From Streptococcus mitis B6 (GTDB lineage Bacteria > Bacillota > Bacilli > Lactobacillales > Streptococcaceae): 64,000 bases of DNA. The notes under the pieces were generated by a model. It made no database searches, had not been told where the DNA came from, and was given only the letters and a program-made list of their open reading frames with translations. Within the stretch, counting starts at the first letter, position 1. Each line of letters starts with the position of its first letter. A program made the position numbers and the translations under genes. The stretch covers positions 1,798,001 through 1,862,000 of the forward strand of contig NC_013853.1 in NCBI RefSeq assembly GCF_000027165.1. Direction: 5' to 3'. This document shows positions 1-64,000 of the stretch, piece by piece.

Positions 1-316
1 TTACCACCTCTTCAAACACCAAATTGGTTTGCTCTTTTTCCTGGTTCATCATCGGATAAAGAAGAAAAAGGCTGTATATGACCGCAACAAAAATAGCTAG
101 AATCACAAAAGGATTGAGCATAACGATGAAAAAGAAGAGAATGGTTGCCACCACCAAAAGAAGATTATTGCCCTCTTTACCAGTGTAATAGCGAATCAAA
201 AGCAAAAAGAGGAATAGAATCAGCAGAAAACGCGAAAAATGCTCTGATACCATCAAAATCAGAGCTCCTGTCAAAAGACAGGCTTCGATAAATAAAAAGA
301 TTTTAAATTTTCTCAT
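1..316 (-). CDS. liaF: LiaF/VraT-like membrane protein, 5' part only
   Basis: The reverse strand from an ATG at 316 reads MRKFKIFLFIEACLLTGALI and continues open to the window edge, so the C-terminus is missing. About 105 residues are visible, with several hydrophobic segments (roughly residues 5-25, 29-42 and 55-85). A GAGAGG ribosome site precedes the ATG. In pneumococcus a LiaF-like gene lies directly downstream of fni and upstream of a LiaS/LiaR cell-envelope stress system. The call rests on that position and the membrane topology rather than on a diagnostic motif. Confidence 0.6.
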   Translation of the reverse strand, partial: MRKFKIFLFIEACLLTGALILMVSEHFSRFLLILFLFLLLIRYYTGKEGNNLLLVVATILFFFIVMLNPFVILAIFVAVIYSLFLLYPMMNQEKEQTNLVFEEVV

Positions 317-378
317 AGGTTCATCCTCTCCCTTCTATTTTATCACAATTCAAAAAAGTCACCTCGGTCTGAAGATGG

Positions 379-2380
<2,002 letters not shown>

Positions 2381-2394
<14 letters not shown>

Positions 2395-3334
2395 CTTGGC
2401 TCAAATCCTTTGTTTTTGACACAATCAAGCGATAACGTTGACCGAAGATTTCTGATAAATGCTCCAAGTCTTTCTCCTGACAGAGGACCTTGACATTGGG
2501 ACCAGCATCCATAGTAAAGTAGCAGGCTTCCCCTTGCTCACGGAGCTGGCGGACAAAGTCCATGGCTTCATAAGAAGCATCCGTCAGATAAGAAAAGGCT
2601 GGTGATGCTGTTTTGGTCGTAGCGTGCATAGCCAGGGCATTTTTCTCCGTTAATTCCCCAACCTTGGCAAAGTCATTTGCCTTGAGGTAAACCAGCATAT
2701 CCTGATAATCCTTCTCAGACTGACGCACCCAGTCGTCAAAGGTCGTCGAAGTTTCCACACAAAGTTTCATCCCATCACGGCTAGAGATTGGTTTTTTCTT
2801 GTCTTCTAGCACCAACATAATCATAGCTAGTTTCAGGCCTGTCTCTACCGGGTAAATCTCTCCGCTATCCTTATCCCAGGCACCGAGTGGTCCATAAAAA
2901 CTCCGAGAGGAAGAGCCTGAGGCAAACTTAGCCTCCTGTGCCAACTGACTCCGATTCAAACCAAGCTTGAAATAAGCATTACAAGCCTTGACCAAGGCAG
3001 ACAAACCACTAGAACTTGATGACAAGCCCGCTGCGGTAGGCATACTGTTTTGAGTATCGATACGAACAAAGCCATCACCATCTGGACGGTAGCGGTCAAT
3101 AATCTTACTCATCTTGACATGCTCTGCCTCATTTTGTAACTGACCATTGATATAAAATGCATCAGCTGTCGCATCCGTCGGTAGAGATGACAAGGTCGTC
3201 TCCGTGTACATATTTTCCAAAGTCAGAGAAATACTGCTAGTAGCAGGAACCATCTCTTTTTCTTTTTTCTTTCCCCAGTATTTGATAATGGCAATATTTG
3301 CGTAGGAACGTACTGTTACAGGCTCTCTATCCAT
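2381..3334 (-). CDS. mvaD: diphosphomevalonate decarboxylase
   Basis: This enzyme converts mevalonate diphosphate to isopentenyl diphosphate with ATP-driven decarboxylation. The ATG at 3334 gives a 317-residue protein beginning MDREPVTVRSYANIAIIKYW, matching the family N-terminus. A longer upstream start would add a tail lying inside mvaK1. The GHMP loop appears as PTAAGLSSSSSG and the C-terminal motif as MDAGPNVKVLC. The start overlaps mvaK1 by 19 bp. Confidence 0.95.
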
Positions 3335-4194
3335 GTCTGAACAGCTCCTTTCTCTTCTAATCTTTCTGCTAGTTCTTGTGCGTGTGTCAAATTGTCTGCC
3401 AAGGCTATGATACAACCTCCTAGCCCACCACCGCTCATCTTAGCCCCCAGAGCACCATGACTAAGAGCTGTTTCAACCAAAGAGTCTGCCTCAGGGCTAC
3501 TAACACCAATTTCTTTCAAATGTAAATGCGCTTGACTGAGGATTTGTCCCAGTCTTTCAGCATCTTTTCGTGAAATCGCATCCTCTGCCTGCTGGGTCAA
3601 TTCTCCCAAGGCATGCAAAAATGGTAGAGCATCCTTGCCCTTACTTTGAACCGCTTGGATGGCTTCACGAGTATGACCATAAACGCCCGTATCTGCAATG
3701 ACCAAATAGGCAGATAAATTCATCTCAAGCTCTGTAAATCCTACGTTCTTAATAAAGCGAATAGGCTGGTCACTGAGACAGGTCTTAGCATCCAAACCAC
3801 TTGGATTCATATGGGCAATCATCTCCGCCCGATTGACCAAGATTTCCAATACATCATGAGGCAGGTAGGCTTGATAGTAGTCAAATACCGCACGAATGGC
3901 CGCTATGCTGATAGCAGCTGACGAACCCATTCCCCGTTTCTCAGGGATAGCCGAGTCAATCTCACAGCGAATGCAGGATTCTTTGATATCCAAATACTCC
4001 AGCGAAGCATAAACTGCCATGGACAAGGTATCTTCCTCATAGAGACGCCAAGGACTCGCTGCAGGAACTACCTTACAAGTCACCTCCACCTCCAAAAGAG
4101 GCAGGGAAATGGCAGGATAACCGTAAACGACCGCATGCTCCCCTATTAAAATAATCTTACTATGTGCCTGACCGACACCAACTTTTTTTGTCAT
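3316..4194 (-). CDS. mvaK1: mevalonate kinase
   Basis: This GHMP kinase performs the first phosphorylation of mevalonate and is the promoter-proximal gene of the four-gene mevalonate operon. The protein is 292 residues, with an N-terminal KIILIGEHAVVYGYPAI segment, the ATP loop KRGMGSSAAISIA near residue 100 and a C-terminal AKMSGGGLGGCIIAL motif. HMG-CoA synthase and reductase are not in this window, as in pneumococcus where they lie elsewhere. No clear sigma-70 promoter was identified in the 122 bp upstream. Confidence 0.95.
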   Translation of the reverse strand: MTKKVGVGQAHSKIILIGEHAVVYGYPAISLPLLEVEVTCKVVPAASPWRLYEEDTLSMAVYASLEYLDIKESCIRCEIDSAIPEKRGMGSSAAISIAAIRAVFDYYQAYLPHDVLEILVNRAEMIAHMNPSGLDAKTCLSDQPIRFIKNVGFTELEMNLSAYLVIADTGVYGHTREAIQAVQSKGKDALPFLHALGELTQQAEDAISRKDAERLGQILSQAHLHLKEIGVSSPEADSLVETALSHGALGAKMSGGGLGGCIIALADNLTHAQELAERLEEKGAVQTWIESL

Positions 4195-4277
4195 GTTTTC
4201 CTTTTGCTAGACGAAAAAGTCGTCTTATTTATCATACAAGTATTGCTTCTCTCCTATCTATTTTATTATATTTTCAC

Positions 4278-4312
4278 AAAAAAAGCGATTGTTTCCATTC
4301 ACAATCGCCTCT
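4278..4312 (-). terminator. terminator of the choline-binding protein gene
   Basis: The minus strand reads GCGATTGT, a short loop, then ACAATCGC and a run of seven T. The 8 bp perfect stem begins a few bases past the stop codon of the choline-binding protein gene. Confidence 0.85.
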
Positions 4313-4316
4313 TTCA

Positions 4317-5258
4317 TTATTGAACCCATTCGCCATTATAATTGACGTAGTAGCCATCTACAGTGGTATTCACTGCTAAAGCACCTGAGCTATAGGCGTA
4401 GTACCATTTACTGCCGACCTGGAACCAACCAGTGACCATCGCTCCTGATGAACGGAGATAGTACCACTTGTTACCGAGATATTGCCAGCCTGTTTTCATA
4501 TCGCCATTTTCAGCATCTAAATAGTACCAAGTTGAGCCTTCCTGATACCAGCCAGTTGTCATAGCTCCTGATGAACGGAGGTAGTACCACTTATTGCCAA
4601 TTTGCTTCCAACCAGTTTGCATGATACCAGTTTCTGGATCTAGATAGTACCAAGTTGAGTTATCATTGTTCCAGCCACGCACTGGCTCCCCAACCGTTAA
4701 ACTGTCGATACGAGCATCGAAGCCACCACTCTTTTGTAAATAATACCAGTGTCCCTCATCAGAAATCCAACCCGTTTTTAAAGTATGATAGCTACGCTGA
4801 TCTTCAAAATAATAGACTCGTTTCTCTGCTGGACTATCATATTGTTCCCCATGATGTTTGTTGGTATTTGTAGCAGTTTTTGCCTCTAAAACTTGCTTAC
4901 CAACAAATTCTTGTAGGACACCATCTTGATTAAAGTAATACCATTGTGGCATTGGCATAGATTCTAATCTTAAACCATTTGGGTAAGGACCAATTGTACT
5001 ACCTTTAGATGGAAACGGGATATATTGCCAGCCGACAACCATTTCTCCTGATACATGATCAAAATAATAGGTCTTGCCATCAATCACTCGCCAGGCCTTT
5101 TCTTTGATGTCACCCTTCTTGTAGTAGGTTCTACCATTTTCTTGTACAAATTGCCAGCCTTCTGAATCAGCATCATCCGCCAATACTGCACTTGTTGCTA
5201 GCAAACCAAAGAAAAAGACTGCTAATGCAATTTGCATCAATTTTTTTATTATTTTCAT
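4317..5258 (-). CDS. secreted choline-binding protein (CbpC/CbpJ/CbpF type)
   Basis: The ATG at 5258 gives 313 residues starting MKIIKKLMQIALAVFFFGLL, a signal peptide with likely cleavage after AVLA. Most of the mature protein is repeats of the GW-x(5-6)-WYYL type (for example TGWKQIGNKWYYLRSSGAM), the module that binds phosphocholine on teichoic acid. There is no LPXTG motif or recognisable enzyme domain, so surface attachment should be by choline. Pneumococcus carries cbpC and cbpJ at this position beside ritR. I cannot say which paralogue is the orthologue, because repeats recombine freely. Confidence 0.85.
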   Translation of the reverse strand: MKIIKKLMQIALAVFFFGLLATSAVLADDADSEGWQFVQENGRTYYKKGDIKEKAWRVIDGKTYYFDHVSGEMVVGWQYIPFPSKGSTIGPYPNGLRLESMPMPQWYYFNQDGVLQEFVGKQVLEAKTATNTNKHHGEQYDSPAEKRVYYFEDQRSYHTLKTGWISDEGHWYYLQKSGGFDARIDSLTVGEPVRGWNNDNSTWYYLDPETGIMQTGWKQIGNKWYYLRSSGAMTTGWYQEGSTWYYLDAENGDMKTGWQYLGNKWYYLRSSGAMVTGWFQVGSKWYYAYSSGALAVNTTVDGYYVNYNGEWVQ

Positions 5259-5279
5259 TAGACCTATCCTCCATAACCG

Positions 5280-5308
5280 ATTGTAGCAAAGATCCAACCA
5301 TATGTCAA
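5280..5308 (-). promoter_or_regulatory. sigma-70 promoter of the choline-binding protein gene
   Basis: The minus strand has TTGACA (5308-5303), a 17 bp spacer and TACAAT (5285-5280), about 20 bp upstream of the ATG. The -35 is embedded in CATATGTTGACATATG, a short symmetric sequence that could be an operator. Confidence 0.75.
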
Positions 5309-5324
5309 CATATGGAACACTCTC

Positions 5325-5355
5325 AAAAAAGCAGTTACATAACTGCAACTGCTTT
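5325..5355 (-). terminator. terminator of gnd-ritR
   Basis: The minus strand reads AAAGCAGTT, a loop, AACTGCTTTTTT. The stem is immediately downstream of the ritR stop codon and separates it from the choline-binding protein gene promoter. Confidence 0.85.
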
Positions 5356-5356
5356 T

Positions 5357-6046
5357 CTATTCTTGCATGGTGTAACCAACACCACGCACGGTTTTAATGT
5401 AGCTTTTTTGACCTTTTACATCAAGCTTGCTACGTAGATAACGGATATAGACATCCACGATATTTGTTTCGGTCGCACTTTCATACTTCCAGACACTTTC
5501 CAACAACTGCTCACGAGTCAGAACTTTCTTGCTTCCCATAAGAGTGGCCAAAAGGTCATACTCACGACGCGTCAGAGCAATCATCTCCTCGCCACGATAA
5601 ACGGTATGATGTTCTACATCCATACGCAGATTGCGGTAAGACGTTGGAACCTTCATCTGACTACAGTGTTGGTCGATAAAGTCCCGACCTCGGAAAATCG
5701 CTGAAATACGAGCTACCAGATTCTCAATAATAACCGGCTTATAGATGTAAGAAACGGCAAAGCGTTGGATTGTCTCAATCTGACCTTGCAATTCTTCACG
5801 ATGGTCCAAAACCATGATGACTGAGGCTGGCTTAGTCCGACTCAGCTTGTCTGCAAAATCCTGGGCTGTCATATCCCCCAGACGAGCATTCAATAAAATC
5901 AAGTCATAGTCTGTCTGAAGAGCCATGGAGAGGGCTTTTTGCCCCTCCTCAACCTGATCAACTCGGTATTGCTCTTTTTGGAGTTCCAAACTTAAAAAGT
6001 GAGCTAGATTTCGTTCTTTCTCAAGTAATAAAATCCGTTTCCCCAT
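5357..6046 (-). CDS. ritR: orphan response regulator RitR
   Basis: This OmpR/PhoB-family DNA-binding regulator of iron transport and oxidative stress has 229 residues: a receiver domain (1-120), a linker and a winged helix (about 130-229). The phospho-acceptor aspartate is replaced by Asn at residue 53 (LILLNARLGD), and Cys128 lies in the linker (IDQHCSQ). Both are published hallmarks of RitR, which is controlled by cysteine oxidation rather than phosphorylation. No histidine kinase gene is adjacent. It starts 11 bp after gnd and is probably cotranscribed with it. Confidence 0.93.
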   Translation of the reverse strand: MGKRILLLEKERNLAHFLSLELQKEQYRVDQVEEGQKALSMALQTDYDLILLNARLGDMTAQDFADKLSRTKPASVIMVLDHREELQGQIETIQRFAVSYIYKPVIIENLVARISAIFRGRDFIDQHCSQMKVPTSYRNLRMDVEHHTVYRGEEMIALTRREYDLLATLMGSKKVLTREQLLESVWKYESATETNIVDVYIRYLRSKLDVKGQKSYIKTVRGVGYTMQE

Positions 6047-6057
6047 GGCAGACCTAC

Positions 6058-7482
6058 TTATTTTTCGTCATACCAAGAGTAGTGGAAGGTTCCTTCTTTG
6101 TCTTTACGTTGGTAAGTGTGGGCACCAAAGTAGTCACGTTGCGCTTGAATCAAGTTAGCTGGAAGGTCAGCTGAGCGGTAGCTATCAAAGTAAGTAATAG
6201 CTGCTGAGAAAGTTGGCACCGGCACACCAGCTTGAACAGCAAGAGCTACGATATCACGCACTGCTTGTTGGTACTTAGCAGTAACATCCAAGAAGTATTC
6301 ATCCAAAAGAAGGTTAGCAAGGTCTGCATCACGGTTGTAAGCATCTGTAATCTTTTGCAAGAAACGAGAACGGATGATACAGCCATCACGCCAGATAGAT
6401 GCGATGTCCGCAAATGGCAAGTTCCAGTTGTTTTCTTTAGAAGCTACACGCAATTGAGCAAAACCTTGTGCATATGAAATGATTTTTGAGAAGTAAAGGG
6501 CTTGACGGATTTTTTCAATCAATTCAGCCTTGTCTCCTTCAAATTTGAAGGCAGCTGGTTTTGGAAGAACCTTGCTAGCATGCACGCGTTCTTCTTTGTA
6601 AGTAGAGATGTAACGTGCAAATACTGACTCAGTGATGAGTGACAATGGCACACCAAGGTCAAGTGATGATTGACTAGTCCATTTACCAGTTCCCTTGTTA
6701 CCTGCGGCATCAAGGATGTAGTCTACGATTGGTCCATCTTGACCTTCATCGTCTTTACGGCTCAAGATATCAGCTGTGATTTCAATCAAGTAGCTGTCCA
6801 ATTCACCCTTGTTCCACTCAGTAAAGATTTCAGCCATATCTTCTGCAGAAAGGCCTAGCAAGTGTTGCATCAAGTCATAGCTTTCTGCAATCAATTGCAT
6901 ATCACCATACTCAATACCGTTGTGAACCATTTTCACATAGTGACCAGCTCCATCAGGACCGATGTAAGTCACACATGGTTTGCCATCTTCTGGTGCTTTA
7001 GCTGAGATTTCTTCAAGAACATCCGCAACCAATTCATAAGCTTCTTTTTGTCCACCAGGCATGATAGAAGGACCTTCAAGGGCACCTTTTTCACCACCAG
7101 AAACCCCAGTACCGATAAAGTTGATACCTGAGTTTGCCAATTCTTCATTACGACGGATGGTATCTTTGTAGAAAGTGTTTCCTCCGTCAATCAAGATATC
7201 ACCCTTGTCAAGGTGTGGAAGAAGGGCTTGGATAGTAGCATCTGTACCAGGTCCAGCTTGAACCATAAGCATGATACGACGTGGTTTTTCGATTGAGTTT
7301 ACAAAACTTTCAACGTCATAGCTTGGTACAAAGTTCTTTTCAGGATGGCAAGCAATTACATCTTCCGTTTTTTCTTTACTACGGTTGTAAATAGCAACTG
7401 TGTAACCACGAGATTCAATATTAAGGGCAAGGTTACGACCCATTACGGCCATACCTACGACACCAAAGTTAGCTTTTGTCAT
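6058..7482 (-). CDS. gnd: 6-phosphogluconate dehydrogenase, decarboxylating
   Basis: This oxidative pentose-phosphate enzyme converts 6-phosphogluconate to ribulose 5-phosphate, making NADPH. The ATG at 7482 gives 474 residues starting [20 protein letters not shown], which contains the NADP-binding GxxxMGxNLA motif. The catalytic segment [11 protein letters not shown] and the substrate-binding [10 protein letters not shown] are present. Seven extra in-frame codons upstream are unlikely to be used. Pairing with ritR links NADPH supply to a redox-sensing regulator. Confidence 0.96.
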
Positions 7483-7557
7483 TTGACACTCCTCTTGTTT
7501 CATTTGTTTTATTTTATCATTTTTACTTTTGAAAAGAAAGAATTTTGTAACGACTGT

Positions 7558-8952
7558 TTAGTAGTCCAAGTCATCCGCATGTCCAGCACCATTTCCGACA
7601 AAATATCCTGTCTTACAGTTAAGGGTAAAGAGATAGGTTCCATCTGGCTTATAGAGGTTGTAATAACCATTGCCATTAACGATATTAACACGTTCAAGGA
7701 TATATTGGTTACCAGTAATATAACCACGTGAGCGTGAAGTTGCTAAAATTTGTTCCAAGACACCATCCGCAAAATCCCAAGCAGAGTTGTTACTATCATC
7801 AATAGCAGACTGATTATAGGCAACACGACTGGCACTTCTTTGAACAGCAACCCCTGCACTCGAGAGACCCATATTGACTTCACTACGAGAACTTCTAGTT
7901 TCATTTGAGGCAGCATTTGAACTACTTGGGCTTGTCTCACTAGTCGTATTTGAGCTTGCTTGACTTGAACTTGAACTACTAGTTTCACTTGAACTTGAAC
8001 TAGAAGTACTTGTTTGCTGGCTCTTACCAAGGCTGATAGCCTTATCTAGCACTTTATCAAGCTCCGTATTGCCAGTTTTAATATCTGTAAATTTAGCATC
8101 TGATTTAGCTTTAGCGTTAGTGTCCAAAACTCCATCTACAATAGCTGGCTTCTCAAATTGAGCATTGACATCTTGAATGGCCTTTATTTGAATCGCTAGA
8201 CTATCATACTTAGATTTTGCTAGCGTATATTCACGACTACCTTCTAGCTTATCAAGCAAGGTTTTCAGTTGACTCAGTTTATCAAATTGGCTATTCTTCA
8301 AAGCCGTTTTGTTGCTATCTGTATAGAAGGCATCATATAAATTATTGAATTCTTCCACATCTGACTGCGTATTTGTAGTTGATTGAGAAGTTTGGATTTC
8401 CTTGGTCGAACGAGCCACCTGACGATAAATATAATAACCAGTTCCAAGGATAAGAACCACTAAGGCTGCTAGAATACCGTAAAGCACCCATTTCTTCTTA
8501 CTTTTTCCATCTTCACTATCTGTGACTCGATAAAGTGTTGGAATATCTTCAGTCTCAGAGGCTTCAACAAGAGGAGTTTCTGAAACTCGTGTTAATTCTA
8601 AATCATCAAACTGACTCAATTCATCTTCTGAAGCTGGAGAAGTTACTCCTGTTTCCTCACGAAGCTCTTGAAGTAAATTATCCAGAGTCTGAGTCTCCTC
8701 TATCTCTTCTATCCCTTCTTTTTCAACTAAATCATCCTTGCTAAACTGACGCGTTTCAAACTTATCTGCCTCAATTTCATCTTTATGTTGTTTCACATAC
8801 TTGTCCAAGATAGAATCTCCAGGCAATACACCTGCTTCCACCTCTTCATTTTTTAGCATGGCTTCTCCAACCGTTAGCTCTTTGGCATCATCAAAATCAA
8901 ATTGCGCTTCTTGATGTTCTGTTATATGACGATCATGTCTTTTCTTACTCAT
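7558..8952 (-). CDS. mapZ: midcell-anchored division protein MapZ (LocZ)
   Basis: This bitopic protein marks the division site and positions FtsZ. The 464-residue protein has an acidic cytoplasmic part (1-153), one membrane segment (about 155-177, [19 protein letters not shown]), an extracellular helical part, a Ser/Thr-rich linker (about 308-360) and a C-terminal domain thought to contact peptidoglycan. Thr67 (KFETRQF), a reported StkP phosphorylation site, is present. The second site reported for pneumococcus, position 78, is Lys here. The call rests on topology, length and gene order between gnd and the rRNA methyltransferase gene. Confidence 0.88.
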
Positions 8953-8964
8953 GAGTTTTCCTTC

Positions 8965-10122
8965 CTACTTTACTTCCTGACGTTTAACACGCTGACCGAA
9001 ATATTGATACAAATCAACTTTTAAAGTTCCATTGTACAACTTGCGCTTCTTGTCCGCCTGACTGCCGTACTTGGTCTCAAAGGCTTCATCACTAGTTAGG
9101 ATAAATTTGCTCCACGTTTTCAGCGGTGCAAATACTTGACCCATCTCAGCATAAAGCTTGGTCACCCCTGCATCATCTGATAAACGCTCCCCGTAAGGCG
9201 GATTGGAAATAATCACACCATTGATTTTATCGGAACGCAAATCCTGCACGCGCATCTGCTTAAAAGTAATGTCTCCTGCAACACCAGCTGCCTGGGCATT
9301 GGCCTTAGCAATTTCCACCATGCGTGCATCGATATCACAGCCCATGATATCCAGTTCCAGCTCACGGTCTACTTTTTTAGCCGCCTCTGTGCGCACTTCT
9401 TGAATCAAGCGATCGCTAATCCAGTTCCATTCCTCAAAAGCAAAGGAGCGACGAAGACCAGGCGCCATCTTTCTGGCAATCATGACAGCCTCGATACAGA
9501 AAGTCCCCGAACCACAGGTCGGATCAATCAAAGGCTTGTCTGGATACCAGTTAGAAAGTTGTAAAATAGCTGCCGCCATGTTTTCCTTGATAGGGGCTCC
9601 CCCTTTTTCGGTACGATAACCACGTTTAAATAGGCTAGACCCGGTCGTATCAATCATGACAGTTGCCACATCTTTGAGAATAGAGACCTCAATCTTAAAC
9701 TCTGGACCATTCTCCATCAGAGGAACACCTTCTGGGCGGGCGTAGTGTTTCTGCAATTTCTTGACAACAGCTTTCTTAGAAATAGCCTGAACACTGGGTT
9801 CATTATGCAGTTTAGATTTAACACATTTGGCCTTGGAAATCGGGAACCGAGCTCCGAGTGGTAAATAATTTTCCCAATCTAAAGCAAAAACTCCCTGAAA
9901 CAGCTCTTCAAAAGTCTTAGCTGGGAACGTTCCTACGATAATTTTGATACGATCTGCTGCCCGAAGCCAGAGGTTGGTTTCGATAATAGCTCTCACGTCT
10001 CCTTGAAAACGAACACGTCCATTTTCAACCTGACAATCATAGCCCAACTCTCGCACTTCTCGTCCCACAACAGCTTCAAGACCTGCTGCTGCAGTAGCGA
10101 TTAAATTAAATTCTTTTTTCAT
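8965..10122 (-). CDS. 23S rRNA guanine-N2 methyltransferase (RlmL/YpsC family)
   Basis: The ATG at 10122 gives 385 residues starting MKKEFNLIATAAAGLEAVVG. An N-terminal ferredoxin-like/THUMP region (1-160) is followed by a Rossmann methyltransferase domain with the SAM segment DPTCGSGTFCIEA and the catalytic NPPYGERL motif. This corresponds to the N-terminal half of E. coli RlmL, which makes m2G2445. The gene starts downstream of rnpB on the same strand. Confidence 0.88.
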   Translation of the reverse strand: MKKEFNLIATAAAGLEAVVGREVRELGYDCQVENGRVRFQGDVRAIIETNLWLRAADRIKIIVGTFPAKTFEELFQGVFALDWENYLPLGARFPISKAKCVKSKLHNEPSVQAISKKAVVKKLQKHYARPEGVPLMENGPEFKIEVSILKDVATVMIDTTGSSLFKRGYRTEKGGAPIKENMAAAILQLSNWYPDKPLIDPTCGSGTFCIEAVMIARKMAPGLRRSFAFEEWNWISDRLIQEVRTEAAKKVDRELELDIMGCDIDARMVEIAKANAQAAGVAGDITFKQMRVQDLRSDKINGVIISNPPYGERLSDDAGVTKLYAEMGQVFAPLKTWSKFILTSDEAFETKYGSQADKKRKLYNGTLKVDLYQYFGQRVKRQEVK

Positions 10123-10159
10123 GTTACAGTCTTGCAAGACCTTTCTATATGTCCACTTT

Positions 10160-10200
10160 AAAAAATGAGGTTGAGAAAATTTCTCAGCCCCAACCTATAT
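10160..10200 (-). terminator. rnpB terminator
   Basis: Directly after the RNase P RNA the minus strand has a hairpin built around GGCTGAGAAA/TTTTCTCAACC, followed by ATTTTTT. It ends the RNA before the methyltransferase gene. Confidence 0.75.
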
Positions 10201-10590
10201 GCAATTTTCTATAAGCCATGTTTTGTTCCAGAAGTGACTAGGACCACTTCCTTCGATAATCATCTGTCTACCACTAATAGCTCTAGCTGATAGCAGTCAG
10301 AATACTACGTTCGTTTCCGCGTACTCCATGCCCCGACCAAAATTTGGGTTGCTAGCTTGAGGGGTTTACCGCGTTCCACTCTCTCTGTTTCCAGAAAGAC
10401 TCCGTCACTGTGGCACTTTCAAGCCTACTCTGACCTATCCGAGGACTTAGCCATTTCAACTGCCGTAACGATTACTCGTCCCTAGGCTTATGGTTTCGCC
10501 TAGCACAAACACTACAGGCATCACAGCCTGTGCTAGCATGGACTTTCCTCATGAGAAGCAACTCTCCTCACGCGATTATCCAAAAATTGC
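10201..10590 (-). ncRNA. rnpB: RNase P RNA, type B
   Basis: The roughly 390 nt minus-strand RNA is the catalytic component of RNase P, which matures tRNA 5' ends. The ends pair as P1 (GCAATTTTTGG at the 5' end, GAAAATTGC at the 3' end). Conserved landmarks are GAGGAAAGTCC near the 5' end, ACGGCAGTTGAAATGGCTAA in the middle and a 3' segment ending AACAAAACATGGCTTATAG. It lies between gpsB and the rRNA methyltransferase gene, the usual streptococcal position. No separate promoter was evident, so it may start inside gpsB or be processed from a gpsB transcript. Confidence 0.96.
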
Positions 10591-10607
10591 ATGTGACAAG
10601 ACCTGAA

Positions 10608-10949
10608 TTACAAATCAGGATTGTCTAAAATTTGTTTGCCGAATACTTCTTTTTCAAGACGATTCAAGCGTTTCAAAATATCAAAATTCGTCATAGAAGA
10701 TGAAGCTGCCACATCAATTGGATCTGGGTGACTAGGACTTGGGGCTGAACTCACTTGCGGTTTACGGGCTAATTCTTCCTTCAAATCTGCAATTTCCTGA
10801 CGAAGTGACTTGACCAAGGCAGCATAGGTTTCATAGTCCTTGATGACATCGTCTAAAAACTCGTCAACTTCTACCTTACTATACCCTCGGACTTCACGCC
10901 CAAACTCTTGTTCAAAAATATCTTTCGCTGAAAAAATAATACTTGACAT
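10608..10949 (-). CDS. gpsB: cell division adaptor GpsB
   Basis: GpsB is a small DivIVA-like coiled-coil protein linking penicillin-binding proteins to the septal and elongation machineries. The ATG at 10949 gives 113 residues starting [20 protein letters not shown]. The [19 protein letters not shown] segment is the DivIVA lipid/PBP-binding fold, followed by a coiled coil (40-70), a Ser/Pro linker and a C-terminal helix. An upstream in-frame ATG would add four residues and is less likely. Confidence 0.95.
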
Positions 10950-10978
10950 GTCTCTCTCCATTCTCGCTTGCTAGTATT

Positions 10979-11008
10979 ATTATATAAAAAAAGCCAAACA
11001 AAAATCAA
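10979..11008 (-). promoter_or_regulatory. gpsB promoter
   Basis: Minus strand TTGATT (11008-11003), an 18 bp spacer and TATAAT (10984-10979), 30 bp upstream of the gpsB start. It begins in the short gap after ypsA. Confidence 0.6.
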
Positions 11009-11018
11009 GGTCAAAGCT

Positions 11019-11546
11019 TCAATTTTCGGAAAAATTTTCAGCAAGTTCATTTAGCCGATCAAATGTTAATCTCTTTATAAAATAGTCCTCTTGATTTTTC
11101 ATCTTTTGGTAAAAATAAGCTAGTTTCGTTTCATTTTCTTCATCATAAAAAAGATAGGAACTAGTCGTGTTTTCCAGTAAAAATCGTTGGTAATCTCGTA
11201 GTTGCCCCATATGTTCATATTTAGGATAGGCATATTTGACAAAATCGACCTGCTTAAATTGGCTAAGTTTAAGCTGATTCGCTTCATTCCAATTTTCCCC
11301 GTGTGTTTCAAAATCAAAAATGGTCGCTAGGCTGAAATCATATTCTTCTTTCATTTCATTTGCGACATCAAGCACCCAAGATTCAAATCCCAAGTTCCCT
11401 GTAAAGACCAGCCATTTAATCCCTTCTTCTGCTAGACTTTCTAAATCACGGCGAATGGCTTTCTTTATAATTTTTAACCTGATATCTTTTTCATTAAACA
11501 AACCCAAGTCAAAATTAGAATATCCCATAATTAAAGCTGTAGTCAT
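11019..11546 (-). CDS. ypsA: DUF1273 (YpsA family) protein
   Basis: The ATG at 11546 gives 175 residues starting [20 protein letters not shown]. The protein has the SLOG/DprA-like fold signature of the family, for example the FTGNLGFE glycine segment near residue 50. YpsA is conserved beside gpsB in Firmicutes and is implicated in cell division in Bacillus. The molecular function is unknown. It is divergent from recU, with 66 bp between the start codons. Confidence 0.85.
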
Positions 11547-11570
11547 TTTTACACCTTTCTTTCTATTTTT

Positions 11571-11580
11571 ATGGTATAAT
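11571..11580 (+). promoter_or_regulatory. recU-pbp1A extended -10 promoter
   Basis: ATGGTATAAT is an extended -10 element 32 bp upstream of recU. The -35 region is poor, which is usual for TG-extended promoters. Confidence 0.55.
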
Positions 11581-11612
11581 AGAGTGAAGTTATTGTACCA
11601 ATAAGGAGAAAT

Positions 11613-12209
11613 ATGGTCAACTATCCTCATAAAATTTCATCAAAAAAAAGCCAAACATCTCTTTCTCAACCAAAAAATTTCGCAAATCGAGGAATGTCTT
11701 TTGAAAAGATGATTAATGCTACCAACGACTACTATTTGTCTCAGGGCTTGGCTGTTATACACAAGAAACCAACTCCCATTCAAATCGTACGAGTGGACTA
11801 TCCACAACGAAGTCGTGCCAAGATTGTTGAAGCCTATTTTCGACAAGCTTCAACGACGGACTATTCTGGCGTTTATAAGGGATATTACATCGACTTTGAA
11901 GCCAAGGAAACAAAACAAAAACGTGCGATTCCGATGAAAAATTTCCATCCACATCAGATTCAGCATATGGAACAAGTCCTTGCCCAACAAGGAATCTGCT
12001 TTGTCCTTCTTCACTTTTCTTCTCAGCAAGAAACCTACTTATTGCCGGCATTCGATTTGATTCGCTTCTATCATCAAGATAAGGGACAAAAATCAATGCC
12101 ACTTGGATATATTCGAGAATATGGATATGAAATCAAGGCCGGCGCCTTCCCTCAAATTCCCTATCTCAATGTTATCAAAGAACATTTATTAGGTGGTAAA
12201 ACAAGATGA
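11613..12209 (+). CDS. recU: Holliday junction resolvase RecU
   Basis: RecU cleaves Holliday junctions in recombinational repair and chromosome segregation. The protein is 198 residues with the family segments [32 protein letters not shown] (catalytic Asp/Glu-x-Lys type metal site) and [17 protein letters not shown] precedes the ATG. The stop overlaps the pbp1A start (ATGA), the coupled recU-pbp1A arrangement common in Gram-positive cocci. Confidence 0.96.
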
Positions 12210-14386
12210 ACAAACAAACTATCCTGCGAATAGCTAAGTATGTGAGTATCTGCTTCTTAACTTTATTTATCACAGCAGTTATGCTGGGAGGAGGCATATT
12301 TCTCTATTACGTCAGCAAAGCCCCAGCCCTATCTGAGAGCAAATTAGTCGCAACCACGTCTAGTAAGATTTTCGATAGTAAAAACGAACTGATTGCCGAT
12401 CTGGGCTCTGAACGCCGAGTAAACGCTCAGGCCAACGAAATTCCTACTGATTTAGTCAAGGCTATCGTATCAATCGAAGACCATCGTTTTTTCGATCATC
12501 GCGGTGTCGATACCATCCGAATTATAGGAGCTTTTTTACGTAACTTACAAAACAACTCCCTCCAGGGAGGATCAACCCTTACCCAACAATTAATTAAGTT
12601 GACCTATTTCTCAACTTCCACTTCTGATCAGACCATTTCACGTAAAGCCCAGGAAGCTTGGTTGGCTGTTCAATTAGAACAAAAAGCAACAAAACAAGAA
12701 ATTCTGACCTACTATGTGAATAAAGTTTACATGTCTAACGGAAACTATGGAATGCAGACGGCTGCCCAAAACTATTACGGCAAAGATTTGCGAGAACTAT
12801 CACTACCTCAACTTGCCCTACTAGCAGGAATGCCACAGGCTCCGAATCAATACGATCCCTATTCTCATCCAGAAGCTGCCCTTGACCGCCGTAACTTGGT
12901 ACTTTCAGAGATGAAAGGTCAAGGCTACATCTCTGCCGAACAGTATGAGAAGGCTATCAATACCCCTATTACTGATGGACTCCAAAGTTTGAAATCAGTC
13001 AATAGCTATCCAGCATATATGGACAATTATCTCAAAGAAGTTATCGACCAAGTAGAACAAGAAACTGGCTATAACCTTCTAACTACTGGGATGGATGTTT
13101 ACACAAATGTAGACCAAGAAGCTCAAAAACATCTGTGGGATATCTACAACTCCGATCAATACGTCTCTTACCCTGACGATGATTTGCAAGTCGCATCTAC
13201 GGTCGTAGATGTTTCAAATGGTAAAGTCATCGCCCAACTTGGAGCTCGTCACCAAGCAAGTAACGTTTCATTTGGTACCAACCAAGCGGTGGAAACCAAC
13301 CGTGACTGGGGTTCATCCATGAAACCAATCACAGACTATGCTCCCGCACTTGAGTATGGCATCTATGACTCAACAGCATACATGCTTAAAGATGCTCCTT
13401 ACAACTATCCAGGTACAAATATTCCTCTTCACAACTGGGATAAATCATATTTCGGAAACATTACCCTTCAATATGCCATCCAACAATCCCGTAACGTTAC
13501 AGCAGTTGAAACGCTTGAAAGGGTCGGATTAGACCAGGCTAAAACTTTCTTAAATGGGCTAGGAATTGATTACCCAACTATGGTCTATGCTAACGCTATT
13601 TCAAGTAATACAACTGAATCAAATAAAAAATATGGTGCTAGCAGTGAAAAAATGGCCGCTGCCTATGCTGCTTTTGCCAATGGTGGTATCTACCACAAAC
13701 CAATGTATATCAATAAAGTTATCTTTAGTGATGGTAGTTCAAAAGAGTTTTCTGATCAGGGTACACGCGCCATGAAAGAAACAACCGCCTACATGATGAC
13801 TGAAATGATGAAAACAGTATTATATTCTGGTATAGGTCGAGGCGCTTATATATCTTGGCTCCCACAAGCAGGTAAGACGGGTACATCTAACTACACGGAT
13901 GAGGAGATTGAAAAACACATCAAAAACACTGGCTACGTAGCTCCAGATGAATCGTTTGTAGGATATACTCCTAAGTATTCTATGGCTGTATGGACAGGTT
14001 ATTCGAATCGTTTAACTCCTATCGTTGGAGATCGTTTCCTAGTTGCAGCTAAAGTTTATCGCTCAATGATAACGTATCTATCAGAAGATACTCATCCAGA
14101 AGACTGGACGATGCCAGACGGACTTTTCAGAAACGGGGAATTTGTATTCAAAAATGGAGCTCGCCCAATATGGACTGATCCCTCTACTCAACAATCCTCA
14201 ACAGCTGAAAGTTCAACTACACAGGCAACTACGACGGTTGGTCAACAACCCAATAATGCTCCAGCAACTGATCCTAATCAAGGACAAGCTGGTCAGACTG
14301 TGCATCCAACACAACCAGTACAACCAACACAGCCAACACAGCCAACGCCACAAAATCCACAAGTTCAACAGCAACCACAACAGTGA
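12206..14386 (+). CDS. pbp1A: penicillin-binding protein 1A, resistant-type allele
   Basis: This bifunctional class A peptidoglycan synthase has 726 residues: an N-terminal membrane anchor (about 10-35), a GT51 glycosyltransferase domain with catalytic [10 protein letters not shown] near residue 91, and a transpeptidase domain. The active-site serine is Ser370 in SSMK, where susceptible pneumococci have STMK, so T371S is present. Residues 574-577 read NTGY instead of TSQF. Both changes are established markers of low-affinity mosaic PBP1A. KTGT is intact. The Gln/Pro/Thr-rich C-terminal tail (about 655-726) differs from the usual Ser/Asn-rich pneumococcal tail as I recall it. Confidence 0.97.
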
Positions 14387-14394
14387 GATGAAAG

Positions 14395-14428
14395 AAAATC
14401 CTGAGAATAAAAACTCAGGATTTTTTCT
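14395..14428 (+). terminator. pbp1A terminator
   Basis: AATCCTGAG, a short loop, CTCAGGATT and TTTT form a 9 bp stem immediately after the recU-pbp1A operon. Confidence 0.85.
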
Positions 14429-14495
14429 ACAAAAAAATTAGTTTCATAATCTTTGAAAGTGAAGAGAGGTTTCAACTCATTTTCGATAAACCAAA

Positions 14496-14526
14496 AGAAG
14501 TTAGCGAATAACTAACTTCTTTTTAT
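14496..14526 (-). terminator. aliA terminator
   Basis: Minus strand AAAAGAAGTTAGTTATTCGC leads into CTAACTTCTTTTGG. The AGAAGTTAG/CTAACTTCT stem sits just after the aliA stop. It faces the pbp1A terminator and has A/T runs on both sides, so it may work in both directions. Confidence 0.7.
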
Positions 14527-14527
14527 C

Positions 14528-16507
14528 TTATTTCACATGTTTTGCAAGTTCTTCTTGCGCTTTTTTATTGGATTCTTCTTTTTCTTTCATCCATTTATCT
14601 TGAGCTTTTTGGTATTCATCTACAGTGACTGCCTTGTCTTGAAGTTCCAAGTATTTGTATAGGAGCGGATCGCTTGTCCCCTTGTTACCAGAGAAGGCAA
14701 ATGGCATCGTAAATGGTACCATCTTAGACAAGATTGGGCGACCAGTGAGTGATGTTGTTGGGATAATCAAGGCACTATCTGTCAACCAAGCTTGGGCAGC
14801 AGCGTATTTATCATATCGTTTAGCAACATCTGTAGTCTCATCATCAGCTTCAGTAACCAATTTCTCGTAGTCATATAGACCTACTTTTTTAGCAGCTACA
14901 TTATCTTTCCCTGAGTCAAATCCTAAATATGTTTTAGTGCTTTCACCAACTGATGGTTTGATGATATCAAGGTAGGTTGATGGATCGGCAAAGTCTGGAC
15001 CCCAACCGACATTATCTGAAATATCCCAATCTTCCCCAGCTGCTGTTTCAGCAAAGTAGGTAATATTGTTTACTTCATCCTTTTGTAGCTGTTGAATATC
15101 AATGACAACATTATCTGTACCCAAGGTTTCTTCAACCGATTGTTTGAAAGATTGGACACGTTGAACTTTTGTAGTTGCTGTCTGATCAACTGGCATATCC
15201 AAATGAATTGGGAAAGTCACGCCTTCTGCCTGAAGAGCAGTCTTAGCCTTAGCAAATTCAGCCTTAGCCTTGTTTGGATTGTAGAGACCATCTTGAGCAT
15301 CTGCGAAGTTGACATCCTTCCATTCATCCCCATAAGTTACCAATTTTTCTTTGACCATATCGCCAAAGTTTTTCCCATCTGCTTGAACAAATGTTGGTGG
15401 CACAAAGAGATTACGCAAGATTTTGCTTGCACCACTGGCACCGTTCACTTGTGAAGCATAGGCCGTACGGTCAAAACCAAAGGCAATAGCCTGACGGAAA
15501 TCCTTGTTTAAGAGAGCCTTTTTAGTAGAAGTCTTTTGTTCGTCGCTAGTCTTAGAAGTATATTTATAAGACTGACGATCAATATTTGTTCCCACTAGAT
15601 ACGTAGTCGAGTCTTGTTGGGTATAGACAATATTGTCTTTCATCGTTTTTTCAAGCTCTGCAAAACTTGCATTTGTAGGAGAGAGACGAGCTACTGTAAG
15701 ACTACCATTTTTAAAATTCTCTGCTGGTTTGCTGGTATCTTGCCCATCCCAGAATGACAATTTGACCTTGTCAATATGCACATTGTCCTTATCCCAGTAA
15801 TTAGGATTTTTCGCAAACTCTACAGATGATTTCGCTACTAGAGATTTCAAAACGAAAGGTCCATTGTAGAGAATACTGCTTGGATCCCCAGCCTTGGCAA
15901 AATCATCCCCTTTTGAGTTTAAAAACTCTTCATTGACTGGCGCAAGCACACCCATGGTTGTTTTAGAATTCCAAAAACTTTCAGGTTTGTTCAAAGTGTA
16001 TTGGACTGTTTGGTCATCCAGAGCTTTAATCCCAACTTGAGAGAAATCTTTATTTTCCCCTTTAGCGTATGCATCCAAACCTTTGATTGAATCCTGTACC
16101 AAGTAAAGAGCTTCAGATTTCTTATCTGTCGCATATTGAAGTCCTGTCACAAAGTCCTGAGCCTTAACAGGAGCATACTCTTCTCCCTCAGACGTGTACC
16201 ACTTGGCGTCTTTACGAATTTTATAGGTATAAGTCAAACCATCCTTAGAAACAGACCAGTCCTCTGCCATAGAGGGAATCAAATTCCCATAGCGGTCATT
16301 TTCAAGCAATCCATCAATCACATTACTAGTAATATTGGCAGTCGCTGCCTTACCAGTTGTCAAATAGTTGAGATTATCTGGTTCAGTCTCATAAGTAAAG
16401 GCAAAGGTCTGCTCACCTTTAGCACCTGCCCCCCCTGAACAAGCAGCTAAAACACCCGCTGCTAATAAAGTCACTCCCGCAAGAGCCAATACTTTTCTTG
16501 TTTTCAT
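14528..16507 (-). CDS. aliA: oligopeptide-binding lipoprotein AliA
   Basis: AliA is a substrate-binding lipoprotein that delivers oligopeptides to the Ami permease. The 659-residue protein starts with a lipoprotein signal peptide (LLAAGVLAAC, lipid on Cys near residue 23) and continues as an SBP family 5 domain. Transporter ATPase and permease genes are not adjacent, as expected for the orphan Ali proteins. In pneumococcus aliA marks the right border of the capsule locus. Here the gene upstream of it is glf rather than capsule biosynthesis genes. No disruption is seen. Confidence 0.96.
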   Translation of the reverse strand: MKTRKVLALAGVTLLAAGVLAACSGGAGAKGEQTFAFTYETEPDNLNYLTTGKAATANITSNVIDGLLENDRYGNLIPSMAEDWSVSKDGLTYTYKIRKDAKWYTSEGEEYAPVKAQDFVTGLQYATDKKSEALYLVQDSIKGLDAYAKGENKDFSQVGIKALDDQTVQYTLNKPESFWNSKTTMGVLAPVNEEFLNSKGDDFAKAGDPSSILYNGPFVLKSLVAKSSVEFAKNPNYWDKDNVHIDKVKLSFWDGQDTSKPAENFKNGSLTVARLSPTNASFAELEKTMKDNIVYTQQDSTTYLVGTNIDRQSYKYTSKTSDEQKTSTKKALLNKDFRQAIAFGFDRTAYASQVNGASGASKILRNLFVPPTFVQADGKNFGDMVKEKLVTYGDEWKDVNFADAQDGLYNPNKAKAEFAKAKTALQAEGVTFPIHLDMPVDQTATTKVQRVQSFKQSVEETLGTDNVVIDIQQLQKDEVNNITYFAETAAGEDWDISDNVGWGPDFADPSTYLDIIKPSVGESTKTYLGFDSGKDNVAAKKVGLYDYEKLVTEADDETTDVAKRYDKYAAAQAWLTDSALIIPTTSLTGRPILSKMVPFTMPFAFSGNKGTSDPLLYKYLELQDKAVTVDEYQKAQDKWMKEKEESNKKAQEELAKHVK

Positions 16508-16688
16508 AGTCTTCTCCTTTGTTTTTTATTCATTATAGACTCTTTTTCAAGTCCTGTCAATAGAATTTTCTGAATTTTAAGAGTTATTTGTTATATTTGA
16601 TATATTCTGAAAAATAAAATTGTTCATTTATGCCAAAAAAGCCAACATAGATTCTCTTCTGATAAGCAGAAAAGAATCTTGTTGACTT

Positions 16689-16796
16689 TATACTCTTCGA
16701 AAATCAAATTCAAACCACGTCAACGTCGCCTTGCCGTACTCAAGTACAGCCTGCGGCTAGTTTCCTAGTTGGCTCTTTGATTTTCATTGAGTATTA
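16689..16796. repeat. BOX-type repeat, short form
   Basis: The ends match BOX termini (TATACTCTTCGAAAATC at the left, GATTTTCATTGAGTATTA at the right), with a boxC-like CCTGCGGCTAGTTTCCTAG and no boxB unit. The interior contains the palindrome CCGTACTCAAGTACAGC. It occupies most of the 339 bp gap between aliA and glf. Nearly identical copies lie in reverse orientation at 26173 and 38879. Confidence 0.85.
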
Positions 16797-16846
16797 CTTC
16801 TAAAAATCTTAAGTAGCAAAGATTCTAAAATGACAGAATCCTTGCA

Positions 16847-17947
16847 TTATTGTCCCAACTCTTCCTCGACCACTTCCAAAGCCCGTTCAATGACCACATG
16901 CATGTCGTAGTATTTATAATCTGCCAAACGTCCGCAGAAAATGACCTTATCATTCTGGGCCGCCTCTTCTTGATAGTTAGCAAACAGGGCATTGTTTCTC
17001 TCATCATTGATTGGATAATAAGGTTCATCACCACGTTTCCAATCTGCTGGGTATTCCCGAGTAATAACCGTTTTATCTTGTGTTCCGTACTCAAAGTGTT
17101 TATGCTCAATAATGCGAGTATAAGGAATTTCACGTTCTGTGTAGTTAACAACTGCATTTCCTTGATAGTTCTCTTCATCTAAAACTTCATGCTCAAAACG
17201 AAGACTACGGTATTCTAACTCACCATGTTTATAATCGAAATATTGGTCAATCATCCCTGTAAAGACAACTTTTTCAGCAGAAGCTTCTAATTCTTGACGA
17301 TTGGCAAAAAAGTCAACTCCAAGTTCTACTTCCACATCCTTCAGCATATTTTCGATAATAACGTTGTACCCTCCAATTGGAATCCCTTGATAACGGTCGT
17401 TAAAATAATTATTATCAAAAGTCAAACGAACTGGTAGACGTTTGATGATAAACGGAGGAAGGTCAGTCGCAGAACGTCCCCATTGCTTTTCAGTATATCC
17501 CTTAATCAACTTTTCATAAATATCTGGACCGATCAACTTGATAGCTTGTTCTTCCAAGTTTTTAGGTTCAACGTCTTTCATGTGAGCCGTTTGCTCAGCA
17601 ATCTTATCTTTGACCTCTTGAGGAGTTTTTGTCCCCCACATAGCATAGAAAGTATTCATATTGAAAGGTAGATTATAAAGACTGCCCTTGTAATTAGCTA
17701 CAGGCGAGTTGATATAGTTGTTAAACTCAGCAAATTGATTAACATAATCCCAGACTTTCTTATTAGAAGTATGGAAGATATGGGCACCATATTTATGAAC
17801 ATTAACACCTTCTACATTCTCACAATAGATATTCCCACCAATGTGGTCACGTTTATCAATAACTTTTACTTTTTTTCCACGATTGGTTGCTTCATAAGCA
17901 AAAATTGCTCCAGACAACCCAGCACCAACGATTAGATAGTCGTACAT
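16847..17947 (-). CDS. glf: UDP-galactopyranose mutase
   Basis: This flavoenzyme converts UDP-galactopyranose to UDP-galactofuranose for polysaccharide synthesis. The 366-residue protein begins MYDYLIVGAGLSGAIFAYEA, an FAD-binding Rossmann motif, and carries the family segments KYGAHIFHTSNKKVW, GYTEKQWG and the C-terminal FCGRLADYKYYDM. The frame looks intact. It is the only capsule-type sugar gene left between dexB and aliA and has no glycosyltransferase or polymerase beside it. If used, its product must feed a polysaccharide made elsewhere. Confidence 0.95.
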   Translation of the reverse strand: MYDYLIVGAGLSGAIFAYEATNRGKKVKVIDKRDHIGGNIYCENVEGVNVHKYGAHIFHTSNKKVWDYVNQFAEFNNYINSPVANYKGSLYNLPFNMNTFYAMWGTKTPQEVKDKIAEQTAHMKDVEPKNLEEQAIKLIGPDIYEKLIKGYTEKQWGRSATDLPPFIIKRLPVRLTFDNNYFNDRYQGIPIGGYNVIIENMLKDVEVELGVDFFANRQELEASAEKVVFTGMIDQYFDYKHGELEYRSLRFEHEVLDEENYQGNAVVNYTEREIPYTRIIEHKHFEYGTQDKTVITREYPADWKRGDEPYYPINDERNNALFANYQEEAAQNDKVIFCGRLADYKYYDMHVVIERALEVVEEELGQ

Positions 17948-18005
17948 AGTCTCTCCCTTATCATCTATCTTTACATCTCCTTAACTATAGCAAAAGAGAG
18001 GATAT

Positions 18006-18155
18006 TATACTCTTCGAAAATCTCTTCAAACCACATCAGCGTCCATCTGCAACCTCAAAACAGTATTTTGAGCTGACTTCGTCAGTTCTATCTACCACCT
18101 CAAAGCTGTACTTTGAGCTAACTTCCCAGTTACTCTTTGATTCTTATTCAGTATT
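18006..18155. repeat. BOX repeat (A-B-C)
   Basis: A boxA start (TATACTCTTCGAAAATCTC) is followed by one boxB-like unit (CTCAAAACAGTATTTTGAG, then CTGACTTCGTCAG) and a divergent boxC end (TTGATTCTTATTCAGTATT). It fills the 331 bp gap between glf and the aliB-like pseudogene, in which nothing else was recognised. Confidence 0.85.
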
Positions 18156-18278
18156 CGTTTCAATTTATTTTAGCACAAAACAAATCATTTCTCAGTTTTC
18201 AATAGACGAGTGATTTAAAAAGACAAGCACCAAAATTGATGTTTGTCTTTATGATTCTCCTTAAAAAGCTATTCCTCA

Positions 18279-20237
18279 TTATTTAACATGATTTTCTGCT
18301 TCTTTTTGAGCTTTTTCGATTGTTTTTTTACTTTCTTGCTTCCATTTGGTCTTCGCTTCTTCAAACTGTTTGGTTGTCACAGTGTCTTTTTGCAGTTTCA
18401 TGTACTTGTAGTTATTGCCATCACCCTTGATACCGACCAATGAATAGCCTCTTGTAAATGGCGTTACTTTGGTTACAGATGCTGTGCCACCGCTTGACAT
18501 GGCTGACATAATCAGAGAATAGTCAATCATCCAAGCCTGTGCTTCAGCATATTTTTCATAGCGTTTGGCTACATCTTTATTTTCACTATCTGCATCTTTG
18601 AGCATCTTAGTGTAGGTATCAAGCCCCAAGCTAGCAATCTTAGCTTTATCTTCCTTGGCATCTAGACCAAAAATCTTGAGATAGAATCCATCCTCTGCAT
18701 TGAAAGGATTAAGGTAAGTAGATGGATCCTGATAATCCGCTACCCAACCATCAAAACTTAAATCATAATCTCTTGCATTGGGAGTAGGAGCCAAGAAGGC
18801 TACATTATTGTACTCATCTGTAGAGAGTTGCTGAACATCAATAACAAGATTGTCAGCACCTAAAACAGACTCAAGGGTCTGTTTCACAGAATTCATACCA
18901 GTTACAGCATTTTTATTTGTCTGATCAACAGCTATATCCAAGTGAATTGGGAAGGTCACACCTTGACTTGCCAAGTCTTTTTTGGCTTCTGCAAATTTTT
19001 CTTGGGCTTTTTCTTTGTTGAAATAGGCATCCTGCGCATCTGCCAAGTTAATACCTGACCATTCTGTGCCATAGTTGACCAATTTAGAAGCGACTACTTC
19101 TCCAAAGTTCTTGTCTCCAACTTGGACAAATGTAGGAGGTACTAGAGTGTTACGAAGGGTCTTGCTAGCTGCTTCTTCACCGTTTGACTGAGCAGAATAG
19201 GCTGTGCGGTCCAAGGCAAAGTTCACCGCTTGGCGGAAGTTTTTGTTCAAGACAGCTGTCTCAGTTGACTTCTTCTGCTCATCTGTCGTTTTAGTAGTGT
19301 GATTGTAAGCCTGACGGTTGACGTTGAAATTAAAATACCAAGAAGTCTTGTCCTGCAAGCTATAGACGATATTATCCTTGTATTTCTCCTTGGTCTTAGC
19401 AAAGTTTGAACTATTTGGATAAACCCCAGCGATAGAATAAGCTCCACTTTCAAAATTACGGATGGTCAATTCTTGGTCTGAGCCATCAAAGTAAGCCAAT
19501 TTTACGTGTTCAATTGATACTTTGTCATGATCATAGTGATGCGGATTTTTCACATACTCGATTGATGATTTTGATGTGAAATCTTTTAACAAATAAGGTC
19601 CGCTGTAGAGAATGCTATCTGGAGATAGGGTACCAAAATCTTCCCCTTTTGAGTTTAGAAACTCTTCATTCACTGGGAAAAGAATACTATTCGTTGTTTT
19701 TGAATTCCAGTAAGGCTCTGGAAGTGCCAAAGTATACTCAACAGTCTGGTCGTCAATGACCTTCACCCCAACCTTAGAAAAGTCAGAATCCGCTCCTGTA
19801 ATATAGTCATTCAAGCCCTTAATCGAGTTTTGAATCAAGTCAATGACCTGTGATTTATTGTCCACTGCGTACTTGATACCTATCACAAAATCCTGTGCCT
19901 TAACTGGGTCGTATTATTCACCGTCAGCCGTAAACCATTTGGCATCTTTTCTCAATTTATAGGTATAAGTCAGACCGCCGCTTGAAACAGACCAGTCTTC
20001 TGCAAAAGATGGAACTAGGTTCCCATGATTATCATTTTCAAGCAAGCCATCAACTAGGTTGGTAATGATGACTGTATTATCAGTGTAATAGTCTCATAGG
20101 TAGTTAAAAGTAGTTGGATTTCCACTAAAGGTTGATGAGTAAGTTTTTGTATCTGAACCTGATTGACCGCAAGCAACTAAAAGCAAAGCAGCCGCAAAAG
20201 TCAACCCTGTACCAAGGACACGCTTTTTGGTATTCAT
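18279..20237 (-). pseudogene. aliB-like (AliC/AliD-type) peptide-binding lipoprotein, broken
   Basis: From the ATG at 20237 the frame reads a lipoprotein signal peptide (AAALLLVACGQ) and then an AliA/AliB-like sequence, but has TGA at 20097-20095 (codon 48, NYL*DYY) and TAA at 19916-19914 (DGE*YDPVKAQ). AliA has Glu at the second position (EEYAPVKAQDF). The remaining 535 codons to the TAA at 18279 are open and close to AliA. Without suppression no exported full-length protein can be made. Homologues called AliC and AliD occupy the capsule locus of non-encapsulated pneumococci and S. mitis. Confidence 0.9.
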
Positions 20238-20344
20238 CTTCTTTCTCCTTTATGTTAGTTTTTATAACATATGTTTATTTTACCAAAATAGTGAAAATTT
20301 GTAAAGTTAATTGAATTTTAAGAATGAAAGTTTATAAATTTTAG

Positions 20345-20398
20345 CCATAAAAAAACAAAGAATTTCTGTCTTTAATACAGTCCTCCCTTGTTTTTATA
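20345..20398 (-). terminator. possible dexB terminator
   Basis: The minus strand downstream of dexB has an imperfect hairpin between AAAACAAG and TTTGTTTTTTT with an internal TGT/ACA pairing. It is weak but is the only terminator-like structure in the gap between dexB and the aliB-like pseudogene. Confidence 0.4.
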
Positions 20399-20432
20399 CG
20401 ATTTCAATTTTAGATTTTTCTGCAAAAAATAT

Positions 20433-22049
<1,617 letters not shown>

Positions 22050-22074
22050 TCATTATTTTAATAATCTATAGTCT

Positions 22075-22112
22075 ATGATAGCGCTTTTCAGAGTTTTATG
22101 CAAGCGTTTGCC
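22075..22112 (-). promoter_or_regulatory. dexB promoter with overlapping cre site
   Basis: Minus strand TTGCAT (22103-22098), 17 bp, TATCAT (22080-22075). The plus-strand sequence ATGCAAGCGTTTGCC (22098-22112) matches the WTGNAANCGNWNNCW cre consensus at 14 of 15 positions and covers the -35, so CcpA binding would be expected to repress. Confidence 0.65.
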
Positions 22113-22192
22113 TAATCTTTTTGATTCCTTTTTTAACTCCATAGTTTCCTAACTTCCAATTTTTTATTATAATAGAGGTCAGAGGTAAAAAA

Positions 22193-23677
22193 ATGAAAAA
22201 ACAAGCTTTTAGTTCTGAACAATATTTGAATCTACAGCGCGACCACATTTTGGAGCGCATTAACCAATTTGACGGCAAGCTCTACTTGGAGTTTGGTGGC
22301 AAAATGTTAGAAGATTTCCACGCTGCTCGTGTTCTTCCTGGTTATGAGCCTGACAACAAAATCAAGCTCTTGCAAGAATTGAAAGAGCAAGTCGAGGTTG
22401 TAATTGCCATTAATGCTAGCAACATCGAACATTCCAAAGCACGTGGTGACTTGGGCATTTCTTATGACCAAGAAGTTCTTCGTTTGATTGATAAATTCAA
22501 TGAACTGGGAATTTTTGTTGGCTCCGTTGTCATCACACAGTACGCTGGCCAACCAGCTGCAGATGCTTTCCGCAATCAACTCGATAAAAACGGAATTGAT
22601 TCTTATCTTCATTATCCAATCAAAGGATATCCAACAGATATGGATCACATCATTTCTCCAGAAGGTATGGGGAAAAACGATTACATCAAAACCAGTCGTA
22701 ACTTGATCGTCGTAACCGCTCCTGGACCTGGTTCTGGAAAATTGGCAACCTGTATGTCCAATATGTACCACGATCAAATCAATGGTATCAAGTCTGGCTA
22801 CGCTAAATTTGAAACTTTCCCAGTTTGGAATCTTCCCCTTCATCACCCAGTCAATTTGGCCTACGAGGCTGCCACAGCTGACCTTGATGATGTCAACATG
22901 ATTGACCCCTTCCATCTTCAAACCTATGGAGAAACCACTGTCAACTACAATCGTGATATCGAAATCTTCCCAGTGCTCAAGCGCATGTTGGAACGCATTC
23001 TAGGAGAGTCTCCATACGCTTCTCCGACAGATATGGGTGTCAACATGGTTGGTTTCGCTATTACAGATAATGAGGCTGCTATCGAAGCCTCTAAACAAGA
23101 AATCATCCGTCGCTACTATCAGACTGTTCTTGATTTCAAAGCCGAAAAAGTGGGCGAATCTGCTGTCAAGAAAATTGAATTGCTTATGAACGACCTCGGT
23201 ATCACACCTGCAGACCGCAAGGTTGCTGTCGTTGCGCGTCAAAAAGCAGAAGAAACTGGCGGACCAGCCCTAGCCCTTGAATTGCCTAGCGGGGAAATTG
23301 TCACTGGTAAGAACTCAGAACTCTTTGGCCCTACAGCCGCTGCTCTTATCAACGCCATCAAGAAATCAGCTAACATTGCGAAAGAAGTAAAACTAATCGA
23401 GCCTGAAGTTGTTAAGCCAATCCAAGGTCTTAAAATCGATCATCTCGGCAGCCGCAATCCACGCCTGCATTCAAATGAAATCCTGATTGCACTTGCTATC
23501 ACAGCTACAGAAAATCCTGACGCTGCCCGCGCTATGGAAGAACTTGGCAATCTCAAAGGAAGCGAAGCCCACTCAACCATCATCTTGACTGATGAAGACA
23601 AGAATGTCCTTCGTAAACTAGGTATCAATGTAACTTTTGACCCCTACTACCAATACGACCGCTTGTATCGCAAGTAA
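22193..23677 (+). CDS. DUF1846 family protein
   Basis: The protein is 494 residues, the usual length of the DUF1846 family, which is widespread in lactobacilli and streptococci and has no established biochemical role. Segments typical of the family are [11 protein letters not shown] near residue 47 and [10 protein letters not shown] near residue 280. A promoter with TATAAT lies about 28 bp upstream. In pneumococcus this gene sits in the same place between dexB and luxS. Confidence 0.85.
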
Positions 23678-23683
23678 AGAGTT

Positions 23684-23716
23684 CAACCTCTCCACCCTCG
23701 GAGAGGTTTTCTCTCT
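23684..23716 (+). terminator. terminator after the DUF1846 gene
   Basis: AACCTCTCC, loop ACCCTC, GGAGAGGTT then TTCTCTC: a 9 bp perfect stem 10 bp past the stop codon. Confidence 0.8.
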
Positions 23717-23733
23717 GTCTCAAGAGCAGCCTT

Positions 23734-23744
23734 TATGGTATAAT
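23734..23744 (+). promoter_or_regulatory. luxS extended -10 promoter
   Basis: TATGGTATAAT, a TG-extended -10, lies 27 bp upstream of the luxS ATG. The -35 is weak. Confidence 0.6.
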
Positions 23745-23771
23745 GAAAAGAGAAAACTGAAAGGATTTACC

Positions 23772-24254
23772 ATGTCAAAAGAAGTTATTGTCGAAAGTTT
23801 TGAACTTGACCACACCATTGTTAAAGCACCCTATGTTCGCTTGATTGGGGAAGAAACAGGACCAAAGGGTGACATCATCTCCAATTATGATATTCGTTTA
23901 GTGCAACCCAATGAAGACTCTATCCCTACCGCCGGCCTTCACACTATTGAGCACCTCTTGGCCAAACTCATCCGTACTCGCATTGACGGCATGATTGACT
24001 GTTCACCATTTGGTTGCCGTACAGGCTTCCACATGATTATGTGGGGACGTCATACTAGCGCTGAGATTGCAGCAGTTATCAAGGATTCGCTCAAAGAAAT
24101 CGCTGAAACTACTACTTGGGAAGACGTCCCTGGAACAACCATCGAATCTTGCGGTAACTACAAGGATCACAGCCTCTTTTCTGCTAAAGAATGGGCAAAA
24201 CTTATTCTAGAACAAGGGATTTCAGATGATGCCTTTGAACGCCATGTCATCTAA
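23772..24254 (+). CDS. luxS: S-ribosylhomocysteine lyase LuxS
   Basis: LuxS cleaves S-ribosylhomocysteine to homocysteine and the AI-2 precursor DPD. The ATG at 23772, preceded by AAGGA, gives the standard 160 residues starting [17 protein letters not shown]; upstream in-frame codons are not part of the gene. The metal ligands are visible in HTIEH and SCGNYKDH, and the catalytic Cys in [10 protein letters not shown]. The stop lies 3 bp before the 3' end of the group II intron, which occupies the space between luxS and the convergent clpL gene. Confidence 0.97.
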
Positions 24255-24257
24255 ACA

Positions 24258-26115
24258 ATCGAGTAGGGGATAATTTCTAGCCCCTCTCACACCACCGTAC
24301 GTGCCGTTCGGCATACGGCGGTTCAACTAACTTTTAACGCATGTCGTTCAAGGTAATAATCCAAACACGAAACCAGTCCACGTTTTTTAAGGACTGGTTT
24401 TGATATAGCACGTTTAAGTACCGACTTCTGAGCTACTAATTGATAGTGGTCGCCCCAGCCAGATACCTTATCTGCTATCCATTTAGGAACCCCTAACTTA
24501 AGCAATCCCCATAATCGTCTAGATTTCTTCTTCCATTGCTTCCAGATAATCACTCGTAGGCGAGTACGCAAGCGCTCATCTATGCTGGTGACTATACTTT
24601 TCATATTTCCCAATGAGAAATAGTTTATCCATCCTCGAATGGACAAATTCAGTTGCTCAATACGTCTTGTTAAGTCTATACTCCATTTCCTCTGTGTTAG
24701 TTTCTTCAATTTAAGCTTGAATCTCCGAACACTATCTTGATGTGGACGACTTTTCCAACCGTCTGATGATTTCCAGAACCCAAAACCTAGATATTTCAAC
24801 TCTCTTGGTCTAGTAATCTTAGTCTTGGTCATGTTTACTTTCAAACCTAGCCGTTTCTCAATAAAACGACTGACTGAATACATCACACGCTTAGCGGAGG
24901 CCTCGCTTCCGACCGTAATCACACAATCATCTGCGTAGCGCACAAATCGAAGTCCCCTCTTTTCTAATTCCTTGTCCAATTCATTAAGCATGATATTGGA
25001 TAAGAGAGGAGATAAATTTCCTCCCTGTGGTGTCCCAACTAGCGTTTTATGACGCTGACCGTTAATGATAACACCCGAATGAAGATACTTACGAATCAAG
25101 GATTCCGTATCTCCGTCTTCGATAATGTTATGTACTAAGGACATCAATCTATCTTGAGGAACTGTATCGAAGAATTTCTCTAGGTCTATATCCACTATCC
25201 ACTCACAGCCGTCATTTAAGTACTCTAAGAGCTTTATGATGGCTTTTTCACATGACCTATTTGGTCTAAATCCATAGCTCGTATCCGAGAAATGGGGTTC
25301 ACAAATGGGGCTCATGACTTGGACAATGGCCTGTTGAATCATTCTATCCATAACTGTTGGAATTCCTAGTTGACGAATACCTCCGTTTGGTTTAGGAATC
25401 TCAACTCTAAGAACTGGTTGAGGCTTATATTTTCTCTGTTTTATCAGCTCCTTAGTCAGGCGCCAGTTTTGTCTGAGATAGTCATCCATCTCTTCGATAG
25501 TCATTCCATCAATCCCAGCTGAGCCTTTATTGGATTTTACTTGATTATAGGCTTCAAGCATATTTTCGCGTGATAATATCTTATCTAGCAATTTTGACAT
25601 GTGCGTATTCCTTTCTTGTGTTGGTGCCTGAGGGACATCTTATATTGGTGAACCTTCATCTAGTCAATACGTGACAGAGGCCAGTTCTATCAGACCGCTT
25701 GTTTTACAGACACAAGTGAAGTAGGATTACTTCAATTAGTTGTTCACCCCTTCGCTCCACTTCCATTACAGAAGCTTCCTCACTACTATGGGCTCGGCTG
25801 ACTTCTCATGATTCGTTGTTACTACGCTTTCAGCGCTCATGAGACCTCACGGGATAAGTCGTACATCTTTCCTCGTTTACTCTCGTGATTTACGCATATA
25901 GGTTACGACTACCTTTTTGGACTTTAGAGTTTCAGGCCCCCTTATCCGCTATATACGCCTTACTATCACGTTCCTGTTCGTAGAGCCACGATTTCGCTAT
26001 CCCTTCCTCTCCCCGCTACCTCACGATAGTCAGGCTTGGGAATCGCTATTGGGTTCACCGGTAGCAGGTGCCCACGGAGGACTTACACCTCAGATATACG
26101 ACATGCCCGTCGTAC
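24258..26115 (-). mobile_element. group II intron (IIC-like), about 1.86 kb
   Basis: The minus strand starts GTACGACGGGCATGTCGTAT at 26115, resembling the GUGYG 5' end and stem of bacterial group II introns, and ends CCCCTACTCGAT at about 24258. A domain V-like hairpin lies at about 24285-24325 (GAACCGCCGTATGCCGAACG and onward). The maturase ORF occupies 25600-24323. The 5' splice site follows directly on a rho-independent terminator hairpin, the hallmark target of class C introns. Exact ends need comparison with an empty site. Confidence 0.85.
24323..25600 (-). CDS. ltrA: group II intron reverse transcriptase/maturase
   Basis: The 425-residue protein has RT domains in order: KGSAGIDGMT, LGIPTVMDRMIQQA, YGFRPNRSCEKAI, the catalytic VRYADD motif near residue 220, and a maturase domain X region (RGWINYFSLGNM). 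No C-terminal HNH endonuclease is present, as in class C maturases that target terminators. The frame is intact, so the intron may be mobile. It lies wholly inside the intron described at 24258-26115. Confidence 0.93.
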   Translation of the reverse strand: MSKLLDKILSRENMLEAYNQVKSNKGSAGIDGMTIEEMDDYLRQNWRLTKELIKQRKYKPQPVLRVEIPKPNGGIRQLGIPTVMDRMIQQAIVQVMSPICEPHFSDTSYGFRPNRSCEKAIIKLLEYLNDGCEWIVDIDLEKFFDTVPQDRLMSLVHNIIEDGDTESLIRKYLHSGVIINGQRHKTLVGTPQGGNLSPLLSNIMLNELDKELEKRGLRFVRYADDCVITVGSEASAKRVMYSVSRFIEKRLGLKVNMTKTKITRPRELKYLGFGFWKSSDGWKSRPHQDSVRRFKLKLKKLTQRKWSIDLTRRIEQLNLSIRGWINYFSLGNMKSIVTSIDERLRTRLRVIIWKQWKKKSRRLWGLLKLGVPKWIADKVSGWGDHYQLVAQKSVLKRAISKPVLKKRGLVSCLDYYLERHALKVS

Positions 26116-26153
26116 CAAAAAGGAACCAGTTTTTCAGCTGGCTCCTTCTTTTT
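26116..26153 (-). terminator. clpL terminator used as intron target
   Basis: Minus strand GGAGCCAG, loop CTGAAAAA, CTGGTTCC then TTTTTG, immediately followed by the intron 5' end. It lies downstream of clpL beyond the BOX element. Confidence 0.8.
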
Positions 26154-26172
26154 TATTCTCAAAATTTTGTCT

Positions 26173-26280
26173 TATACTCAATGAAAATCAAAGAGCAAAC
26201 TAGGAAACTAGCCGCAGGCTGTACTTGAGTACGGCAAGGCGACGTTGACGTGGTTTGAATTTGATTTTCGAAGAGTATTA
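26173..26280. repeat. BOX-type repeat abutting clpL
   Basis: This is the reverse-oriented counterpart of the 16689 repeat: it starts TATACTCAATGAAAATC and ends TTTCGAAGAGTATTA. Its outermost TAA (26280-26278 on the minus strand) is the clpL stop codon, so repeat and coding sequence touch. Confidence 0.85.
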
Positions 26281-28383
26281 GGCTTTTTCACGAATAACCA
26301 AAACACCATCTTCCATATCTGCTTCTAGGTGTTTGGCATCTAGGTGATCCAAATGGAAGTCTGTCACCTTATCACGAATTTCTTGTTCAACCACGCGACG
26401 GAGTGGACGAACACCCATGACTTCGTCATAACCTTCTTCTGTGATATAGTCCTTAGCTGCTTGACTGACTACCAAATCAATGTCTTTCTTAGCCAAGGTA
26501 TGGTTAACTTCAGCCAACATCAAGTCCACAATCTTAGAAAGATCTTCCTTAGTCAAGTGTGAGAACTCGATAACTGCATTAAAGCGGTTGAGGAATTCTG
26601 GACGGAAGAATGGCTTCAAACGGTCCATCAATTCTGGCTTATCCGCATCCTCTGTCAAGTTAGCTTCATAGCCAAATCCAGCATTTGAGGTCGCGATAAT
26701 GACAGTGTTCTTGAAGTTTACTGTATTTCCTTGACCATCTGTCAAACGACCATCATCTAGAACTTGGAGGAGAAGGGTAATGACTTGAGGATCAGCCTTT
26801 TCAATTTCATCCAAGAGAATGATAGAGTATGGATTGCGACGAACACGTTCTGTTAAGGTATTGCTATTGTCATCATAACCCACATATCCTGCTGTTGTAC
26901 CAATTAGCTTAGAAACGGCTGTTCGATCACTGTATTCAGACATATCCAAACGGATGATTGCGTCCTTAGTTCCAAACATATCTAGCGCCAATTGTTTAGC
27001 AAGTTCAGTCTTACCAACTCCAGTTGGACCTACAAAGAGGAAGCTACCAATTGGGCGATTACCTTCATCAAAACCAGCACGGTTACGACGGATAGCACGG
27101 GCTACAGCTTCAACTGCCTTATCTTGACCGATTACCTTATCTTGCAGACGATGAGCCATATCTTTCAGACGTTCGATGTCTGATGCTCCCATTTGTGACA
27201 CTGGAATACCGGTCATTCGTTCTACAGACTCAGCCACATCGTTGACACTTGCAGTCACCTTCATATCTTCTGTGTGGTTTTCGATTTTCTTTTCCAATTC
27301 TGCGATGCGTGTTTTATAGTTTAGAGCTGCTTCAAAATCTTCTGCCTCAACTGCTTTTTCTTGCTTGTCTTTTTCTGCCTCAATTTCACGTTCAACAGCA
27401 TGAACATCTGTTACTGGATGTTGTGCTGCCAAGTGAGCTGCCGTAACATCGACAAGGTCGATAGCCTTATCTGGCAAGCTACGTTGAGGAATATACTGAA
27501 CAGAATAATCCACCGCCGCTTTCAAAACTTCATCTGGCAAGATGACATTGTGGTGTTGTTGATAGAGGTCACGAATTCCTTGAAGAATTTTATATGTATC
27601 CTCTGCTGAAGGAGCATTGACCTTGACTTCATTGAAACGACGAGCAAGAGCTGCATTCTTCAAAATGGTGTTACGGTATTCGTCTTGAGTCGTTGCCCCA
27701 ATCACTGTCAATTCTCCACGAGATAGAGCTGGTTTAAGAATGTCTGCAAGTCCCTTAGATCCACTATCTCCACCAGTGCTACCAGCACCGAGAATTTGAT
27801 GAATTTCATCAAAGAAGAGAATGATATTTCCCGCTTCTTTCACTTCATTGACTAGATTTTGAACGTTTTCTTCAAAGCTACCACGGTATTGAGTACCAGC
27901 CTCGAGACCTGAGATATCGATGGAAATAATTTCTTTATTCTTAATGGCAGCTGGAACATCACCGTTCACAATCGCCTGTGCTAGACCTTCGACAACAGCT
28001 GTCTTACCAACACCTGCATCTCCGACCAAAACAGGATTATTCTTGGTACGACGTGAGAGGATTTCAGATGTTTCTTGAATTTCCTCGTTTCGTCCGATAA
28101 CAGGATCCAACTTGCCCTCGCGAGCTTCTGCTGTCAAGTTTCGACCTAGTTTAGCAAGGACACCGTCTTGTTTCATACCTGATGCCGGTTGTTTCATTTG
28201 TCCATCAGCTTCTGCATTTCCTGGCAATTGACCAGTTGCACGATAATGAGCAAATTCCTCAGGTGTCACTTCACGTCCATTAATCAAGTAGCGACGATTT
28301 TCAGAACTATATCCTCGCATCCCCCCCATCAATTGGTTAAATAAATCATCCATGTTATTAAAATTATTAAAGTTGTTGTTCAT
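26278..28383 (-). CDS. clpL: ATP-dependent chaperone ClpL
   Basis: ClpL is a heat-shock AAA+ (Clp/Hsp100) disaggregase of lactic acid bacteria that works without ClpP. The 701-residue protein has an Asn/Gly/Met-rich N-terminus, AAA-1 with Walker A GDAGVGKT (about residue 123), a middle coiled coil (about 330-380) and AAA-2 with Walker A GPTGVGKT (about 455) and LDEIEKA. CtsR-type operators lie upstream. The stop codon is supplied by the edge of a BOX repeat. Confidence 0.96.
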
Positions 28384-28584
28384 ATTCTTTACCTCTTTTT
28401 GTTTACTTAGTTATGATTACTGATATTGACTATCTTTGACCTTTGTGTTAAAAAATTTAGACTAGCTAAATGGCTACTCTAGGTACTATTTCTGGTTTTT
28501 CTTTTTCAAGAAGGAGTAGACTATCTTTACTTCTGAAGATTTCTAGATGAAACATAGACCCCACCTCTTTCTATTTTACTTTAA

Positions 28585-28685
28585 ATAAGTGTTCGAGTAA
28601 GGCTTTCATTTACCTTACGTTCATAATATACTACATTAGTCAGAAAAGGTCAAGGATTTTGACTTTAATTGACCAATATTTTTTA
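28585..28685. repeat. copy 1 of a ~101 bp direct repeat (clpL-proximal)
   Basis: Bases 28585-28685 and 28840-28940 are the same sequence with two visible differences (at 28595 and 28667). Each copy carries the clpL promoter and CtsR-type operator. A BOX repeat lies exactly between them. Confidence 0.9.
28625..28674 (-). promoter_or_regulatory. clpL promoter P1 with CtsR box
   Basis: Minus strand: TTGACC (28653-28648), 17 bp, TATATT (28630-28625). Just upstream lies GGTCAATTAAAGTCAAA (28674-28658), which fits the 7-3-7 heptad CtsR operator. This predicts repression by CtsR and induction by heat. A long 5' leader of about 240 nt separates it from clpL. Confidence 0.75.
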
Positions 28686-28842
28686 TACTCTTCAAAAACC
28701 TCTTCAAACCACGTCAGCTCTATCTGCAACCTCAAAACCGTGTTTTGAGCTGACTTCGTCAGTCTTATCCACAACCTCTAAGCTGTGCTTTGAGCATCCT
28801 GCGGTTAGTTTCCTAGTTTATTCTTGATTTTCATTGAGCATA
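28684..28842. repeat. BOX repeat (A-B-C) between duplicated clpL promoters
   Basis: boxA start TATACTCTTCAAAAACC, boxB-like CTCAAAACCGTGTTTTGAG and CTGACTTCGTCAG, boxC end TTGATTTTCATTGAGCATA. It separates two ~101 bp copies of the clpL promoter region. Confidence 0.88.
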
Positions 28843-28940
28843 AGTGTTCTAGTAAGGCTTTCATTTACCTTACGTTCATAATATACTACATTAGTCAGAA
28901 AAGGTCAAGGATTTTGACTTTGATTGACCAATATTTTTTA
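28840..28940. repeat. copy 2 of the ~101 bp direct repeat (distal)
   Basis: Second copy of the clpL promoter segment. It ends next to the mraY terminator, in the expected position of the original promoter if the duplication came with the BOX. Confidence 0.9.
28880..28929 (-). promoter_or_regulatory. clpL promoter P2 with CtsR box (duplicate)
   Basis: The same elements as P1: TTGACC (28908-28903), 17 bp, TATATT (28885-28880), and operator GGTCAATCAAAGTCAAA (28929-28913). Its transcript would read through the BOX and the P1 copy before clpL. Confidence 0.7.
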
Positions 28941-28974
28941 AAAAGCAAAAACACCCCGAAACATCAGGGTGCCA
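28941..28974 (-). terminator. mraY operon terminator
   Basis: Minus strand GGCACCCTGATGTTTCGGGG followed by TGTTTTTGC: a CACCC/GGGTG stem and T tract right after the mraY stop. It insulates clpL from the division operon. Confidence 0.85.
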
Positions 28975-28977
28975 TTC

Positions 28978-29958
28978 TTACATCAAATATAAAATTGCTA
29001 GCGTCAAGAGACTTGCTAGAAGCCCCACTCCCCAAAAGAAGAAATCAACCTTCCACTCGCTCCAAGGATTTCCTTTACCAGACAATCCTCCAAGCTCAAA
29101 ATGGTGATGTACAGGCGTCATACGGAAAATACGTTTACCACCTGTCAGTTTGAAATAACTGACTTGCATCATAACCGAAGTTGTTTCAAAGACATAAACA
29201 ATTCCGATAATCAAGAGAGTCCATTCTTGGTGGAGGGCCATAGAGATAGCTGCCAGCATTCCACCTAAGGCCAAACTTCCCACATCCCCCATAAAGACTT
29301 TAGCAGGCTTATGGTTAAAGACAAAGAAACCAAGCAAACCACCAATCATGGCAAGAATCACTAGAAGGATATCCATCTGACCTTGCACATAGGCAATAAC
29401 TCCATAAGCAGACAAGCTAATCACAACTGAAATACTAGCTAGACCGTCAATACCATCTGTCAAGTTGACTGCATTTGAAAAACCAACTAGCCAGAAAAGA
29501 GCAAAAACAATATAGAAAATCCCTAAATGCACTTGGTAGCCAAAGACAGAGAGCATATCGCCCCCACGTTCATAGAAAAGGTAGAAAATAACACCACCTA
29601 GAAGCTGAAGAGCCAATTTCTGTTTGGGGTTTAGCCCCTCATTGATCTTTCGGAAGACCTTGAGAAAGTCATCTAAAAAACCAACCAAGCCATACAAGAC
29701 CAAAATAAACAAAATCATACCAACATTATTGGTCAATTGTTTCGAAAAAAGAGCGACGAGGAAACTCACCACAACTGCAGCAATGAGGAAAACAAGCCCC
29801 CCCATTGTAGGAGTCCCAGCTTTTGCCTGGTGCTGTTTAACATCCTCATGCATCTGCTGGCCTGTAATTTGCGCCTTTCTATAAAATTGGATAAAGGCCG
29901 GAATTCCTACTAAAGTTAGTAAAAATGTCACAATTCCAGCACTAATAGAAATAAACAT
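28978..29958 (-). CDS. mraY: phospho-MurNAc-pentapeptide transferase MraY
   Basis: MraY is an integral membrane enzyme that makes lipid I from UDP-MurNAc-pentapeptide and undecaprenyl phosphate. The 326-residue protein has about ten membrane segments, with the signatures [15 protein letters not shown] (catalytic Asp pair), [10 protein letters not shown] and [12 protein letters not shown], and PVHHHFE near the C-terminus. It starts 1 bp after the pbp2X stop, so the two are translationally linked. Confidence 0.97.
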
Positions 29959-29959
29959 A

Positions 29960-32212
29960 TTAGTCTCCTAAAGTTAATTTAATTTTTTTAATGTTTTTGA
30001 TAGCTGTATTAGTCCGAACATCTTGCTTCTGAACAACGGAACCTGAACCTTCAAATTCCAGTTCAATATCCAACCATTTAGCAAAGGTCTCGGCAGTCTC
30101 TTTTTTCCAGCCATACATGTCTGGAATTTCTTCTACCTTATCCGATAAAAGGAGAACTTGTTGGTTTGGTGCAAGATTTTTTCCTTCTTCTACAGAAGTC
30201 TCTTTAATCTTTGTTCCAGTACCAACAACGATTGGTTGCACAATATTTCGACGTAAGGCTTCCGCCAAATCACCAGGTGAAATATCCTTGATGCTAGGCA
30301 TGGCATAAGCGCTTTGATTGGTTACCTGATCTAACGTTTTAGCGGTAGATTGGAGGTTAAGGGAATCTTTCATGGCAGAAGCTCGTTCAAGAATAGGATT
30401 AGCAAATTCTCCAAACCAAGGTGTAGAAAGGTGTTCTGGCTGTTGAACTGTTACGTAAAGAATAAAATCAGGATTTTCAGCAGGATTCATAGTCACAACT
30501 GAGAAAATATAATCGGTAGAACCAACCAAGTAGCCTCCATTTTTCTCATCAGCGATTTGAGCCGTACCGGATTTAACTGCTACATTTTGTCCAGGAACTG
30601 TTATAATTGGCTTTCCTGTTTGGTGATTATACATAGTTCCATATAGAGGGTCCGTCCCAACTAATATCATGTTAGTACGAGTCAAGCTTGCTGTATCTTC
30701 AGATACAGGTTTTCCTACAATCTCTTTTTGATACTTTCGTACAGACTGATTGTTAGTATCATAAATAGCACTTATAAATTTTGGCTCCAGCATAACTCCA
30801 TCATTAGCAATAGCTGTAAAGGCACGAAGCATTTGTGTTTGTGTCACTGAAATTCCTTGCCCAAATGAGCTTTGAGCAATACTAACAATATTATCAGCTG
30901 GAAGTTGACCAGCGTATTCATCTGTCAAGCCAAAGCGAGTTGGAACCCCAAATTTAAAGCGTTTTAGATAATCCAACCAAGTAGCATCTCCCATTTTTTG
31001 TTCAAGTAGACTCATTCCAACATTACTGGAGTGAGCGAAACCTTGTAAGAAAGTCATCATCCCACCAGTAGTCAAACCACCATTAACATCCCAATCTCGA
31101 GTCGTCACATCCGCCATTTTAAATTCACTGCTATTGAAGTATTCTCCACTTGGGAAGGTATTATTATCAATAGAAGAAGCTAACGTCATAACCTTCATGG
31201 CTGATCCTGGTTCATAGTTACTTTGATAAAGAATATCACGCCAAACAAAGTCCTCAGTGATTCCTTCTTTAGTATCTGCATTAAAGGTAGGTCGTTGGGT
31301 GGTAGCGAGGATTTCACCGGTCTTTGCACTGACCAAGGTCGCGGTCATATACTTACCTTTTACTTTTTCTAGAAAGGCATCCATCTGAGTTTCCATGAAA
31401 GATTGTAGCGGACTAGACAATGTTGTATAAACATCCTTGCCATCCACAGTTTGTTGCGATACCAGTTCTGTACCTGGTACGATATTTCCTACACGGTCTT
31501 TTTCATAGGTAATAATACCGTCTGTCCCAGCAAGAATGCTATTTAAAGAACTCTCCAGACCAGAAGTTCCTAACAAACTCTTACTGCCATCCTCATTTTC
31601 ATGGAGTTGGGCCAAGCCAATAAAACTAGAAGCAAATTGTCCGTTTGGGTAACTACGATTAGGACTGGTTGTAAAGTCAATCCCTTCCACACTAGCATCT
31701 TTCAAGTCTTTTTTAATCGCCATCATATTGGCATAGGTAATCCCATTTCCTTTTGCACCAAAGGAAACTTGGGTCAGATTTGGTTGAGCTAATTGCTCTT
31801 TCACATAAGCTTCATCCATGTCTAAATACTTATGGAAGACTTCAGCTACCTTATTAAACTGCGAATCCTCTACATAAAGAATTTTACCCGTTGCTGACTT
31901 GTATTTTTTATCAATAACAGCATAGACGTTATAAGAGGTCGCATCTTCAGCGATAGGCACTCCATTTCGGTCATAGATAGTTCCGCGTTTGGCAGGAACT
32001 GTTCGAGTGGTTTGGTGAACTTTTTTAGCCTCTTTTACCAAGTCGGTACCAAATATATTACCTTTTGCGATAATATACGCAAAATTGGCCAAAAAGAGGG
32101 CGAAAAGAGCAACGGCTACAAAGCTGAGGTACTTGCCAACTATCCTACGGTTTTTTGCTGGAGATTTACGATTTTTTATCGCAAATCGGGTTATTTTTTC
32201 TGTCCATTTCAT
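29960..32212 (-). CDS. pbpX: penicillin-binding protein 2X, resistant-type allele
   Basis: This monofunctional septal transpeptidase has 750 residues, equal to the pneumococcal length, so numbering carries over. It has an N-terminal membrane segment (about 29-50), a dimerisation region, the transpeptidase domain and two C-terminal PASTA domains. Active-site motifs: Ser337 in SAMK (T338A versus STMK), SSN at 395-397, and KSGT at 547-550 preceded by Val546 (usual Leu). Compared with the recalled R6 sequence there are also I371T, R384G and S389L. These are known low-affinity mosaic changes. Confidence 0.97.
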
Positions 32213-32215
32213 ATC

Positions 32216-32533
32216 TTACTCCGCTGTTCGGATGTTTTCATTATTCAATTTCAAATCTTTTTTATCTGCAATCTCTTTCAAGCGCTCTGAACGAATCAAT
32301 TCATTGACTTCCTGCTTGGCATCGTCCAGCTCTGTTTTCTTCTCCTCTATCTGCGCATTGATTTTTGTCAAATCACTTTGCACTTGCAGGAGGCGTGTCT
32401 GCATAAAGATAATGCTCACTGCTAAAACGAGAGCCGTAAAAGCGATGGAAAGATAAAAAGCCTTCTCCACACGTGAGAATTTTTTTATACGATTCTGCAA
32501 AAATTGACTGGTTTTTTCTTTCTTATCTACCAT
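32216..32533 (-). CDS. ftsL: cell division protein FtsL
   Basis: FtsL is a small bitopic divisome protein that with DivIB and DivIC links FtsW/PBP2x activity to constriction. It has 105 residues: a basic cytoplasmic tail, one membrane helix (about 27-46, FYLSIAFTALVLAVSIIFMQ) and an extracellular coiled coil (50-90). Position between rsmH and pbp2X is canonical. Confidence 0.93.
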   Translation of the reverse strand: MVDKKEKTSQFLQNRIKKFSRVEKAFYLSIAFTALVLAVSIIFMQTRLLQVQSDLTKINAQIEEKKTELDDAKQEVNELIRSERLKEIADKKDLKLNNENIRTAE

Positions 32534-32542
32534 TTTTTCCTC

Positions 32543-33493
32543 TTACTTGTGAATTTTTCTGGCCACGCGCAACTTGGCTGAGTGCGAACGGTTGTTGGCT
32601 TCTAATTCTTCTGCACTTGGCAAAATTGGCTTACGGGATACCAATTCCATCTTGGGCTTGAGATCATCTGGAATGAAAGGCAAACCTTTGGGAACTTCAA
32701 CCGTTGAAGCTTCCTTAAATAACTGCTTAGTCAAGCGGTCTTCCAAGGAATGAAAGGTAATCACTGAGATTCTCCCATCCAAAGCCAACATATCCATAGC
32801 CTGCTGGATAGATTCATCCGCCGCTCCCAGCTCATCATTGACTTCGATTCGAATAGCCTGAAAAATCTGCTTGGCAGGATGCCCCTTATTCTTGAGTTCC
32901 TTGGCAGGTTTGGCTGACTTGATAATCTCTGCCAATTCAGTCGTTGTCTCGATTGGCTTGACTTCACGTGCCTGTTCAATCTTACGCGCAATCTGTTTAG
33001 AGAATTTGTCCTCACCATACTTGAAGAAAATACGAACCAAGTCATGATAGTCATAGTGGTTCACCACTTCATAGGCCGTCAGACTAGCATCCTGATTCAT
33101 GCGCATGTCCAGTGGTGCATCCTTTTTATAAGAAAAACCACGCTCCCGCTGGTCCAATTGAGGACTAGACACTCCCAAGTCATAACAAATTCCATCAATT
33201 TCCTGAACACCAGCTTCGCGCAAACGTGCCTGTAAATGACGGAAGTTATCCTTGATAAAAGTCACCATTCCCTTTTCAATGTAAGGAGCCAAGCGTTTTT
33301 GTGCGTTGTCAATGGCATTCTGGTCCTGGTCAAAGGCATAGAGATGGCCTTTTTCACTTAATTTACTTAATAAATATTCGCTATGGCCTGCTCCACCCAA
33401 GGTCGCATCAACGTAAATACCGTCAGGTTTCACATCAAGCATATCAATAGTTTCATGGAGCAAGACCGTTACATGATGAAATTCTTTTGTCAT
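32543..33493 (-). CDS. rsmH: 16S rRNA cytosine-N4 methyltransferase RsmH
   Basis: RsmH (MraW) methylates N4 of C1402 in 16S rRNA using SAM. The 316-residue protein starts [20 protein letters not shown] and has the SAM-binding [10 protein letters not shown], the [10 protein letters not shown] motif and the C-terminal [13 protein letters not shown] [13 protein letters not shown]. It is the first gene of the rsmH-ftsL-pbp2X-mraY operon. It is divergent from the XRE gene at 33659. Confidence 0.96.
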
Positions 33494-33589
33494 ATCTTAT
33501 CTATTTTACCACAAATCCGACTAGCTTGCACTAGTCAGACAAATAGGTCAAAAAAAGTAAGATTTCTTTAAGAAATATGTCAAATATGC

Positions 33590-33618
33590 TTGACATCTAT
33601 TTCATAGAAGAATATAAT
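33590..33618 (+). promoter_or_regulatory. consensus promoter of the XRE-DUF3278-gpo operon
   Basis: TTGACA (33590-33595), 17 bp, TATAAT (33613-33618), both perfect consensus. The inverted repeat GTCAAATATGCTTGAC (33579-33594) overlaps the -35, and another GTCAAATATATACGAC follows downstream of the -10. Both are plausible operators for the XRE protein encoded next. Confidence 0.8.
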
Positions 33619-33658
33619 GTAGTCAAATATATACGACATAAATCAGAAAGGAGAACAG

Positions 33659-33853
33659 ATGAATCGTGTGAAAGAATTTCGCAAGGAACTAGGCATTTCC
33701 CAGCTCGAACTCGCCAAGGATATCGGTGTCTCGAGACAAACCATCAATATGATTGAAAACGACAAATACAATCCAACCCTGGAACTCTGTCTCAATCTCG
33801 CCCGTAGCCTCCAAACTGACCTCAATAGTCTCTTTTGGGAGGATGATTTTTAA
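33659..33853 (+). CDS. small XRE-family regulator
   Basis: The 64-residue protein is a single Cro/C1 helix-turn-helix domain (LGISQLELAKDIGVSRQTIN) with no effector domain. AGAAAGGAGA precedes the ATG. It heads an operon with three membrane proteins and a peroxidase and likely autoregulates it. Small XRE proteins paired with DUF3278-type membrane proteins are common in streptococci. Confidence 0.9.
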   Translation: MNRVKEFRKELGISQLELAKDIGVSRQTINMIENDKYNPTLELCLNLARSLQTDLNSLFWEDDF

Positions 33854-33867
33854 AAAGGAGCAAACTC

Positions 33868-34410
33868 ATGAAAAAAGAAACCTTCACTGAAAAACTAATC
33901 AAACGCATTTATGGCATTTCAGGACCACTTGATGAACACAAACGACGCGAGGCAGACCGTATCGGAAATAAAATCTTTGTGATTCTCTTTTACCTCATGA
34001 CTTTAGGTAATCTTATTCCCTTTTTCCTTGCTTATAAATATCCGCAAATTGTCGCTATCGGCTATCCCCTTGTGATATTCGGTATTTCGATGATTTCTGC
34101 TCTCTATGTGCTCTCCCAAACCAGGAAAACAGGCATCACAGCCATTGATCTAGATATGCTGAATGAGAAAGAAAGCAAGCAACTACACTACCCTGGTCTG
34201 AAAGCGGGTTTGTTTGTTGGTCTATTGATATTTTTTATAACACCTCTTCTCCATATACTGCTAGGTGAGAGCCAGGACTATCTTCAGTCTCTTCTCGCTT
34301 TTAAAAATATTTTTTCAAGTATTCTCCATTCTTTCTTCTTCGGAGTGATTATACAAATTATCATCTCCCGTCGCATTGCTAAAGCTAAGAAGGATCAAGA
34401 TGAGGATTAG
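33868..34410 (+). CDS. DUF3278-type membrane protein
   Basis: The 180-residue protein begins MKKETFTEKLIKRIYGISGP, then about four hydrophobic helices (roughly 35-55, 61-80, 110-130 and 145-168) and a Lys-rich C-terminus. It resembles the protein at 34775 (shared KKE-F-T-L-G-P-DE N-terminal pattern), so they are paralogues. AAAGGAG lies upstream. Function unknown; the context suggests a stress- or envelope-sensing module. Confidence 0.75.
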   Translation: MKKETFTEKLIKRIYGISGPLDEHKRREADRIGNKIFVILFYLMTLGNLIPFFLAYKYPQIVAIGYPLVIFGISMISALYVLSQTRKTGITAIDLDMLNEKESKQLHYPGLKAGLFVGLLIFFITPLLHILLGESQDYLQSLLAFKNIFSSILHSFFFGVIIQIIISRRIAKAKKDQDED

Positions 34411-34420
34411 GAGGTACCTT

Positions 34421-34762
34421 ATGAAATCACTAATAACTTTACTATTCAGTCACATTTTTGTCAGCATATTTATTACCTTCGTCCTGGTTTCTGGACATAT
34501 TACGCGTCCTTTCTTGATCATTTTCCTTTTATTTCTTCCTTTGCTGAACAAGGGACAAATACTTCAGAAAATCCAATCCAAAAAAATACGACTTCTAAAC
34601 GTATCTCTCTGTTTTATCCTCGTATCCTTCCCACAACTTTTAAGGAGTCCTGCAGATTGGAGATACCTAGTATTTCTAACAACCTGTATCATTTTTAGCT
34701 TGATTTACTTCTATACTTTCTATCAACTCGTTAAAGAAGTCAATCAAAAACCGCTCATTTAG
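34421..34762 (+). CDS. small hydrophobic membrane protein, unrecognised
   Basis: The ATG at 34421 (AGGAGGT upstream) gives 113 residues that are almost entirely hydrophobic, with about four membrane helices and a few basic loop residues (KIQSKKIR). It lies between two DUF3278-like genes in the same operon. No motif was recognised. Confidence 0.7.
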   Translation: MKSLITLLFSHIFVSIFITFVLVSGHITRPFLIIFLLFLPLLNKGQILQKIQSKKIRLLNVSLCFILVSFPQLLRSPADWRYLVFLTTCIIFSLIYFYTFYQLVKEVNQKPLI

Positions 34763-34774
34763 GAGGTTACTAGC

Positions 34775-35353
34775 ATGAAAAAAGAAGACTTCACCACTCG
34801 CCTACTTCGAAATTTCTTTCACATCCAAGGGCCTTTTGATGAATGCCGTCAAGAGGTTATCTACAAGGCTTGCGCCCGTTCTATGGTCCAAATCTTTTAC
34901 TCTTCCTTCATTCTCTTCCTATTCTATATTTTGTTCGGACGCTTTATAGAAATTGTTCGAAATGTTATGCCCTACATCTATTTTGGACTCATTTGGTTCA
35001 TGAGTATAAAAGCTCAAAGAGCCGTCCAAGAGCTTCATCTTGAAAAGGATGACAAGTCAGAAATCATCCTCAAAACCTACAGCAAAGCCCAAATCAAATT
35101 TAGGAGTTGGATTGTGTTTATCGGTATTCAGATTGGTCTCTTTACCTTACTCATCTTTCATAAGGTCTTCGTTCAACAGATGTCCCTTTCAGATTTTGGG
35201 AAGTTGCTCATGCAATTCGATAAAAGTGTTCCTTTGCTGATGTATGGCCTGATTATCGGTAGCATTTTTGGAACCCTGACCTACGGCTTTCTATCCCTAC
35301 AGGAGGAAAAAACTCCTAAAAATACCAAACAGAAGGAGAAAAGTAAGCAATGA
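34775..35353 (+). CDS. DUF3278-type membrane protein, second copy
   Basis: The 192-residue protein begins MKKEDFTTRLLRNFFHIQGP and mirrors the 33868 product. About four membrane helices (roughly 35-55, 65-80, 110-130 and 155-178) precede a basic tail. The stop overlaps the gpo start (ATGA), so translation is coupled to the peroxidase. Confidence 0.75.
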   Translation: MKKEDFTTRLLRNFFHIQGPFDECRQEVIYKACARSMVQIFYSSFILFLFYILFGRFIEIVRNVMPYIYFGLIWFMSIKAQRAVQELHLEKDDKSEIILKTYSKAQIKFRSWIVFIGIQIGLFTLLIFHKVFVQQMSLSDFGKLLMQFDKSVPLLMYGLIIGSIFGTLTYGFLSLQEEKTPKNTKQKEKSKQ

Positions 35354-35826
35354 CTTCACTATACGATTTTTCAGTCTTGAACCAAGACAATCAAGAAACT
35401 CCACTAAATGCCTATCGTGGGAAAGTTCTCTTGGTTGTCAACACTGCTACTGGATGTGGTTTAACGCCCCAGTACCAAGGGCTCCAAGAACTCTATGATC
35501 GCTATCAAGATCAAGGTTTTGAGATTTTAGACTTCCCTTGCAATCAGTTTATGGGACAAGCACTGGGCAGCGCAGAGGAAATCAACACCTTCTGTAGCCT
35601 ACATTATCAAACCACCTTCCCACGTTTTGCCAAGATCAAGGTCAACGGTAAGGAAGCAGATCCTCTCTATGTTTGGTTGAAAGACCAGAAATCTGGCCCA
35701 CTAGGAAAACGAATCGAATGGAATTTCGCTAAGTTTCTCATCGGTCGTGATGGGCAGGTCTTTGAACGCTTCTCTTCAAAAACAGACCCAAAACAAATTG
35801 AAGAGGCCATACAAAAATTACTATAA
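35350..35826 (+). CDS. gpo: glutathione peroxidase family protein
   Basis: This thiol peroxidase of the GPx family has 158 residues. The peroxidatic Cys is in NTATGCGLTPQYQ (Cys rather than selenocysteine), and the family motifs FPCNQF and WNFAKFLIGRDG supply the Gln and Trp/Asn of the active site. It would reduce H2O2 or organic peroxides with thioredoxin or glutathione. It overlaps the preceding membrane-protein gene. In pneumococcus gpo neighbours the hyaluronidase gene, which is absent here. Confidence 0.92.
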   Translation: MTSLYDFSVLNQDNQETPLNAYRGKVLLVVNTATGCGLTPQYQGLQELYDRYQDQGFEILDFPCNQFMGQALGSAEEINTFCSLHYQTTFPRFAKIKVNGKEADPLYVWLKDQKSGPLGKRIEWNFAKFLIGRDGQVFERFSSKTDPKQIEEAIQKLL

Positions 35827-35831
35827 TTCAC

Positions 35832-35882
35832 AATCTCACTATGATTAGGTTTCTTTTAGCCTGATGAATAGTGAGATTTTTT
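35832..35882 (+). terminator. gpo operon terminator
   Basis: AATCTCACTAT, a roughly 24 nt loop, ATAGTGAGATT then TTTT: an 11 bp perfect stem. Confidence 0.85.
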
Positions 35883-35905
35883 GATGGGCTTTGACTTAAA
35901 TAGAA

Positions 35906-35940
35906 AAACACCCCATGATATGAACCATGAAGTGTTGTAA
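35906..35940 (-). terminator. SOS operon terminator
   Basis: The minus strand downstream of the DUF5960-like gene pairs AACAC..CATG with CATG..GTGTT and ends in TTTTTC. Confidence 0.65.
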
Positions 35941-35968
35941 AAATGATACATTCATAGCAGACAAGGCA

Positions 35969-36262
35969 CTACTGACTGCTATTCTTGACTCCTGAGTATG
36001 TATAGGTCCTATTTCTGGGACACGCTTTTTCCGTTACCACCCTAAAATAAAAACGATGCTCCCGCCCATCCTTGGCATTTTCCTTGTTTAAGACAAAGTA
36101 GTTTTTCTGATTCATCGCCATGGTTCGTAGGATGTCATCAACCAAGAAAGTCAAGGGTACGTTCATGGCAGAGTATTTTTGAAAATCCTCTTCAAAACGA
36201 ATATAGTTATCTGAAAAATAATCCATCTGCAGTTTGTTTTCATACAGCTCTTTTCTAGTCAT
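35969..36262 (-). CDS. DUF5960-like small protein of the SOS operon
   Basis: The ATG at 36262 gives 97 residues starting MTRKELYENKLQMDYFSDNY. It is rich in aromatic and charged residues (DNYIRFEEDFQKY) and has no membrane segment. It overlaps the YolD-like gene by 8 bp and is the last gene of the operon. I recognise it only as a regular companion of streptococcal UmuC operons (a DUF5960-type protein); its role is unknown. Confidence 0.7.
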   Translation of the reverse strand: MTRKELYENKLQMDYFSDNYIRFEEDFQKYSAMNVPLTFLVDDILRTMAMNQKNYFVLNKENAKDGREHRFYFRVVTEKACPRNRTYTYSGVKNSSQ

Positions 36263-36617
36263 AAACTCCCTCCTCCCACAGCCGAATTTCGAGAACATCT
36301 GCAACCTCTATCAACCTATATCCCTCGTTTGTCCTAATAGATAGAGTCTGATGTGATAACTCTCTCACCACACCGACGATAGTGATTTTCTGCTTCTTTT
36401 CCTTTACCACAAAACTTCCCTTAAGTTGGCTAACATAAAGCTGAGAAAGTAAATGTAGTTTCTCAACTGGGTCCAAATCCGTAGAAAAATCAACCCGATT
36501 TTTTTCTTCCCTAAGCGAACTGGTGTGTTCTGAGAGGTAAAATCCCATCCACTTCTGCATACCTGGATCTTGATAATCTCGCGCAGATTGAAAAGGTAAA
36601 TAAGAACGATCAATCAT
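36255..36617 (-). CDS. YolD-like protein
   Basis: The 120-residue protein starts MIDRSYLPFQSARDYQDPGM and has the YolD-like core (KMGFYLSEHTSS-like segment, KITIVGVVRELSHQTLSI, EVADVLEIRL). YolD-like proteins sit beside Y-family polymerases in Firmicutes and are thought to act with them, perhaps in a UmuD-like way. It overlaps the polymerase gene by 4 bp. Confidence 0.75.
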   Translation of the reverse strand: MIDRSYLPFQSARDYQDPGMQKWMGFYLSEHTSSLREEKNRVDFSTDLDPVEKLHLLSQLYVSQLKGSFVVKEKKQKITIVGVVRELSHQTLSIRTNEGYRLIEVADVLEIRLWEEGVYD

Positions 36618-38029
36618 TGTAATCCATCTAATCCTCCAGCAGAATGTCCTCCAATCAGCTTGCTTCTAGCAAGACTCCTAGAGGCCTCTTCCAGTGCATT
36701 GGCCTTTAAGAGAGAAGTGAAACCAAATTGTTCCCGAATGGAGTCAATGGCCGTCTGGAGCCTTTCTTCTTTTTCTAACTTGTCAACATCATCAAAGAGA
36801 GATATCAAACCAAAGGACTCGTCTACAAAGCCTGAATAGTTTACACCGACACTTCTGACTGCTCCAGAAGTGTATTTGCTATGAAATAACTTCAAAACAT
36901 AATTCGTTAAGACAGCTATATTATTGGTCGGTTCGACCTTCATTTGTGTGTGAATAGACGGTCTGACCTCTTCTTTAGAGAAACCGATATAGATGGAGAC
37001 AAGGGTTGTTTTCTTGCCCGCTCTTCTCAATCTAATAGCCACCTGCTCCGCCATTTCTCGAAAAATAATTTCAATATCCCGTAGCTTCACGTAGTCTCTC
37101 GGCAAGATTTGAGAATTCCCCAAGCCCTTGGATTTGGCTTTATAGGGCTTATGAACATTGCTCTCATCAATCCCGTTAGCATGAAACCACAAACGCAGAC
37201 CAGCCTGACCCAGAGCTTTCTTTAACTGGTCTGGATTGCTGGTTGCCAATTCCTTGATAGAAAAAATCCCCAGAGCATGCAAGCGTTTCTCCATCCGCCT
37301 GCCAATTCCCCAAAAGTCGGTCATCTTGGGAATGGACCAGACCTTCTCTTCCACATCCTGGTAAGACCAGTTGGCCCTCATGGTCGGAGTGTGCTTGGCC
37401 TCATTATCCAGAGCCAACTTGGCCAGTAAAGGATTGGCATTTGACATGCCTACTGTAGAGTAGATCCCTGTCTGCCTCCAAATATCCCTCTGAATACGAG
37501 CAGAAAGCATATCCAGCTTGTTTTTGCGAGAGAGACTCTTATCTGGTATGAAATAGTTGAGCGAACTAGTCAGATCAATAAAGCCCTCATCGATAGAGTA
37601 GGGATAAATATCATCTGGACTGCCATAGTTTTGAAAGATTCGCTGGATTTCCATATTGACTGCAATGTACTCGTCCATCCTGGGTGGCACAATCAAGGTC
37701 ACTTGGGCCCAATCTTCGATGTAGCGAACATAGTCCGAGTCAGTCGGTAGCCCCTGCTTTCTAGCATTATAGTAGGAAAATTTGCGGGTCTTGATATCAA
37801 AGGGCAGATCATAGGCCCGACCAACATTTGATTTGCCAAAAATCTTCTTAAACATTGGAGAGGAGGCTAGAATAAGACCAGTGGAATTATCCGCGCGACT
37901 CATGACACAAAGCGAGGTTTTCAGCGGATGTAAGCCCCTTTTCACGCACTCAACACTGGCATAAAAGGATTTCATATCGACAAAGGCAATGTCACTTTTG
38001 GGCTCTCTGGAATAATCAAAGTAGCCCAT
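36614..38029 (-). CDS. umuC: UmuC/ImpB-type Y-family DNA polymerase
   Basis: This translesion polymerase would copy damaged DNA in SOS mutagenesis. The 471-residue protein starts with the palm motif IAFVDMKSFYASVE (Asp18) and has the second metal motif YSIDEGFIDL. A helix-hairpin-helix thumb region (WGIGRRMEKRLHALGI) and little-finger domain follow. It resembles the operon of the streptococcal conjugative element Tn5252 as I recall it. It starts 3 bp after the repressor gene's stop. Confidence 0.92.
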   Translation of the reverse strand: MGYFDYSREPKSDIAFVDMKSFYASVECVKRGLHPLKTSLCVMSRADNSTGLILASSPMFKKIFGKSNVGRAYDLPFDIKTRKFSYYNARKQGLPTDSDYVRYIEDWAQVTLIVPPRMDEYIAVNMEIQRIFQNYGSPDDIYPYSIDEGFIDLTSSLNYFIPDKSLSRKNKLDMLSARIQRDIWRQTGIYSTVGMSNANPLLAKLALDNEAKHTPTMRANWSYQDVEEKVWSIPKMTDFWGIGRRMEKRLHALGIFSIKELATSNPDQLKKALGQAGLRLWFHANGIDESNVHKPYKAKSKGLGNSQILPRDYVKLRDIEIIFREMAEQVAIRLRRAGKKTTLVSIYIGFSKEEVRPSIHTQMKVEPTNNIAVLTNYVLKLFHSKYTSGAVRSVGVNYSGFVDESFGLISLFDDVDKLEKEERLQTAIDSIREQFGFTSLLKANALEEASRSLARSKLIGGHSAGGLDGLQ

Positions 38030-38032
38030 TGG

Positions 38033-38719
38033 CTATCCCTCCATCGGCACAAAGTTCCCAACGATAATCCCCACAATCCGAGGATCTTCCTCATAGGAGA
38101 TGAAAATATCCTTGTATTTAGGATTGATAGAGACCAGACGCAAACCATTCTCCTCTCGATAGACCCGTTTGATATAGGTCTGGTTGTTGCAAACCACTGC
38201 ATAAACCGCCCCATCATAGTCAAATCCTGTCTCTCGAATCAGAGCCACTGAACCATTTTGGTATTTAGGTTCCATGGAGTCCCCAGACACCCATGACGCA
38301 AAATCATGAGCTAGTTCCTCATTAAAGTAAACCGTATCAAAATTCTGATCATCGTAGACCGAAGCTCCGATTCCCGCAGACATGCGTTCGTAGACACGGT
38401 ACTCGTAAAGTCTCTCTGGTATAGCTATCACTTTCTGGACTTGTTCCTCTTGAGCCAGGTCGCGAGCATAGAGAACAACCTTCTCCTTCCCTTGCTTGGA
38501 GAGGCTATGGTAGAGACGGACAATCTCAATCTGAGTGAAATAGCCTTTTGCGACTTTTAAAATGTTTTCTAGCTGGGACACCTTCTCCTTGGACGGTTCC
38601 TTGATTCCACGTTCCCAAGCCGAGTAAGCCTGGAAGCTAACCCCAAGTTGCTCTGCAATTTCCTTCTGTGTTAATTTTAACTCTTTCCTACGAGCCTTGA
38701 GTTTTTCTGGCTGATACAT
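38033..38719 (-). CDS. HdiR-like repressor (XRE + S24 peptidase)
   Basis: The 228-residue protein has an N-terminal helix-turn-helix (LTQKEIAEQLGVSFQAYSAW, about 16-35) and a C-terminal LexA-type autoprotease. The probable cleavage site is Ala115-Gly116 (MSAGIG). The catalytic pair is Ser148 (SGDSMEP) and Lys184 (QTYIKRV). By analogy with HdiR of Lactococcus, RecA-stimulated self-cleavage after DNA damage would derepress the operon. A candidate operator overlaps its own promoter. Confidence 0.92.
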   Translation of the reverse strand: MYQPEKLKARRKELKLTQKEIAEQLGVSFQAYSAWERGIKEPSKEKVSQLENILKVAKGYFTQIEIVRLYHSLSKQGKEKVVLYARDLAQEEQVQKVIAIPERLYEYRVYERMSAGIGASVYDDQNFDTVYFNEELAHDFASWVSGDSMEPKYQNGSVALIRETGFDYDGAVYAVVCNNQTYIKRVYREENGLRLVSINPKYKDIFISYEEDPRIVGIIVGNFVPMEG

Positions 38720-38821
38720 ACTTCATCTCCTAGTATAGAACCTTGTCTTAAATAATTTTCCTTAGAAAAACTAATCTTTAGTTGAGTCACTTTTACAACT
38801 CAACCAATTTGGTTTAGTTTT

Positions 38822-38851
38822 ATTATATAAAAAAAGTAGACAAATGTCCAC
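38822..38851 (-). promoter_or_regulatory. SOS operon promoter and candidate HdiR operator
   Basis: Minus strand TGGACA (38850-38845), 17 bp, TATAAT (38827-38822). The inverted repeat GTGGACATTTGTCTAC (38851-38836) has 7 bp arms matching at 6 of 7 positions and covers the -35. A repressor bound there would block RNA polymerase. Confidence 0.7.
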
Positions 38852-38878
38852 TAGGAAAATCAGAAACATCGTGAGTTT

Positions 38879-38985
38879 TATACTCAATGAAAATCAAAGA
38901 GCAAACTAGGAAACTAGCCGCAGGCTGTACTTGAGTACGGCAAGGCGACATTGACGCGGTTTGAAGAGATTTTCGAAGAGTATTA
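38879..38985. repeat. BOX-type repeat, short form
   Basis: Starts TATACTCAATGAAAATC and ends TTTTCGAAGAGTATTA. It is nearly identical to the 26173 copy and in the same orientation, and fills much of the 365 bp gap between the SOS operon and the dtpT remnant. Confidence 0.85.
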
Positions 38986-39084
38986 ATCAAACTAAAAGGA
39001 CCTAGCCCTACACAATACAGAACTAAATCCCATGAATAAATAATTATCCTAACTTTAGCATCCTACAGAAATTACACTTTTTCT

Positions 39085-40558
39085 CTATTTGATACCAGAC
39101 ATTAGTTTTTCAATACGTGGAACGTAGAAGAGTAAGATGATACTGAATACAATCGTAATTGCTCCAACAATTCCATAGTAAGCCACTTCAGTTTCGCTTG
39201 TATAAAATTTTACAATTTGAGCATTGATAGCTTGGGCAGCAGCATCACTCAAGAACCAGATAGACATCATTTGTGCTTGGAAGGATTTTGGTGCTAACTT
39301 AGTAGTGACTGATAGACCAATCGGCGAAATCAACATTTCACCCACAATCACAATAGCCCAACTCATAATCAACCAGAAAGGACTGACCTTAACATCTATT
39401 CCAAAGAGCATCCCTGGTAACATCATCCACAAGAAGGATAAACCTGCTGCAAATAAACCGTAAGCAAATTTCTTAGAAGAGGACGGTTGCTTTTTACCCA
39501 TTTTCCCCCACAACCACGCAAAAATCGGCACATAAATCATAATGAAAAGTGGATTGATACTTTGGAAAAAGCTAGATGGGAAATGAATCTGATTTCCAAA
39601 TACATTAATGTAAAGTCGAGTTTGATCATCCGCAAATAGAGCGAGAACAACAGAACCCTGCTCCTCAATCGACCAGAAGAGTACTCCAGCGATAAATAGA
39701 GGAATGTAGGCAAATACTCGGGATCTCTCAGTAGCAGTTATCTTCTGACTAGATAAAATTTTGAAGAAATAGTAGATTGGAATGATTACCGCAATTACTG
39801 TAAAGATATTAACAATCATATCCACGTTAAACTGGTGAGTAAAGACTAAGCCTATAACCACGAGAATAACTATGACAAGTGTAATCAGCAAGCGTTTAAT
39901 CAAGGTCTGCTGGTCCTTCTGTGAAAGTGGATCAGTAGGGTAAAGACTTGATTCAGGCAGGTATTTCTTCCCATCCAAAACATACTTTACCAGACCAAAG
40001 AACATCCCAACGGCAGCTAATGAGAAACCTAGATGGAAATTAACTTCCTGACCTAGATAACCCACTAAATAAGGGGCAACGAAGGCACCTAAGTTAATAC
40101 CAAAGACAAAGATACTAAAACCTGCATCCCGTCTATCATCCTCTTTCTCATAAATTCCCCCCACCATATCTGAGATATTGGGTTTTAAAAATCCAGTACC
40201 AAAGATAATCAAGGCAATAGAAAGATAGAGAGCCACTTGTCCAAAAGGTGTTGCCAAAGCAATATGCCCTAGCATAATCAGAATCCCACCGTAAAAGACA
40301 GTCTTACGGCTTCCTAAAATGCGGTCACTGACAAAACCACCGATAACCGAGGACAAAAATACCAGTGAGCCATAAATCGCCATAACCGCTGCAGCTGTGT
40401 GTCTTATCCATCCCCAACCCACCATCTTGCACACTATAGTACATGTAGTAAAGTAGGATAGCTCGCATCCCATAGTAAGAAAAGCGTTCCCACATCTCTG
40501 TAAAGAAGAGGGTGGACAAGCCCATAGGATGTCCAAAAAATGTTTTCTGTTTTTCCAT
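39085..40558 (-). pseudogene. dtpT: POT-family di/tripeptide transporter DtpT, frameshifted
   Basis: A proton-coupled peptide symporter gene split over two frames. The true start is the ATG at 40558 ([20 protein letters not shown]), with the POT signature [19 protein letters not shown]. At about 40394-40403 the frame changes inside GACACACAGC: upstream reads GLGMDKT, downstream continues [18 protein letters not shown] 2 bp expansion of the CA run, or an equivalent indel, explains it. The remaining sequence is open to the stop at 39085 with about 12 further membrane helices. A sequencing error should be excluded. Confidence 0.88.
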
Positions 40559-40733
40559 ATATATTCTCCTTTAGCGATATAATAATTCATTTTACAGAAT
40601 TTTCAAACAAATGTCAAACAAATCATGTTTGTTTTAGAAAATTTTCTGAAAAATCTATTTAGATAAGTTCCCACTTTATCCTCAATTAGAAAATATCAGA
40701 TAGGGATCTAATTAAATCAGAAAGTACAAAAAA

Positions 40734-40756
40734 GAACACCCCAAAAGGTGCTCTGT
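40734..40756 (-). terminator. probable original rpsI terminator (chromosomal side)
   Basis: Minus strand AGAGCACCTTTTGGGGTGTT followed by CTTTTTT lies just beyond att copy 1, in the position that a terminator holds after the rpsI stop codon. It is probably the native terminator, displaced about 14 kb from rpsI by the element array. Confidence 0.65.
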
Positions 40757-40779
40757 GTAAATATAGTAATTCTTTCGAA

Positions 40780-40829
40780 TTAACGTTTACTAAATTGTGA
40801 TGCTTTACGAGCTTTCTTAAGACCTGGTT
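40780..40829 (-). repeat. att copy 1 (outer right chromosomal junction)
   Basis: 50 bp identical to the 3' end of rpsI at 54546-54595, including stop codon. On the minus strand it encodes [16 protein letters not shown]. It is the outermost of four copies (40780, 42938, 46297, 54546) that delimit three integrated elements. Confidence 0.93.
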
Positions 40830-41097
40830 TTTTCTACATTATGATATTTATGATGAATTATGACTAAAATCAAGTAATTTAAAGAGATAAATCCTCAATT
40901 TTTACATATATAATCCTTTTAAAAATCGAGAGGTTATCAAAGGGTTATCACTTTTTTAGTTTTCGGAGCTTATGTAATTGAAAAATACGAAATACTGTAT
41001 CATAAAGATAATGTACAGTTTAGCAACAAATACACAGTTTCTTCGTTCCTGGACAATTTCTTTTTCTATCCTGAAGATATTTAAACAGTGCCAGATG

Positions 41098-41162
41098 TTA
41101 TTTCTAAACACTTAGAAATAATCAAATAAATTAAATATTATTTCTAAATATTTGAAAATAAT
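41098..41162. promoter_or_regulatory. two tandem palindromes upstream of the DUF4143 ATPase gene
   Basis: TTATTTCTAAACACTTAGAA plus TAA (41098-41121) is a palindrome, and a related one (TTATTTCTAAATATTTGAAA and onward) lies at 41138-41162, exactly 40 bp further. Two similar operator-like sites a few helical turns apart suggest cooperative binding of a regulator. Confidence 0.5.
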
Positions 41163-41198
41163 TACTATTTGTATTATACTATCTTTGAGGTATCTATT

Positions 41199-42407
41199 AT
41201 GAACTATATTAAAAGACCACATTATTTAGATTTTTTAAGAAGACATCGTGACCGCCAAATCATTAAAGTTGTGAGTGGAGTTAGACGAGCTGGTAAATCT
41301 GTTCTCTTTCAACTCTATAAAGAAGAGTTACTAGCAACTGGGGTAGACGAGGATCAGATTATATCCATCAATTTCGAAGATTTGAGTTACTATGAACTGA
41401 GAAATTTTCAAACATTATTTGCTTATATAAAAGAGCGGTTAGTTGAGGAGAAAACATACTATATCTTTTTAGATGAAATTCAACATGTTGAAAAATTTGA
41501 ACTGGTAGCAGATAGTCTATTTATCCTACCAAATGTTGACCTCTATTTGACTGGATCAAACGCCTACTTTATGAGTAGCCAATTAGCTACAAACTTGACC
41601 GGTCGGTATGTTGAGATAGAAGTTCTTCCATTGTCATTTGAAGAATACCTATCAGGTCAATCTCTCTCAGAGAATCTGAATACAACAGAAATTTTTAACA
41701 ATTATCTCTTTAGTGCTTTCCCTTACTTATTGCAAACATCATCTTACGCTGAAAAAATTGACTATCTCAGAGGAATATACAACTCCATACTGTTAAATGA
41801 TATTGTCACTAGATTGGGAAATCCAAATCCTACGATTATTGAGCGCATTGTCCGAACCCTTCTCAGTAGTACAGGTAGCTTAATATCAACAAATAAGATT
41901 CGCAATACCCTAGTCAGCCAAAATGTTTCAATATCCCATAATACTTTGGAAAATTATTTGACAACTTTGACAGATAGTTTACTTTTTTATTCCGTTCCAC
42001 GTTTTGATGTAAAAGGTCGAGCATTATTGCAACGCTTAGAAAAATATTATCCCGTTGATTTAGGTTTACGACATCTCTTATTACCAGACCACAAAGAAGA
42101 CATTGGGCATATCTTGGAAAATATTGTATATTTGGAATTGAGACGTAGATATTCACAAGTATATGTTGGTAATTTAGATAAGTATGAGGTTGATTTTGTT
42201 GTTGTAACTGATCTTGGTCACTACGCTTATTATCAAGTCAGTGAAACAACACTTGCTCCAGAAACACTAGACAGAGAACTTAGACCACTAGAAGCCATTA
42301 AAGATCAATTCCCCAAGTATCTATTAACAATGGATACGATTCAGCCAACAGCCAATTACAATGGAATTGAGAAGAAAAATATCATAGATTGGTTACTAGA
42401 AAAGTAG
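41199..42407 (+). CDS. AAA ATPase with DUF4143 domain
   Basis: The ATG at 41199 (GAGG 9 bp upstream) gives 402 residues. An AAA_14-type ATPase domain has Walker A GVRRAGKS (about 27-34) and Walker B YIFLDEIQ (about 90-96), a sensor-like LTGSNAYFMS, and a C-terminal DUF4143 domain (about 200-360) with nuclease-like NLDKYEVDFVV. The family is widespread in bacteria and archaea and often lies in mobile DNA; its role is not established. It is the only complete gene of element A. Confidence 0.88.
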   Translation: MNYIKRPHYLDFLRRHRDRQIIKVVSGVRRAGKSVLFQLYKEELLATGVDEDQIISINFEDLSYYELRNFQTLFAYIKERLVEEKTYYIFLDEIQHVEKFELVADSLFILPNVDLYLTGSNAYFMSSQLATNLTGRYVEIEVLPLSFEEYLSGQSLSENLNTTEIFNNYLFSAFPYLLQTSSYAEKIDYLRGIYNSILLNDIVTRLGNPNPTIIERIVRTLLSSTGSLISTNKIRNTLVSQNVSISHNTLENYLTTLTDSLLFYSVPRFDVKGRALLQRLEKYYPVDLGLRHLLLPDHKEDIGHILENIVYLELRRRYSQVYVGNLDKYEVDFVVVTDLGHYAYYQVSETTLAPETLDRELRPLEAIKDQFPKYLLTMDTIQPTANYNGIEKKNIIDWLLEK

Positions 42408-42485
42408 ATAATCATAAATCATACAGCTAACTAGATTTGTAACAGTCTGTTATCAATGATTCTACCCAAATCCTAACAAAATATA

Positions 42486-42842
42486 TGGAAAAAACATCAA
42501 AATGCTGAACTATCAAAGTTTGGAATTATCCAATCCGATGAACAATATGTCTTTACTTATATCGATATGAAGGGTAATGTTAATAGCCCTCTACACTCTG
42601 ACTATCTTAATAATAAAATGAAATCTGTCAAACGTCGTCATCCAGAACTTAAACATGCTACACCTCATAAATTACGACATACAGGAGCGACACTTGCTAA
42701 AAAGGCATGAATGAGCTTAGAAGCCATTTCTGAAGCATTAACTCATAGCGATACAATTACAACTAAAACTTATGTTAATGCTTCAAACATAGTTCCATTA
42801 TCTGCTGGACAAGTTGCCTACCAACATCTTAAAAACAAGTAG
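42486..42842 (+). pseudogene. integrase C-terminal fragment of element A
   Basis: The 119 codons match residues about 289-406 of the intact integrase at 53218 with few changes (for example NVNSPLHSDYLNNKMKSVKR). The N-terminal three quarters is missing, and the Gly codon in KKAGMSLEA is TGA (at about 42708). The HxxR, His and Tyr catalytic positions survive but the protein cannot be made. The sequence after the stop (TAGGGTAATTTTAGGGCAAA) also matches element C, so A and C belong to the same integrase family. Confidence 0.9.
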
Positions 42843-42869
42843 GGTAATTTTAGGGCAAATTTTTTTAGA

Positions 42870-42912
42870 AAGTATAGAAAAAAGCACCCATAAGGTAAAC
42901 TTTTGAGTGCTT
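42870..42912 (-). terminator. rpsI-type terminator at att copy 2
   Basis: Minus strand AAAGCACTCAAAAG, loop, ATGGGTGCTTTTTT: equivalent to the terminator at 54486. It shows that element A brought a terminator to replace the native rpsI one. Confidence 0.75.
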
Positions 42913-42937
42913 TGAAACGTTGATATAGTCGTATTGA

Positions 42938-42987
42938 TTAACGTTTACTAAATTGTGATGCTTTACGAGCTTTCTTAAGACCTGGTT
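42938..42987 (-). repeat. att copy 2
   Basis: 50 bp identical to the rpsI 3' end including the stop codon. It separates elements A and B. Confidence 0.93.
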
Positions 42988-43224
42988 GGAAAAACTATGA
43001 TTTGAATAACCTTCAGTAAATGCTTAAAATCAATGTTTTCCAACTTTTTCAGAAAACAGAATTTCATCTAATTTGAATAAATTTCAGTTGAATGGTGTGA
43101 ATTTCACCCCAAAAAATCAAAAAAATGAGCTAGAATGTACCGAAAAGTTCACACTACTATTTAGATGATTTTTTATTTTGCCTGTTTTTACCTATGGTCT
43201 TACCCACGACAAAAATTATAGAGC

Positions 43225-43260
43225 CAAAAAACCCTAGTCACACATTTGAACTAGGTTTTT
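43225..43260 (-). terminator. terminator downstream of the HxlR gene
   Basis: Minus strand ACCTAGTTCAAATGTGTGAC followed by TAGGGTTTTTTGG: an ACCTAGT/ACTAGGGT stem with T runs on both sides. Confidence 0.75.
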
Positions 43261-43352
43261 ACGTTGCTTTGATTAACAAGATTACCAAATCTTTCAGAAT
43301 TACATTTTCTATTTTATAGAAAAATATTAATAATAAATTATGTAAATTCAAT

Positions 43353-43682
43353 CTAATTTCTATAAGTTTGCTCCCATTTTTTCATTTCTTCAACGATACT
43401 TCTTAGAGCAATACCTTTTTTTGTCATTTTATATTCAACCTGTGGAGGCGATGTCGGTAAAACTTTTCTTGATAAAATACCTTCTTGCTCGAAATCATGT
43501 AACCGTTGAGCTAATATTCTAGGATTAATACCTTCTACACTACGCAAAAGACTACCATAATGTATATTACCATTAATAATTTCAGATAAAATCTCAAGAG
43601 TAAATTTACCCTTTAGTAAATTCAAGACCCTTCTTGCTGGACAAATTGATTTTTTCAAAGGTTGCATCTTGCAAGTCTCCAT
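43353..43682 (-). CDS. HxlR-family transcriptional regulator
   Basis: The 109-residue winged-helix protein has an N-terminal Cys in the usual position (KKSICPARRVLNLLKGKFTL) and the family pattern INPRILAQRLHDFEQEGIL. AGGAGG stands 6 bp before the ATG. It is divergent from the MFS efflux gene and probably represses it; HxlR proteins commonly sense electrophiles through that Cys. It is cargo of element B. Confidence 0.88.
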   Translation of the reverse strand: METCKMQPLKKSICPARRVLNLLKGKFTLEILSEIINGNIHYGSLLRSVEGINPRILAQRLHDFEQEGILSRKVLPTSPPQVEYKMTKKGIALRSIVEEMKKWEQTYRN

Positions 43683-43784
43683 TCATTTCCTCCTTTTTTG
43701 ATAGTTACTATACTTTTTTTCCCTTCTTGTTTCATAAATAATTACATGATAAGCTAATTATATCACTTGAAAGGGGAAATTACT

Positions 43785-43910
43785 ATGGATATTATAACTA
43801 AGTTTGACCGTATTGACGATATTCTCGGTTGAGCTGATGGATGATACTTTGATACTGGATATACTCAAGTAAAATATTTTCAGAAAGTTAAATATATTGC
43901 TTTTGATTGA
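43785..43910 (+). pseudogene. broken short ORF between the HxlR and MFS genes
   Basis: From an ATG with a good AAAGGGGAAA ribosome site the frame reads MDIITKFDRIDDILG, then TGA, ADG, TGA, YFDTGYTQVKYFQKVKYIAF, then TGA TAA. The stops suggest decay of a former gene. No family recognised. Confidence 0.45.
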
Positions 43911-43950
43911 TAAATGAAAATTGGTTTGATGAAATAACGGAGGAAGCTTG

Positions 43951-45321
43951 ATGAAAAAAACAAATACAAAAGCGCCAGCTTATCTACTTTTTATTCTTTC
44001 ACTAGGATACATTATGGCGGTCCTAGATACAACCGGAGTGGTTCTTGCTGTTCCCCATATTGAAACAGCTATGAGCGTCTCATTAGAGCAATCCATTTGG
44101 ATTATTAATGCCTACACACTAGCTTTAGGGTCTTTGCTCCTACTTTCAGGAAATTTAACAACAAAATATGGTGCTAAACGAATTTTATTAATTGGAATGA
44201 CAATTTTTACACTTGCCTCGTTAGGGTGCTCTTTTTCACCAAATATTGAAACATTAATTATACTTAGATTCATTCAAGGTTTCGGTACTTCTTTGTTCAT
44301 GCCAAGTTCATTAGCACTTTTATTCATTTCATACCCCGATTCTACTAAAAGAGCACGTATGTTAGGAATCTGGACAGCAATTATTTCTGTTGCAACCGGT
44401 ACTGGTTCTTTTATTGGTGGACTAATTATTAACTACTTCGGATGGAGGGGTATTTTCTTGGTCAATATTCCATTTGGAATTTTGACAGTAATTTCAATAT
44501 TACTTCTCGTGAAAAATAATATTGCCAATCTAAAGACCAGAATTGACATCTTTAGTAATATATTTCTGGTTACAACTATCGGAAGTCTAGTTATTTACCT
44601 TGTTGAAGGGAATCAATATGGTTATAGTAACTCAAATCTTTTATTGTTTCTTCTCCTATTTATATTATTTGCTATTGGTTTAGTAGTCCACGATAAAAAA
44701 AGTAAAACACCTATTGTTCCCCACCAACTATTAAAAAATGCTAAGTTTATTATCTCTAATCTATTAGGTTTAGTAGTTAACATTTCACTATATGGCATTG
44801 TTTTGGTGCTAGGACTCTATTTTCAAACTTATTTAAACCTTTCCTCAATGGTTTCTGGACTCCTCATTCTACCAGGAATGATTGTCTTAATTATTGGTAA
44901 TTTATTTTACGCACGTGCTGTAAAACGATTTTCCGTGGGAAGCCTCGCTACTGTCTCAATTATTTTTGCCATTGTAGGAGCAGCAGGAATTTTTGGAATT
45001 GGAGTTCTTTTTCATGAAATTCAACTATACATCCTAATTCCTTTATTTTCTTTAATGAGTCTAGGTATCGGAGTGTTAACTCCAGCAACTACAACCATTC
45101 TTATGGAAGCTGCTGGTCAAGAATTATCTGGAATTGCTGGTGCAACTCTAAACGCTAACAAACAGATTGGTGGACTTTTTGGTACAACAATTATGGGGAT
45201 TGTAACTACTAATTTATCCCATGATTGGAATATAGTCATCGTTATCGCATTTTTGGTTAACGTGATAATGTATATTGCTACTTGGTTAATTGCTAGTCGT
45301 TACCTTTATGGAAAAGAATAA
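43951..45321 (+). CDS. MFS drug efflux transporter, DHA2/EmrB-QacA type
   Basis: The ATG at 43951 (CGGAGGA upstream) gives 456 residues with about 14 membrane helices. DHA2 motifs include LDTTGVVLAVPHI in helix 1, the loop 2-3 motif GNLTTKYGAKRIL and RFIQGFGTSLFMPSS. Proton-driven export of lipophilic cations or drugs is likely; the substrate cannot be read from sequence. A divergent HxlR gene suggests inducible expression. It is the only intact putative resistance gene in the array. Confidence 0.9.
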   Translation: MKKTNTKAPAYLLFILSLGYIMAVLDTTGVVLAVPHIETAMSVSLEQSIWIINAYTLALGSLLLLSGNLTTKYGAKRILLIGMTIFTLASLGCSFSPNIETLIILRFIQGFGTSLFMPSSLALLFISYPDSTKRARMLGIWTAIISVATGTGSFIGGLIINYFGWRGIFLVNIPFGILTVISILLLVKNNIANLKTRIDIFSNIFLVTTIGSLVIYLVEGNQYGYSNSNLLLFLLLFILFAIGLVVHDKKSKTPIVPHQLLKNAKFIISNLLGLVVNISLYGIVLVLGLYFQTYLNLSSMVSGLLILPGMIVLIIGNLFYARAVKRFSVGSLATVSIIFAIVGAAGIFGIGVLFHEIQLYILIPLFSLMSLGIGVLTPATTTILMEAAGQELSGIAGATLNANKQIGGLFGTTIMGIVTTNLSHDWNIVIVIAFLVNVIMYIATWLIASRYLYGKE

Positions 45322-45331
45322 AACTAAACAG

Positions 45332-45366
45332 AACGCAATCAATTTAAAAGTTGATTGCGTTTTATA
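45332..45366 (+). terminator. MFS gene terminator
   Basis: AACGCAATCAA, TTTAAAAG, TTGATTGCGTT then TTA: an 11 bp stem shortly after the stop codon. Confidence 0.85.
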
Positions 45367-45447
45367 TTATTTCTCAGCACAATTACTCCAATCATCATAA
45401 TTTGCTTAATAAATAACTCAAAAAAAGACAACTTCAAGGTAATTTCT

Positions 45448-45959
45448 TTATAAATCTATCTTTTCAAATCGAATAACATCAAGTTCTTTGTCTGATTGGT
45501 CTTTATATAACACAATCAGATTGTCAATTTTCTTCTGAATATCTTTTTCATATTTAAGGTTAATAAGCTCTATCTTCTCCTCGTCAGACATAGTATTGTT
45601 GCTTCCCAATTTCAATGTTTGATTGAGTTTCTCTTTCATATAAGTTTTTTGTTCTACCTCTCGCTGGAATTTTGAGTAATCAAAAAGACTCTGTAACAGC
45701 AATTCTTCTTCTACCATACGAGCATACTGAAAATCATTTGCCAAACGTTCCAAATGCTCTTCCCACTTTAAATCCTCTTTCTTTTCTCCAAACTCACTAT
45801 AAGGAAAGAGTTCATCCACATCTATTTTTATAGCTTTCGCAATATCTTCTAGGCGTTCTCAACTGGGTTCGGTAGTGCCTTTCTCATTGTTAATAATTGT
45901 TTGTTTAGTTACACCTAGAATTTTTCCCAATTCTTTTTGTGTCATTCTTGCTTTTAACA
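45448..45959 (-). pseudogene. XRE-family regulator, frameshifted and truncated
   Basis: The minus strand encodes helix-turn-helix residues MTQKELGKILGVTKQ, then loses one base (ACAACAATT where ACAAACAATT would keep TIINNEKG in frame). It then meets TGA at 45861-45859 (TEPS*ERLEDIAKAI) before an open tail of 123 codons (MDELFPYSEF and onward). The N-terminus is cut off by the integrase fragment that begins at about 45960. It was probably the regulator of element B. Confidence 0.8.
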
Positions 45960-45971
45960 AACTGACTTAGT

Positions 45972-46199
45972 AATAAGATGAAATCAGTCAAACGCTGTCA
46001 TTAGGAACTTACTCACACCATACCTCACAAATTAAGACACACCGGAGCAACTTTGGCAAGGCAGGCTGGAACATCCTTAAACGCTATTTCAGAAGCACTT
46101 ACTCATAGCAACATCCAAATAACGAAGACTTATGTAAATACTACTGAAACAGTAAATCAAATAGCAGGAGAAATAGCTTTTAGAAGTCTCAAAAAGTAA
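45972..46199 (+). pseudogene. integrase C-terminal fragment of element B
   Basis: Reads NKMKSVKRCH, stop, ELTHTIPHKLRHTGATLARQAG and on to YVNTTETVNQIAGEIAFRSL, then TAA. It retains the HxxR, His and Tyr region but only about 75 codons. It differs from the element A and C integrases more than they differ from each other, so element B is a separate lineage with the same target. Confidence 0.88.
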
Positions 46200-46235
46200 T
46201 AGGGTGAACTTGGGGTGAATTTTCGTTTTTTGAAC

Positions 46236-46275
46236 AAAAAAAGACATCCAAGAGAAAATTCTTGAATGTCTGTAA
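46236..46275 (-). terminator. rpsI-type terminator at att copy 3
   Basis: Minus strand AGACATTCAAGAATTTTCTC followed by TTGGATGTCTTTTTTTG: GACATTCAAG pairs with CTTGGATGTC. It differs in sequence from the terminators at copies 2 and 4 but has the same position. Confidence 0.75.
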
Positions 46276-46296
46276 ACGTTGATATAATCGTATTGA

Positions 46297-46346
46297 TTAA
46301 CGTTTTGAGAATTGTGATGCTTTACGAGCTTTCTTAAGACCTGGTT
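46297..46346 (-). repeat. att copy 3, with synonymous changes
   Basis: Identical to the other copies over the 35 bp core (TTGTGATGCTTTACGAGCTT and onward). The last codons differ: TTCTCAAAACGT instead of TTTAGTAAACGT, still encoding FSKR and the stop. It marks the boundary between elements B and C. Confidence 0.92.
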
Positions 46347-46450
46347 TGGCTAACTATTAAATTAAAATGTAGCAAATAGTTATAAACAGGGACTTTTTTA
46401 CAATCAATTGTCAATTAAATTTTATCTATTTTTAAATAATTTCATTTAAA

Positions 46451-46510
46451 TAGGGCAAATTTTTTTATCAAATAAAAAATACGAGTCAGATATCTCATAA
46501 ATTTGCCCTA
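46451..46510. promoter_or_regulatory. inverted integrase arm-type sites, left end of element C
   Basis: TAGGGCAAATTTT (46451-46463) and its inverse AAATTTGCCCTA (46499-46510) are 35 bp apart. The same word recurs just after the integrase stop at the other end, the arrangement of tyrosine-integrase arm sites. Confidence 0.65.
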
Positions 46511-46619
46511 ATTAATGAAATCAAGAAGTACTAATTAAACCTTAACTATGACAAAACAACCCCTTATAGGTATACATCACTATTAAAAAAATTTTTTTCT
46601 AAAAAACTTACAAAAATCC

Positions 46620-46648
46620 TTGACATTATTTTTAGATAGGATTATAAT
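46620..46648 (+). promoter_or_regulatory. perfect consensus promoter of element C
   Basis: TTGACA (46620-46625), 17 bp, TATAAT (46643-46648). It lies 49 bp upstream of the first ORF and could drive the whole plus-strand gene block. Confidence 0.85.
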
Positions 46649-46696
46649 AAAAGTATAGTCGTAGTTAGACAAAAAATATTTTCGTGGAGGCCCTTT

Positions 46697-47092
46697 ATGG
46701 AAATTTACACTTATTCCGATTTTCTTCAAGAGAAAACTGCTTTGACTTTTGAAGATGCACATAAAATCTATAATGAACTAATTAGTTCATTTGACATAAA
46801 AGATCCAATTTTCCTTGATGACTGGACAATGTTGATTGAGTTAGCTGCAGAGTATACTGAAATTCGTGTCAAATCTGCAACATTATCAAAAGAAAGACAA
46901 GGCAAGCATGGGGAGCTTAGAACTTCTGCTCATAATGCTTTCATCGTACAATTGAATGCACTAAAAAGCGAAGTCGAATCTAAAGGTAAAGATACTAGTT
47001 GGTTTGATAAAATCACGGATGACCGACAACGGCAAGGAGATTTTGCAAACTATTTAGCATACATTTACGCTGTAAGCACTAGATCATCATAA
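46697..47092 (+). CDS. unrecognised protein, first ORF of element C
   Basis: The 131-residue protein (start MEIYTYSDFLQEKTALTFED) has a GTGGAGG ribosome site and a consensus promoter. It is predicted soluble and helical, with a basic SKERQGKHGELRTSAHNAF segment. No family recognised. A leading position under a strong promoter suggests an early or regulatory role, which is inference only. Confidence 0.75.
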   Translation: MEIYTYSDFLQEKTALTFEDAHKIYNELISSFDIKDPIFLDDWTMLIELAAEYTEIRVKSATLSKERQGKHGELRTSAHNAFIVQLNALKSEVESKGKDTSWFDKITDDRQRQGDFANYLAYIYAVSTRSS

Positions 47093-47170
47093 AATAAAAA
47101 TACTCTTCAAACAGTCGCTTAAGATTCTCAAAACTTAATATTACCGTAATAAAACTGAAAGGAAAAACTT

Positions 47171-48040
47171 ATGGAACATCAAGAAGTTATTGATTGGTTG
47201 AGATATTGTGATGAAAATAATATCAAACCATGGGAATGGGATTTTAAAAATTGTTATTCCGATACGCTAACACCTGATAGTATTACAAATTTTTTAAAAT
47301 ATAAAAACGGTGAACTTACTGATCCAACTACTTTTCGAGTTACAGAACTGCTTGGTAAGGGTGCTGACTGTGATAAGGAAGCATTCTATTTATATAAATG
47401 TTTGGGGTGGCAAAACTCGGAAAATTGTATTACTAGAGGGGAAACTCTTAACTCTTATTTAACTACATTCACTCGTTCTATTACTAAAACACCTCACTAT
47501 AAAAGTATATATAAAAAAATTGGGATAGATGAAGAGCAATATCTAAACGAACAATATCCAACTCTATATAATAACAATAATTATGAGAACTTTATCATCA
47601 TCAAAGAAAATAAAGAGCAATTTAAAAAATTTGCCAAATTAACTCACACAATTGGAAATTTCACCGTATTACCTCATTGGATAAATACGGGGAGATATAA
47701 CTTCTCAAAAGATTATTGGGATATTACAATGCTTTCTCTCCAAGAGTGGCTCAATCTTTTACCTAACGATACATGGAAATGTTTCGTAGATGCTTTCTAT
47801 TTACAACCATACGTAAATGAGCAATATGAAACTGAATTGTTTTGGGAAGGTCATACATCCGAAAGACCAAATATGGAGCGTCAACATTTTCCTATTTTCC
47901 TCAAAAAAGTCAATGAGCGAATTGAAGAACGTGGTAAATTTATCATTAAACAAATCTGTGATAAGTTAGATCAAAAAGATTTCAATTTCTATAAGGAAAT
48001 TAAAAATATGGATACAATAAGATTTTCTAATGAATTTTAA
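47171..48040 (+). CDS. DUF6994-like protein, function unknown
   Basis: The 289-residue protein is rich in Trp, Tyr and Asn. It contains FAKLTHTIGNFTVLPHWINT near residue 160, which resembles the HTxGNLTLL...N segment of DUF1524-type nucleases but lacks an obvious HNH set. I recall similar proteins grouped as DUF6994 in Firmicutes. AGGAAA lies upstream. It has no membrane segment. A cargo gene, possibly defence-related, is a guess from the nuclease-like segment only. Confidence 0.65.
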   Translation: MEHQEVIDWLRYCDENNIKPWEWDFKNCYSDTLTPDSITNFLKYKNGELTDPTTFRVTELLGKGADCDKEAFYLYKCLGWQNSENCITRGETLNSYLTTFTRSITKTPHYKSIYKKIGIDEEQYLNEQYPTLYNNNNYENFIIIKENKEQFKKFAKLTHTIGNFTVLPHWINTGRYNFSKDYWDITMLSLQEWLNLLPNDTWKCFVDAFYLQPYVNEQYETELFWEGHTSERPNMERQHFPIFLKKVNERIEERGKFIIKQICDKLDQKDFNFYKEIKNMDTIRFSNEF

Positions 48041-48052
48041 AAAGGAGGATTT

Positions 48053-48523
48053 GTGGTCAGAGTATATAAAAGTGTTCGTCTTGCATACGAAGCCAAAGTA
48101 TGGATAGATGAGCTTATTCAAAAAAAAGAGCGTAAAATCAAAGAACTAAATCAGGATAATTTTCTAAACACCCTAGAACAAACACTTCTATCAAATCATT
48201 ACGATGAATTAAATGGTGTTTCTTTCAATATCGTTTTAAAAGCTTCTATCGGAAGTATTATTGAAGAAGCATATAGAAATACAAAAAATTACTCCATTGC
48301 TAAATGGCAGAATTTGCGTCAAGAAATGGAAAAAGATATCAAAACTGTCAATCCCAGTCTAGAAACATCGGTAACCCCTAGACTCTATTTAGATGAAAAT
48401 GTTCTAAATGGTCTTGATGAATTTCGATATCATTTAATGAAAGAAGATGGTGCTACTAGATTACCAAGGCTTAGTTACATCATTAAGCTTGTTGTATATT
48501 CCTATTGGAAGACACAACAATAA
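48053..48523 (+). CDS. unrecognised protein, possible DNA-binding accessory
   Basis: A GTG start (AAGGAGG 5 bp upstream) gives 156 residues beginning MVRVYKSVRLAYEAKVWIDE, a basic amphipathic opening, with a second similar segment RLYLDENVLNGLDEFRYHL near residue 125. The two halves look like repeated short folds of ribbon-helix-helix character, but no family can be assigned. It starts 12 bp after the preceding gene and is followed by a hairpin. Confidence 0.65.
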   Translation: MVRVYKSVRLAYEAKVWIDELIQKKERKIKELNQDNFLNTLEQTLLSNHYDELNGVSFNIVLKASIGSIIEEAYRNTKNYSIAKWQNLRQEMEKDIKTVNPSLETSVTPRLYLDENVLNGLDEFRYHLMKEDGATRLPRLSYIIKLVVYSYWKTQQ

Positions 48524-48546
48524 CCTAAGCAGAATTTGCTTAGGTT
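48522..48546 (+). terminator. hairpin after the 48053 gene
   Basis: AACCTAAGCA, loop GAATT, TGCTTAGGTT: a perfect 10 bp stem starting at the stop codon. The downstream tract (CTCTATAT) is a weak T run, so it may be an attenuator or a protein site. The CTAAGCA/TGCTTAG arms recur at 51955 and 52011. Confidence 0.6.
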
Positions 48547-48599
48547 CTCTATATAAACAATTGTATAGTTGTTTTACTACTTAAAAAGGATGGTTGTTT

Positions 48600-49919
48600 A
48601 TGTTTAAACTAAAAAAAGAAGCTAACTTAAAAAGAAATTATTTTATTACAAGTTCACGTTTAAAATGGTTACATCTGATAATAATTGTCTTTTCTATCTT
48701 TTCTTTATTAGGTTTAATAGTAAGTATTAGAGCTCCTGCTTTTATTCAAATCTTATGTATTGTCTTTGGTATTCTAGCAATCTATAAAATAAATAATAAA
48801 TTAAAAGGTTTTAGATACGAACTAGATTTTGATTTAATTATCAGGGAAAGCTTACTATTTGTTTTATATACAAATCATCTCTACACTTCGGAAAAGGATA
48901 ATTCAGGTTACGAAAAAATTATTAGAAGTGCGATTTTAAAATATGAATTAGATAATCAAAACGGTCGTATTATCATTAAAGCGCTTATCAGAGGTGACGA
49001 ATTTAGTAAAAAGGTTCAGACACTTGATGATGTATTAGCTGGAGTTCTAGAACTTGAACTAGAAGAAAAAATTACTCATCCTAATATTGTGGAATATCAC
49101 TTTTACTACAAGAAACCTGATAGACTAATATTATCACCCCATAATCATAAAAAAGAGATAGATAGTCTTGATATAGACTTAGGATATGATATAACTTATA
49201 ATCCTATAAAATGTCCTCATATTTTAGTTTCAGGTGGTACAGGTAGCGGAAAATCTATATTTATATCTTTTTTAATTATTGAACTTCTTAAAAGAAATTC
49301 AACACTATATATTGCAGATCCTAAGAACAGTGATTTAGGTAGTTTATCTCATTATTTAAGCGATAAATATGTAGCTACAACTCCCAATAATATTGCTCGT
49401 ATTGTACGTTTGGTAGTTGAACAAATGCAGGAACGATATCAAGCCATGCGTGATAACTTTCATTACGGTTCAAATTTTGCCGAACACGGCTTTAAACCAG
49501 TATGGCTTATATTTGATGAAATGGGAGCATTTCAAGCTTCAGCAACAGATAAAAAATCTAAAGAAGTTATCGCCGAAGTAATGGACGGTATCAAACAAAT
49601 TATCCTACTAGGGCGACAAGCAGGAGTATTTATTCTTATATCTGCTCAACAAATGAGAGCTGAAACTCTAAACACTGATCTTAGAGATAATTTAGGTTTG
49701 AGAATAGCTTTAGGAGCAAACTCAATAGAGGGATACCGCATGGTATTTGGCACGGCTACACCTGATAAGTTTAAATCTATTGAAGAAAAGGGAGCAGGAT
49801 ATCTTTATATGCAGGGCTCAGGAAAAGAAAAAGCTCAATATTGGGAAAGTCCTTATCTTGATACAACACAATTCGATTTTATAAAAGAACTACAATTATA
49901 CGTAACAAAGTCAAAATAA
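48600..49919 (+). CDS. FtsK/SpoIIIE-family ATPase (TcpA/ConQ-like coupling protein)
   Basis: The ATG at 48600 (AAAAAGGA upstream) gives 439 residues; a TTG six bases earlier is less likely. Two membrane helices near the N-terminus (about 20-60) precede a cytoplasmic motor with Walker A SGGTGSGKS (about 210-217), Walker B VWLIFDEMG (about 300) and the arginine-rich ILLGRQAGVFIL segment. The layout matches coupling proteins that feed DNA to a conjugation channel rather than the much longer chromosomal FtsK. No channel genes are present, so a helper element would be needed. Confidence 0.88.
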   Translation: MFKLKKEANLKRNYFITSSRLKWLHLIIIVFSIFSLLGLIVSIRAPAFIQILCIVFGILAIYKINNKLKGFRYELDFDLIIRESLLFVLYTNHLYTSEKDNSGYEKIIRSAILKYELDNQNGRIIIKALIRGDEFSKKVQTLDDVLAGVLELELEEKITHPNIVEYHFYYKKPDRLILSPHNHKKEIDSLDIDLGYDITYNPIKCPHILVSGGTGSGKSIFISFLIIELLKRNSTLYIADPKNSDLGSLSHYLSDKYVATTPNNIARIVRLVVEQMQERYQAMRDNFHYGSNFAEHGFKPVWLIFDEMGAFQASATDKKSKEVIAEVMDGIKQIILLGRQAGVFILISAQQMRAETLNTDLRDNLGLRIALGANSIEGYRMVFGTATPDKFKSIEEKGAGYLYMQGSGKEKAQYWESPYLDTTQFDFIKELQLYVTKSK

Positions 49920-49923
49920 TTTC

Positions 49924-49992
49924 AATAGATATTTTTGCTTAAATTCAATAGATTTTCAGCAAAAATATCTATTCCTCATCGCTTAAGCGATG
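49924..49992. repeat. nested inverted repeats between the FtsK-like gene and the next ORF
   Basis: AATAGATATTTTTGCT (49924-49939) and AGCAAAAATATCTATT (49958-49973) are perfect 16 bp inverted arms, followed by the perfect palindrome CATCGCTTAAGCGATG (49977-49992). There is no T tract, so a simple terminator is unlikely. Candidates are an origin of transfer, a replication structure or an mRNA-processing site. Confidence 0.75.
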
Positions 49993-50014
49993 ACAAAAAG
50001 AAATGAGGTATTAT

Positions 50015-50329
50015 ATGAAAATTAACGATTTTCTTAAACCAGAATTATTAGGAAATAAATTCGTGGCAGTAAAAGGATATACAGAAGTTCTAGACAGAGA
50101 AACAAATAAACCTGTAGCACTACGTCTTAATGTTTCAATTCAAGATGAGGATTCTGATTTCTTTATGGAAATGATTCAGATAAAAGTTAATACGTTATCT
50201 CCTACTGCCACTCCTCAATTATTATCGGATAAAAAAACATGCCCCGTTAAATTATCTAATTTAACAGTTGGACAATTTAACGGAAATTTATGGTTTTCTT
50301 GTAACGATGTAGTCCCTATTTCTAAGTAA
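50015..50329 (+). CDS. small unrecognised protein, possibly DUF961-like
   Basis: The ATG at 50015 (ATGAGGTATTAT upstream) gives 104 residues starting MKINDFLKPELLGNKFVAVK, with no membrane segment. Small beta-rich proteins near the coupling ATPase of Tn916/ICEBs1-type elements are often DUF961, but no motif here proves it. Confidence 0.6.
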   Translation: MKINDFLKPELLGNKFVAVKGYTEVLDRETNKPVALRLNVSIQDEDSDFFMEMIQIKVNTLSPTATPQLLSDKKTCPVKLSNLTVGQFNGNLWFSCNDVVPISK

Positions 50330-50345
50330 TTTGGTGATATTACTT

Positions 50346-51074
50346 ATGGCTAAACTTTTTGCAATATCTGATATACACGGTTACCTAGATGAGTTCATAT
50401 GCGCTCTCAGTAAAGTAGATTTATCTGATAAAAATAATCGTCTTATTCTAATCGGAGACTACATTGACAATGGACTTCAATCTTTTCAAGTTATTTCCAA
50501 AATAATTGCACTTGAGGAACTTTATCCTAATCAAATTATCACTCTATTAGGAAATCATGAAGAATGGTTTTATGATTGGTTGATTTTAGAAAAACCTACT
50601 TCTTCTCCATTTTCAGAAACAATAAAAAGTTTCTTCTCTTCGGAGGAATTGAACCATATTTTTAAATCGAATGCTAACAACTTTGAAACAAGTGTTAGAA
50701 ATGAAATTAAAAATAATATCAAGTTCAACTCATTCATAAACTGGTTTAAAAAACGATATAGGGATAAACGCTATTATGAAACTGATACCCAAATTTTTGT
50801 TCATGCTGGCATTGATGAAGAAGCTGACAAGCTTTGGAAAGAGCTAACGAGTTCAGAGATGTTTACAAATAAATTTCCTCTTACCACTGGTGGATTTTTA
50901 AAAGATATTGTTTCTGGTCATGTTGCTTCTTGGGAAGTAGCTAAAGATAAAAGTTACCTAGGTAAGATTTACCATGATAGTAAAAGTCATTATTTTATTG
51001 ATGGAGATGTAAAGAATAGCAAAACAATACCTGTTCTTTGCTATGATACAGCTTCAAAATCCTATCAATATTAA
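50346..51074 (+). CDS. metallophosphoesterase 1 (PPP/ApaH-like)
   Basis: The ATG at 50346 gives 242 residues. The calcineurin-like signature is complete: SDIHGY, GDYIDNG, GNHEEW, VHAGID and SGHV. These residues bind the dinuclear metal centre of PPP-family phosphatases, including ApaH-, PrpA- and PrpE-type enzymes. The substrate (phosphoprotein or dinucleotide) cannot be read from sequence. It has no signal peptide and is followed by a second member of the superfamily. Confidence 0.87.
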   Translation: MAKLFAISDIHGYLDEFICALSKVDLSDKNNRLILIGDYIDNGLQSFQVISKIIALEELYPNQIITLLGNHEEWFYDWLILEKPTSSPFSETIKSFFSSEELNHIFKSNANNFETSVRNEIKNNIKFNSFINWFKKRYRDKRYYETDTQIFVHAGIDEEADKLWKELTSSEMFTNKFPLTTGGFLKDIVSGHVASWEVAKDKSYLGKIYHDSKSHYFIDGDVKNSKTIPVLCYDTASKSYQY

Positions 51075-51159
51075 AAAAATACTTCTCTATTACATAAAAA
51101 ATTTAAGCAAGCTTAATTCTATTCTTATACTAATAACAAAAATAAAGAGGGGAATCTAT

Positions 51160-51933
51160 ATGAAGACATTATTAATTGGCGACTTACATTTAAAATCTCA
51201 ACTAATTTTACCTATTGTTGACAGGATTATCCAAACACATAATATTAAAAGAGTCATTTTTCTTGGTGATTATGTTGATTTACATGGACAAACTAACAAT
51301 ATCCAACTATATGCCAAAGATCTCACTTTTCTATACGATTGGAAAATAGAAAAAGAATTAAATTCAATAGAAGTTATTAACCTTATGGGCAATCACGATG
51401 TTTATTATTTACTTGGAGAACAAGTTCCTTTCTCAATTCAAAATCTAGAGGTCTTTTTCGCAGTTCAACAATTATTACAAGATTTGAATTTACAAATAGC
51501 TTATCAACTAGATGATTATTTAGTTAGCCATGCTGGTTTCAATTTGCTATTTGACCCAAAAGAATGGCACTTTAAACCTTTTACTGAAGAATATGAAGAA
51601 GAATTAGAAATCCTTGCTAATGCAGTAGGATATATGCGTGGAGGAGGAGATATGGCTGGTTCTCCTTTATGGGCTCATTTTAGAGAACTAGAGCTAATCC
51701 CTAATAACAACTACCCTAAACAAATTGTTGGACATACCCCTAAAGAATCTATCGATATTTCTAAAAATGTTATTGGTATAGATACTTTTTCATTATATAT
51801 TGACAAAGATAATAAATATCAATTTATTGGTAACGGAGATCTGCTGGTTTATGACCAAGGACATCTTGAAATCATTTCAACTGACTGGGCTACAGACCAA
51901 ACATTAAAACAATTACCTAAACCTCAAATTTAA
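51160..51933 (+). CDS. metallophosphoesterase 2 (calcineurin-like)
   Basis: The ATG at 51160 (AGAGGGG 8 bp upstream) gives 257 residues. Motifs: GDLHLK, GDYVDLHG, GNHDVYY, SHAGFN and GHTP. It is only distantly similar to the preceding phosphoesterase, so this is not a recent duplication. The stop is 4 bp before a strongly structured region. Confidence 0.87.
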   Translation: MKTLLIGDLHLKSQLILPIVDRIIQTHNIKRVIFLGDYVDLHGQTNNIQLYAKDLTFLYDWKIEKELNSIEVINLMGNHDVYYLLGEQVPFSIQNLEVFFAVQQLLQDLNLQIAYQLDDYLVSHAGFNLLFDPKEWHFKPFTEEYEEELEILANAVGYMRGGGDMAGSPLWAHFRELELIPNNNYPKQIVGHTPKESIDISKNVIGIDTFSLYIDKDNKYQFIGNGDLLVYDQGHLEIISTDWATDQTLKQLPKPQI

Positions 51934-51937
51934 CTAC

Positions 51938-52055
51938 TACTTCTCATCATGTGACTAAGCAAAACTGCCGACTGGAAGTCGGCAAGCTGGAAGCGTGTTT
52001 AGCAGAGCGATGCTTAGAAACACATGATAGAAGTATGGAGGAGCTTTGCTTCTCC
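51938..52055 (+). other. large branched stem structure upstream of rep
   Basis: Nested pairings: 51938-51953 with 52021-52035 (15 bp, one bulged C), then CTAAGCA (51955-51961) with TGCTTAG (52011-52017). Inside is the hairpin TGCCGACT-GGA-AGTCGGCA (51966-51984). A separate hairpin GGAGGAGC-TTT-GCTTCTCC follows at 52037-52055. More than 35 base pairs in 118 bp of otherwise AT-rich DNA is far beyond a terminator. It may be a rolling-circle origin, an oriT or a structured RNA. Confidence 0.75.
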
Positions 52056-52104
52056 TAGTTTATTTATTATATAAGCAAACATTACGAGAAAAGGAGATGA
52101 TTTT

Positions 52105-52899
52105 GTGAGTTACAATCGCAAAATTATCCGAACTTCTTCGTACCTTGAAATATGGGAATACGAATCTCCAATTTTTTCAAATGATACTACTCAAATTGAT
52201 GAAGAACACATTTCACTAAAAGAAAAGAAGAAACGTAGAACTTTTGAAGAACTCACAACTGCTGAACAAGATGAACGAATAAAAAGAATTTCTAACACTC
52301 GTAAAAATTCTAAATGGAAACTTCAACGCCTAATAGATACAAATTTTGATGAAAGAACTAGTTTCCTTACCCTTACAACTAAAGAAAATATACAAAACAG
52401 ATATGAGTTTAATTTACTTTTTGATAAATTTATTAAACGTTTAAACTATCACATATACCATTCCAAAAAAAGACTTATTAAATATATTGCAGTATTAGAA
52501 CGACAAAAAAGGGGAGCGTGGCATGCACACATTCTCCTTTTTTCATTTCCTTTTATCCCTCATAAAGAATTACTGACAATTTGGGGGTTAGGTGCAGTTC
52601 GGATAAACAAACTACATAACTTAGATGATTCTTCTAATGCTGGTCGTTATGTTGGAAAATATATGGAAAAAGGCATAGGACAGGAATTATTAGAGAGTCT
52701 AGGAAAGAAGGCTTTTTATTCTTCTCGTAATTTACAAAAGCCTGAAGAGATAAAATTATTTACAAGTGAATCCTTAGATAGCCTTGTTAAGAATGAAGAT
52801 ATCCTATATGAAAGCAACTATATTAGCAAAGTATTTCGAAAAGGACACTTAATTGACAATAAAGTCAAATACAAAAAAATAAAGTTAAGTAAGGAGTAA
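52105..52899 (+). CDS. HUH-endonuclease replication initiator/relaxase-like Rep
   Basis: The GTG at 52105 (AAAAGGAGATG upstream) gives 264 residues. HUH motifs: motif 1 FLTLT (87-91), motif 2 WHAHILLF (139-146, H-A-H metal ligands) and motif 3 YVGKYMEKG (182-190) with the likely nicking Tyr and Lys. Such proteins nick one strand at an origin and start rolling-circle replication or transfer. The adjacent folded region is the obvious candidate target. It could equally be called a plasmid- or phage-type Rep or a small relaxase. Confidence 0.87.
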   Translation: MSYNRKIIRTSSYLEIWEYESPIFSNDTTQIDEEHISLKEKKKRRTFEELTTAEQDERIKRISNTRKNSKWKLQRLIDTNFDERTSFLTLTTKENIQNRYEFNLLFDKFIKRLNYHIYHSKKRLIKYIAVLERQKRGAWHAHILLFSFPFIPHKELLTIWGLGAVRINKLHNLDDSSNAGRYVGKYMEKGIGQELLESLGKKAFYSSRNLQKPEEIKLFTSESLDSLVKNEDILYESNYISKVFRKGHLIDNKVKYKKIKLSKE

Positions 52900-52906
52900 G
52901 GAAAAA

Positions 52907-53176
52907 ATGCAAGTTATTCTACCAACAGAACAAGTTCAAGAAATACAGTCGATGATTACTAATCTCTTGCAAAACGAAATTTCTCATTTCAAAGAAGATT
53001 TAGGTTTAGATAGTCCTTACCTTAACAAGGGGCAAACTTGCAAATATCTAGGGATATCTAACAATACATTAGATGGCTGGATACAAAAAGGGCTACCCGT
53101 TATTAAAATTGGTAAGACTGTACGTTTCAATAAAAATGAAATTGATAAGTGGCTTTGTAGAAAAGCTATGCTATAA
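52907..53176 (+). CDS. xis: excisionase (MerR-like helix-turn-helix)
   Basis: The 89-residue protein has a C-terminal HTH_17-type domain (YLNKGQTCKYLGISNNTLDG and onward to IGKTVRFNKNEIDKWL). It lies between rep and the integrase gene, the usual place for Xis, which bends DNA at att sites to favour excision. It starts 7 bp after rep. Confidence 0.88.
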   Translation: MQVILPTEQVQEIQSMITNLLQNEISHFKEDLGLDSPYLNKGQTCKYLGISNNTLDGWIQKGLPVIKIGKTVRFNKNEIDKWLCRKAML

Positions 53177-53217
53177 TATCTCTAATGATATATCCTGACT
53201 CGTAAAAGGAGAACATC

Positions 53218-54438
53218 ATGACAGTTACAAAAACAAGTAGTAACACTTACAATCTTAAAGTGTATATACCTAAAGAAATCCGACCTAAAATGGGGATTAA
53301 AGGAAATCACTTTGTTAAACGCTATAAAACAAGAAAGGAGGCTAAAGAAGCTGAATTAGAAATTCTAACAAAGATACATCAACTTGAAAATGGAGAGGAT
53401 ATCCTACTCCCTAAAACTAGTGATATTCTTTTCTCTGAGTTCTTTAATAATATTTGGTGGGATTCATACAAAGCTGGTCAAACAACTTCGACAACTAAGC
53501 CTCCAACACAGGTTACTATTGATAATACTGAAACTGTTTTTAGAAAGCATATCTTACCAATGTTCGGTAATTATTCAATCAATTTTCTGAACCAGAATAA
53601 GCAAGTCGTACTAAACTTAATGACTGCGAAAGCTGAAGAGTATGCTAATTTCAAGGTTATTCGAAGCTATGTAAACTCAATTTTCGATTGGGCTGAGGAA
53701 TTAGAGTACATAGAATCAAATAGATTATCCAAGACAATTAAGCGAATTAAAGCTACCAAAAAGCTAAAACTCCAAGACTCCAAAAATGAGGAAGACTTGT
53801 ATCTATCTAGTGAAGAATTACAAGATTGGTTTGATGCTTTTAGAGAAGATTTGGAGAACGATAAATTATCACTAAAAGATTATGTCCTATTCTTTACAAC
53901 CTTTATTTTGAGCGATAGAAAATCAGAATCCTATGCTCTACATTGGAAAAACATAGACTTGGCAAATGCTCAAATTGACTTAAGGCATGCACTTGACAAA
54001 TATAAAAATGTGAAGTCAACAAAAGGAAATAAGAAAACGATTTTTTCAATTCCTAGTTACCTTGTATCACTTCTTTCAGAATGGAAAAAACAACAGAAAT
54101 ATGAGTTAGCGAAATTTGGTATAATGCAAACATCCGATCAACTAGTCTTTACCTATATAGATACGAAAGGTAATGTAAATAGCCCTCTACACGTTGATTA
54201 TCTCAATAACAAAATGAACTCCGTAAAAAGACGACACCCAAAGTTAAAACACGCTACACCTCATAAATTACGACATACAGGAGCGACACTTGCTAAAAAG
54301 GCAGGAATGAGCTTAGAAGCCATTTCTGAAGCATTAACTCATAGCGATACAATTACAACTAAAACTTATGTTAATGCTTCAAACATAGTTCCTTTATCTG
54401 CTGGACAAGTTGCCTACCAACATCTTAAAAACAAGTAG
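53218..54438 (+). CDS. int: tyrosine integrase of element C
   Basis: The 406-residue protein has an N-terminal arm-binding domain (1-60), a core-binding SAM-like domain (about 70-170) and a catalytic domain. Catalytic residues: Arg234 (in LSDRKSE, where TGLRxSE is more usual), HKLR at 349-352, His375 (LTHSD) and nucleophile Tyr384 (TKTYVN). AAAAGGAG precedes the ATG. Its C-terminal quarter is nearly identical to the fragment at 42486. It should recombine within the 3' end of rpsI, 108 bp beyond its stop. Confidence 0.94.
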   Translation: MTVTKTSSNTYNLKVYIPKEIRPKMGIKGNHFVKRYKTRKEAKEAELEILTKIHQLENGEDILLPKTSDILFSEFFNNIWWDSYKAGQTTSTTKPPTQVTIDNTETVFRKHILPMFGNYSINFLNQNKQVVLNLMTAKAEEYANFKVIRSYVNSIFDWAEELEYIESNRLSKTIKRIKATKKLKLQDSKNEEDLYLSSEELQDWFDAFREDLENDKLSLKDYVLFFTTFILSDRKSESYALHWKNIDLANAQIDLRHALDKYKNVKSTKGNKKTIFSIPSYLVSLLSEWKKQQKYELAKFGIMQTSDQLVFTYIDTKGNVNSPLHVDYLNNKMNSVKRRHPKLKHATPHKLRHTGATLAKKAGMSLEAISEALTHSDTITTKTYVNASNIVPLSAGQVAYQHLKNK

Positions 54439-54475
54439 GGTAATTTTAGGGCAAATTTTAGGGCAAATTTTTGTA
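54438..54475. promoter_or_regulatory. direct arm-type repeats, right end of element C
   Basis: Three related words follow the integrase stop: TAGGGTAATTTT, AGGGCAAATTTT and AGGGCAAATTTT. They match the inverted pair at 46451-46510. Confidence 0.65.
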
Positions 54476-54485
54476 GAAAGTACAG

Positions 54486-54521
54486 AAAAAAGCACCCATA
54501 GGGCAAACCTTTGAGTGCTTT
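54486..54521 (-). terminator. rpsI terminator carried by element C
   Basis: Minus strand AAAGCACTCAAAGG, loop, ATGGGTGCTTTTTT, 25 bp past the rpsI stop. It belongs to the element rather than to the original chromosome. Confidence 0.85.
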
Positions 54522-54545
54522 GAAACGTTGATATAATCGGATTGA

Positions 54546-54595
54546 TTAACGTTTACTAAATTGTGATGCTTTACGAGCTTTCTTAAGACCTGGTT
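54546..54595 (-). repeat. att copy 4, inside intact rpsI
   Basis: The last 50 bp of the functional rpsI gene, stop included. Its sequence is the reference for the three other copies. Confidence 0.93.
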
Positions 54596-54938
54596 TCTTA
54601 CGTTCAACTTTACGTGAGTCACGTGTAAGAAGTCCTGCGCGTTTCAATGAATCGCGGAAGTCTGGGTCTACTTGAAGAAGGGCACGAGCGATACCGTGAC
54701 GGATAGCTCCTGATTGACCAGCGTATCCACCACCTACAACGTTAACGAAAACGTCGTATGAACCTGCAGTTGAAGTAACTGCGAATGGTTGGTTGATTAC
54801 AAGACGAAGGTCAGCGTGTGGGATGTACTCTTCAACATCTTTTTTGTTAACAGTGATTTTACCAGTTCCTGGAACAAGGCGAACGCGTGCAACAGCGTTT
54901 TTACGACGTCCAGTACCTGCATATTGTGCTTGTGACAT
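54546..54938 (-). CDS. rpsI: 30S ribosomal protein S9
   Basis: S9 binds 16S rRNA in the small-subunit head, and its C-terminal tail reaches the P-site tRNA. The 130-residue protein is complete, ending [16 protein letters not shown]. The final codons are part of the element attachment site, and integration leaves the encoded protein unchanged. It lies 18 bp after rplM in the universal L13-S9 operon. Confidence 0.98.
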
Positions 54939-54956
54939 ACTTTATTGTTCCTTTCC

Positions 54957-55403
54957 TTAGATAAGTCCTGAAATATCAAGAACTTCTGGTTGTTGTGCAG
55001 CGTGAGTGTGCTCAGCTCCAACAAATACTTTCAACTTCATACCTTGAGCGCGTCCAAGAGTATTGTGTGGAAGCATACCTTTAACTGATTTCTCAATCAA
55101 ACGTACTGCATTTTTAGAACGAAGTTCACCTGCAGAGATTTGTTTCAATCCACCTGGGTGGTTTGAGTGAGTGTAGTAGATTTTATCAGTTGCTTTTTTA
55201 CCAGTCAATTTAACTTTTTCAGCATTGATAACAATCACAAAGTCACCTGTATCAGTGTGTGGTGTAAATGTTGGTTTGTTTTTTCCGCGAAGTACGCTAG
55301 CAACTACTGCAGAAAGACGTCCAAGTGGTACATCAGTTGCGTCAACTACGTACCATTTACGTTCAACTTGGCCTGGTTTAGCCATAAATGTTGTTTTGTT
55401 CAT
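54957..55403 (-). CDS. rplM: 50S ribosomal protein L13
   Basis: L13 is an early-assembling 23S rRNA-binding protein. The 148-residue protein contains the family signature [12 protein letters not shown]. It is the first gene of the rplM-rpsI operon, with AGGAGA before the ATG and a GC-rich leader upstream. Confidence 0.98.
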
Positions 55404-55512
55404 GATTTCTCCTATATATAGTTCGATTTTTGTTTACGGTGATGGGTGTTCCTTCCCATCGAAAAGTATTTGGAAGGTTCCGGGGCCTTTCAAATGGGGT
55501 AAACAATACCGC
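55404..55512 (-). promoter_or_regulatory. rplM 5' leader, probable L13 autoregulatory leader
   Basis: The ~110 nt leader contains two GC-rich hairpins: one around TTTGAAAGGCCCCGGAACCT, and GATGGGAAGGAACACCCATC, which is self-complementary at its ends. Firmicutes have a known L13 leader motif at this place, but I could not verify the consensus from memory. Confidence 0.5.
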
Positions 55513-55518
55513 CTACTA

Positions 55519-55548
55519 TAATACCAAATTTCACCCCTAAAAGTCAAT
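55519..55548 (-). promoter_or_regulatory. rplM-rpsI promoter
   Basis: Minus strand TTGACT (55548-55543), 18 bp, TATTAT (55524-55519). The IS30-family element ends only 27 bp upstream of the -35. Confidence 0.75.
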
Positions 55549-55574
55549 AGATATGAAAAATATTTTTCTGAATC

Positions 55575-57115
55575 GTAACTTCTCAAAGTAACTTCCATCT
55601 CTCTCCCAAAACTGGAAGTTAGTCTCAGACGATGAATTATGCTAGAATTAAGTCTGAGACTTTTCGTGAGGAGGTACCTCATGACGAAAAAACAAAAACA
55701 TCTCACTCTAGAAGACCGTATTGACATCCAAACTGGAATCAGCCAACAGGAGACTTTCCGTTCCATCGCTGAGAAGATGGGGAAAGACCCGTCAACGATT
55801 TCAAAGGAAATCAAGCGCAATCGCATCATGCATCCAACATCCGTCAAATCTGATTGCACGGATTGCCCTCTTCTCAAAAAAGCTCCTTATGTCTGTAACA
55901 ACTGTCCAAAAAAGAGGACGGATTGTGGGTTTAACCGCTATCTTTACTACGCGAAAAAGGCACAGGAGCAGTACGAGACTATGTTGAGGGAATCCAGACA
56001 GGGCATTCCCCTAAACAAGGAAAGTTTTTATCAGATGGACAAGATCTTAACCCTAGGCATCCAGAAGAAACAAAGCATCTACCATATCATTCAGACACAT
56101 AACCTACCTGTGTCGAAAGCTACGGTGTATCGGCATGCCAAGCTGGGCTATCTGACAGCCAAGCCCATTGATTTCCCTCGGATGGTCACGTTCAAGGAAC
56201 GCAGAAAATCCAGAAAAGTAGCTATTCCCAAAGAGCTGAAAATTGGGCGGACCTATCAAGATTTCCAAGAGTTACGAGAAACTGATGATTTCTTCAAATG
56301 GTTGGAAATGGACACGGTCATCGGCAGACCTGGTGGAAAGCTACTGCTCACCTTCAACGTTTCCTTCTGTAATTTCCTCTTCGCCTTGCTTTTGGACAAC
56401 AAGACTGCTCTGGAAGTCGCCACTAAATTCGCAGCTTTGAAAGAAAGAGTCATGGACGGAGGGTATGCGTTCCATCAGCTGTTCCCTGTCATTCTCACAG
56501 ACAACGGATCTGAGTTCGCCTATGTGGAGGAGCTTGAGCGAGACATTGATGGGAAGTCTCACCTCTACTTCTGCGACCCTAGCCGTCCTGACCAGAAGGG
56601 GCGGATTGAGAAGAACCATACGGTTTTGCGAGCCATTCTTCCCAAGGGCACTTCCTTTGACCAGCTGACTCAGAAAGACGTCAATCTAGTCATTTCCCAT
56701 GTCAATTCCTTGAAACGAGAAGAGTTTCAAGGAAAATCTGCTTACGACGTCTTCACCTTCACCTTTGGCGAGGACATCGCTGCTCTTCTGGGTTGCCAAT
56801 TTGTCAAACCAGAAGACACACACTTATCACCTGATTTATTGAAATAAAGGGAATTTTCCCCTCTAACTACACATCTTATCACCATCGAAAAGTCTCACAC
56901 TAAACGCTAGCAACTGGAATTTACTCTAAGACGACTCTGTTTTAGGGCTATTTGTCGTGCACTTTTTTCTGAGTCTTTTCGCTTTTGAACCCTTATATAT
57001 CAAGAAAAAGAAAACCAGTGGAAGTTAGTCTAAGACGGATTTCCACTGATTTCACGCGTTTTTCTCATACTAAAAGCTAGGTTGTGGGAAACTGGAAGTT
57101 AGTTTTAGAAGTTAC
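55575..57115 (+). mobile_element. IS30-family insertion sequence, 1541 bp
   Basis: Terminal inverted repeats of about 23 bp lie at 55575-55597 and 57093-57115 (left GTAACTTCTCAAAGTAACTT, right reverse complement GTAACTTCTAAAACTAACTT; two mismatches in this stretch). Outside them TATTTTTCTGAAT occurs on both sides (55561-55573 and 57117-57129). Internal copies of the end sequence (TGGAAGTTAGTCT) appear near both ends. The element sits between the rplM promoter and an ABC exporter gene. Confidence 0.88.
55681..56847 (+). CDS. IS30-family transposase
   Basis: The ATG at 55681, after GAGGAGG, gives 388 residues. An N-terminal helix-turn-helix (HLTLEDRIDIQTGISQQETF and SIAEKMGKDPSTISKEIKRN), a Cys-rich stretch (CTDCPLL..CNNCPKKRTDC) and a DDE catalytic domain follow: Asp in WLEMDTVIG, Asp in ILTDNGSEF, Glu in GRIEKNHTVLR. 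All are intact, so it is potentially active. An upstream in-frame start at 55639 lacks a ribosome site. Confidence 0.94.
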   Translation: MTKKQKHLTLEDRIDIQTGISQQETFRSIAEKMGKDPSTISKEIKRNRIMHPTSVKSDCTDCPLLKKAPYVCNNCPKKRTDCGFNRYLYYAKKAQEQYETMLRESRQGIPLNKESFYQMDKILTLGIQKKQSIYHIIQTHNLPVSKATVYRHAKLGYLTAKPIDFPRMVTFKERRKSRKVAIPKELKIGRTYQDFQELRETDDFFKWLEMDTVIGRPGGKLLLTFNVSFCNFLFALLLDNKTALEVATKFAALKERVMDGGYAFHQLFPVILTDNGSEFAYVEELERDIDGKSHLYFCDPSRPDQKGRIEKNHTVLRAILPKGTSFDQLTQKDVNLVISHVNSLKREEFQGKSAYDVFTFTFGEDIAALLGCQFVKPEDTHLSPDLLK

Positions 57116-57147
57116 CTATTTTTCTGAATTCCACTCTTTTTATCTCT

Positions 57148-57172
57148 AAAAAACCTCGCTTTCGCGAGGCTC
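57148..57172 (-). terminator. ABC exporter operon terminator
   Basis: Minus strand GCCTCGC, GAAA, GCGAGG then TTTTTT directly after the permease stop. Confidence 0.88.
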
Positions 57173-57174
57173 TT

Positions 57175-58374
57175 CTATTTATAAGATAAGGCACGTTTAA
57201 AGGTTTTCCAAGGGCCTAAATCATCTGTTTGCAGAACGAGACTAGCATACATACGTCCGATAAATCCTGTTGCTACCACTGCAAAAATCACTGTAATAGC
57301 AAGTGAAATCCATGTTTCTGCTCCCCCTGCATAGCCATTAATGGTTCTAAATGGCATAAAGAAGGTCGAAATAAAGGGAATATAAGAACCAATCTTCAAG
57401 ATGAGATTGTCACCAGCTGCACCTAGAGCTGTCACTCCAAAAAAACCACCCATAATCAAAATCATCAAAGGCGACAGGGCTTTCCCTGAGTCCTCAGGAC
57501 GAGAAACCATAGATCCTAGGAAGGCTGCTAAAACAACGTACATAAAGAGGCTAACCAAGACAAACAATAAGGTGTTGAGCGAGAAAGCCTCTCCTATATG
57601 GTTTAAAATACCAGATTGTGCCAAGATTGGTAGGTCTTTAAAGAGAAGAATGGCAGCAAGTCCACCCACGACGTAAATGCCAATATGGGTCAAAATCACA
57701 AGAAGCAGAGCCAGCATGCGAGCGTAGAAATAATGACTAGCTTGGATACTAGAGAAGACCACCTCCATAATTTTGGTTCCTTTCTCGCTAGCCACTTCCT
57801 GAGCAGTGACACTAGCATAGGTAATCAAAATCATATAAAGGAATAAACCAAGCCCTGCGGCCGCAAAGGTTTGAATCATTTTTTTATTTTCCTTGGATTC
57901 ATCAATTTTCTCCGTAAAGTTAACTGTTTGTTCCAAGCGTTTTTCCTGTTCTTGTGACAAATTGGCTGCCGAACGATTGAGTTGATCTTGAAGCTCATTT
58001 AACTTGCTCGTTACTCCTAGCTTAATAGCACTCTCAAGAGAAGTTTCACCATGATAGACGGCCTTGAGGAGGCTGTCCTCTTGGTCGATGGTCAGATAGC
58101 CTTTTAATTTTTCATCCTTGATAGCAGCTTGAACACTTGCTTCATCCTTGTAGTCAAAATTGAGACCATTGGTAGATTTGAGACCTTCTGTCACAGCTGG
58201 AACCGTGCTAATCACTGCTATCTTACCACTTTGAGCCATTGAAGAGCCTTGGAGATAGGCAATTCCTACAGAGATTCCTAAAAAGAGGAACGGCGAAATC
58301 ACCATAAAGAAGAAACTCCACGATTTGACATGTCGAAGATAGGTTTCCTTGATTACAACCCACATATTTCTCAT
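57175..58374 (-). CDS. ABC-2 type exporter permease (NatB-like)
   Basis: The 399-residue membrane protein has an N-terminal helix (about 18-40), a long extracytoplasmic domain (about 45-165) with coiled-coil character, and five to six C-terminal helices. This is the layout of NatB/YhaP-type ABC-2 permeases. It overlaps the ATPase gene by 4 bp. Family members export sodium or drugs; the substrate here is unknown. Confidence 0.85.
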   Translation of the reverse strand: MRNMWVVIKETYLRHVKSWSFFFMVISPFLFLGISVGIAYLQGSSMAQSGKIAVISTVPAVTEGLKSTNGLNFDYKDEASVQAAIKDEKLKGYLTIDQEDSLLKAVYHGETSLESAIKLGVTSKLNELQDQLNRSAANLSQEQEKRLEQTVNFTEKIDESKENKKMIQTFAAAGLGLFLYMILITYASVTAQEVASEKGTKIMEVVFSSIQASHYFYARMLALLLVILTHIGIYVVGGLAAILLFKDLPILAQSGILNHIGEAFSLNTLLFVLVSLFMYVVLAAFLGSMVSRPEDSGKALSPLMILIMGGFFGVTALGAAGDNLILKIGSYIPFISTFFMPFRTINGYAGGAETWISLAITVIFAVVATGFIGRMYASLVLQTDDLGPWKTFKRALSYK

Positions 58375-59264
58375 ACTTCCACCCCTGATTCTAGTTTAAA
58401 GATTTCATCGATTGTTGGCGCTTGCTGGTCAAAGGTTGCGATATATTGCCCCTGAGTCAAGATTGGGAAGAGTTCCCTTCCAGCACTCTCATCCTCCAAG
58501 ATCAATTTCCAACTGCCTTGTTTGGTCAAGCTCACCTGCTTGACATGAGGAAGGTTTTCCAATTCTTCCTTGCTTCGTTCACTTGAAACAAAGAGACGCG
58601 TTTTCCCGTATTGATTGCGGACATCCTGAACTGGTCCATGCAAGACCACACGGCCATCTCGAATCATGAGAATATCGTCACAAAGCTCCTCGACGTTGGT
58701 CATGACATGGTCAGAAAAGATAATGGTTGCCCCACGTTCTTTTTCTTGAAAAATGACTTGCTTTAGCAATTCAGTATTGACTGGGTCCAATCCACTGAAA
58801 GGCTCATCCAAGATAATCAAGTCTGGTTCATGAATAAGAGTAATGATGAGCTGAATCTTCTGTTGATTTCCTTTTGACAGACTCTTAATTTTATCAGTCA
58901 GTTTCCCTTTCACTTCCAACCTCTTCATCCATTGAGGGAGTTTTTCCTTGACCTCCTTGGCATCCATGCCTTTTAGAGTCGCCAAGTAACGAACTTGTTC
59001 AAGGACTGTCAATTTAGGCATGAGACTGCGTTCTTCAGGTAAATAGCCAATCCGAGCATAGGTCTCCTGACGGATATCTTGACCATCCAGACTAATTTCT
59101 CCTTGGTATTCTAAAAACTTCAAAATACTGTGGAAAATCGTTGTCTTCCCAGCACCATTTTTCCCGACTAGTCCCAAAATACGACCTGGTCGTGCTTGAA
59201 AGTCAATACCAAACAAAACTTGCTTGGGTCCAAAACTTTTCTCTAGACTTCTTACTTCTAGCAT
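58371..59264 (-). CDS. ABC exporter ATP-binding protein (NatA-like)
   Basis: The 297-residue ATPase has Walker A LVGKNGAGKTT, signature LSKGNQQK, Walker B LIILDEPFSGLDP and the switch His in IFSDHV. The C-terminal third is an accessory domain typical of the DrrA/NatA branch. It pairs with the permease encoded downstream to form a two-gene exporter. Confidence 0.9.
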   Translation of the reverse strand: MLEVRSLEKSFGPKQVLFGIDFQARPGRILGLVGKNGAGKTTIFHSILKFLEYQGEISLDGQDIRQETYARIGYLPEERSLMPKLTVLEQVRYLATLKGMDAKEVKEKLPQWMKRLEVKGKLTDKIKSLSKGNQQKIQLIITLIHEPDLIILDEPFSGLDPVNTELLKQVIFQEKERGATIIFSDHVMTNVEELCDDILMIRDGRVVLHGPVQDVRNQYGKTRLFVSSERSKEELENLPHVKQVSLTKQGSWKLILEDESAGRELFPILTQGQYIATFDQQAPTIDEIFKLESGVEV

Positions 59265-59291
59265 CTTTCACCTCCGAAATGTCTTACACTC

Positions 59292-59320
59292 ATTATACTC
59301 CTTTTTGATAGCCTTTACAA
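59292..59320 (-). promoter_or_regulatory. ABC exporter promoter
   Basis: Minus strand TTGTAA (59320-59315), 17 bp, TATAAT (59297-59292), 27 bp before the ATPase start. GGAGGTG precedes the ATG. Confidence 0.7.
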
Positions 59321-59467
59321 TGATTTCTGTCCATTTTATCATCCTCATTTTAGTAAAAAATCTTAGGGTGCTTTGAGTTATGAGTACATTATACACTGGT
59401 AAACTCCAATTTATCTTCTCTGTTCCTCAACTGTCTATTTTTGATCCTGAATTGTTATTTGAAAAGC

Positions 59468-59493
59468 AAAAATCCACCCCGAAGGATGGATTG
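59468..59493 (-). terminator. pheST operon terminator
   Basis: Minus strand AATCCATCC, TTCGG, GGTGGATT then TTTGC, a few bases after the pheT stop. Confidence 0.85.
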
Positions 59494-59498
59494 ATGAG

Positions 59499-61904
59499 TT
59501 AACGTACTTCTGCATTCACTTTTTCTTCGAGTGATACTTGGATTTTTTCCATATAGCGTGCGACTTCTTCGTCCGTTAAGCTGTCTTCTGGATTTTGGAA
59601 GGTCAAGCTATAGGCCATTGACTTCATACCAAGTCCCAATTTTTCACCTGAGAAGACGTCAAAGAGTTTGATATCTGTCAAACGTTTCACGCCGGCAGCT
59701 TGGATCGCGTCCACAACTTCTTGATGAGTGACTTCTGCCTTGAGGAGTAGAGCCACGTCACGGCTGACTGCTGGGAATTTGGTGATTTCCACAAATGGAG
59801 CAGCTGGCTGAAGCGCTGCTTCGATGGCTGAAAGGTTGAGCTCCGCTACATAAGTTTCTGGAATATCGTAGGCCTTAGCAGTAACTGGGTGTACTTGACC
59901 AAGGAAACCAAGAACTTGGTCACCGAGTGAAATGACTGCTGTACGACCTGGATGAAGACTAGCAATTTCAGATGTTGCTGTATAAGTTACTTGGAGTCCC
60001 AAACGAGTAAAGAGCGCTTCTAGGATTCCCTTAGCATAGAAGAAATCAACTGGAACTGCTGCTGTTTGGAAATCTTTTTCAGCAACCAAGCCTGTCAAGG
60101 CAAAGGCAAAGCTGTTGATCTCATTTGGAAGTTCTTCTTTTGGATTGCCAGTTTGTTCAAAGACTTTTCCAATCTCATAAAGGGCCAAGTTTTTGTTCTT
60201 ACGAGCCACGTTGTAAGCAACTGTATCTAGGATACCTGAGATCATATTTTGACGGAGGACAGAACGGTCCACTGTCATTGGCCACATGAGTTCAGTAAGG
60301 TTACTTGGTTGAGCCGTAAACTCAACTGCTTTTTCAGGAGTTGTTAGAGCGTAGGTGATAATTTCTGTCAAACCTGCTCCTTCAGCAATGGTACGAACTT
60401 GACGGCGGAGTTTTTGTGTCACAGTCAATTCACCAGCTGTACCGTCATCTTTTGGAAGGCTGGTTGGCAAGCGGTCATATCCATAGATACGAGCGATTTC
60501 TTCAAAGAGGTCTGCCTCGATTGTGATATCCCAACGACGACGTGGGACGCTGACTGTAAAGCTATCTGCATTTCCAGAAAGGCCAAAGCCAAGACGACGG
60601 AAAACATCTTCGACATCAGCGTATGAAAGCTCAGTTCCGAGGACACGGTTAACATCGGCAAGAGTTGAAGAAACTTCCACATCGGAAGTATCAAGCTCAC
60701 CCGCTGAAACGCTACCCTTACGCACAGTCGCACCTGCAAGTTCTGCAATCATGCTAGCTGCCGCATCAAGGGCTTCGTTAACAGTTGCCACATTGATACC
60801 TTTTTCAAAGCGAGAAGATGACTCAGAACGAAGGTTAAGACGACCACTTGTCTTACGGATAGATTTGCCATTGAAAACAGCAGCTTCAAGGACAACACGA
60901 CTAGTTTTTTCAGAAATTTCTGTTGCTTGACCACCCATAACACCGGCAAGGGCTACTGGCTTGTCAGCGACAGTGATGACTAGGTCATTTGTTTCCAAGT
61001 CACGTTCTTCACCATCTAAAGTCACCAATTTTTCACCAGCACGCGCTACACGTACACGGATATCACTCCCTTCAAAGGTATCCAAGTCAAAAGCATGCAT
61101 TGGTTGACCAAAGTAAAGCAGGATGTAGTTTGTCACGTCCACAACGTTATTAATAGGACGGATACCTTCATTCATAAGAAGGTTTTGCAACCATTGTGGG
61201 CTTGGTGCGATAGTCACATTGTCCAAGATACGAGCTGCATAGTAAGGCGCCTTGTCTGTCTCAATGCCCACAGAAAGAGCATCTGCTGCAGCTTGGTCCG
61301 TTTCTGTTAAACTAAATTCTTTAAAATTGACCGCCTTGTCATAGATAGCTGCCACTTCGTGAGCCACTCCACGCATAGAAAGGGCATCTGCACGGTTTGG
61401 TGTGATAGACAGTTCGATGATTTCATCATCCAAGTCTAGATATGAGAAGACTTCATCCCCAGGAACGGCATTTTCTGGCAAGATTTGGATGCCATCTGCG
61501 AATTCCTTAGGTACAACTGAGTCAGAAATTCCCAATTCGCCAAGCGAACAGATCATTCCAAGTGACTCTAAACCACGGATTTTTCCTTTTTTGATTTTGT
61601 AGTTATCAGCGATGCGAGCTCCTGGAAGAGCCACCATAATCTTGATACCAGCACGCACATTTGGGGCACCACAAACGATTTGACGGGCTTCTTCTTCGCC
61701 AACGTTAACCTGACAAACATGGAGGTGAGTTTCTGGCACATCTTCGCAAGACAAGACCTCACCGACGACAATTTTTGAGAGACCAGCAGCCGGTGATTCG
61801 ACACCTTCTACCTCGATCCCTGTAGTTGACATTTTTTCAGCCAACTCTTGTGATGGCACATCAATGTCCACCAATTCTTTTAACCATTTATAAGATACAA
61901 GCAT
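59499..61904 (-). CDS. pheT: phenylalanyl-tRNA synthetase beta subunit
   Basis: This is the beta chain of the alpha2-beta2 enzyme that charges tRNA-Phe. The 801-residue protein carries an N-terminal EMAP-like tRNA-binding domain (about 40-150), B3/B4 editing domain (about 210-370), B5, a catalytic-like core and a C-terminal FDX-ACB anticodon-binding domain. It follows pheS and a broken GNAT gene and shares the T-box leader. Confidence 0.97.
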
Positions 61905-61980
61905 AATTTAGTTTTCCAGAATGACAGTTGTCACTCTAGTTCTTTTCCTTTCCTATCATTTCAATAGAAGAATCATCTTC

Positions 61981-62490
61981 TTACCTTAATTTCTTTCTCA
62001 GTAACCAATCCGTATCTACTTTTTGACCAACCATAAAATGATGTTGGCTAAATTTTTCAAAACCATATCGATTATAAAATGCTTGAGCTTTTGTATTATG
62101 TTCCCAAACACCTAGTCAAGCCCAGGAAAAACTATTTTTTGTAGCAAGTTCAAGAGCAAATTCAAACAGTTGCTTACCGAATCCAAATCCTTGGAATTTT
62201 TGTAGCACATAGAGGCGTTGAATTTCAAAAGCATCCTCTAATTCTCTCTCAGTTTGGGCACTTCCCCAGTTAACTTTGAGAAAACCGGCTATCTCCTCTT
62301 CATGCATAATGAAATAGGTTTCAGAGTCAGGATTTTCCAACTCAGTTAACAAAGTTCTCAGACTATAAGCCTCTTCAAAGTATTCCTGTAACTGCTCTTC
62401 CGTATTATCATAAGCAAATGTTTCACGAAAGGTTTGTTTGGCAATTTTAGCCAACACCTCAACATCTGCCATTTCTACTTTTCTAATCAT
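61981..62490 (-). pseudogene. GNAT acetyltransferase between pheS and pheT, nonsense mutation
   Basis: The ATG at 62490 opens a GNAT protein (acetyl-CoA loop QKFQGFGFGKQLFEFAL) that meets TGA after NSFSWA at residue 124. In the same frame it continues LGVWEHNTKAQAFYNRYGFE to the TAA at 61983-61981, 169 codons in all. Conserved relatives have Trp at the stop position, so a single TGG to TGA change is the likely lesion. Loss of the final strands should inactivate the enzyme. The start overlaps the pheS stop. Confidence 0.88.
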
Positions 62491-63536
62491 TATTTAAACT
62501 GTTCTGAGAAGCGGATATCTCCTTGGTAGAAGCCACGAATATCGTTGATTCCGTAACGGAGCATAGCTACACGCTCTTGCCCAAGACCAAAGGCAAATCC
62601 AGAGTAAACAGTCGCATCGATACCACTCATTTCAAGGACACGTGGGTGAACCATACCGGCACCCATAATCTCGATCCAACCAGTCTTCTTACAGACATTA
62701 CATCCCGCTCTACAACATTTGAAGCAAGAAACGTCCACTTCAACCGATGGCTCTGTGAATGGGAAGTAAGATGGACGCAAACGAATTTGACGCTCTTCAC
62801 CGAACATTTTTTGCACAATCAACTGAAGGGTTCCTTGAAGGTCTGCCATAGAGATATTTTTCCCAACTACCAAGCCTTCGATTTGGTGGAACTGGTGACT
62901 GTGGGTCGCATCGTCTGTGTCACGACGGAAGACACGCCCTGGTGAGATCATTTTCAAAGGACCTTTAGAAAAATCATGGGCATCCATAGCACGCGCTTGA
63001 ACTGGAGACGTGTGAGTACGGAGCAAGATCTCTTCTGTGATATAGAAAGTATCCTGCATATCACGAGCCGGATGATCTTTGGGAAGGTTCATACGCTCAA
63101 AGTTATAGTAGTCTTGCTCTACTTCAAAACCATCCACGACTTGGTAACCCATCCCAATGAAAATATCTTCGATTTCTTCACTGGTTTGTGTGAGGACATG
63201 ACGGTGACCCGTCGCAACTGGACGACCTGGAAGCGTCACATCGATACTCTCGCTAGCCAGTTGAGCCGCGACTTTCTTTTCTTCCAAGAGCTTAGCTGTT
63301 TCTTCAAAGGCTGCTGTCAAGACATCACGAGCTTCATTGACGTGTTTCCCAATGATTGGACGCATCTCTGCAGAGACATCTTTCATCCCTTTGAGGATTT
63401 CAGTGAGCGAACCCTTTTTACCAAGGACAGAGACACGCAAATCTTGCATCTCTTTTTCATTTTCAGCAGTAATCTGCTTCAAGCTAGCCAGCGTTTCTTC
63501 GCGAAGCGCTTTTAATTGTTCTTCAATAGTTGACAT
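62490..63536 (-). CDS. pheS: phenylalanyl-tRNA synthetase alpha subunit
   Basis: This is the catalytic chain of PheRS. The ATG at 63536 gives 348 residues starting [20 protein letters not shown], an N-terminal coiled coil (1-85), then the class II core with motif 2 [19 protein letters not shown] and motif 3 [14 protein letters not shown] four-Cys segment ([12 protein letters not shown]) matches the usual streptococcal insertion. A longer upstream reading frame runs into the T-box leader and is not coding. Confidence 0.97.
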
Positions 63537-63540
63537 AATT

Positions 63541-63765
63541 CCTCCATCAGTCGCTCGTAGATAAAAAGAAAACCACATGCCAAAAACTCCACTCGGAGCG
63601 TTGACACGCGGTACCATCCGTTTTCATCTGACAAGTCAGACCTTCATTTCTAAATCCATGCGCAAGTGAATTCACCCAGCTTTCATATAGAGAGCTTGCA
63701 GTCACGGCTCTCCTCCCTGATATACTTCCCTTGAGTTACTAGTCTTGCGGATTCCTATTCAATTA
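63541..63765 (-). promoter_or_regulatory. T-box leader of the pheS operon (Phe)
   Basis: The minus-strand leader has the T-box sequence ATGGTACCGCG (63617-63607), an upstream specifier region GTGAATTCAC with TTC (Phe) at 63670-63668, an AGGGAGGAGAG-type element, and a competing terminator CTCCGAGTGGAG plus TTTTT (about 63600-63580). Uncharged tRNA-Phe would stabilise the antiterminator and raise pheST expression. Confidence 0.93.
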
Positions 63766-63806
63766 CTACTTAGTTTATCAGATTTTTAGTTAAAAAACAA
63801 GTTAGA

Positions 63807-64000
63807 TTAGACTAATTTCAGTATAAAACTCGTTCCTTTTTCCGTTGCTCCATCTTCCACAAATCCAAGCGACTTGAAACACCTCCTAGAAGCATGATTG
63901 TAGGTATAGATTTCCTTGACTTTCAATTCTTTCCACCCTTTTACTCGAGCCAATTCAATCAAAGTACTTAGAACCTTTTTCCCAAGCCCTAGATGTTGAT
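63807..64000 (-). CDS. GNAT-family acetyltransferase, C-terminal part only
   Basis: The reverse strand from the window edge reads QHLGLGKKVLSTLIELARVK and ends FVEDGATEKGTSFILKLV with TAA at 63809-63807. The GLGKKVL loop and the NHASRRCFKSLGF segment are the acetyl-CoA-binding and C-terminal GNAT motifs. The N-terminus lies outside the window. It ends just upstream of the T-box leader. Confidence 0.8.
   Translation of the reverse strand, partial: QHLGLGKKVLSTLIELARVKGWKELKVKEIYTYNHASRRCFKSLGFVEDGATEKGTSFILKLV

Follow-up and report, generated by a model that had tools for sequence, protein, structure and literature searches.

How did the 3′ end of rpsI, the gene of ribosomal protein S9 (54546..54938, minus strand), come to be present four times in one region of the Streptococcus mitis B6 chromosome? 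In the window, which is the whole stretch of 64,000 nucleotides analysed, a search with a 50-nt rpsI core (four positions left free, at most 3 mismatches) gave exactly four matches, at 40780, 42938, 46297 and 54546, which share one strand. No match was found in 100 shuffles of the sequence, and none is expected by chance. The search recovered all four rpsI ends claimed in an earlier, sequence-only reading of this DNA and no others, and a repeat search placed these copies in one 55-nt family.

The rpsI-proximal att copy is the last 50 bp of rpsI itself (54546-54595). The others lie between elements B and C (46297..46346), between A and B (42938..42987, found by repeat and core matches alike) and at the outermost position (40780..40829), where the native rpsI terminator and flank are on the left. 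All four copies translate to the same 15 residues and a stop. Just before these residues, copies 1 and 3 have K and copy 2 has Q, and the third copy has synonymous changes in codons 127-128 (TTC TCA in place of TTT AGT). The order at the locus is rpsI-att-C-att-B-att-A-att-native terminator, with A of 2.1 kb (40830..42937), B of 3.3 kb (42988..46296) and C of 8.2 kb (46347..54545). This array is very probably the result of serial site-specific accretion of three elements at the rpsI 3′ end, of which C, apparently complete, has an intact integrase and is IME-like, whereas A and B are decayed units with their att copies and cargo.

Integrases, empty sites and order of arrival

As the sequence-only reading had it, an integrase or an integrase fragment stands beside the right-hand copy in each interval, at a gap of 110 bp in C, 100 bp in B and 98 bp in A. 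C has an intact tyrosine integrase with a Phage_integrase domain (53218..54438). A search of the genome against itself found this gene (matched over 53218-54435) and two fragments, all on the plus strand, and both fragments are 3′ parts of the integrase gene. The fragment in A (42477..42839) has 121 residues with one internal stop and corresponds to query residues 286-406, with 86% identity to the C integrase. That in B (45957..46196) has 80 residues with two internal stops and corresponds to query residues 326-405, with 60% identity. These lengths are close to the roughly 119 and 75 codons estimated before. The claim of decay at the distal end was borne out with one nuance: A and B do keep fragments only, but the decay is not graded, the middle remnant in B being shorter and more divergent than that in the outermost A. 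The outer position of A suggests that it is older than B, yet its integrase remnant is less eroded.

Among the 116 rpsI loci compared, we found both an empty site and singly occupied sites in relatives, as expected of a composite island built by site-specific accretion. In L150, rpsI, the native terminator and the downstream flank follow one another without interruption (91% over 408 aligned nt), and the 18.4 kb read contain no further rpsI end. In L037, L038 and L039, C is the only unit from rpsI to the native terminator, which in L038 is followed by the transporter gene known from the outer flank in the window. Other species, too, have C as a unit with identical ends, and A, B and C occur together in no other of the 116 loci. 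Successive site-specific accretion, as first proposed for this array, is supported by the empty site and the sites with C only. At least two extra rpsI ends were present in 19/116 loci. A scripted count, whose seeds included a second integrase family, found an intact integrase proximal to a decayed one in 14 pairs versus 1 among the 116 loci. The sole counter-example is L121, with the intact integrase distal to the decayed one; L218 is a possible second, with no att copy seen between.

We propose that the rpsI 3′ end serves as an attachment site for the tyrosine integrases of small integrative elements. On integration, the last ~50 bp of rpsI would recombine with the matching sequence of the element, and the original rpsI end, judging from the copies, would be displaced outward as a second copy. 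There would have been three serial integrations, the later ones apparently at the rpsI-proximal copy.

Alternatively, the units may not have arrived singly: a composite (for example A+B or A+B+C) could have excised, transferred and entered in one piece by a single integration, or homologous recombination at att copies and integrase remnants could have reshuffled the intervals. We consider this possible but somewhat unlikely. S. mitis ColumbLawn contains a decayed A (557/561 nt match) with the identical ATPase-to-integrase deletion junction and internal stop, behind a proximal element different from C, so that a unit unable to move itself is shared between strains. S. hohhotensis contig L270 pairs an outer A-type ATPase with a proximal C, ~3.5 kb apart, and the right ends of A and C are 86% identical over ~460 bp. 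Composite transfer is noted as possible in the available part of PMC5704250. Against a composite stand the three loci with C alone before the native terminator and the absence of A+B+C from every other locus. The four att copies are as expected from stepwise accretion, but a block would leave them too.

Gene content of the elements

With an FtsK-domain protein, a rolling-circle Rep and an intact integrase, C is IME-like by its gene content. On the plus strand it encodes, in order, a 131-aa protein (46697..47092), a 289-aa protein of a conserved family of unknown function with 259 relatives (47171..48040), an FtsK/SpoIIIE-domain protein (48594..49919), two calcineurin-like metallophosphoesterases (50331..51074 and 51160..51933), a rolling-circle replication initiator or putative relaxase (52105..52899; PF23343) and an excisionase-like HTH protein (52907..53176) that matched HTH_17 and the TIGR01764 excisionase domain above cut-off; the FtsK and phosphoesterase assignments are from domain matches. 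Pfam, PADLOC, NCBIfam and PHROGs gave no match for the 131- and 289-aa proteins. In a relaxed Pfam scan the former again gave nothing and the latter two sub-cut-off matches. As expected of an IME, C has its own integrase and predicted excisionase and direct att repeats at its ends, and it is present in some genomes and absent from others.

The FtsK-domain protein is likely a TcpA-type coupling protein, while only analogy would make the Rep a relaxase. A candidate nick or transfer origin is a set of three predicted hairpins that precede rep (51965..52060, plus strand) and lie where the sequence is 82-99% conserved in 5 relatives. C would excise via its own integrase and excisionase, and would replicate or be mobilized via the Rep/relaxase and the FtsK/TcpA-like protein, using a borrowed conjugation machine. 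We rejected C as an ICE: of the type IV secretion set it has the FtsK-domain protein only, the VirB4 model scored 17.6 bits against a cut-off of 643.1, and no T4SS pore protein was recognised among its 10 proteins.

That C is not a mobilizable element but a PICI-like phage satellite is very unlikely. Satellites too carry an integrase, an excisionase-like HTH protein and a Rep, all of which C has. Its FtsK-domain protein also weakly matches terminase family phrog_2666 (1.1e-05 vs 4.3e-36 for the FtsK match), and its HTH protein weakly matches terminase family phrog_57 (1.3e-4). However, these matches are better explained otherwise, capsid and structural genes are absent among the 10 proteins, and streptococcal IMEs are described, in the available part of PMC5357655, with an FtsK/TcpA-like gene placed upstream of the RCR initiator.

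A and B appear CIME-like: both keep att at both ends, together with cargo, and have lost integration and transfer genes, probably through deletion and stop codons. They would be mobile only if the C integrase recombined the outer copies. The cargo of A is an AAA_14/DUF4143 ATPase (41199..42407, plus strand), a candidate defence gene on its domain and PADLOC matches (candidate PDC-S01). B, a mosaic, carries an HxlR-family regulator (43353..43682, minus strand; domain match) and an MFS transporter of the DHA2 efflux kind (43951..45321, plus strand), whose 227.8 bits are just below the TIGR00711 cut-off of 230.2. A further ORF (45448..45819, minus strand), in a stretch common to other streptococcal loci (79-87% DNA identity), had no match in Pfam and might, at a guess, be a regulator remnant. 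G231 contains an att-flanked B with ~2.55 kb extra, including three ORFs, at a point where the window has a deletion (43785..43938, plus strand; junction near 43906); two of the G231 ORFs still have their ends legible there by eye. The HxlR-MFS pair is also present in nine genomes (L230, L235-L242) whose 1.5-kb flanks showed no att copy, so the pair is not always att-borne.

Terminators and codons at the rpsI end

The outermost hairpin (40733..40754, minus strand; predicted fold), suspected from the start to be the displaced native rpsI terminator, directly follows rpsI in related genomes (9/116 loci) and is now ~13.8 kb away from the gene. Terminator-like folds were found at this site and at 3/3 element right ends: in A (42881..42913) and B (46242..46271), oriented as fits rpsI transcription, and in C (54489..54521), now downstream of rpsI, all on the minus strand. 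Every element, by these predicted folds, carries in its own terminator. An Rfam search of 38000-58000 found the L13 leader only.

Of 52 close relatives, counting the window, 39 were used to compare codons 127-128 of rpsI; 13 belonged to neither class and were set aside. All eight native-terminator sites have TTT AGT, and where rpsI has an integrase or fragment as its neighbour, 28/31 sites have TTC TCA or TTC TCT; none of 2000 permutations gave so strong an association. When the two copies of one locus are paired, the proximal and the native-terminator copy show the expected difference at codon 128 in 10/11 loci, which indicates that insertion rewrites the rpsI end synonymously. In the window C carries TTT AGT, so this locus is the one exception of the 11 and the rewriting is invisible here. 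Judging from the copies, a crossover 5′ of codon 127 would let the element supply the last rpsI codons, the stop and a new terminator.

Known islands and the meaning of the array

In 10/116 loci a malolactic enzyme gene lies between two rpsI ends, and no integrase ORF was found in this 4.7-kb segment in the six loci compared, as would suit segmental duplication by slippage or homologous recombination rather than att sites; yet this origin is extremely improbable for the window, where every unit has an integrase or remnant at its end, ~100 bp away from the copy, C is known with unchanged ends from other species, and the repeated length is ~50 bp, not gene-sized. A literature search for the malolactic gene with rpsI found no relevant paper.

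A more speculative reading, which we hold to be doubtful, is that the rpsI 3′ end is a polarized cassette platform. Units that lack an integrase (the A ATPase, the B efflux pair and the malolactic segment) would travel between streptococcal strains as att-flanked cassettes, moved by the integrase of an intact rpsI-adjacent element, each arrival rewriting the last codons and the terminator. Entry would occur almost only at the proximal copy because solely that copy has the rpsI coding flank for a full attB.

That att-borne gene ends restore target genes is older general knowledge. In the parts available of PMC5357655, PMC7563491 and the review PMC5704250, tandem accretion of IMEs and ICEs with decayed elements at the rpsI 3′ end of streptococci is described, as are rpsI islands whose outermost units are the decayed ones, and entry beside the gene. 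The B6 array was not matched to a named island in those parts; codon rewriting and element-borne terminators were measured here. Nothing on point was found in the same parts of PMC5357655 and PMC7563491 on rpsI terminators or synonymous rewriting, nor on element-borne terminators in those of PMC5090054, PMC4701971 and PMC5704250, and a literature search on either subject gave none on point by title or opening of the abstract.

C resembles the streptococcal IMEs with an RCR-type relaxase and TcpA in the available text of PMC5357655 in its tyrosine integrase, its FtsK-domain gene upstream of the RCR initiator and its size within 5-18 kb. It differs in that its Rep matches PF23343, a model not named in that text, which gives the PHA00330 group. 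IMESag-rpsI of Streptococcus agalactiae, as far as the accessible part of PMC5090054 goes, likewise integrates in rpsI, and its circular form was sought there by PCR. However, it carries a MobV relaxase and a RelBE toxin-antitoxin, whereas C has an RCR-type Rep and an FtsK-like protein. By sequence, A and B are like CIMEs in flanking att and cargo without transfer or intact integration genes.

This kind of array has thus already been described; added here are the codon rewriting, the element-borne terminators, the 19/116 multi-end loci and the 14:1 polarity. The last makes the cause of gene-adjacent entry, itself already proposed in print, directly testable. From the rewritten codons, earlier occupancy of a ribosomal gene can be read simply in its sequence. 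The case documents small mobile elements stacking at an essential gene whose end stays intact, with cargo (a candidate defence gene and an efflux pair) that remains att-flanked once its carrier is dead.

The array and the rpsI sites of relatives

The window comprises bases 1798001–1862000 of the 2.15-Mb single-contig genome. Motif counting bore out the four copies of the rpsI end claimed by the sequence-only reading: this 50-nt end has exactly four matches in the window (0 in 100 shuffles). Between these att copies lie elements A (40830–42937), B (42988–46296) and C (46347–54545). The integrase, claimed to be intact in C and fragmentary in A and B, was found so, the remnants being 121 residues with one stop in A and 80 residues with two stops in B. 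The distance from the end of the integrase, or of its remnant, to the right-hand att copy is 110 bp in C, 100 bp in B and 98 bp in A.

We sampled 118 genomes of the genus and obtained an rpsI match in 116, the window's genome included; the DNA 3′ of rpsI was compared in the 115 other loci over up to ~19.5 kb, far less at contig ends. Comparison with empty rpsI sites had been proposed, and locus L150 is such a site. It runs uninterrupted from rpsI through the native terminator into the flank (408 nt aligned at 91% identity), and the 18.4 kb examined contains no further rpsI end. The native terminator directly follows rpsI in 9 of the 116 loci, most of which have other DNA or more copies farther out. 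In L117 (genome G076), ~100 nt of an element's right end, with its terminator, is fused to the native flank with no distal att copy; this locus looks like a scar. In S. hohhotensis (L037), S. mitis SK667 (L038) and S. infantis (L039), C alone separates rpsI from the native terminator. A longer stretch of what is probably the S. hohhotensis contig (L270) has an A-type unit farther out, beyond ~3.5 kb. The next gene in SK667 is the POT-family transporter gene also present in the window, presumably dtpT.

Contents of the three elements

Pfam searches of C identified an FtsK/SpoIIIE domain, two metallophosphoesterases, Rep (PF23343), an excisionase-like HTH_17 and Phage_integrase, and gave no match for four ORFs (131, 289, 156 and 108 aa). 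Neither a T4SS set nor phage structural genes were found among the C proteins. Two weak terminase-family matches are better accounted for by the FtsK domain and the HTH. The 289-aa protein (47171–48040) has no family match but 259 relatives, and is conserved, with a near-invariant THTIGNF stretch. Among the 120 relatives listed, the named ones are hypothetical or uncharacterized, and the sources include Streptococcus and Abiotrophia. The 131/289-aa pair looks like cargo of C, because it is present in L036–L039 (75–95% DNA identity) and was not detected in S. porci L041, though phosphoesterase relatives are kept there. Three hairpins are predicted upstream of rep, inside a stretch conserved in five relatives, and may mark an origin. 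The two metallophosphoesterase genes of C are adjacent (50331–51933), and their S. porci relatives stand in reverse order.

As cargo, B encodes a regulator of the HxlR family and an MFS protein of the DHA2 type, whose score of 227.8 bits falls just short of the 230.2 cut-off. In genome G231, a B unit is flanked by two att copies (HxlR 100%, MFS 99%) and carries ~2.55 kb extra, with three ORFs, between the two genes. The B of the window has probably lost these ORFs, since the ends of two of them can still be read in it by eye. Judged by its sequence, B is a mosaic, because 45440–45972 matches other loci and its integrase remnant is unlike that of the G231 unit. Among 14 loci with the B cargo (L230–L243), no att copy was found in the flanks examined of nine (L230, L235–L242), four (L231–L234) have one nearby, and L243 is part of the G231 unit.

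The ATPase of A matches AAA_14/DUF4143 and the PADLOC candidate PDC-S01 (2.6e-150); its defence role is a database label, for a candidate only. Counted at at least 66% identity over at least half its length, the gene is present in 8 of the 116 rpsI stretches, window included. In S. mitis ColumbLawn (L111), the ATPase–integrase junction and the stop are shared with A (557/561 nt). The A unit there is second, behind a proximal element other than C; L158 was taken as the same contig.

Elsewhere in the window, a transposase-like ORF (55639–56847; Pfam, HTH_38 only), which we take to be of the IS30 kind, lies upstream of rplM. It is surrounded by 21-nt repeats, and an L13 leader RNA (RF00555) lies nearby at 55427–55510.

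Polarity of the units and the probable crossover site

A scripted count took neighbouring pairs with an att copy between them, one unit with an intact integrase (an open frame of 340 residues or more, two families being sought) and the other without. The intact unit adjoins rpsI in 14 pairs (window, L114, L119, L132, L148, L153, L157, L158, L169, L184, L192, L201, the second pair of L203, and L221) against one reverse pair, L121, whose second integrase family was confirmed by Pfam; both units are intact in five, and the genomes are not independent. L114, whose outer integrase is an uninterrupted 302-residue frame, is among the 14. Six loci with no att copy seen between integrase traces were excluded (L136, L159, L173, L177, L210, L218). 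Had they been included, L218 would have added a second reverse case, and L159 and L210 would have counted as forward. A malolactic segment that may have lacked an integrase from the start forms the outer unit in L132, L148 and L192. For S. salivarius, the excerpts of PMC7563491 used here already state the polarity rule and give entry at the target-gene end as its cause.

A malolactic enzyme gene lies between rpsI 3′ ends in 10 of the 116 loci (L124, L132, L143, L148, L162, L186, L190, L192, L194, L195); the product of L195, the one tested, scored above the cut-off of NCBIfam NF041582. In six loci compared, the unit is a 4.7-kb segment with no integrase ORF. We assume its other ORFs to be LysR-like, HTH and permease-like.

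Codons were compared in 52 close relatives (window included), 39 falling in one of two classes and 13 being left out. Codons 127–128 of rpsI are TTT AGT in all 8 sites adjoining the native terminator; where an integrase or a remnant of one lies next to rpsI, 28 of 31 sites read TTC TCA or TTC TCT. Among the 39, no earlier codon had a comparable association. Between the proximal and native-terminator copies of the same locus, the Ser-128 codon differs as expected in 10/11, the exception being the window, where C itself carries AGT. From the association and these pairs, insertion appears to replace the last rpsI codons synonymously, with a crossover 5′ of codon 127. The att copy of B at 46297 is TTC TCA, which accounts for the one divergent copy in the window. 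Since folding predicts a hairpin with a T-run, in the direction of rpsI, at the right end of every element, rpsI retains a predicted terminator after each insertion.

The B6 array among known rpsI arrays

Of the 116 loci (window included), 64 have no extra rpsI end, 33 have one, 15 have two and 4 have three, an extra end being a 51-nt match with at least 62% identity to that genome's own rpsI end. The counts are approximate, because several contigs are too short to show every copy and some of the matched sequences are degenerate. The distribution is a common one, with the window at its upper end.

Excerpts of earlier work describe rpsI as a site of IMEs and of tandem accretion, with three integrase families, and report TcpA alongside RCR relaxases in IMEs (PMC5357655). 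They also report 37 composite islands, of which 4 comprise three elements and 16 lie in rpsI, with decayed units most distal (PMC7563491), and a three-step model of accretion (PMC5704250); PMC7168690, PMC5090054 and PMC4701971 were likewise drawn on in part. Given the content of the first three, the accretion mechanism proposed by the sequence-only reading is established knowledge, and the rpsI locus in the window is a well-documented new member.
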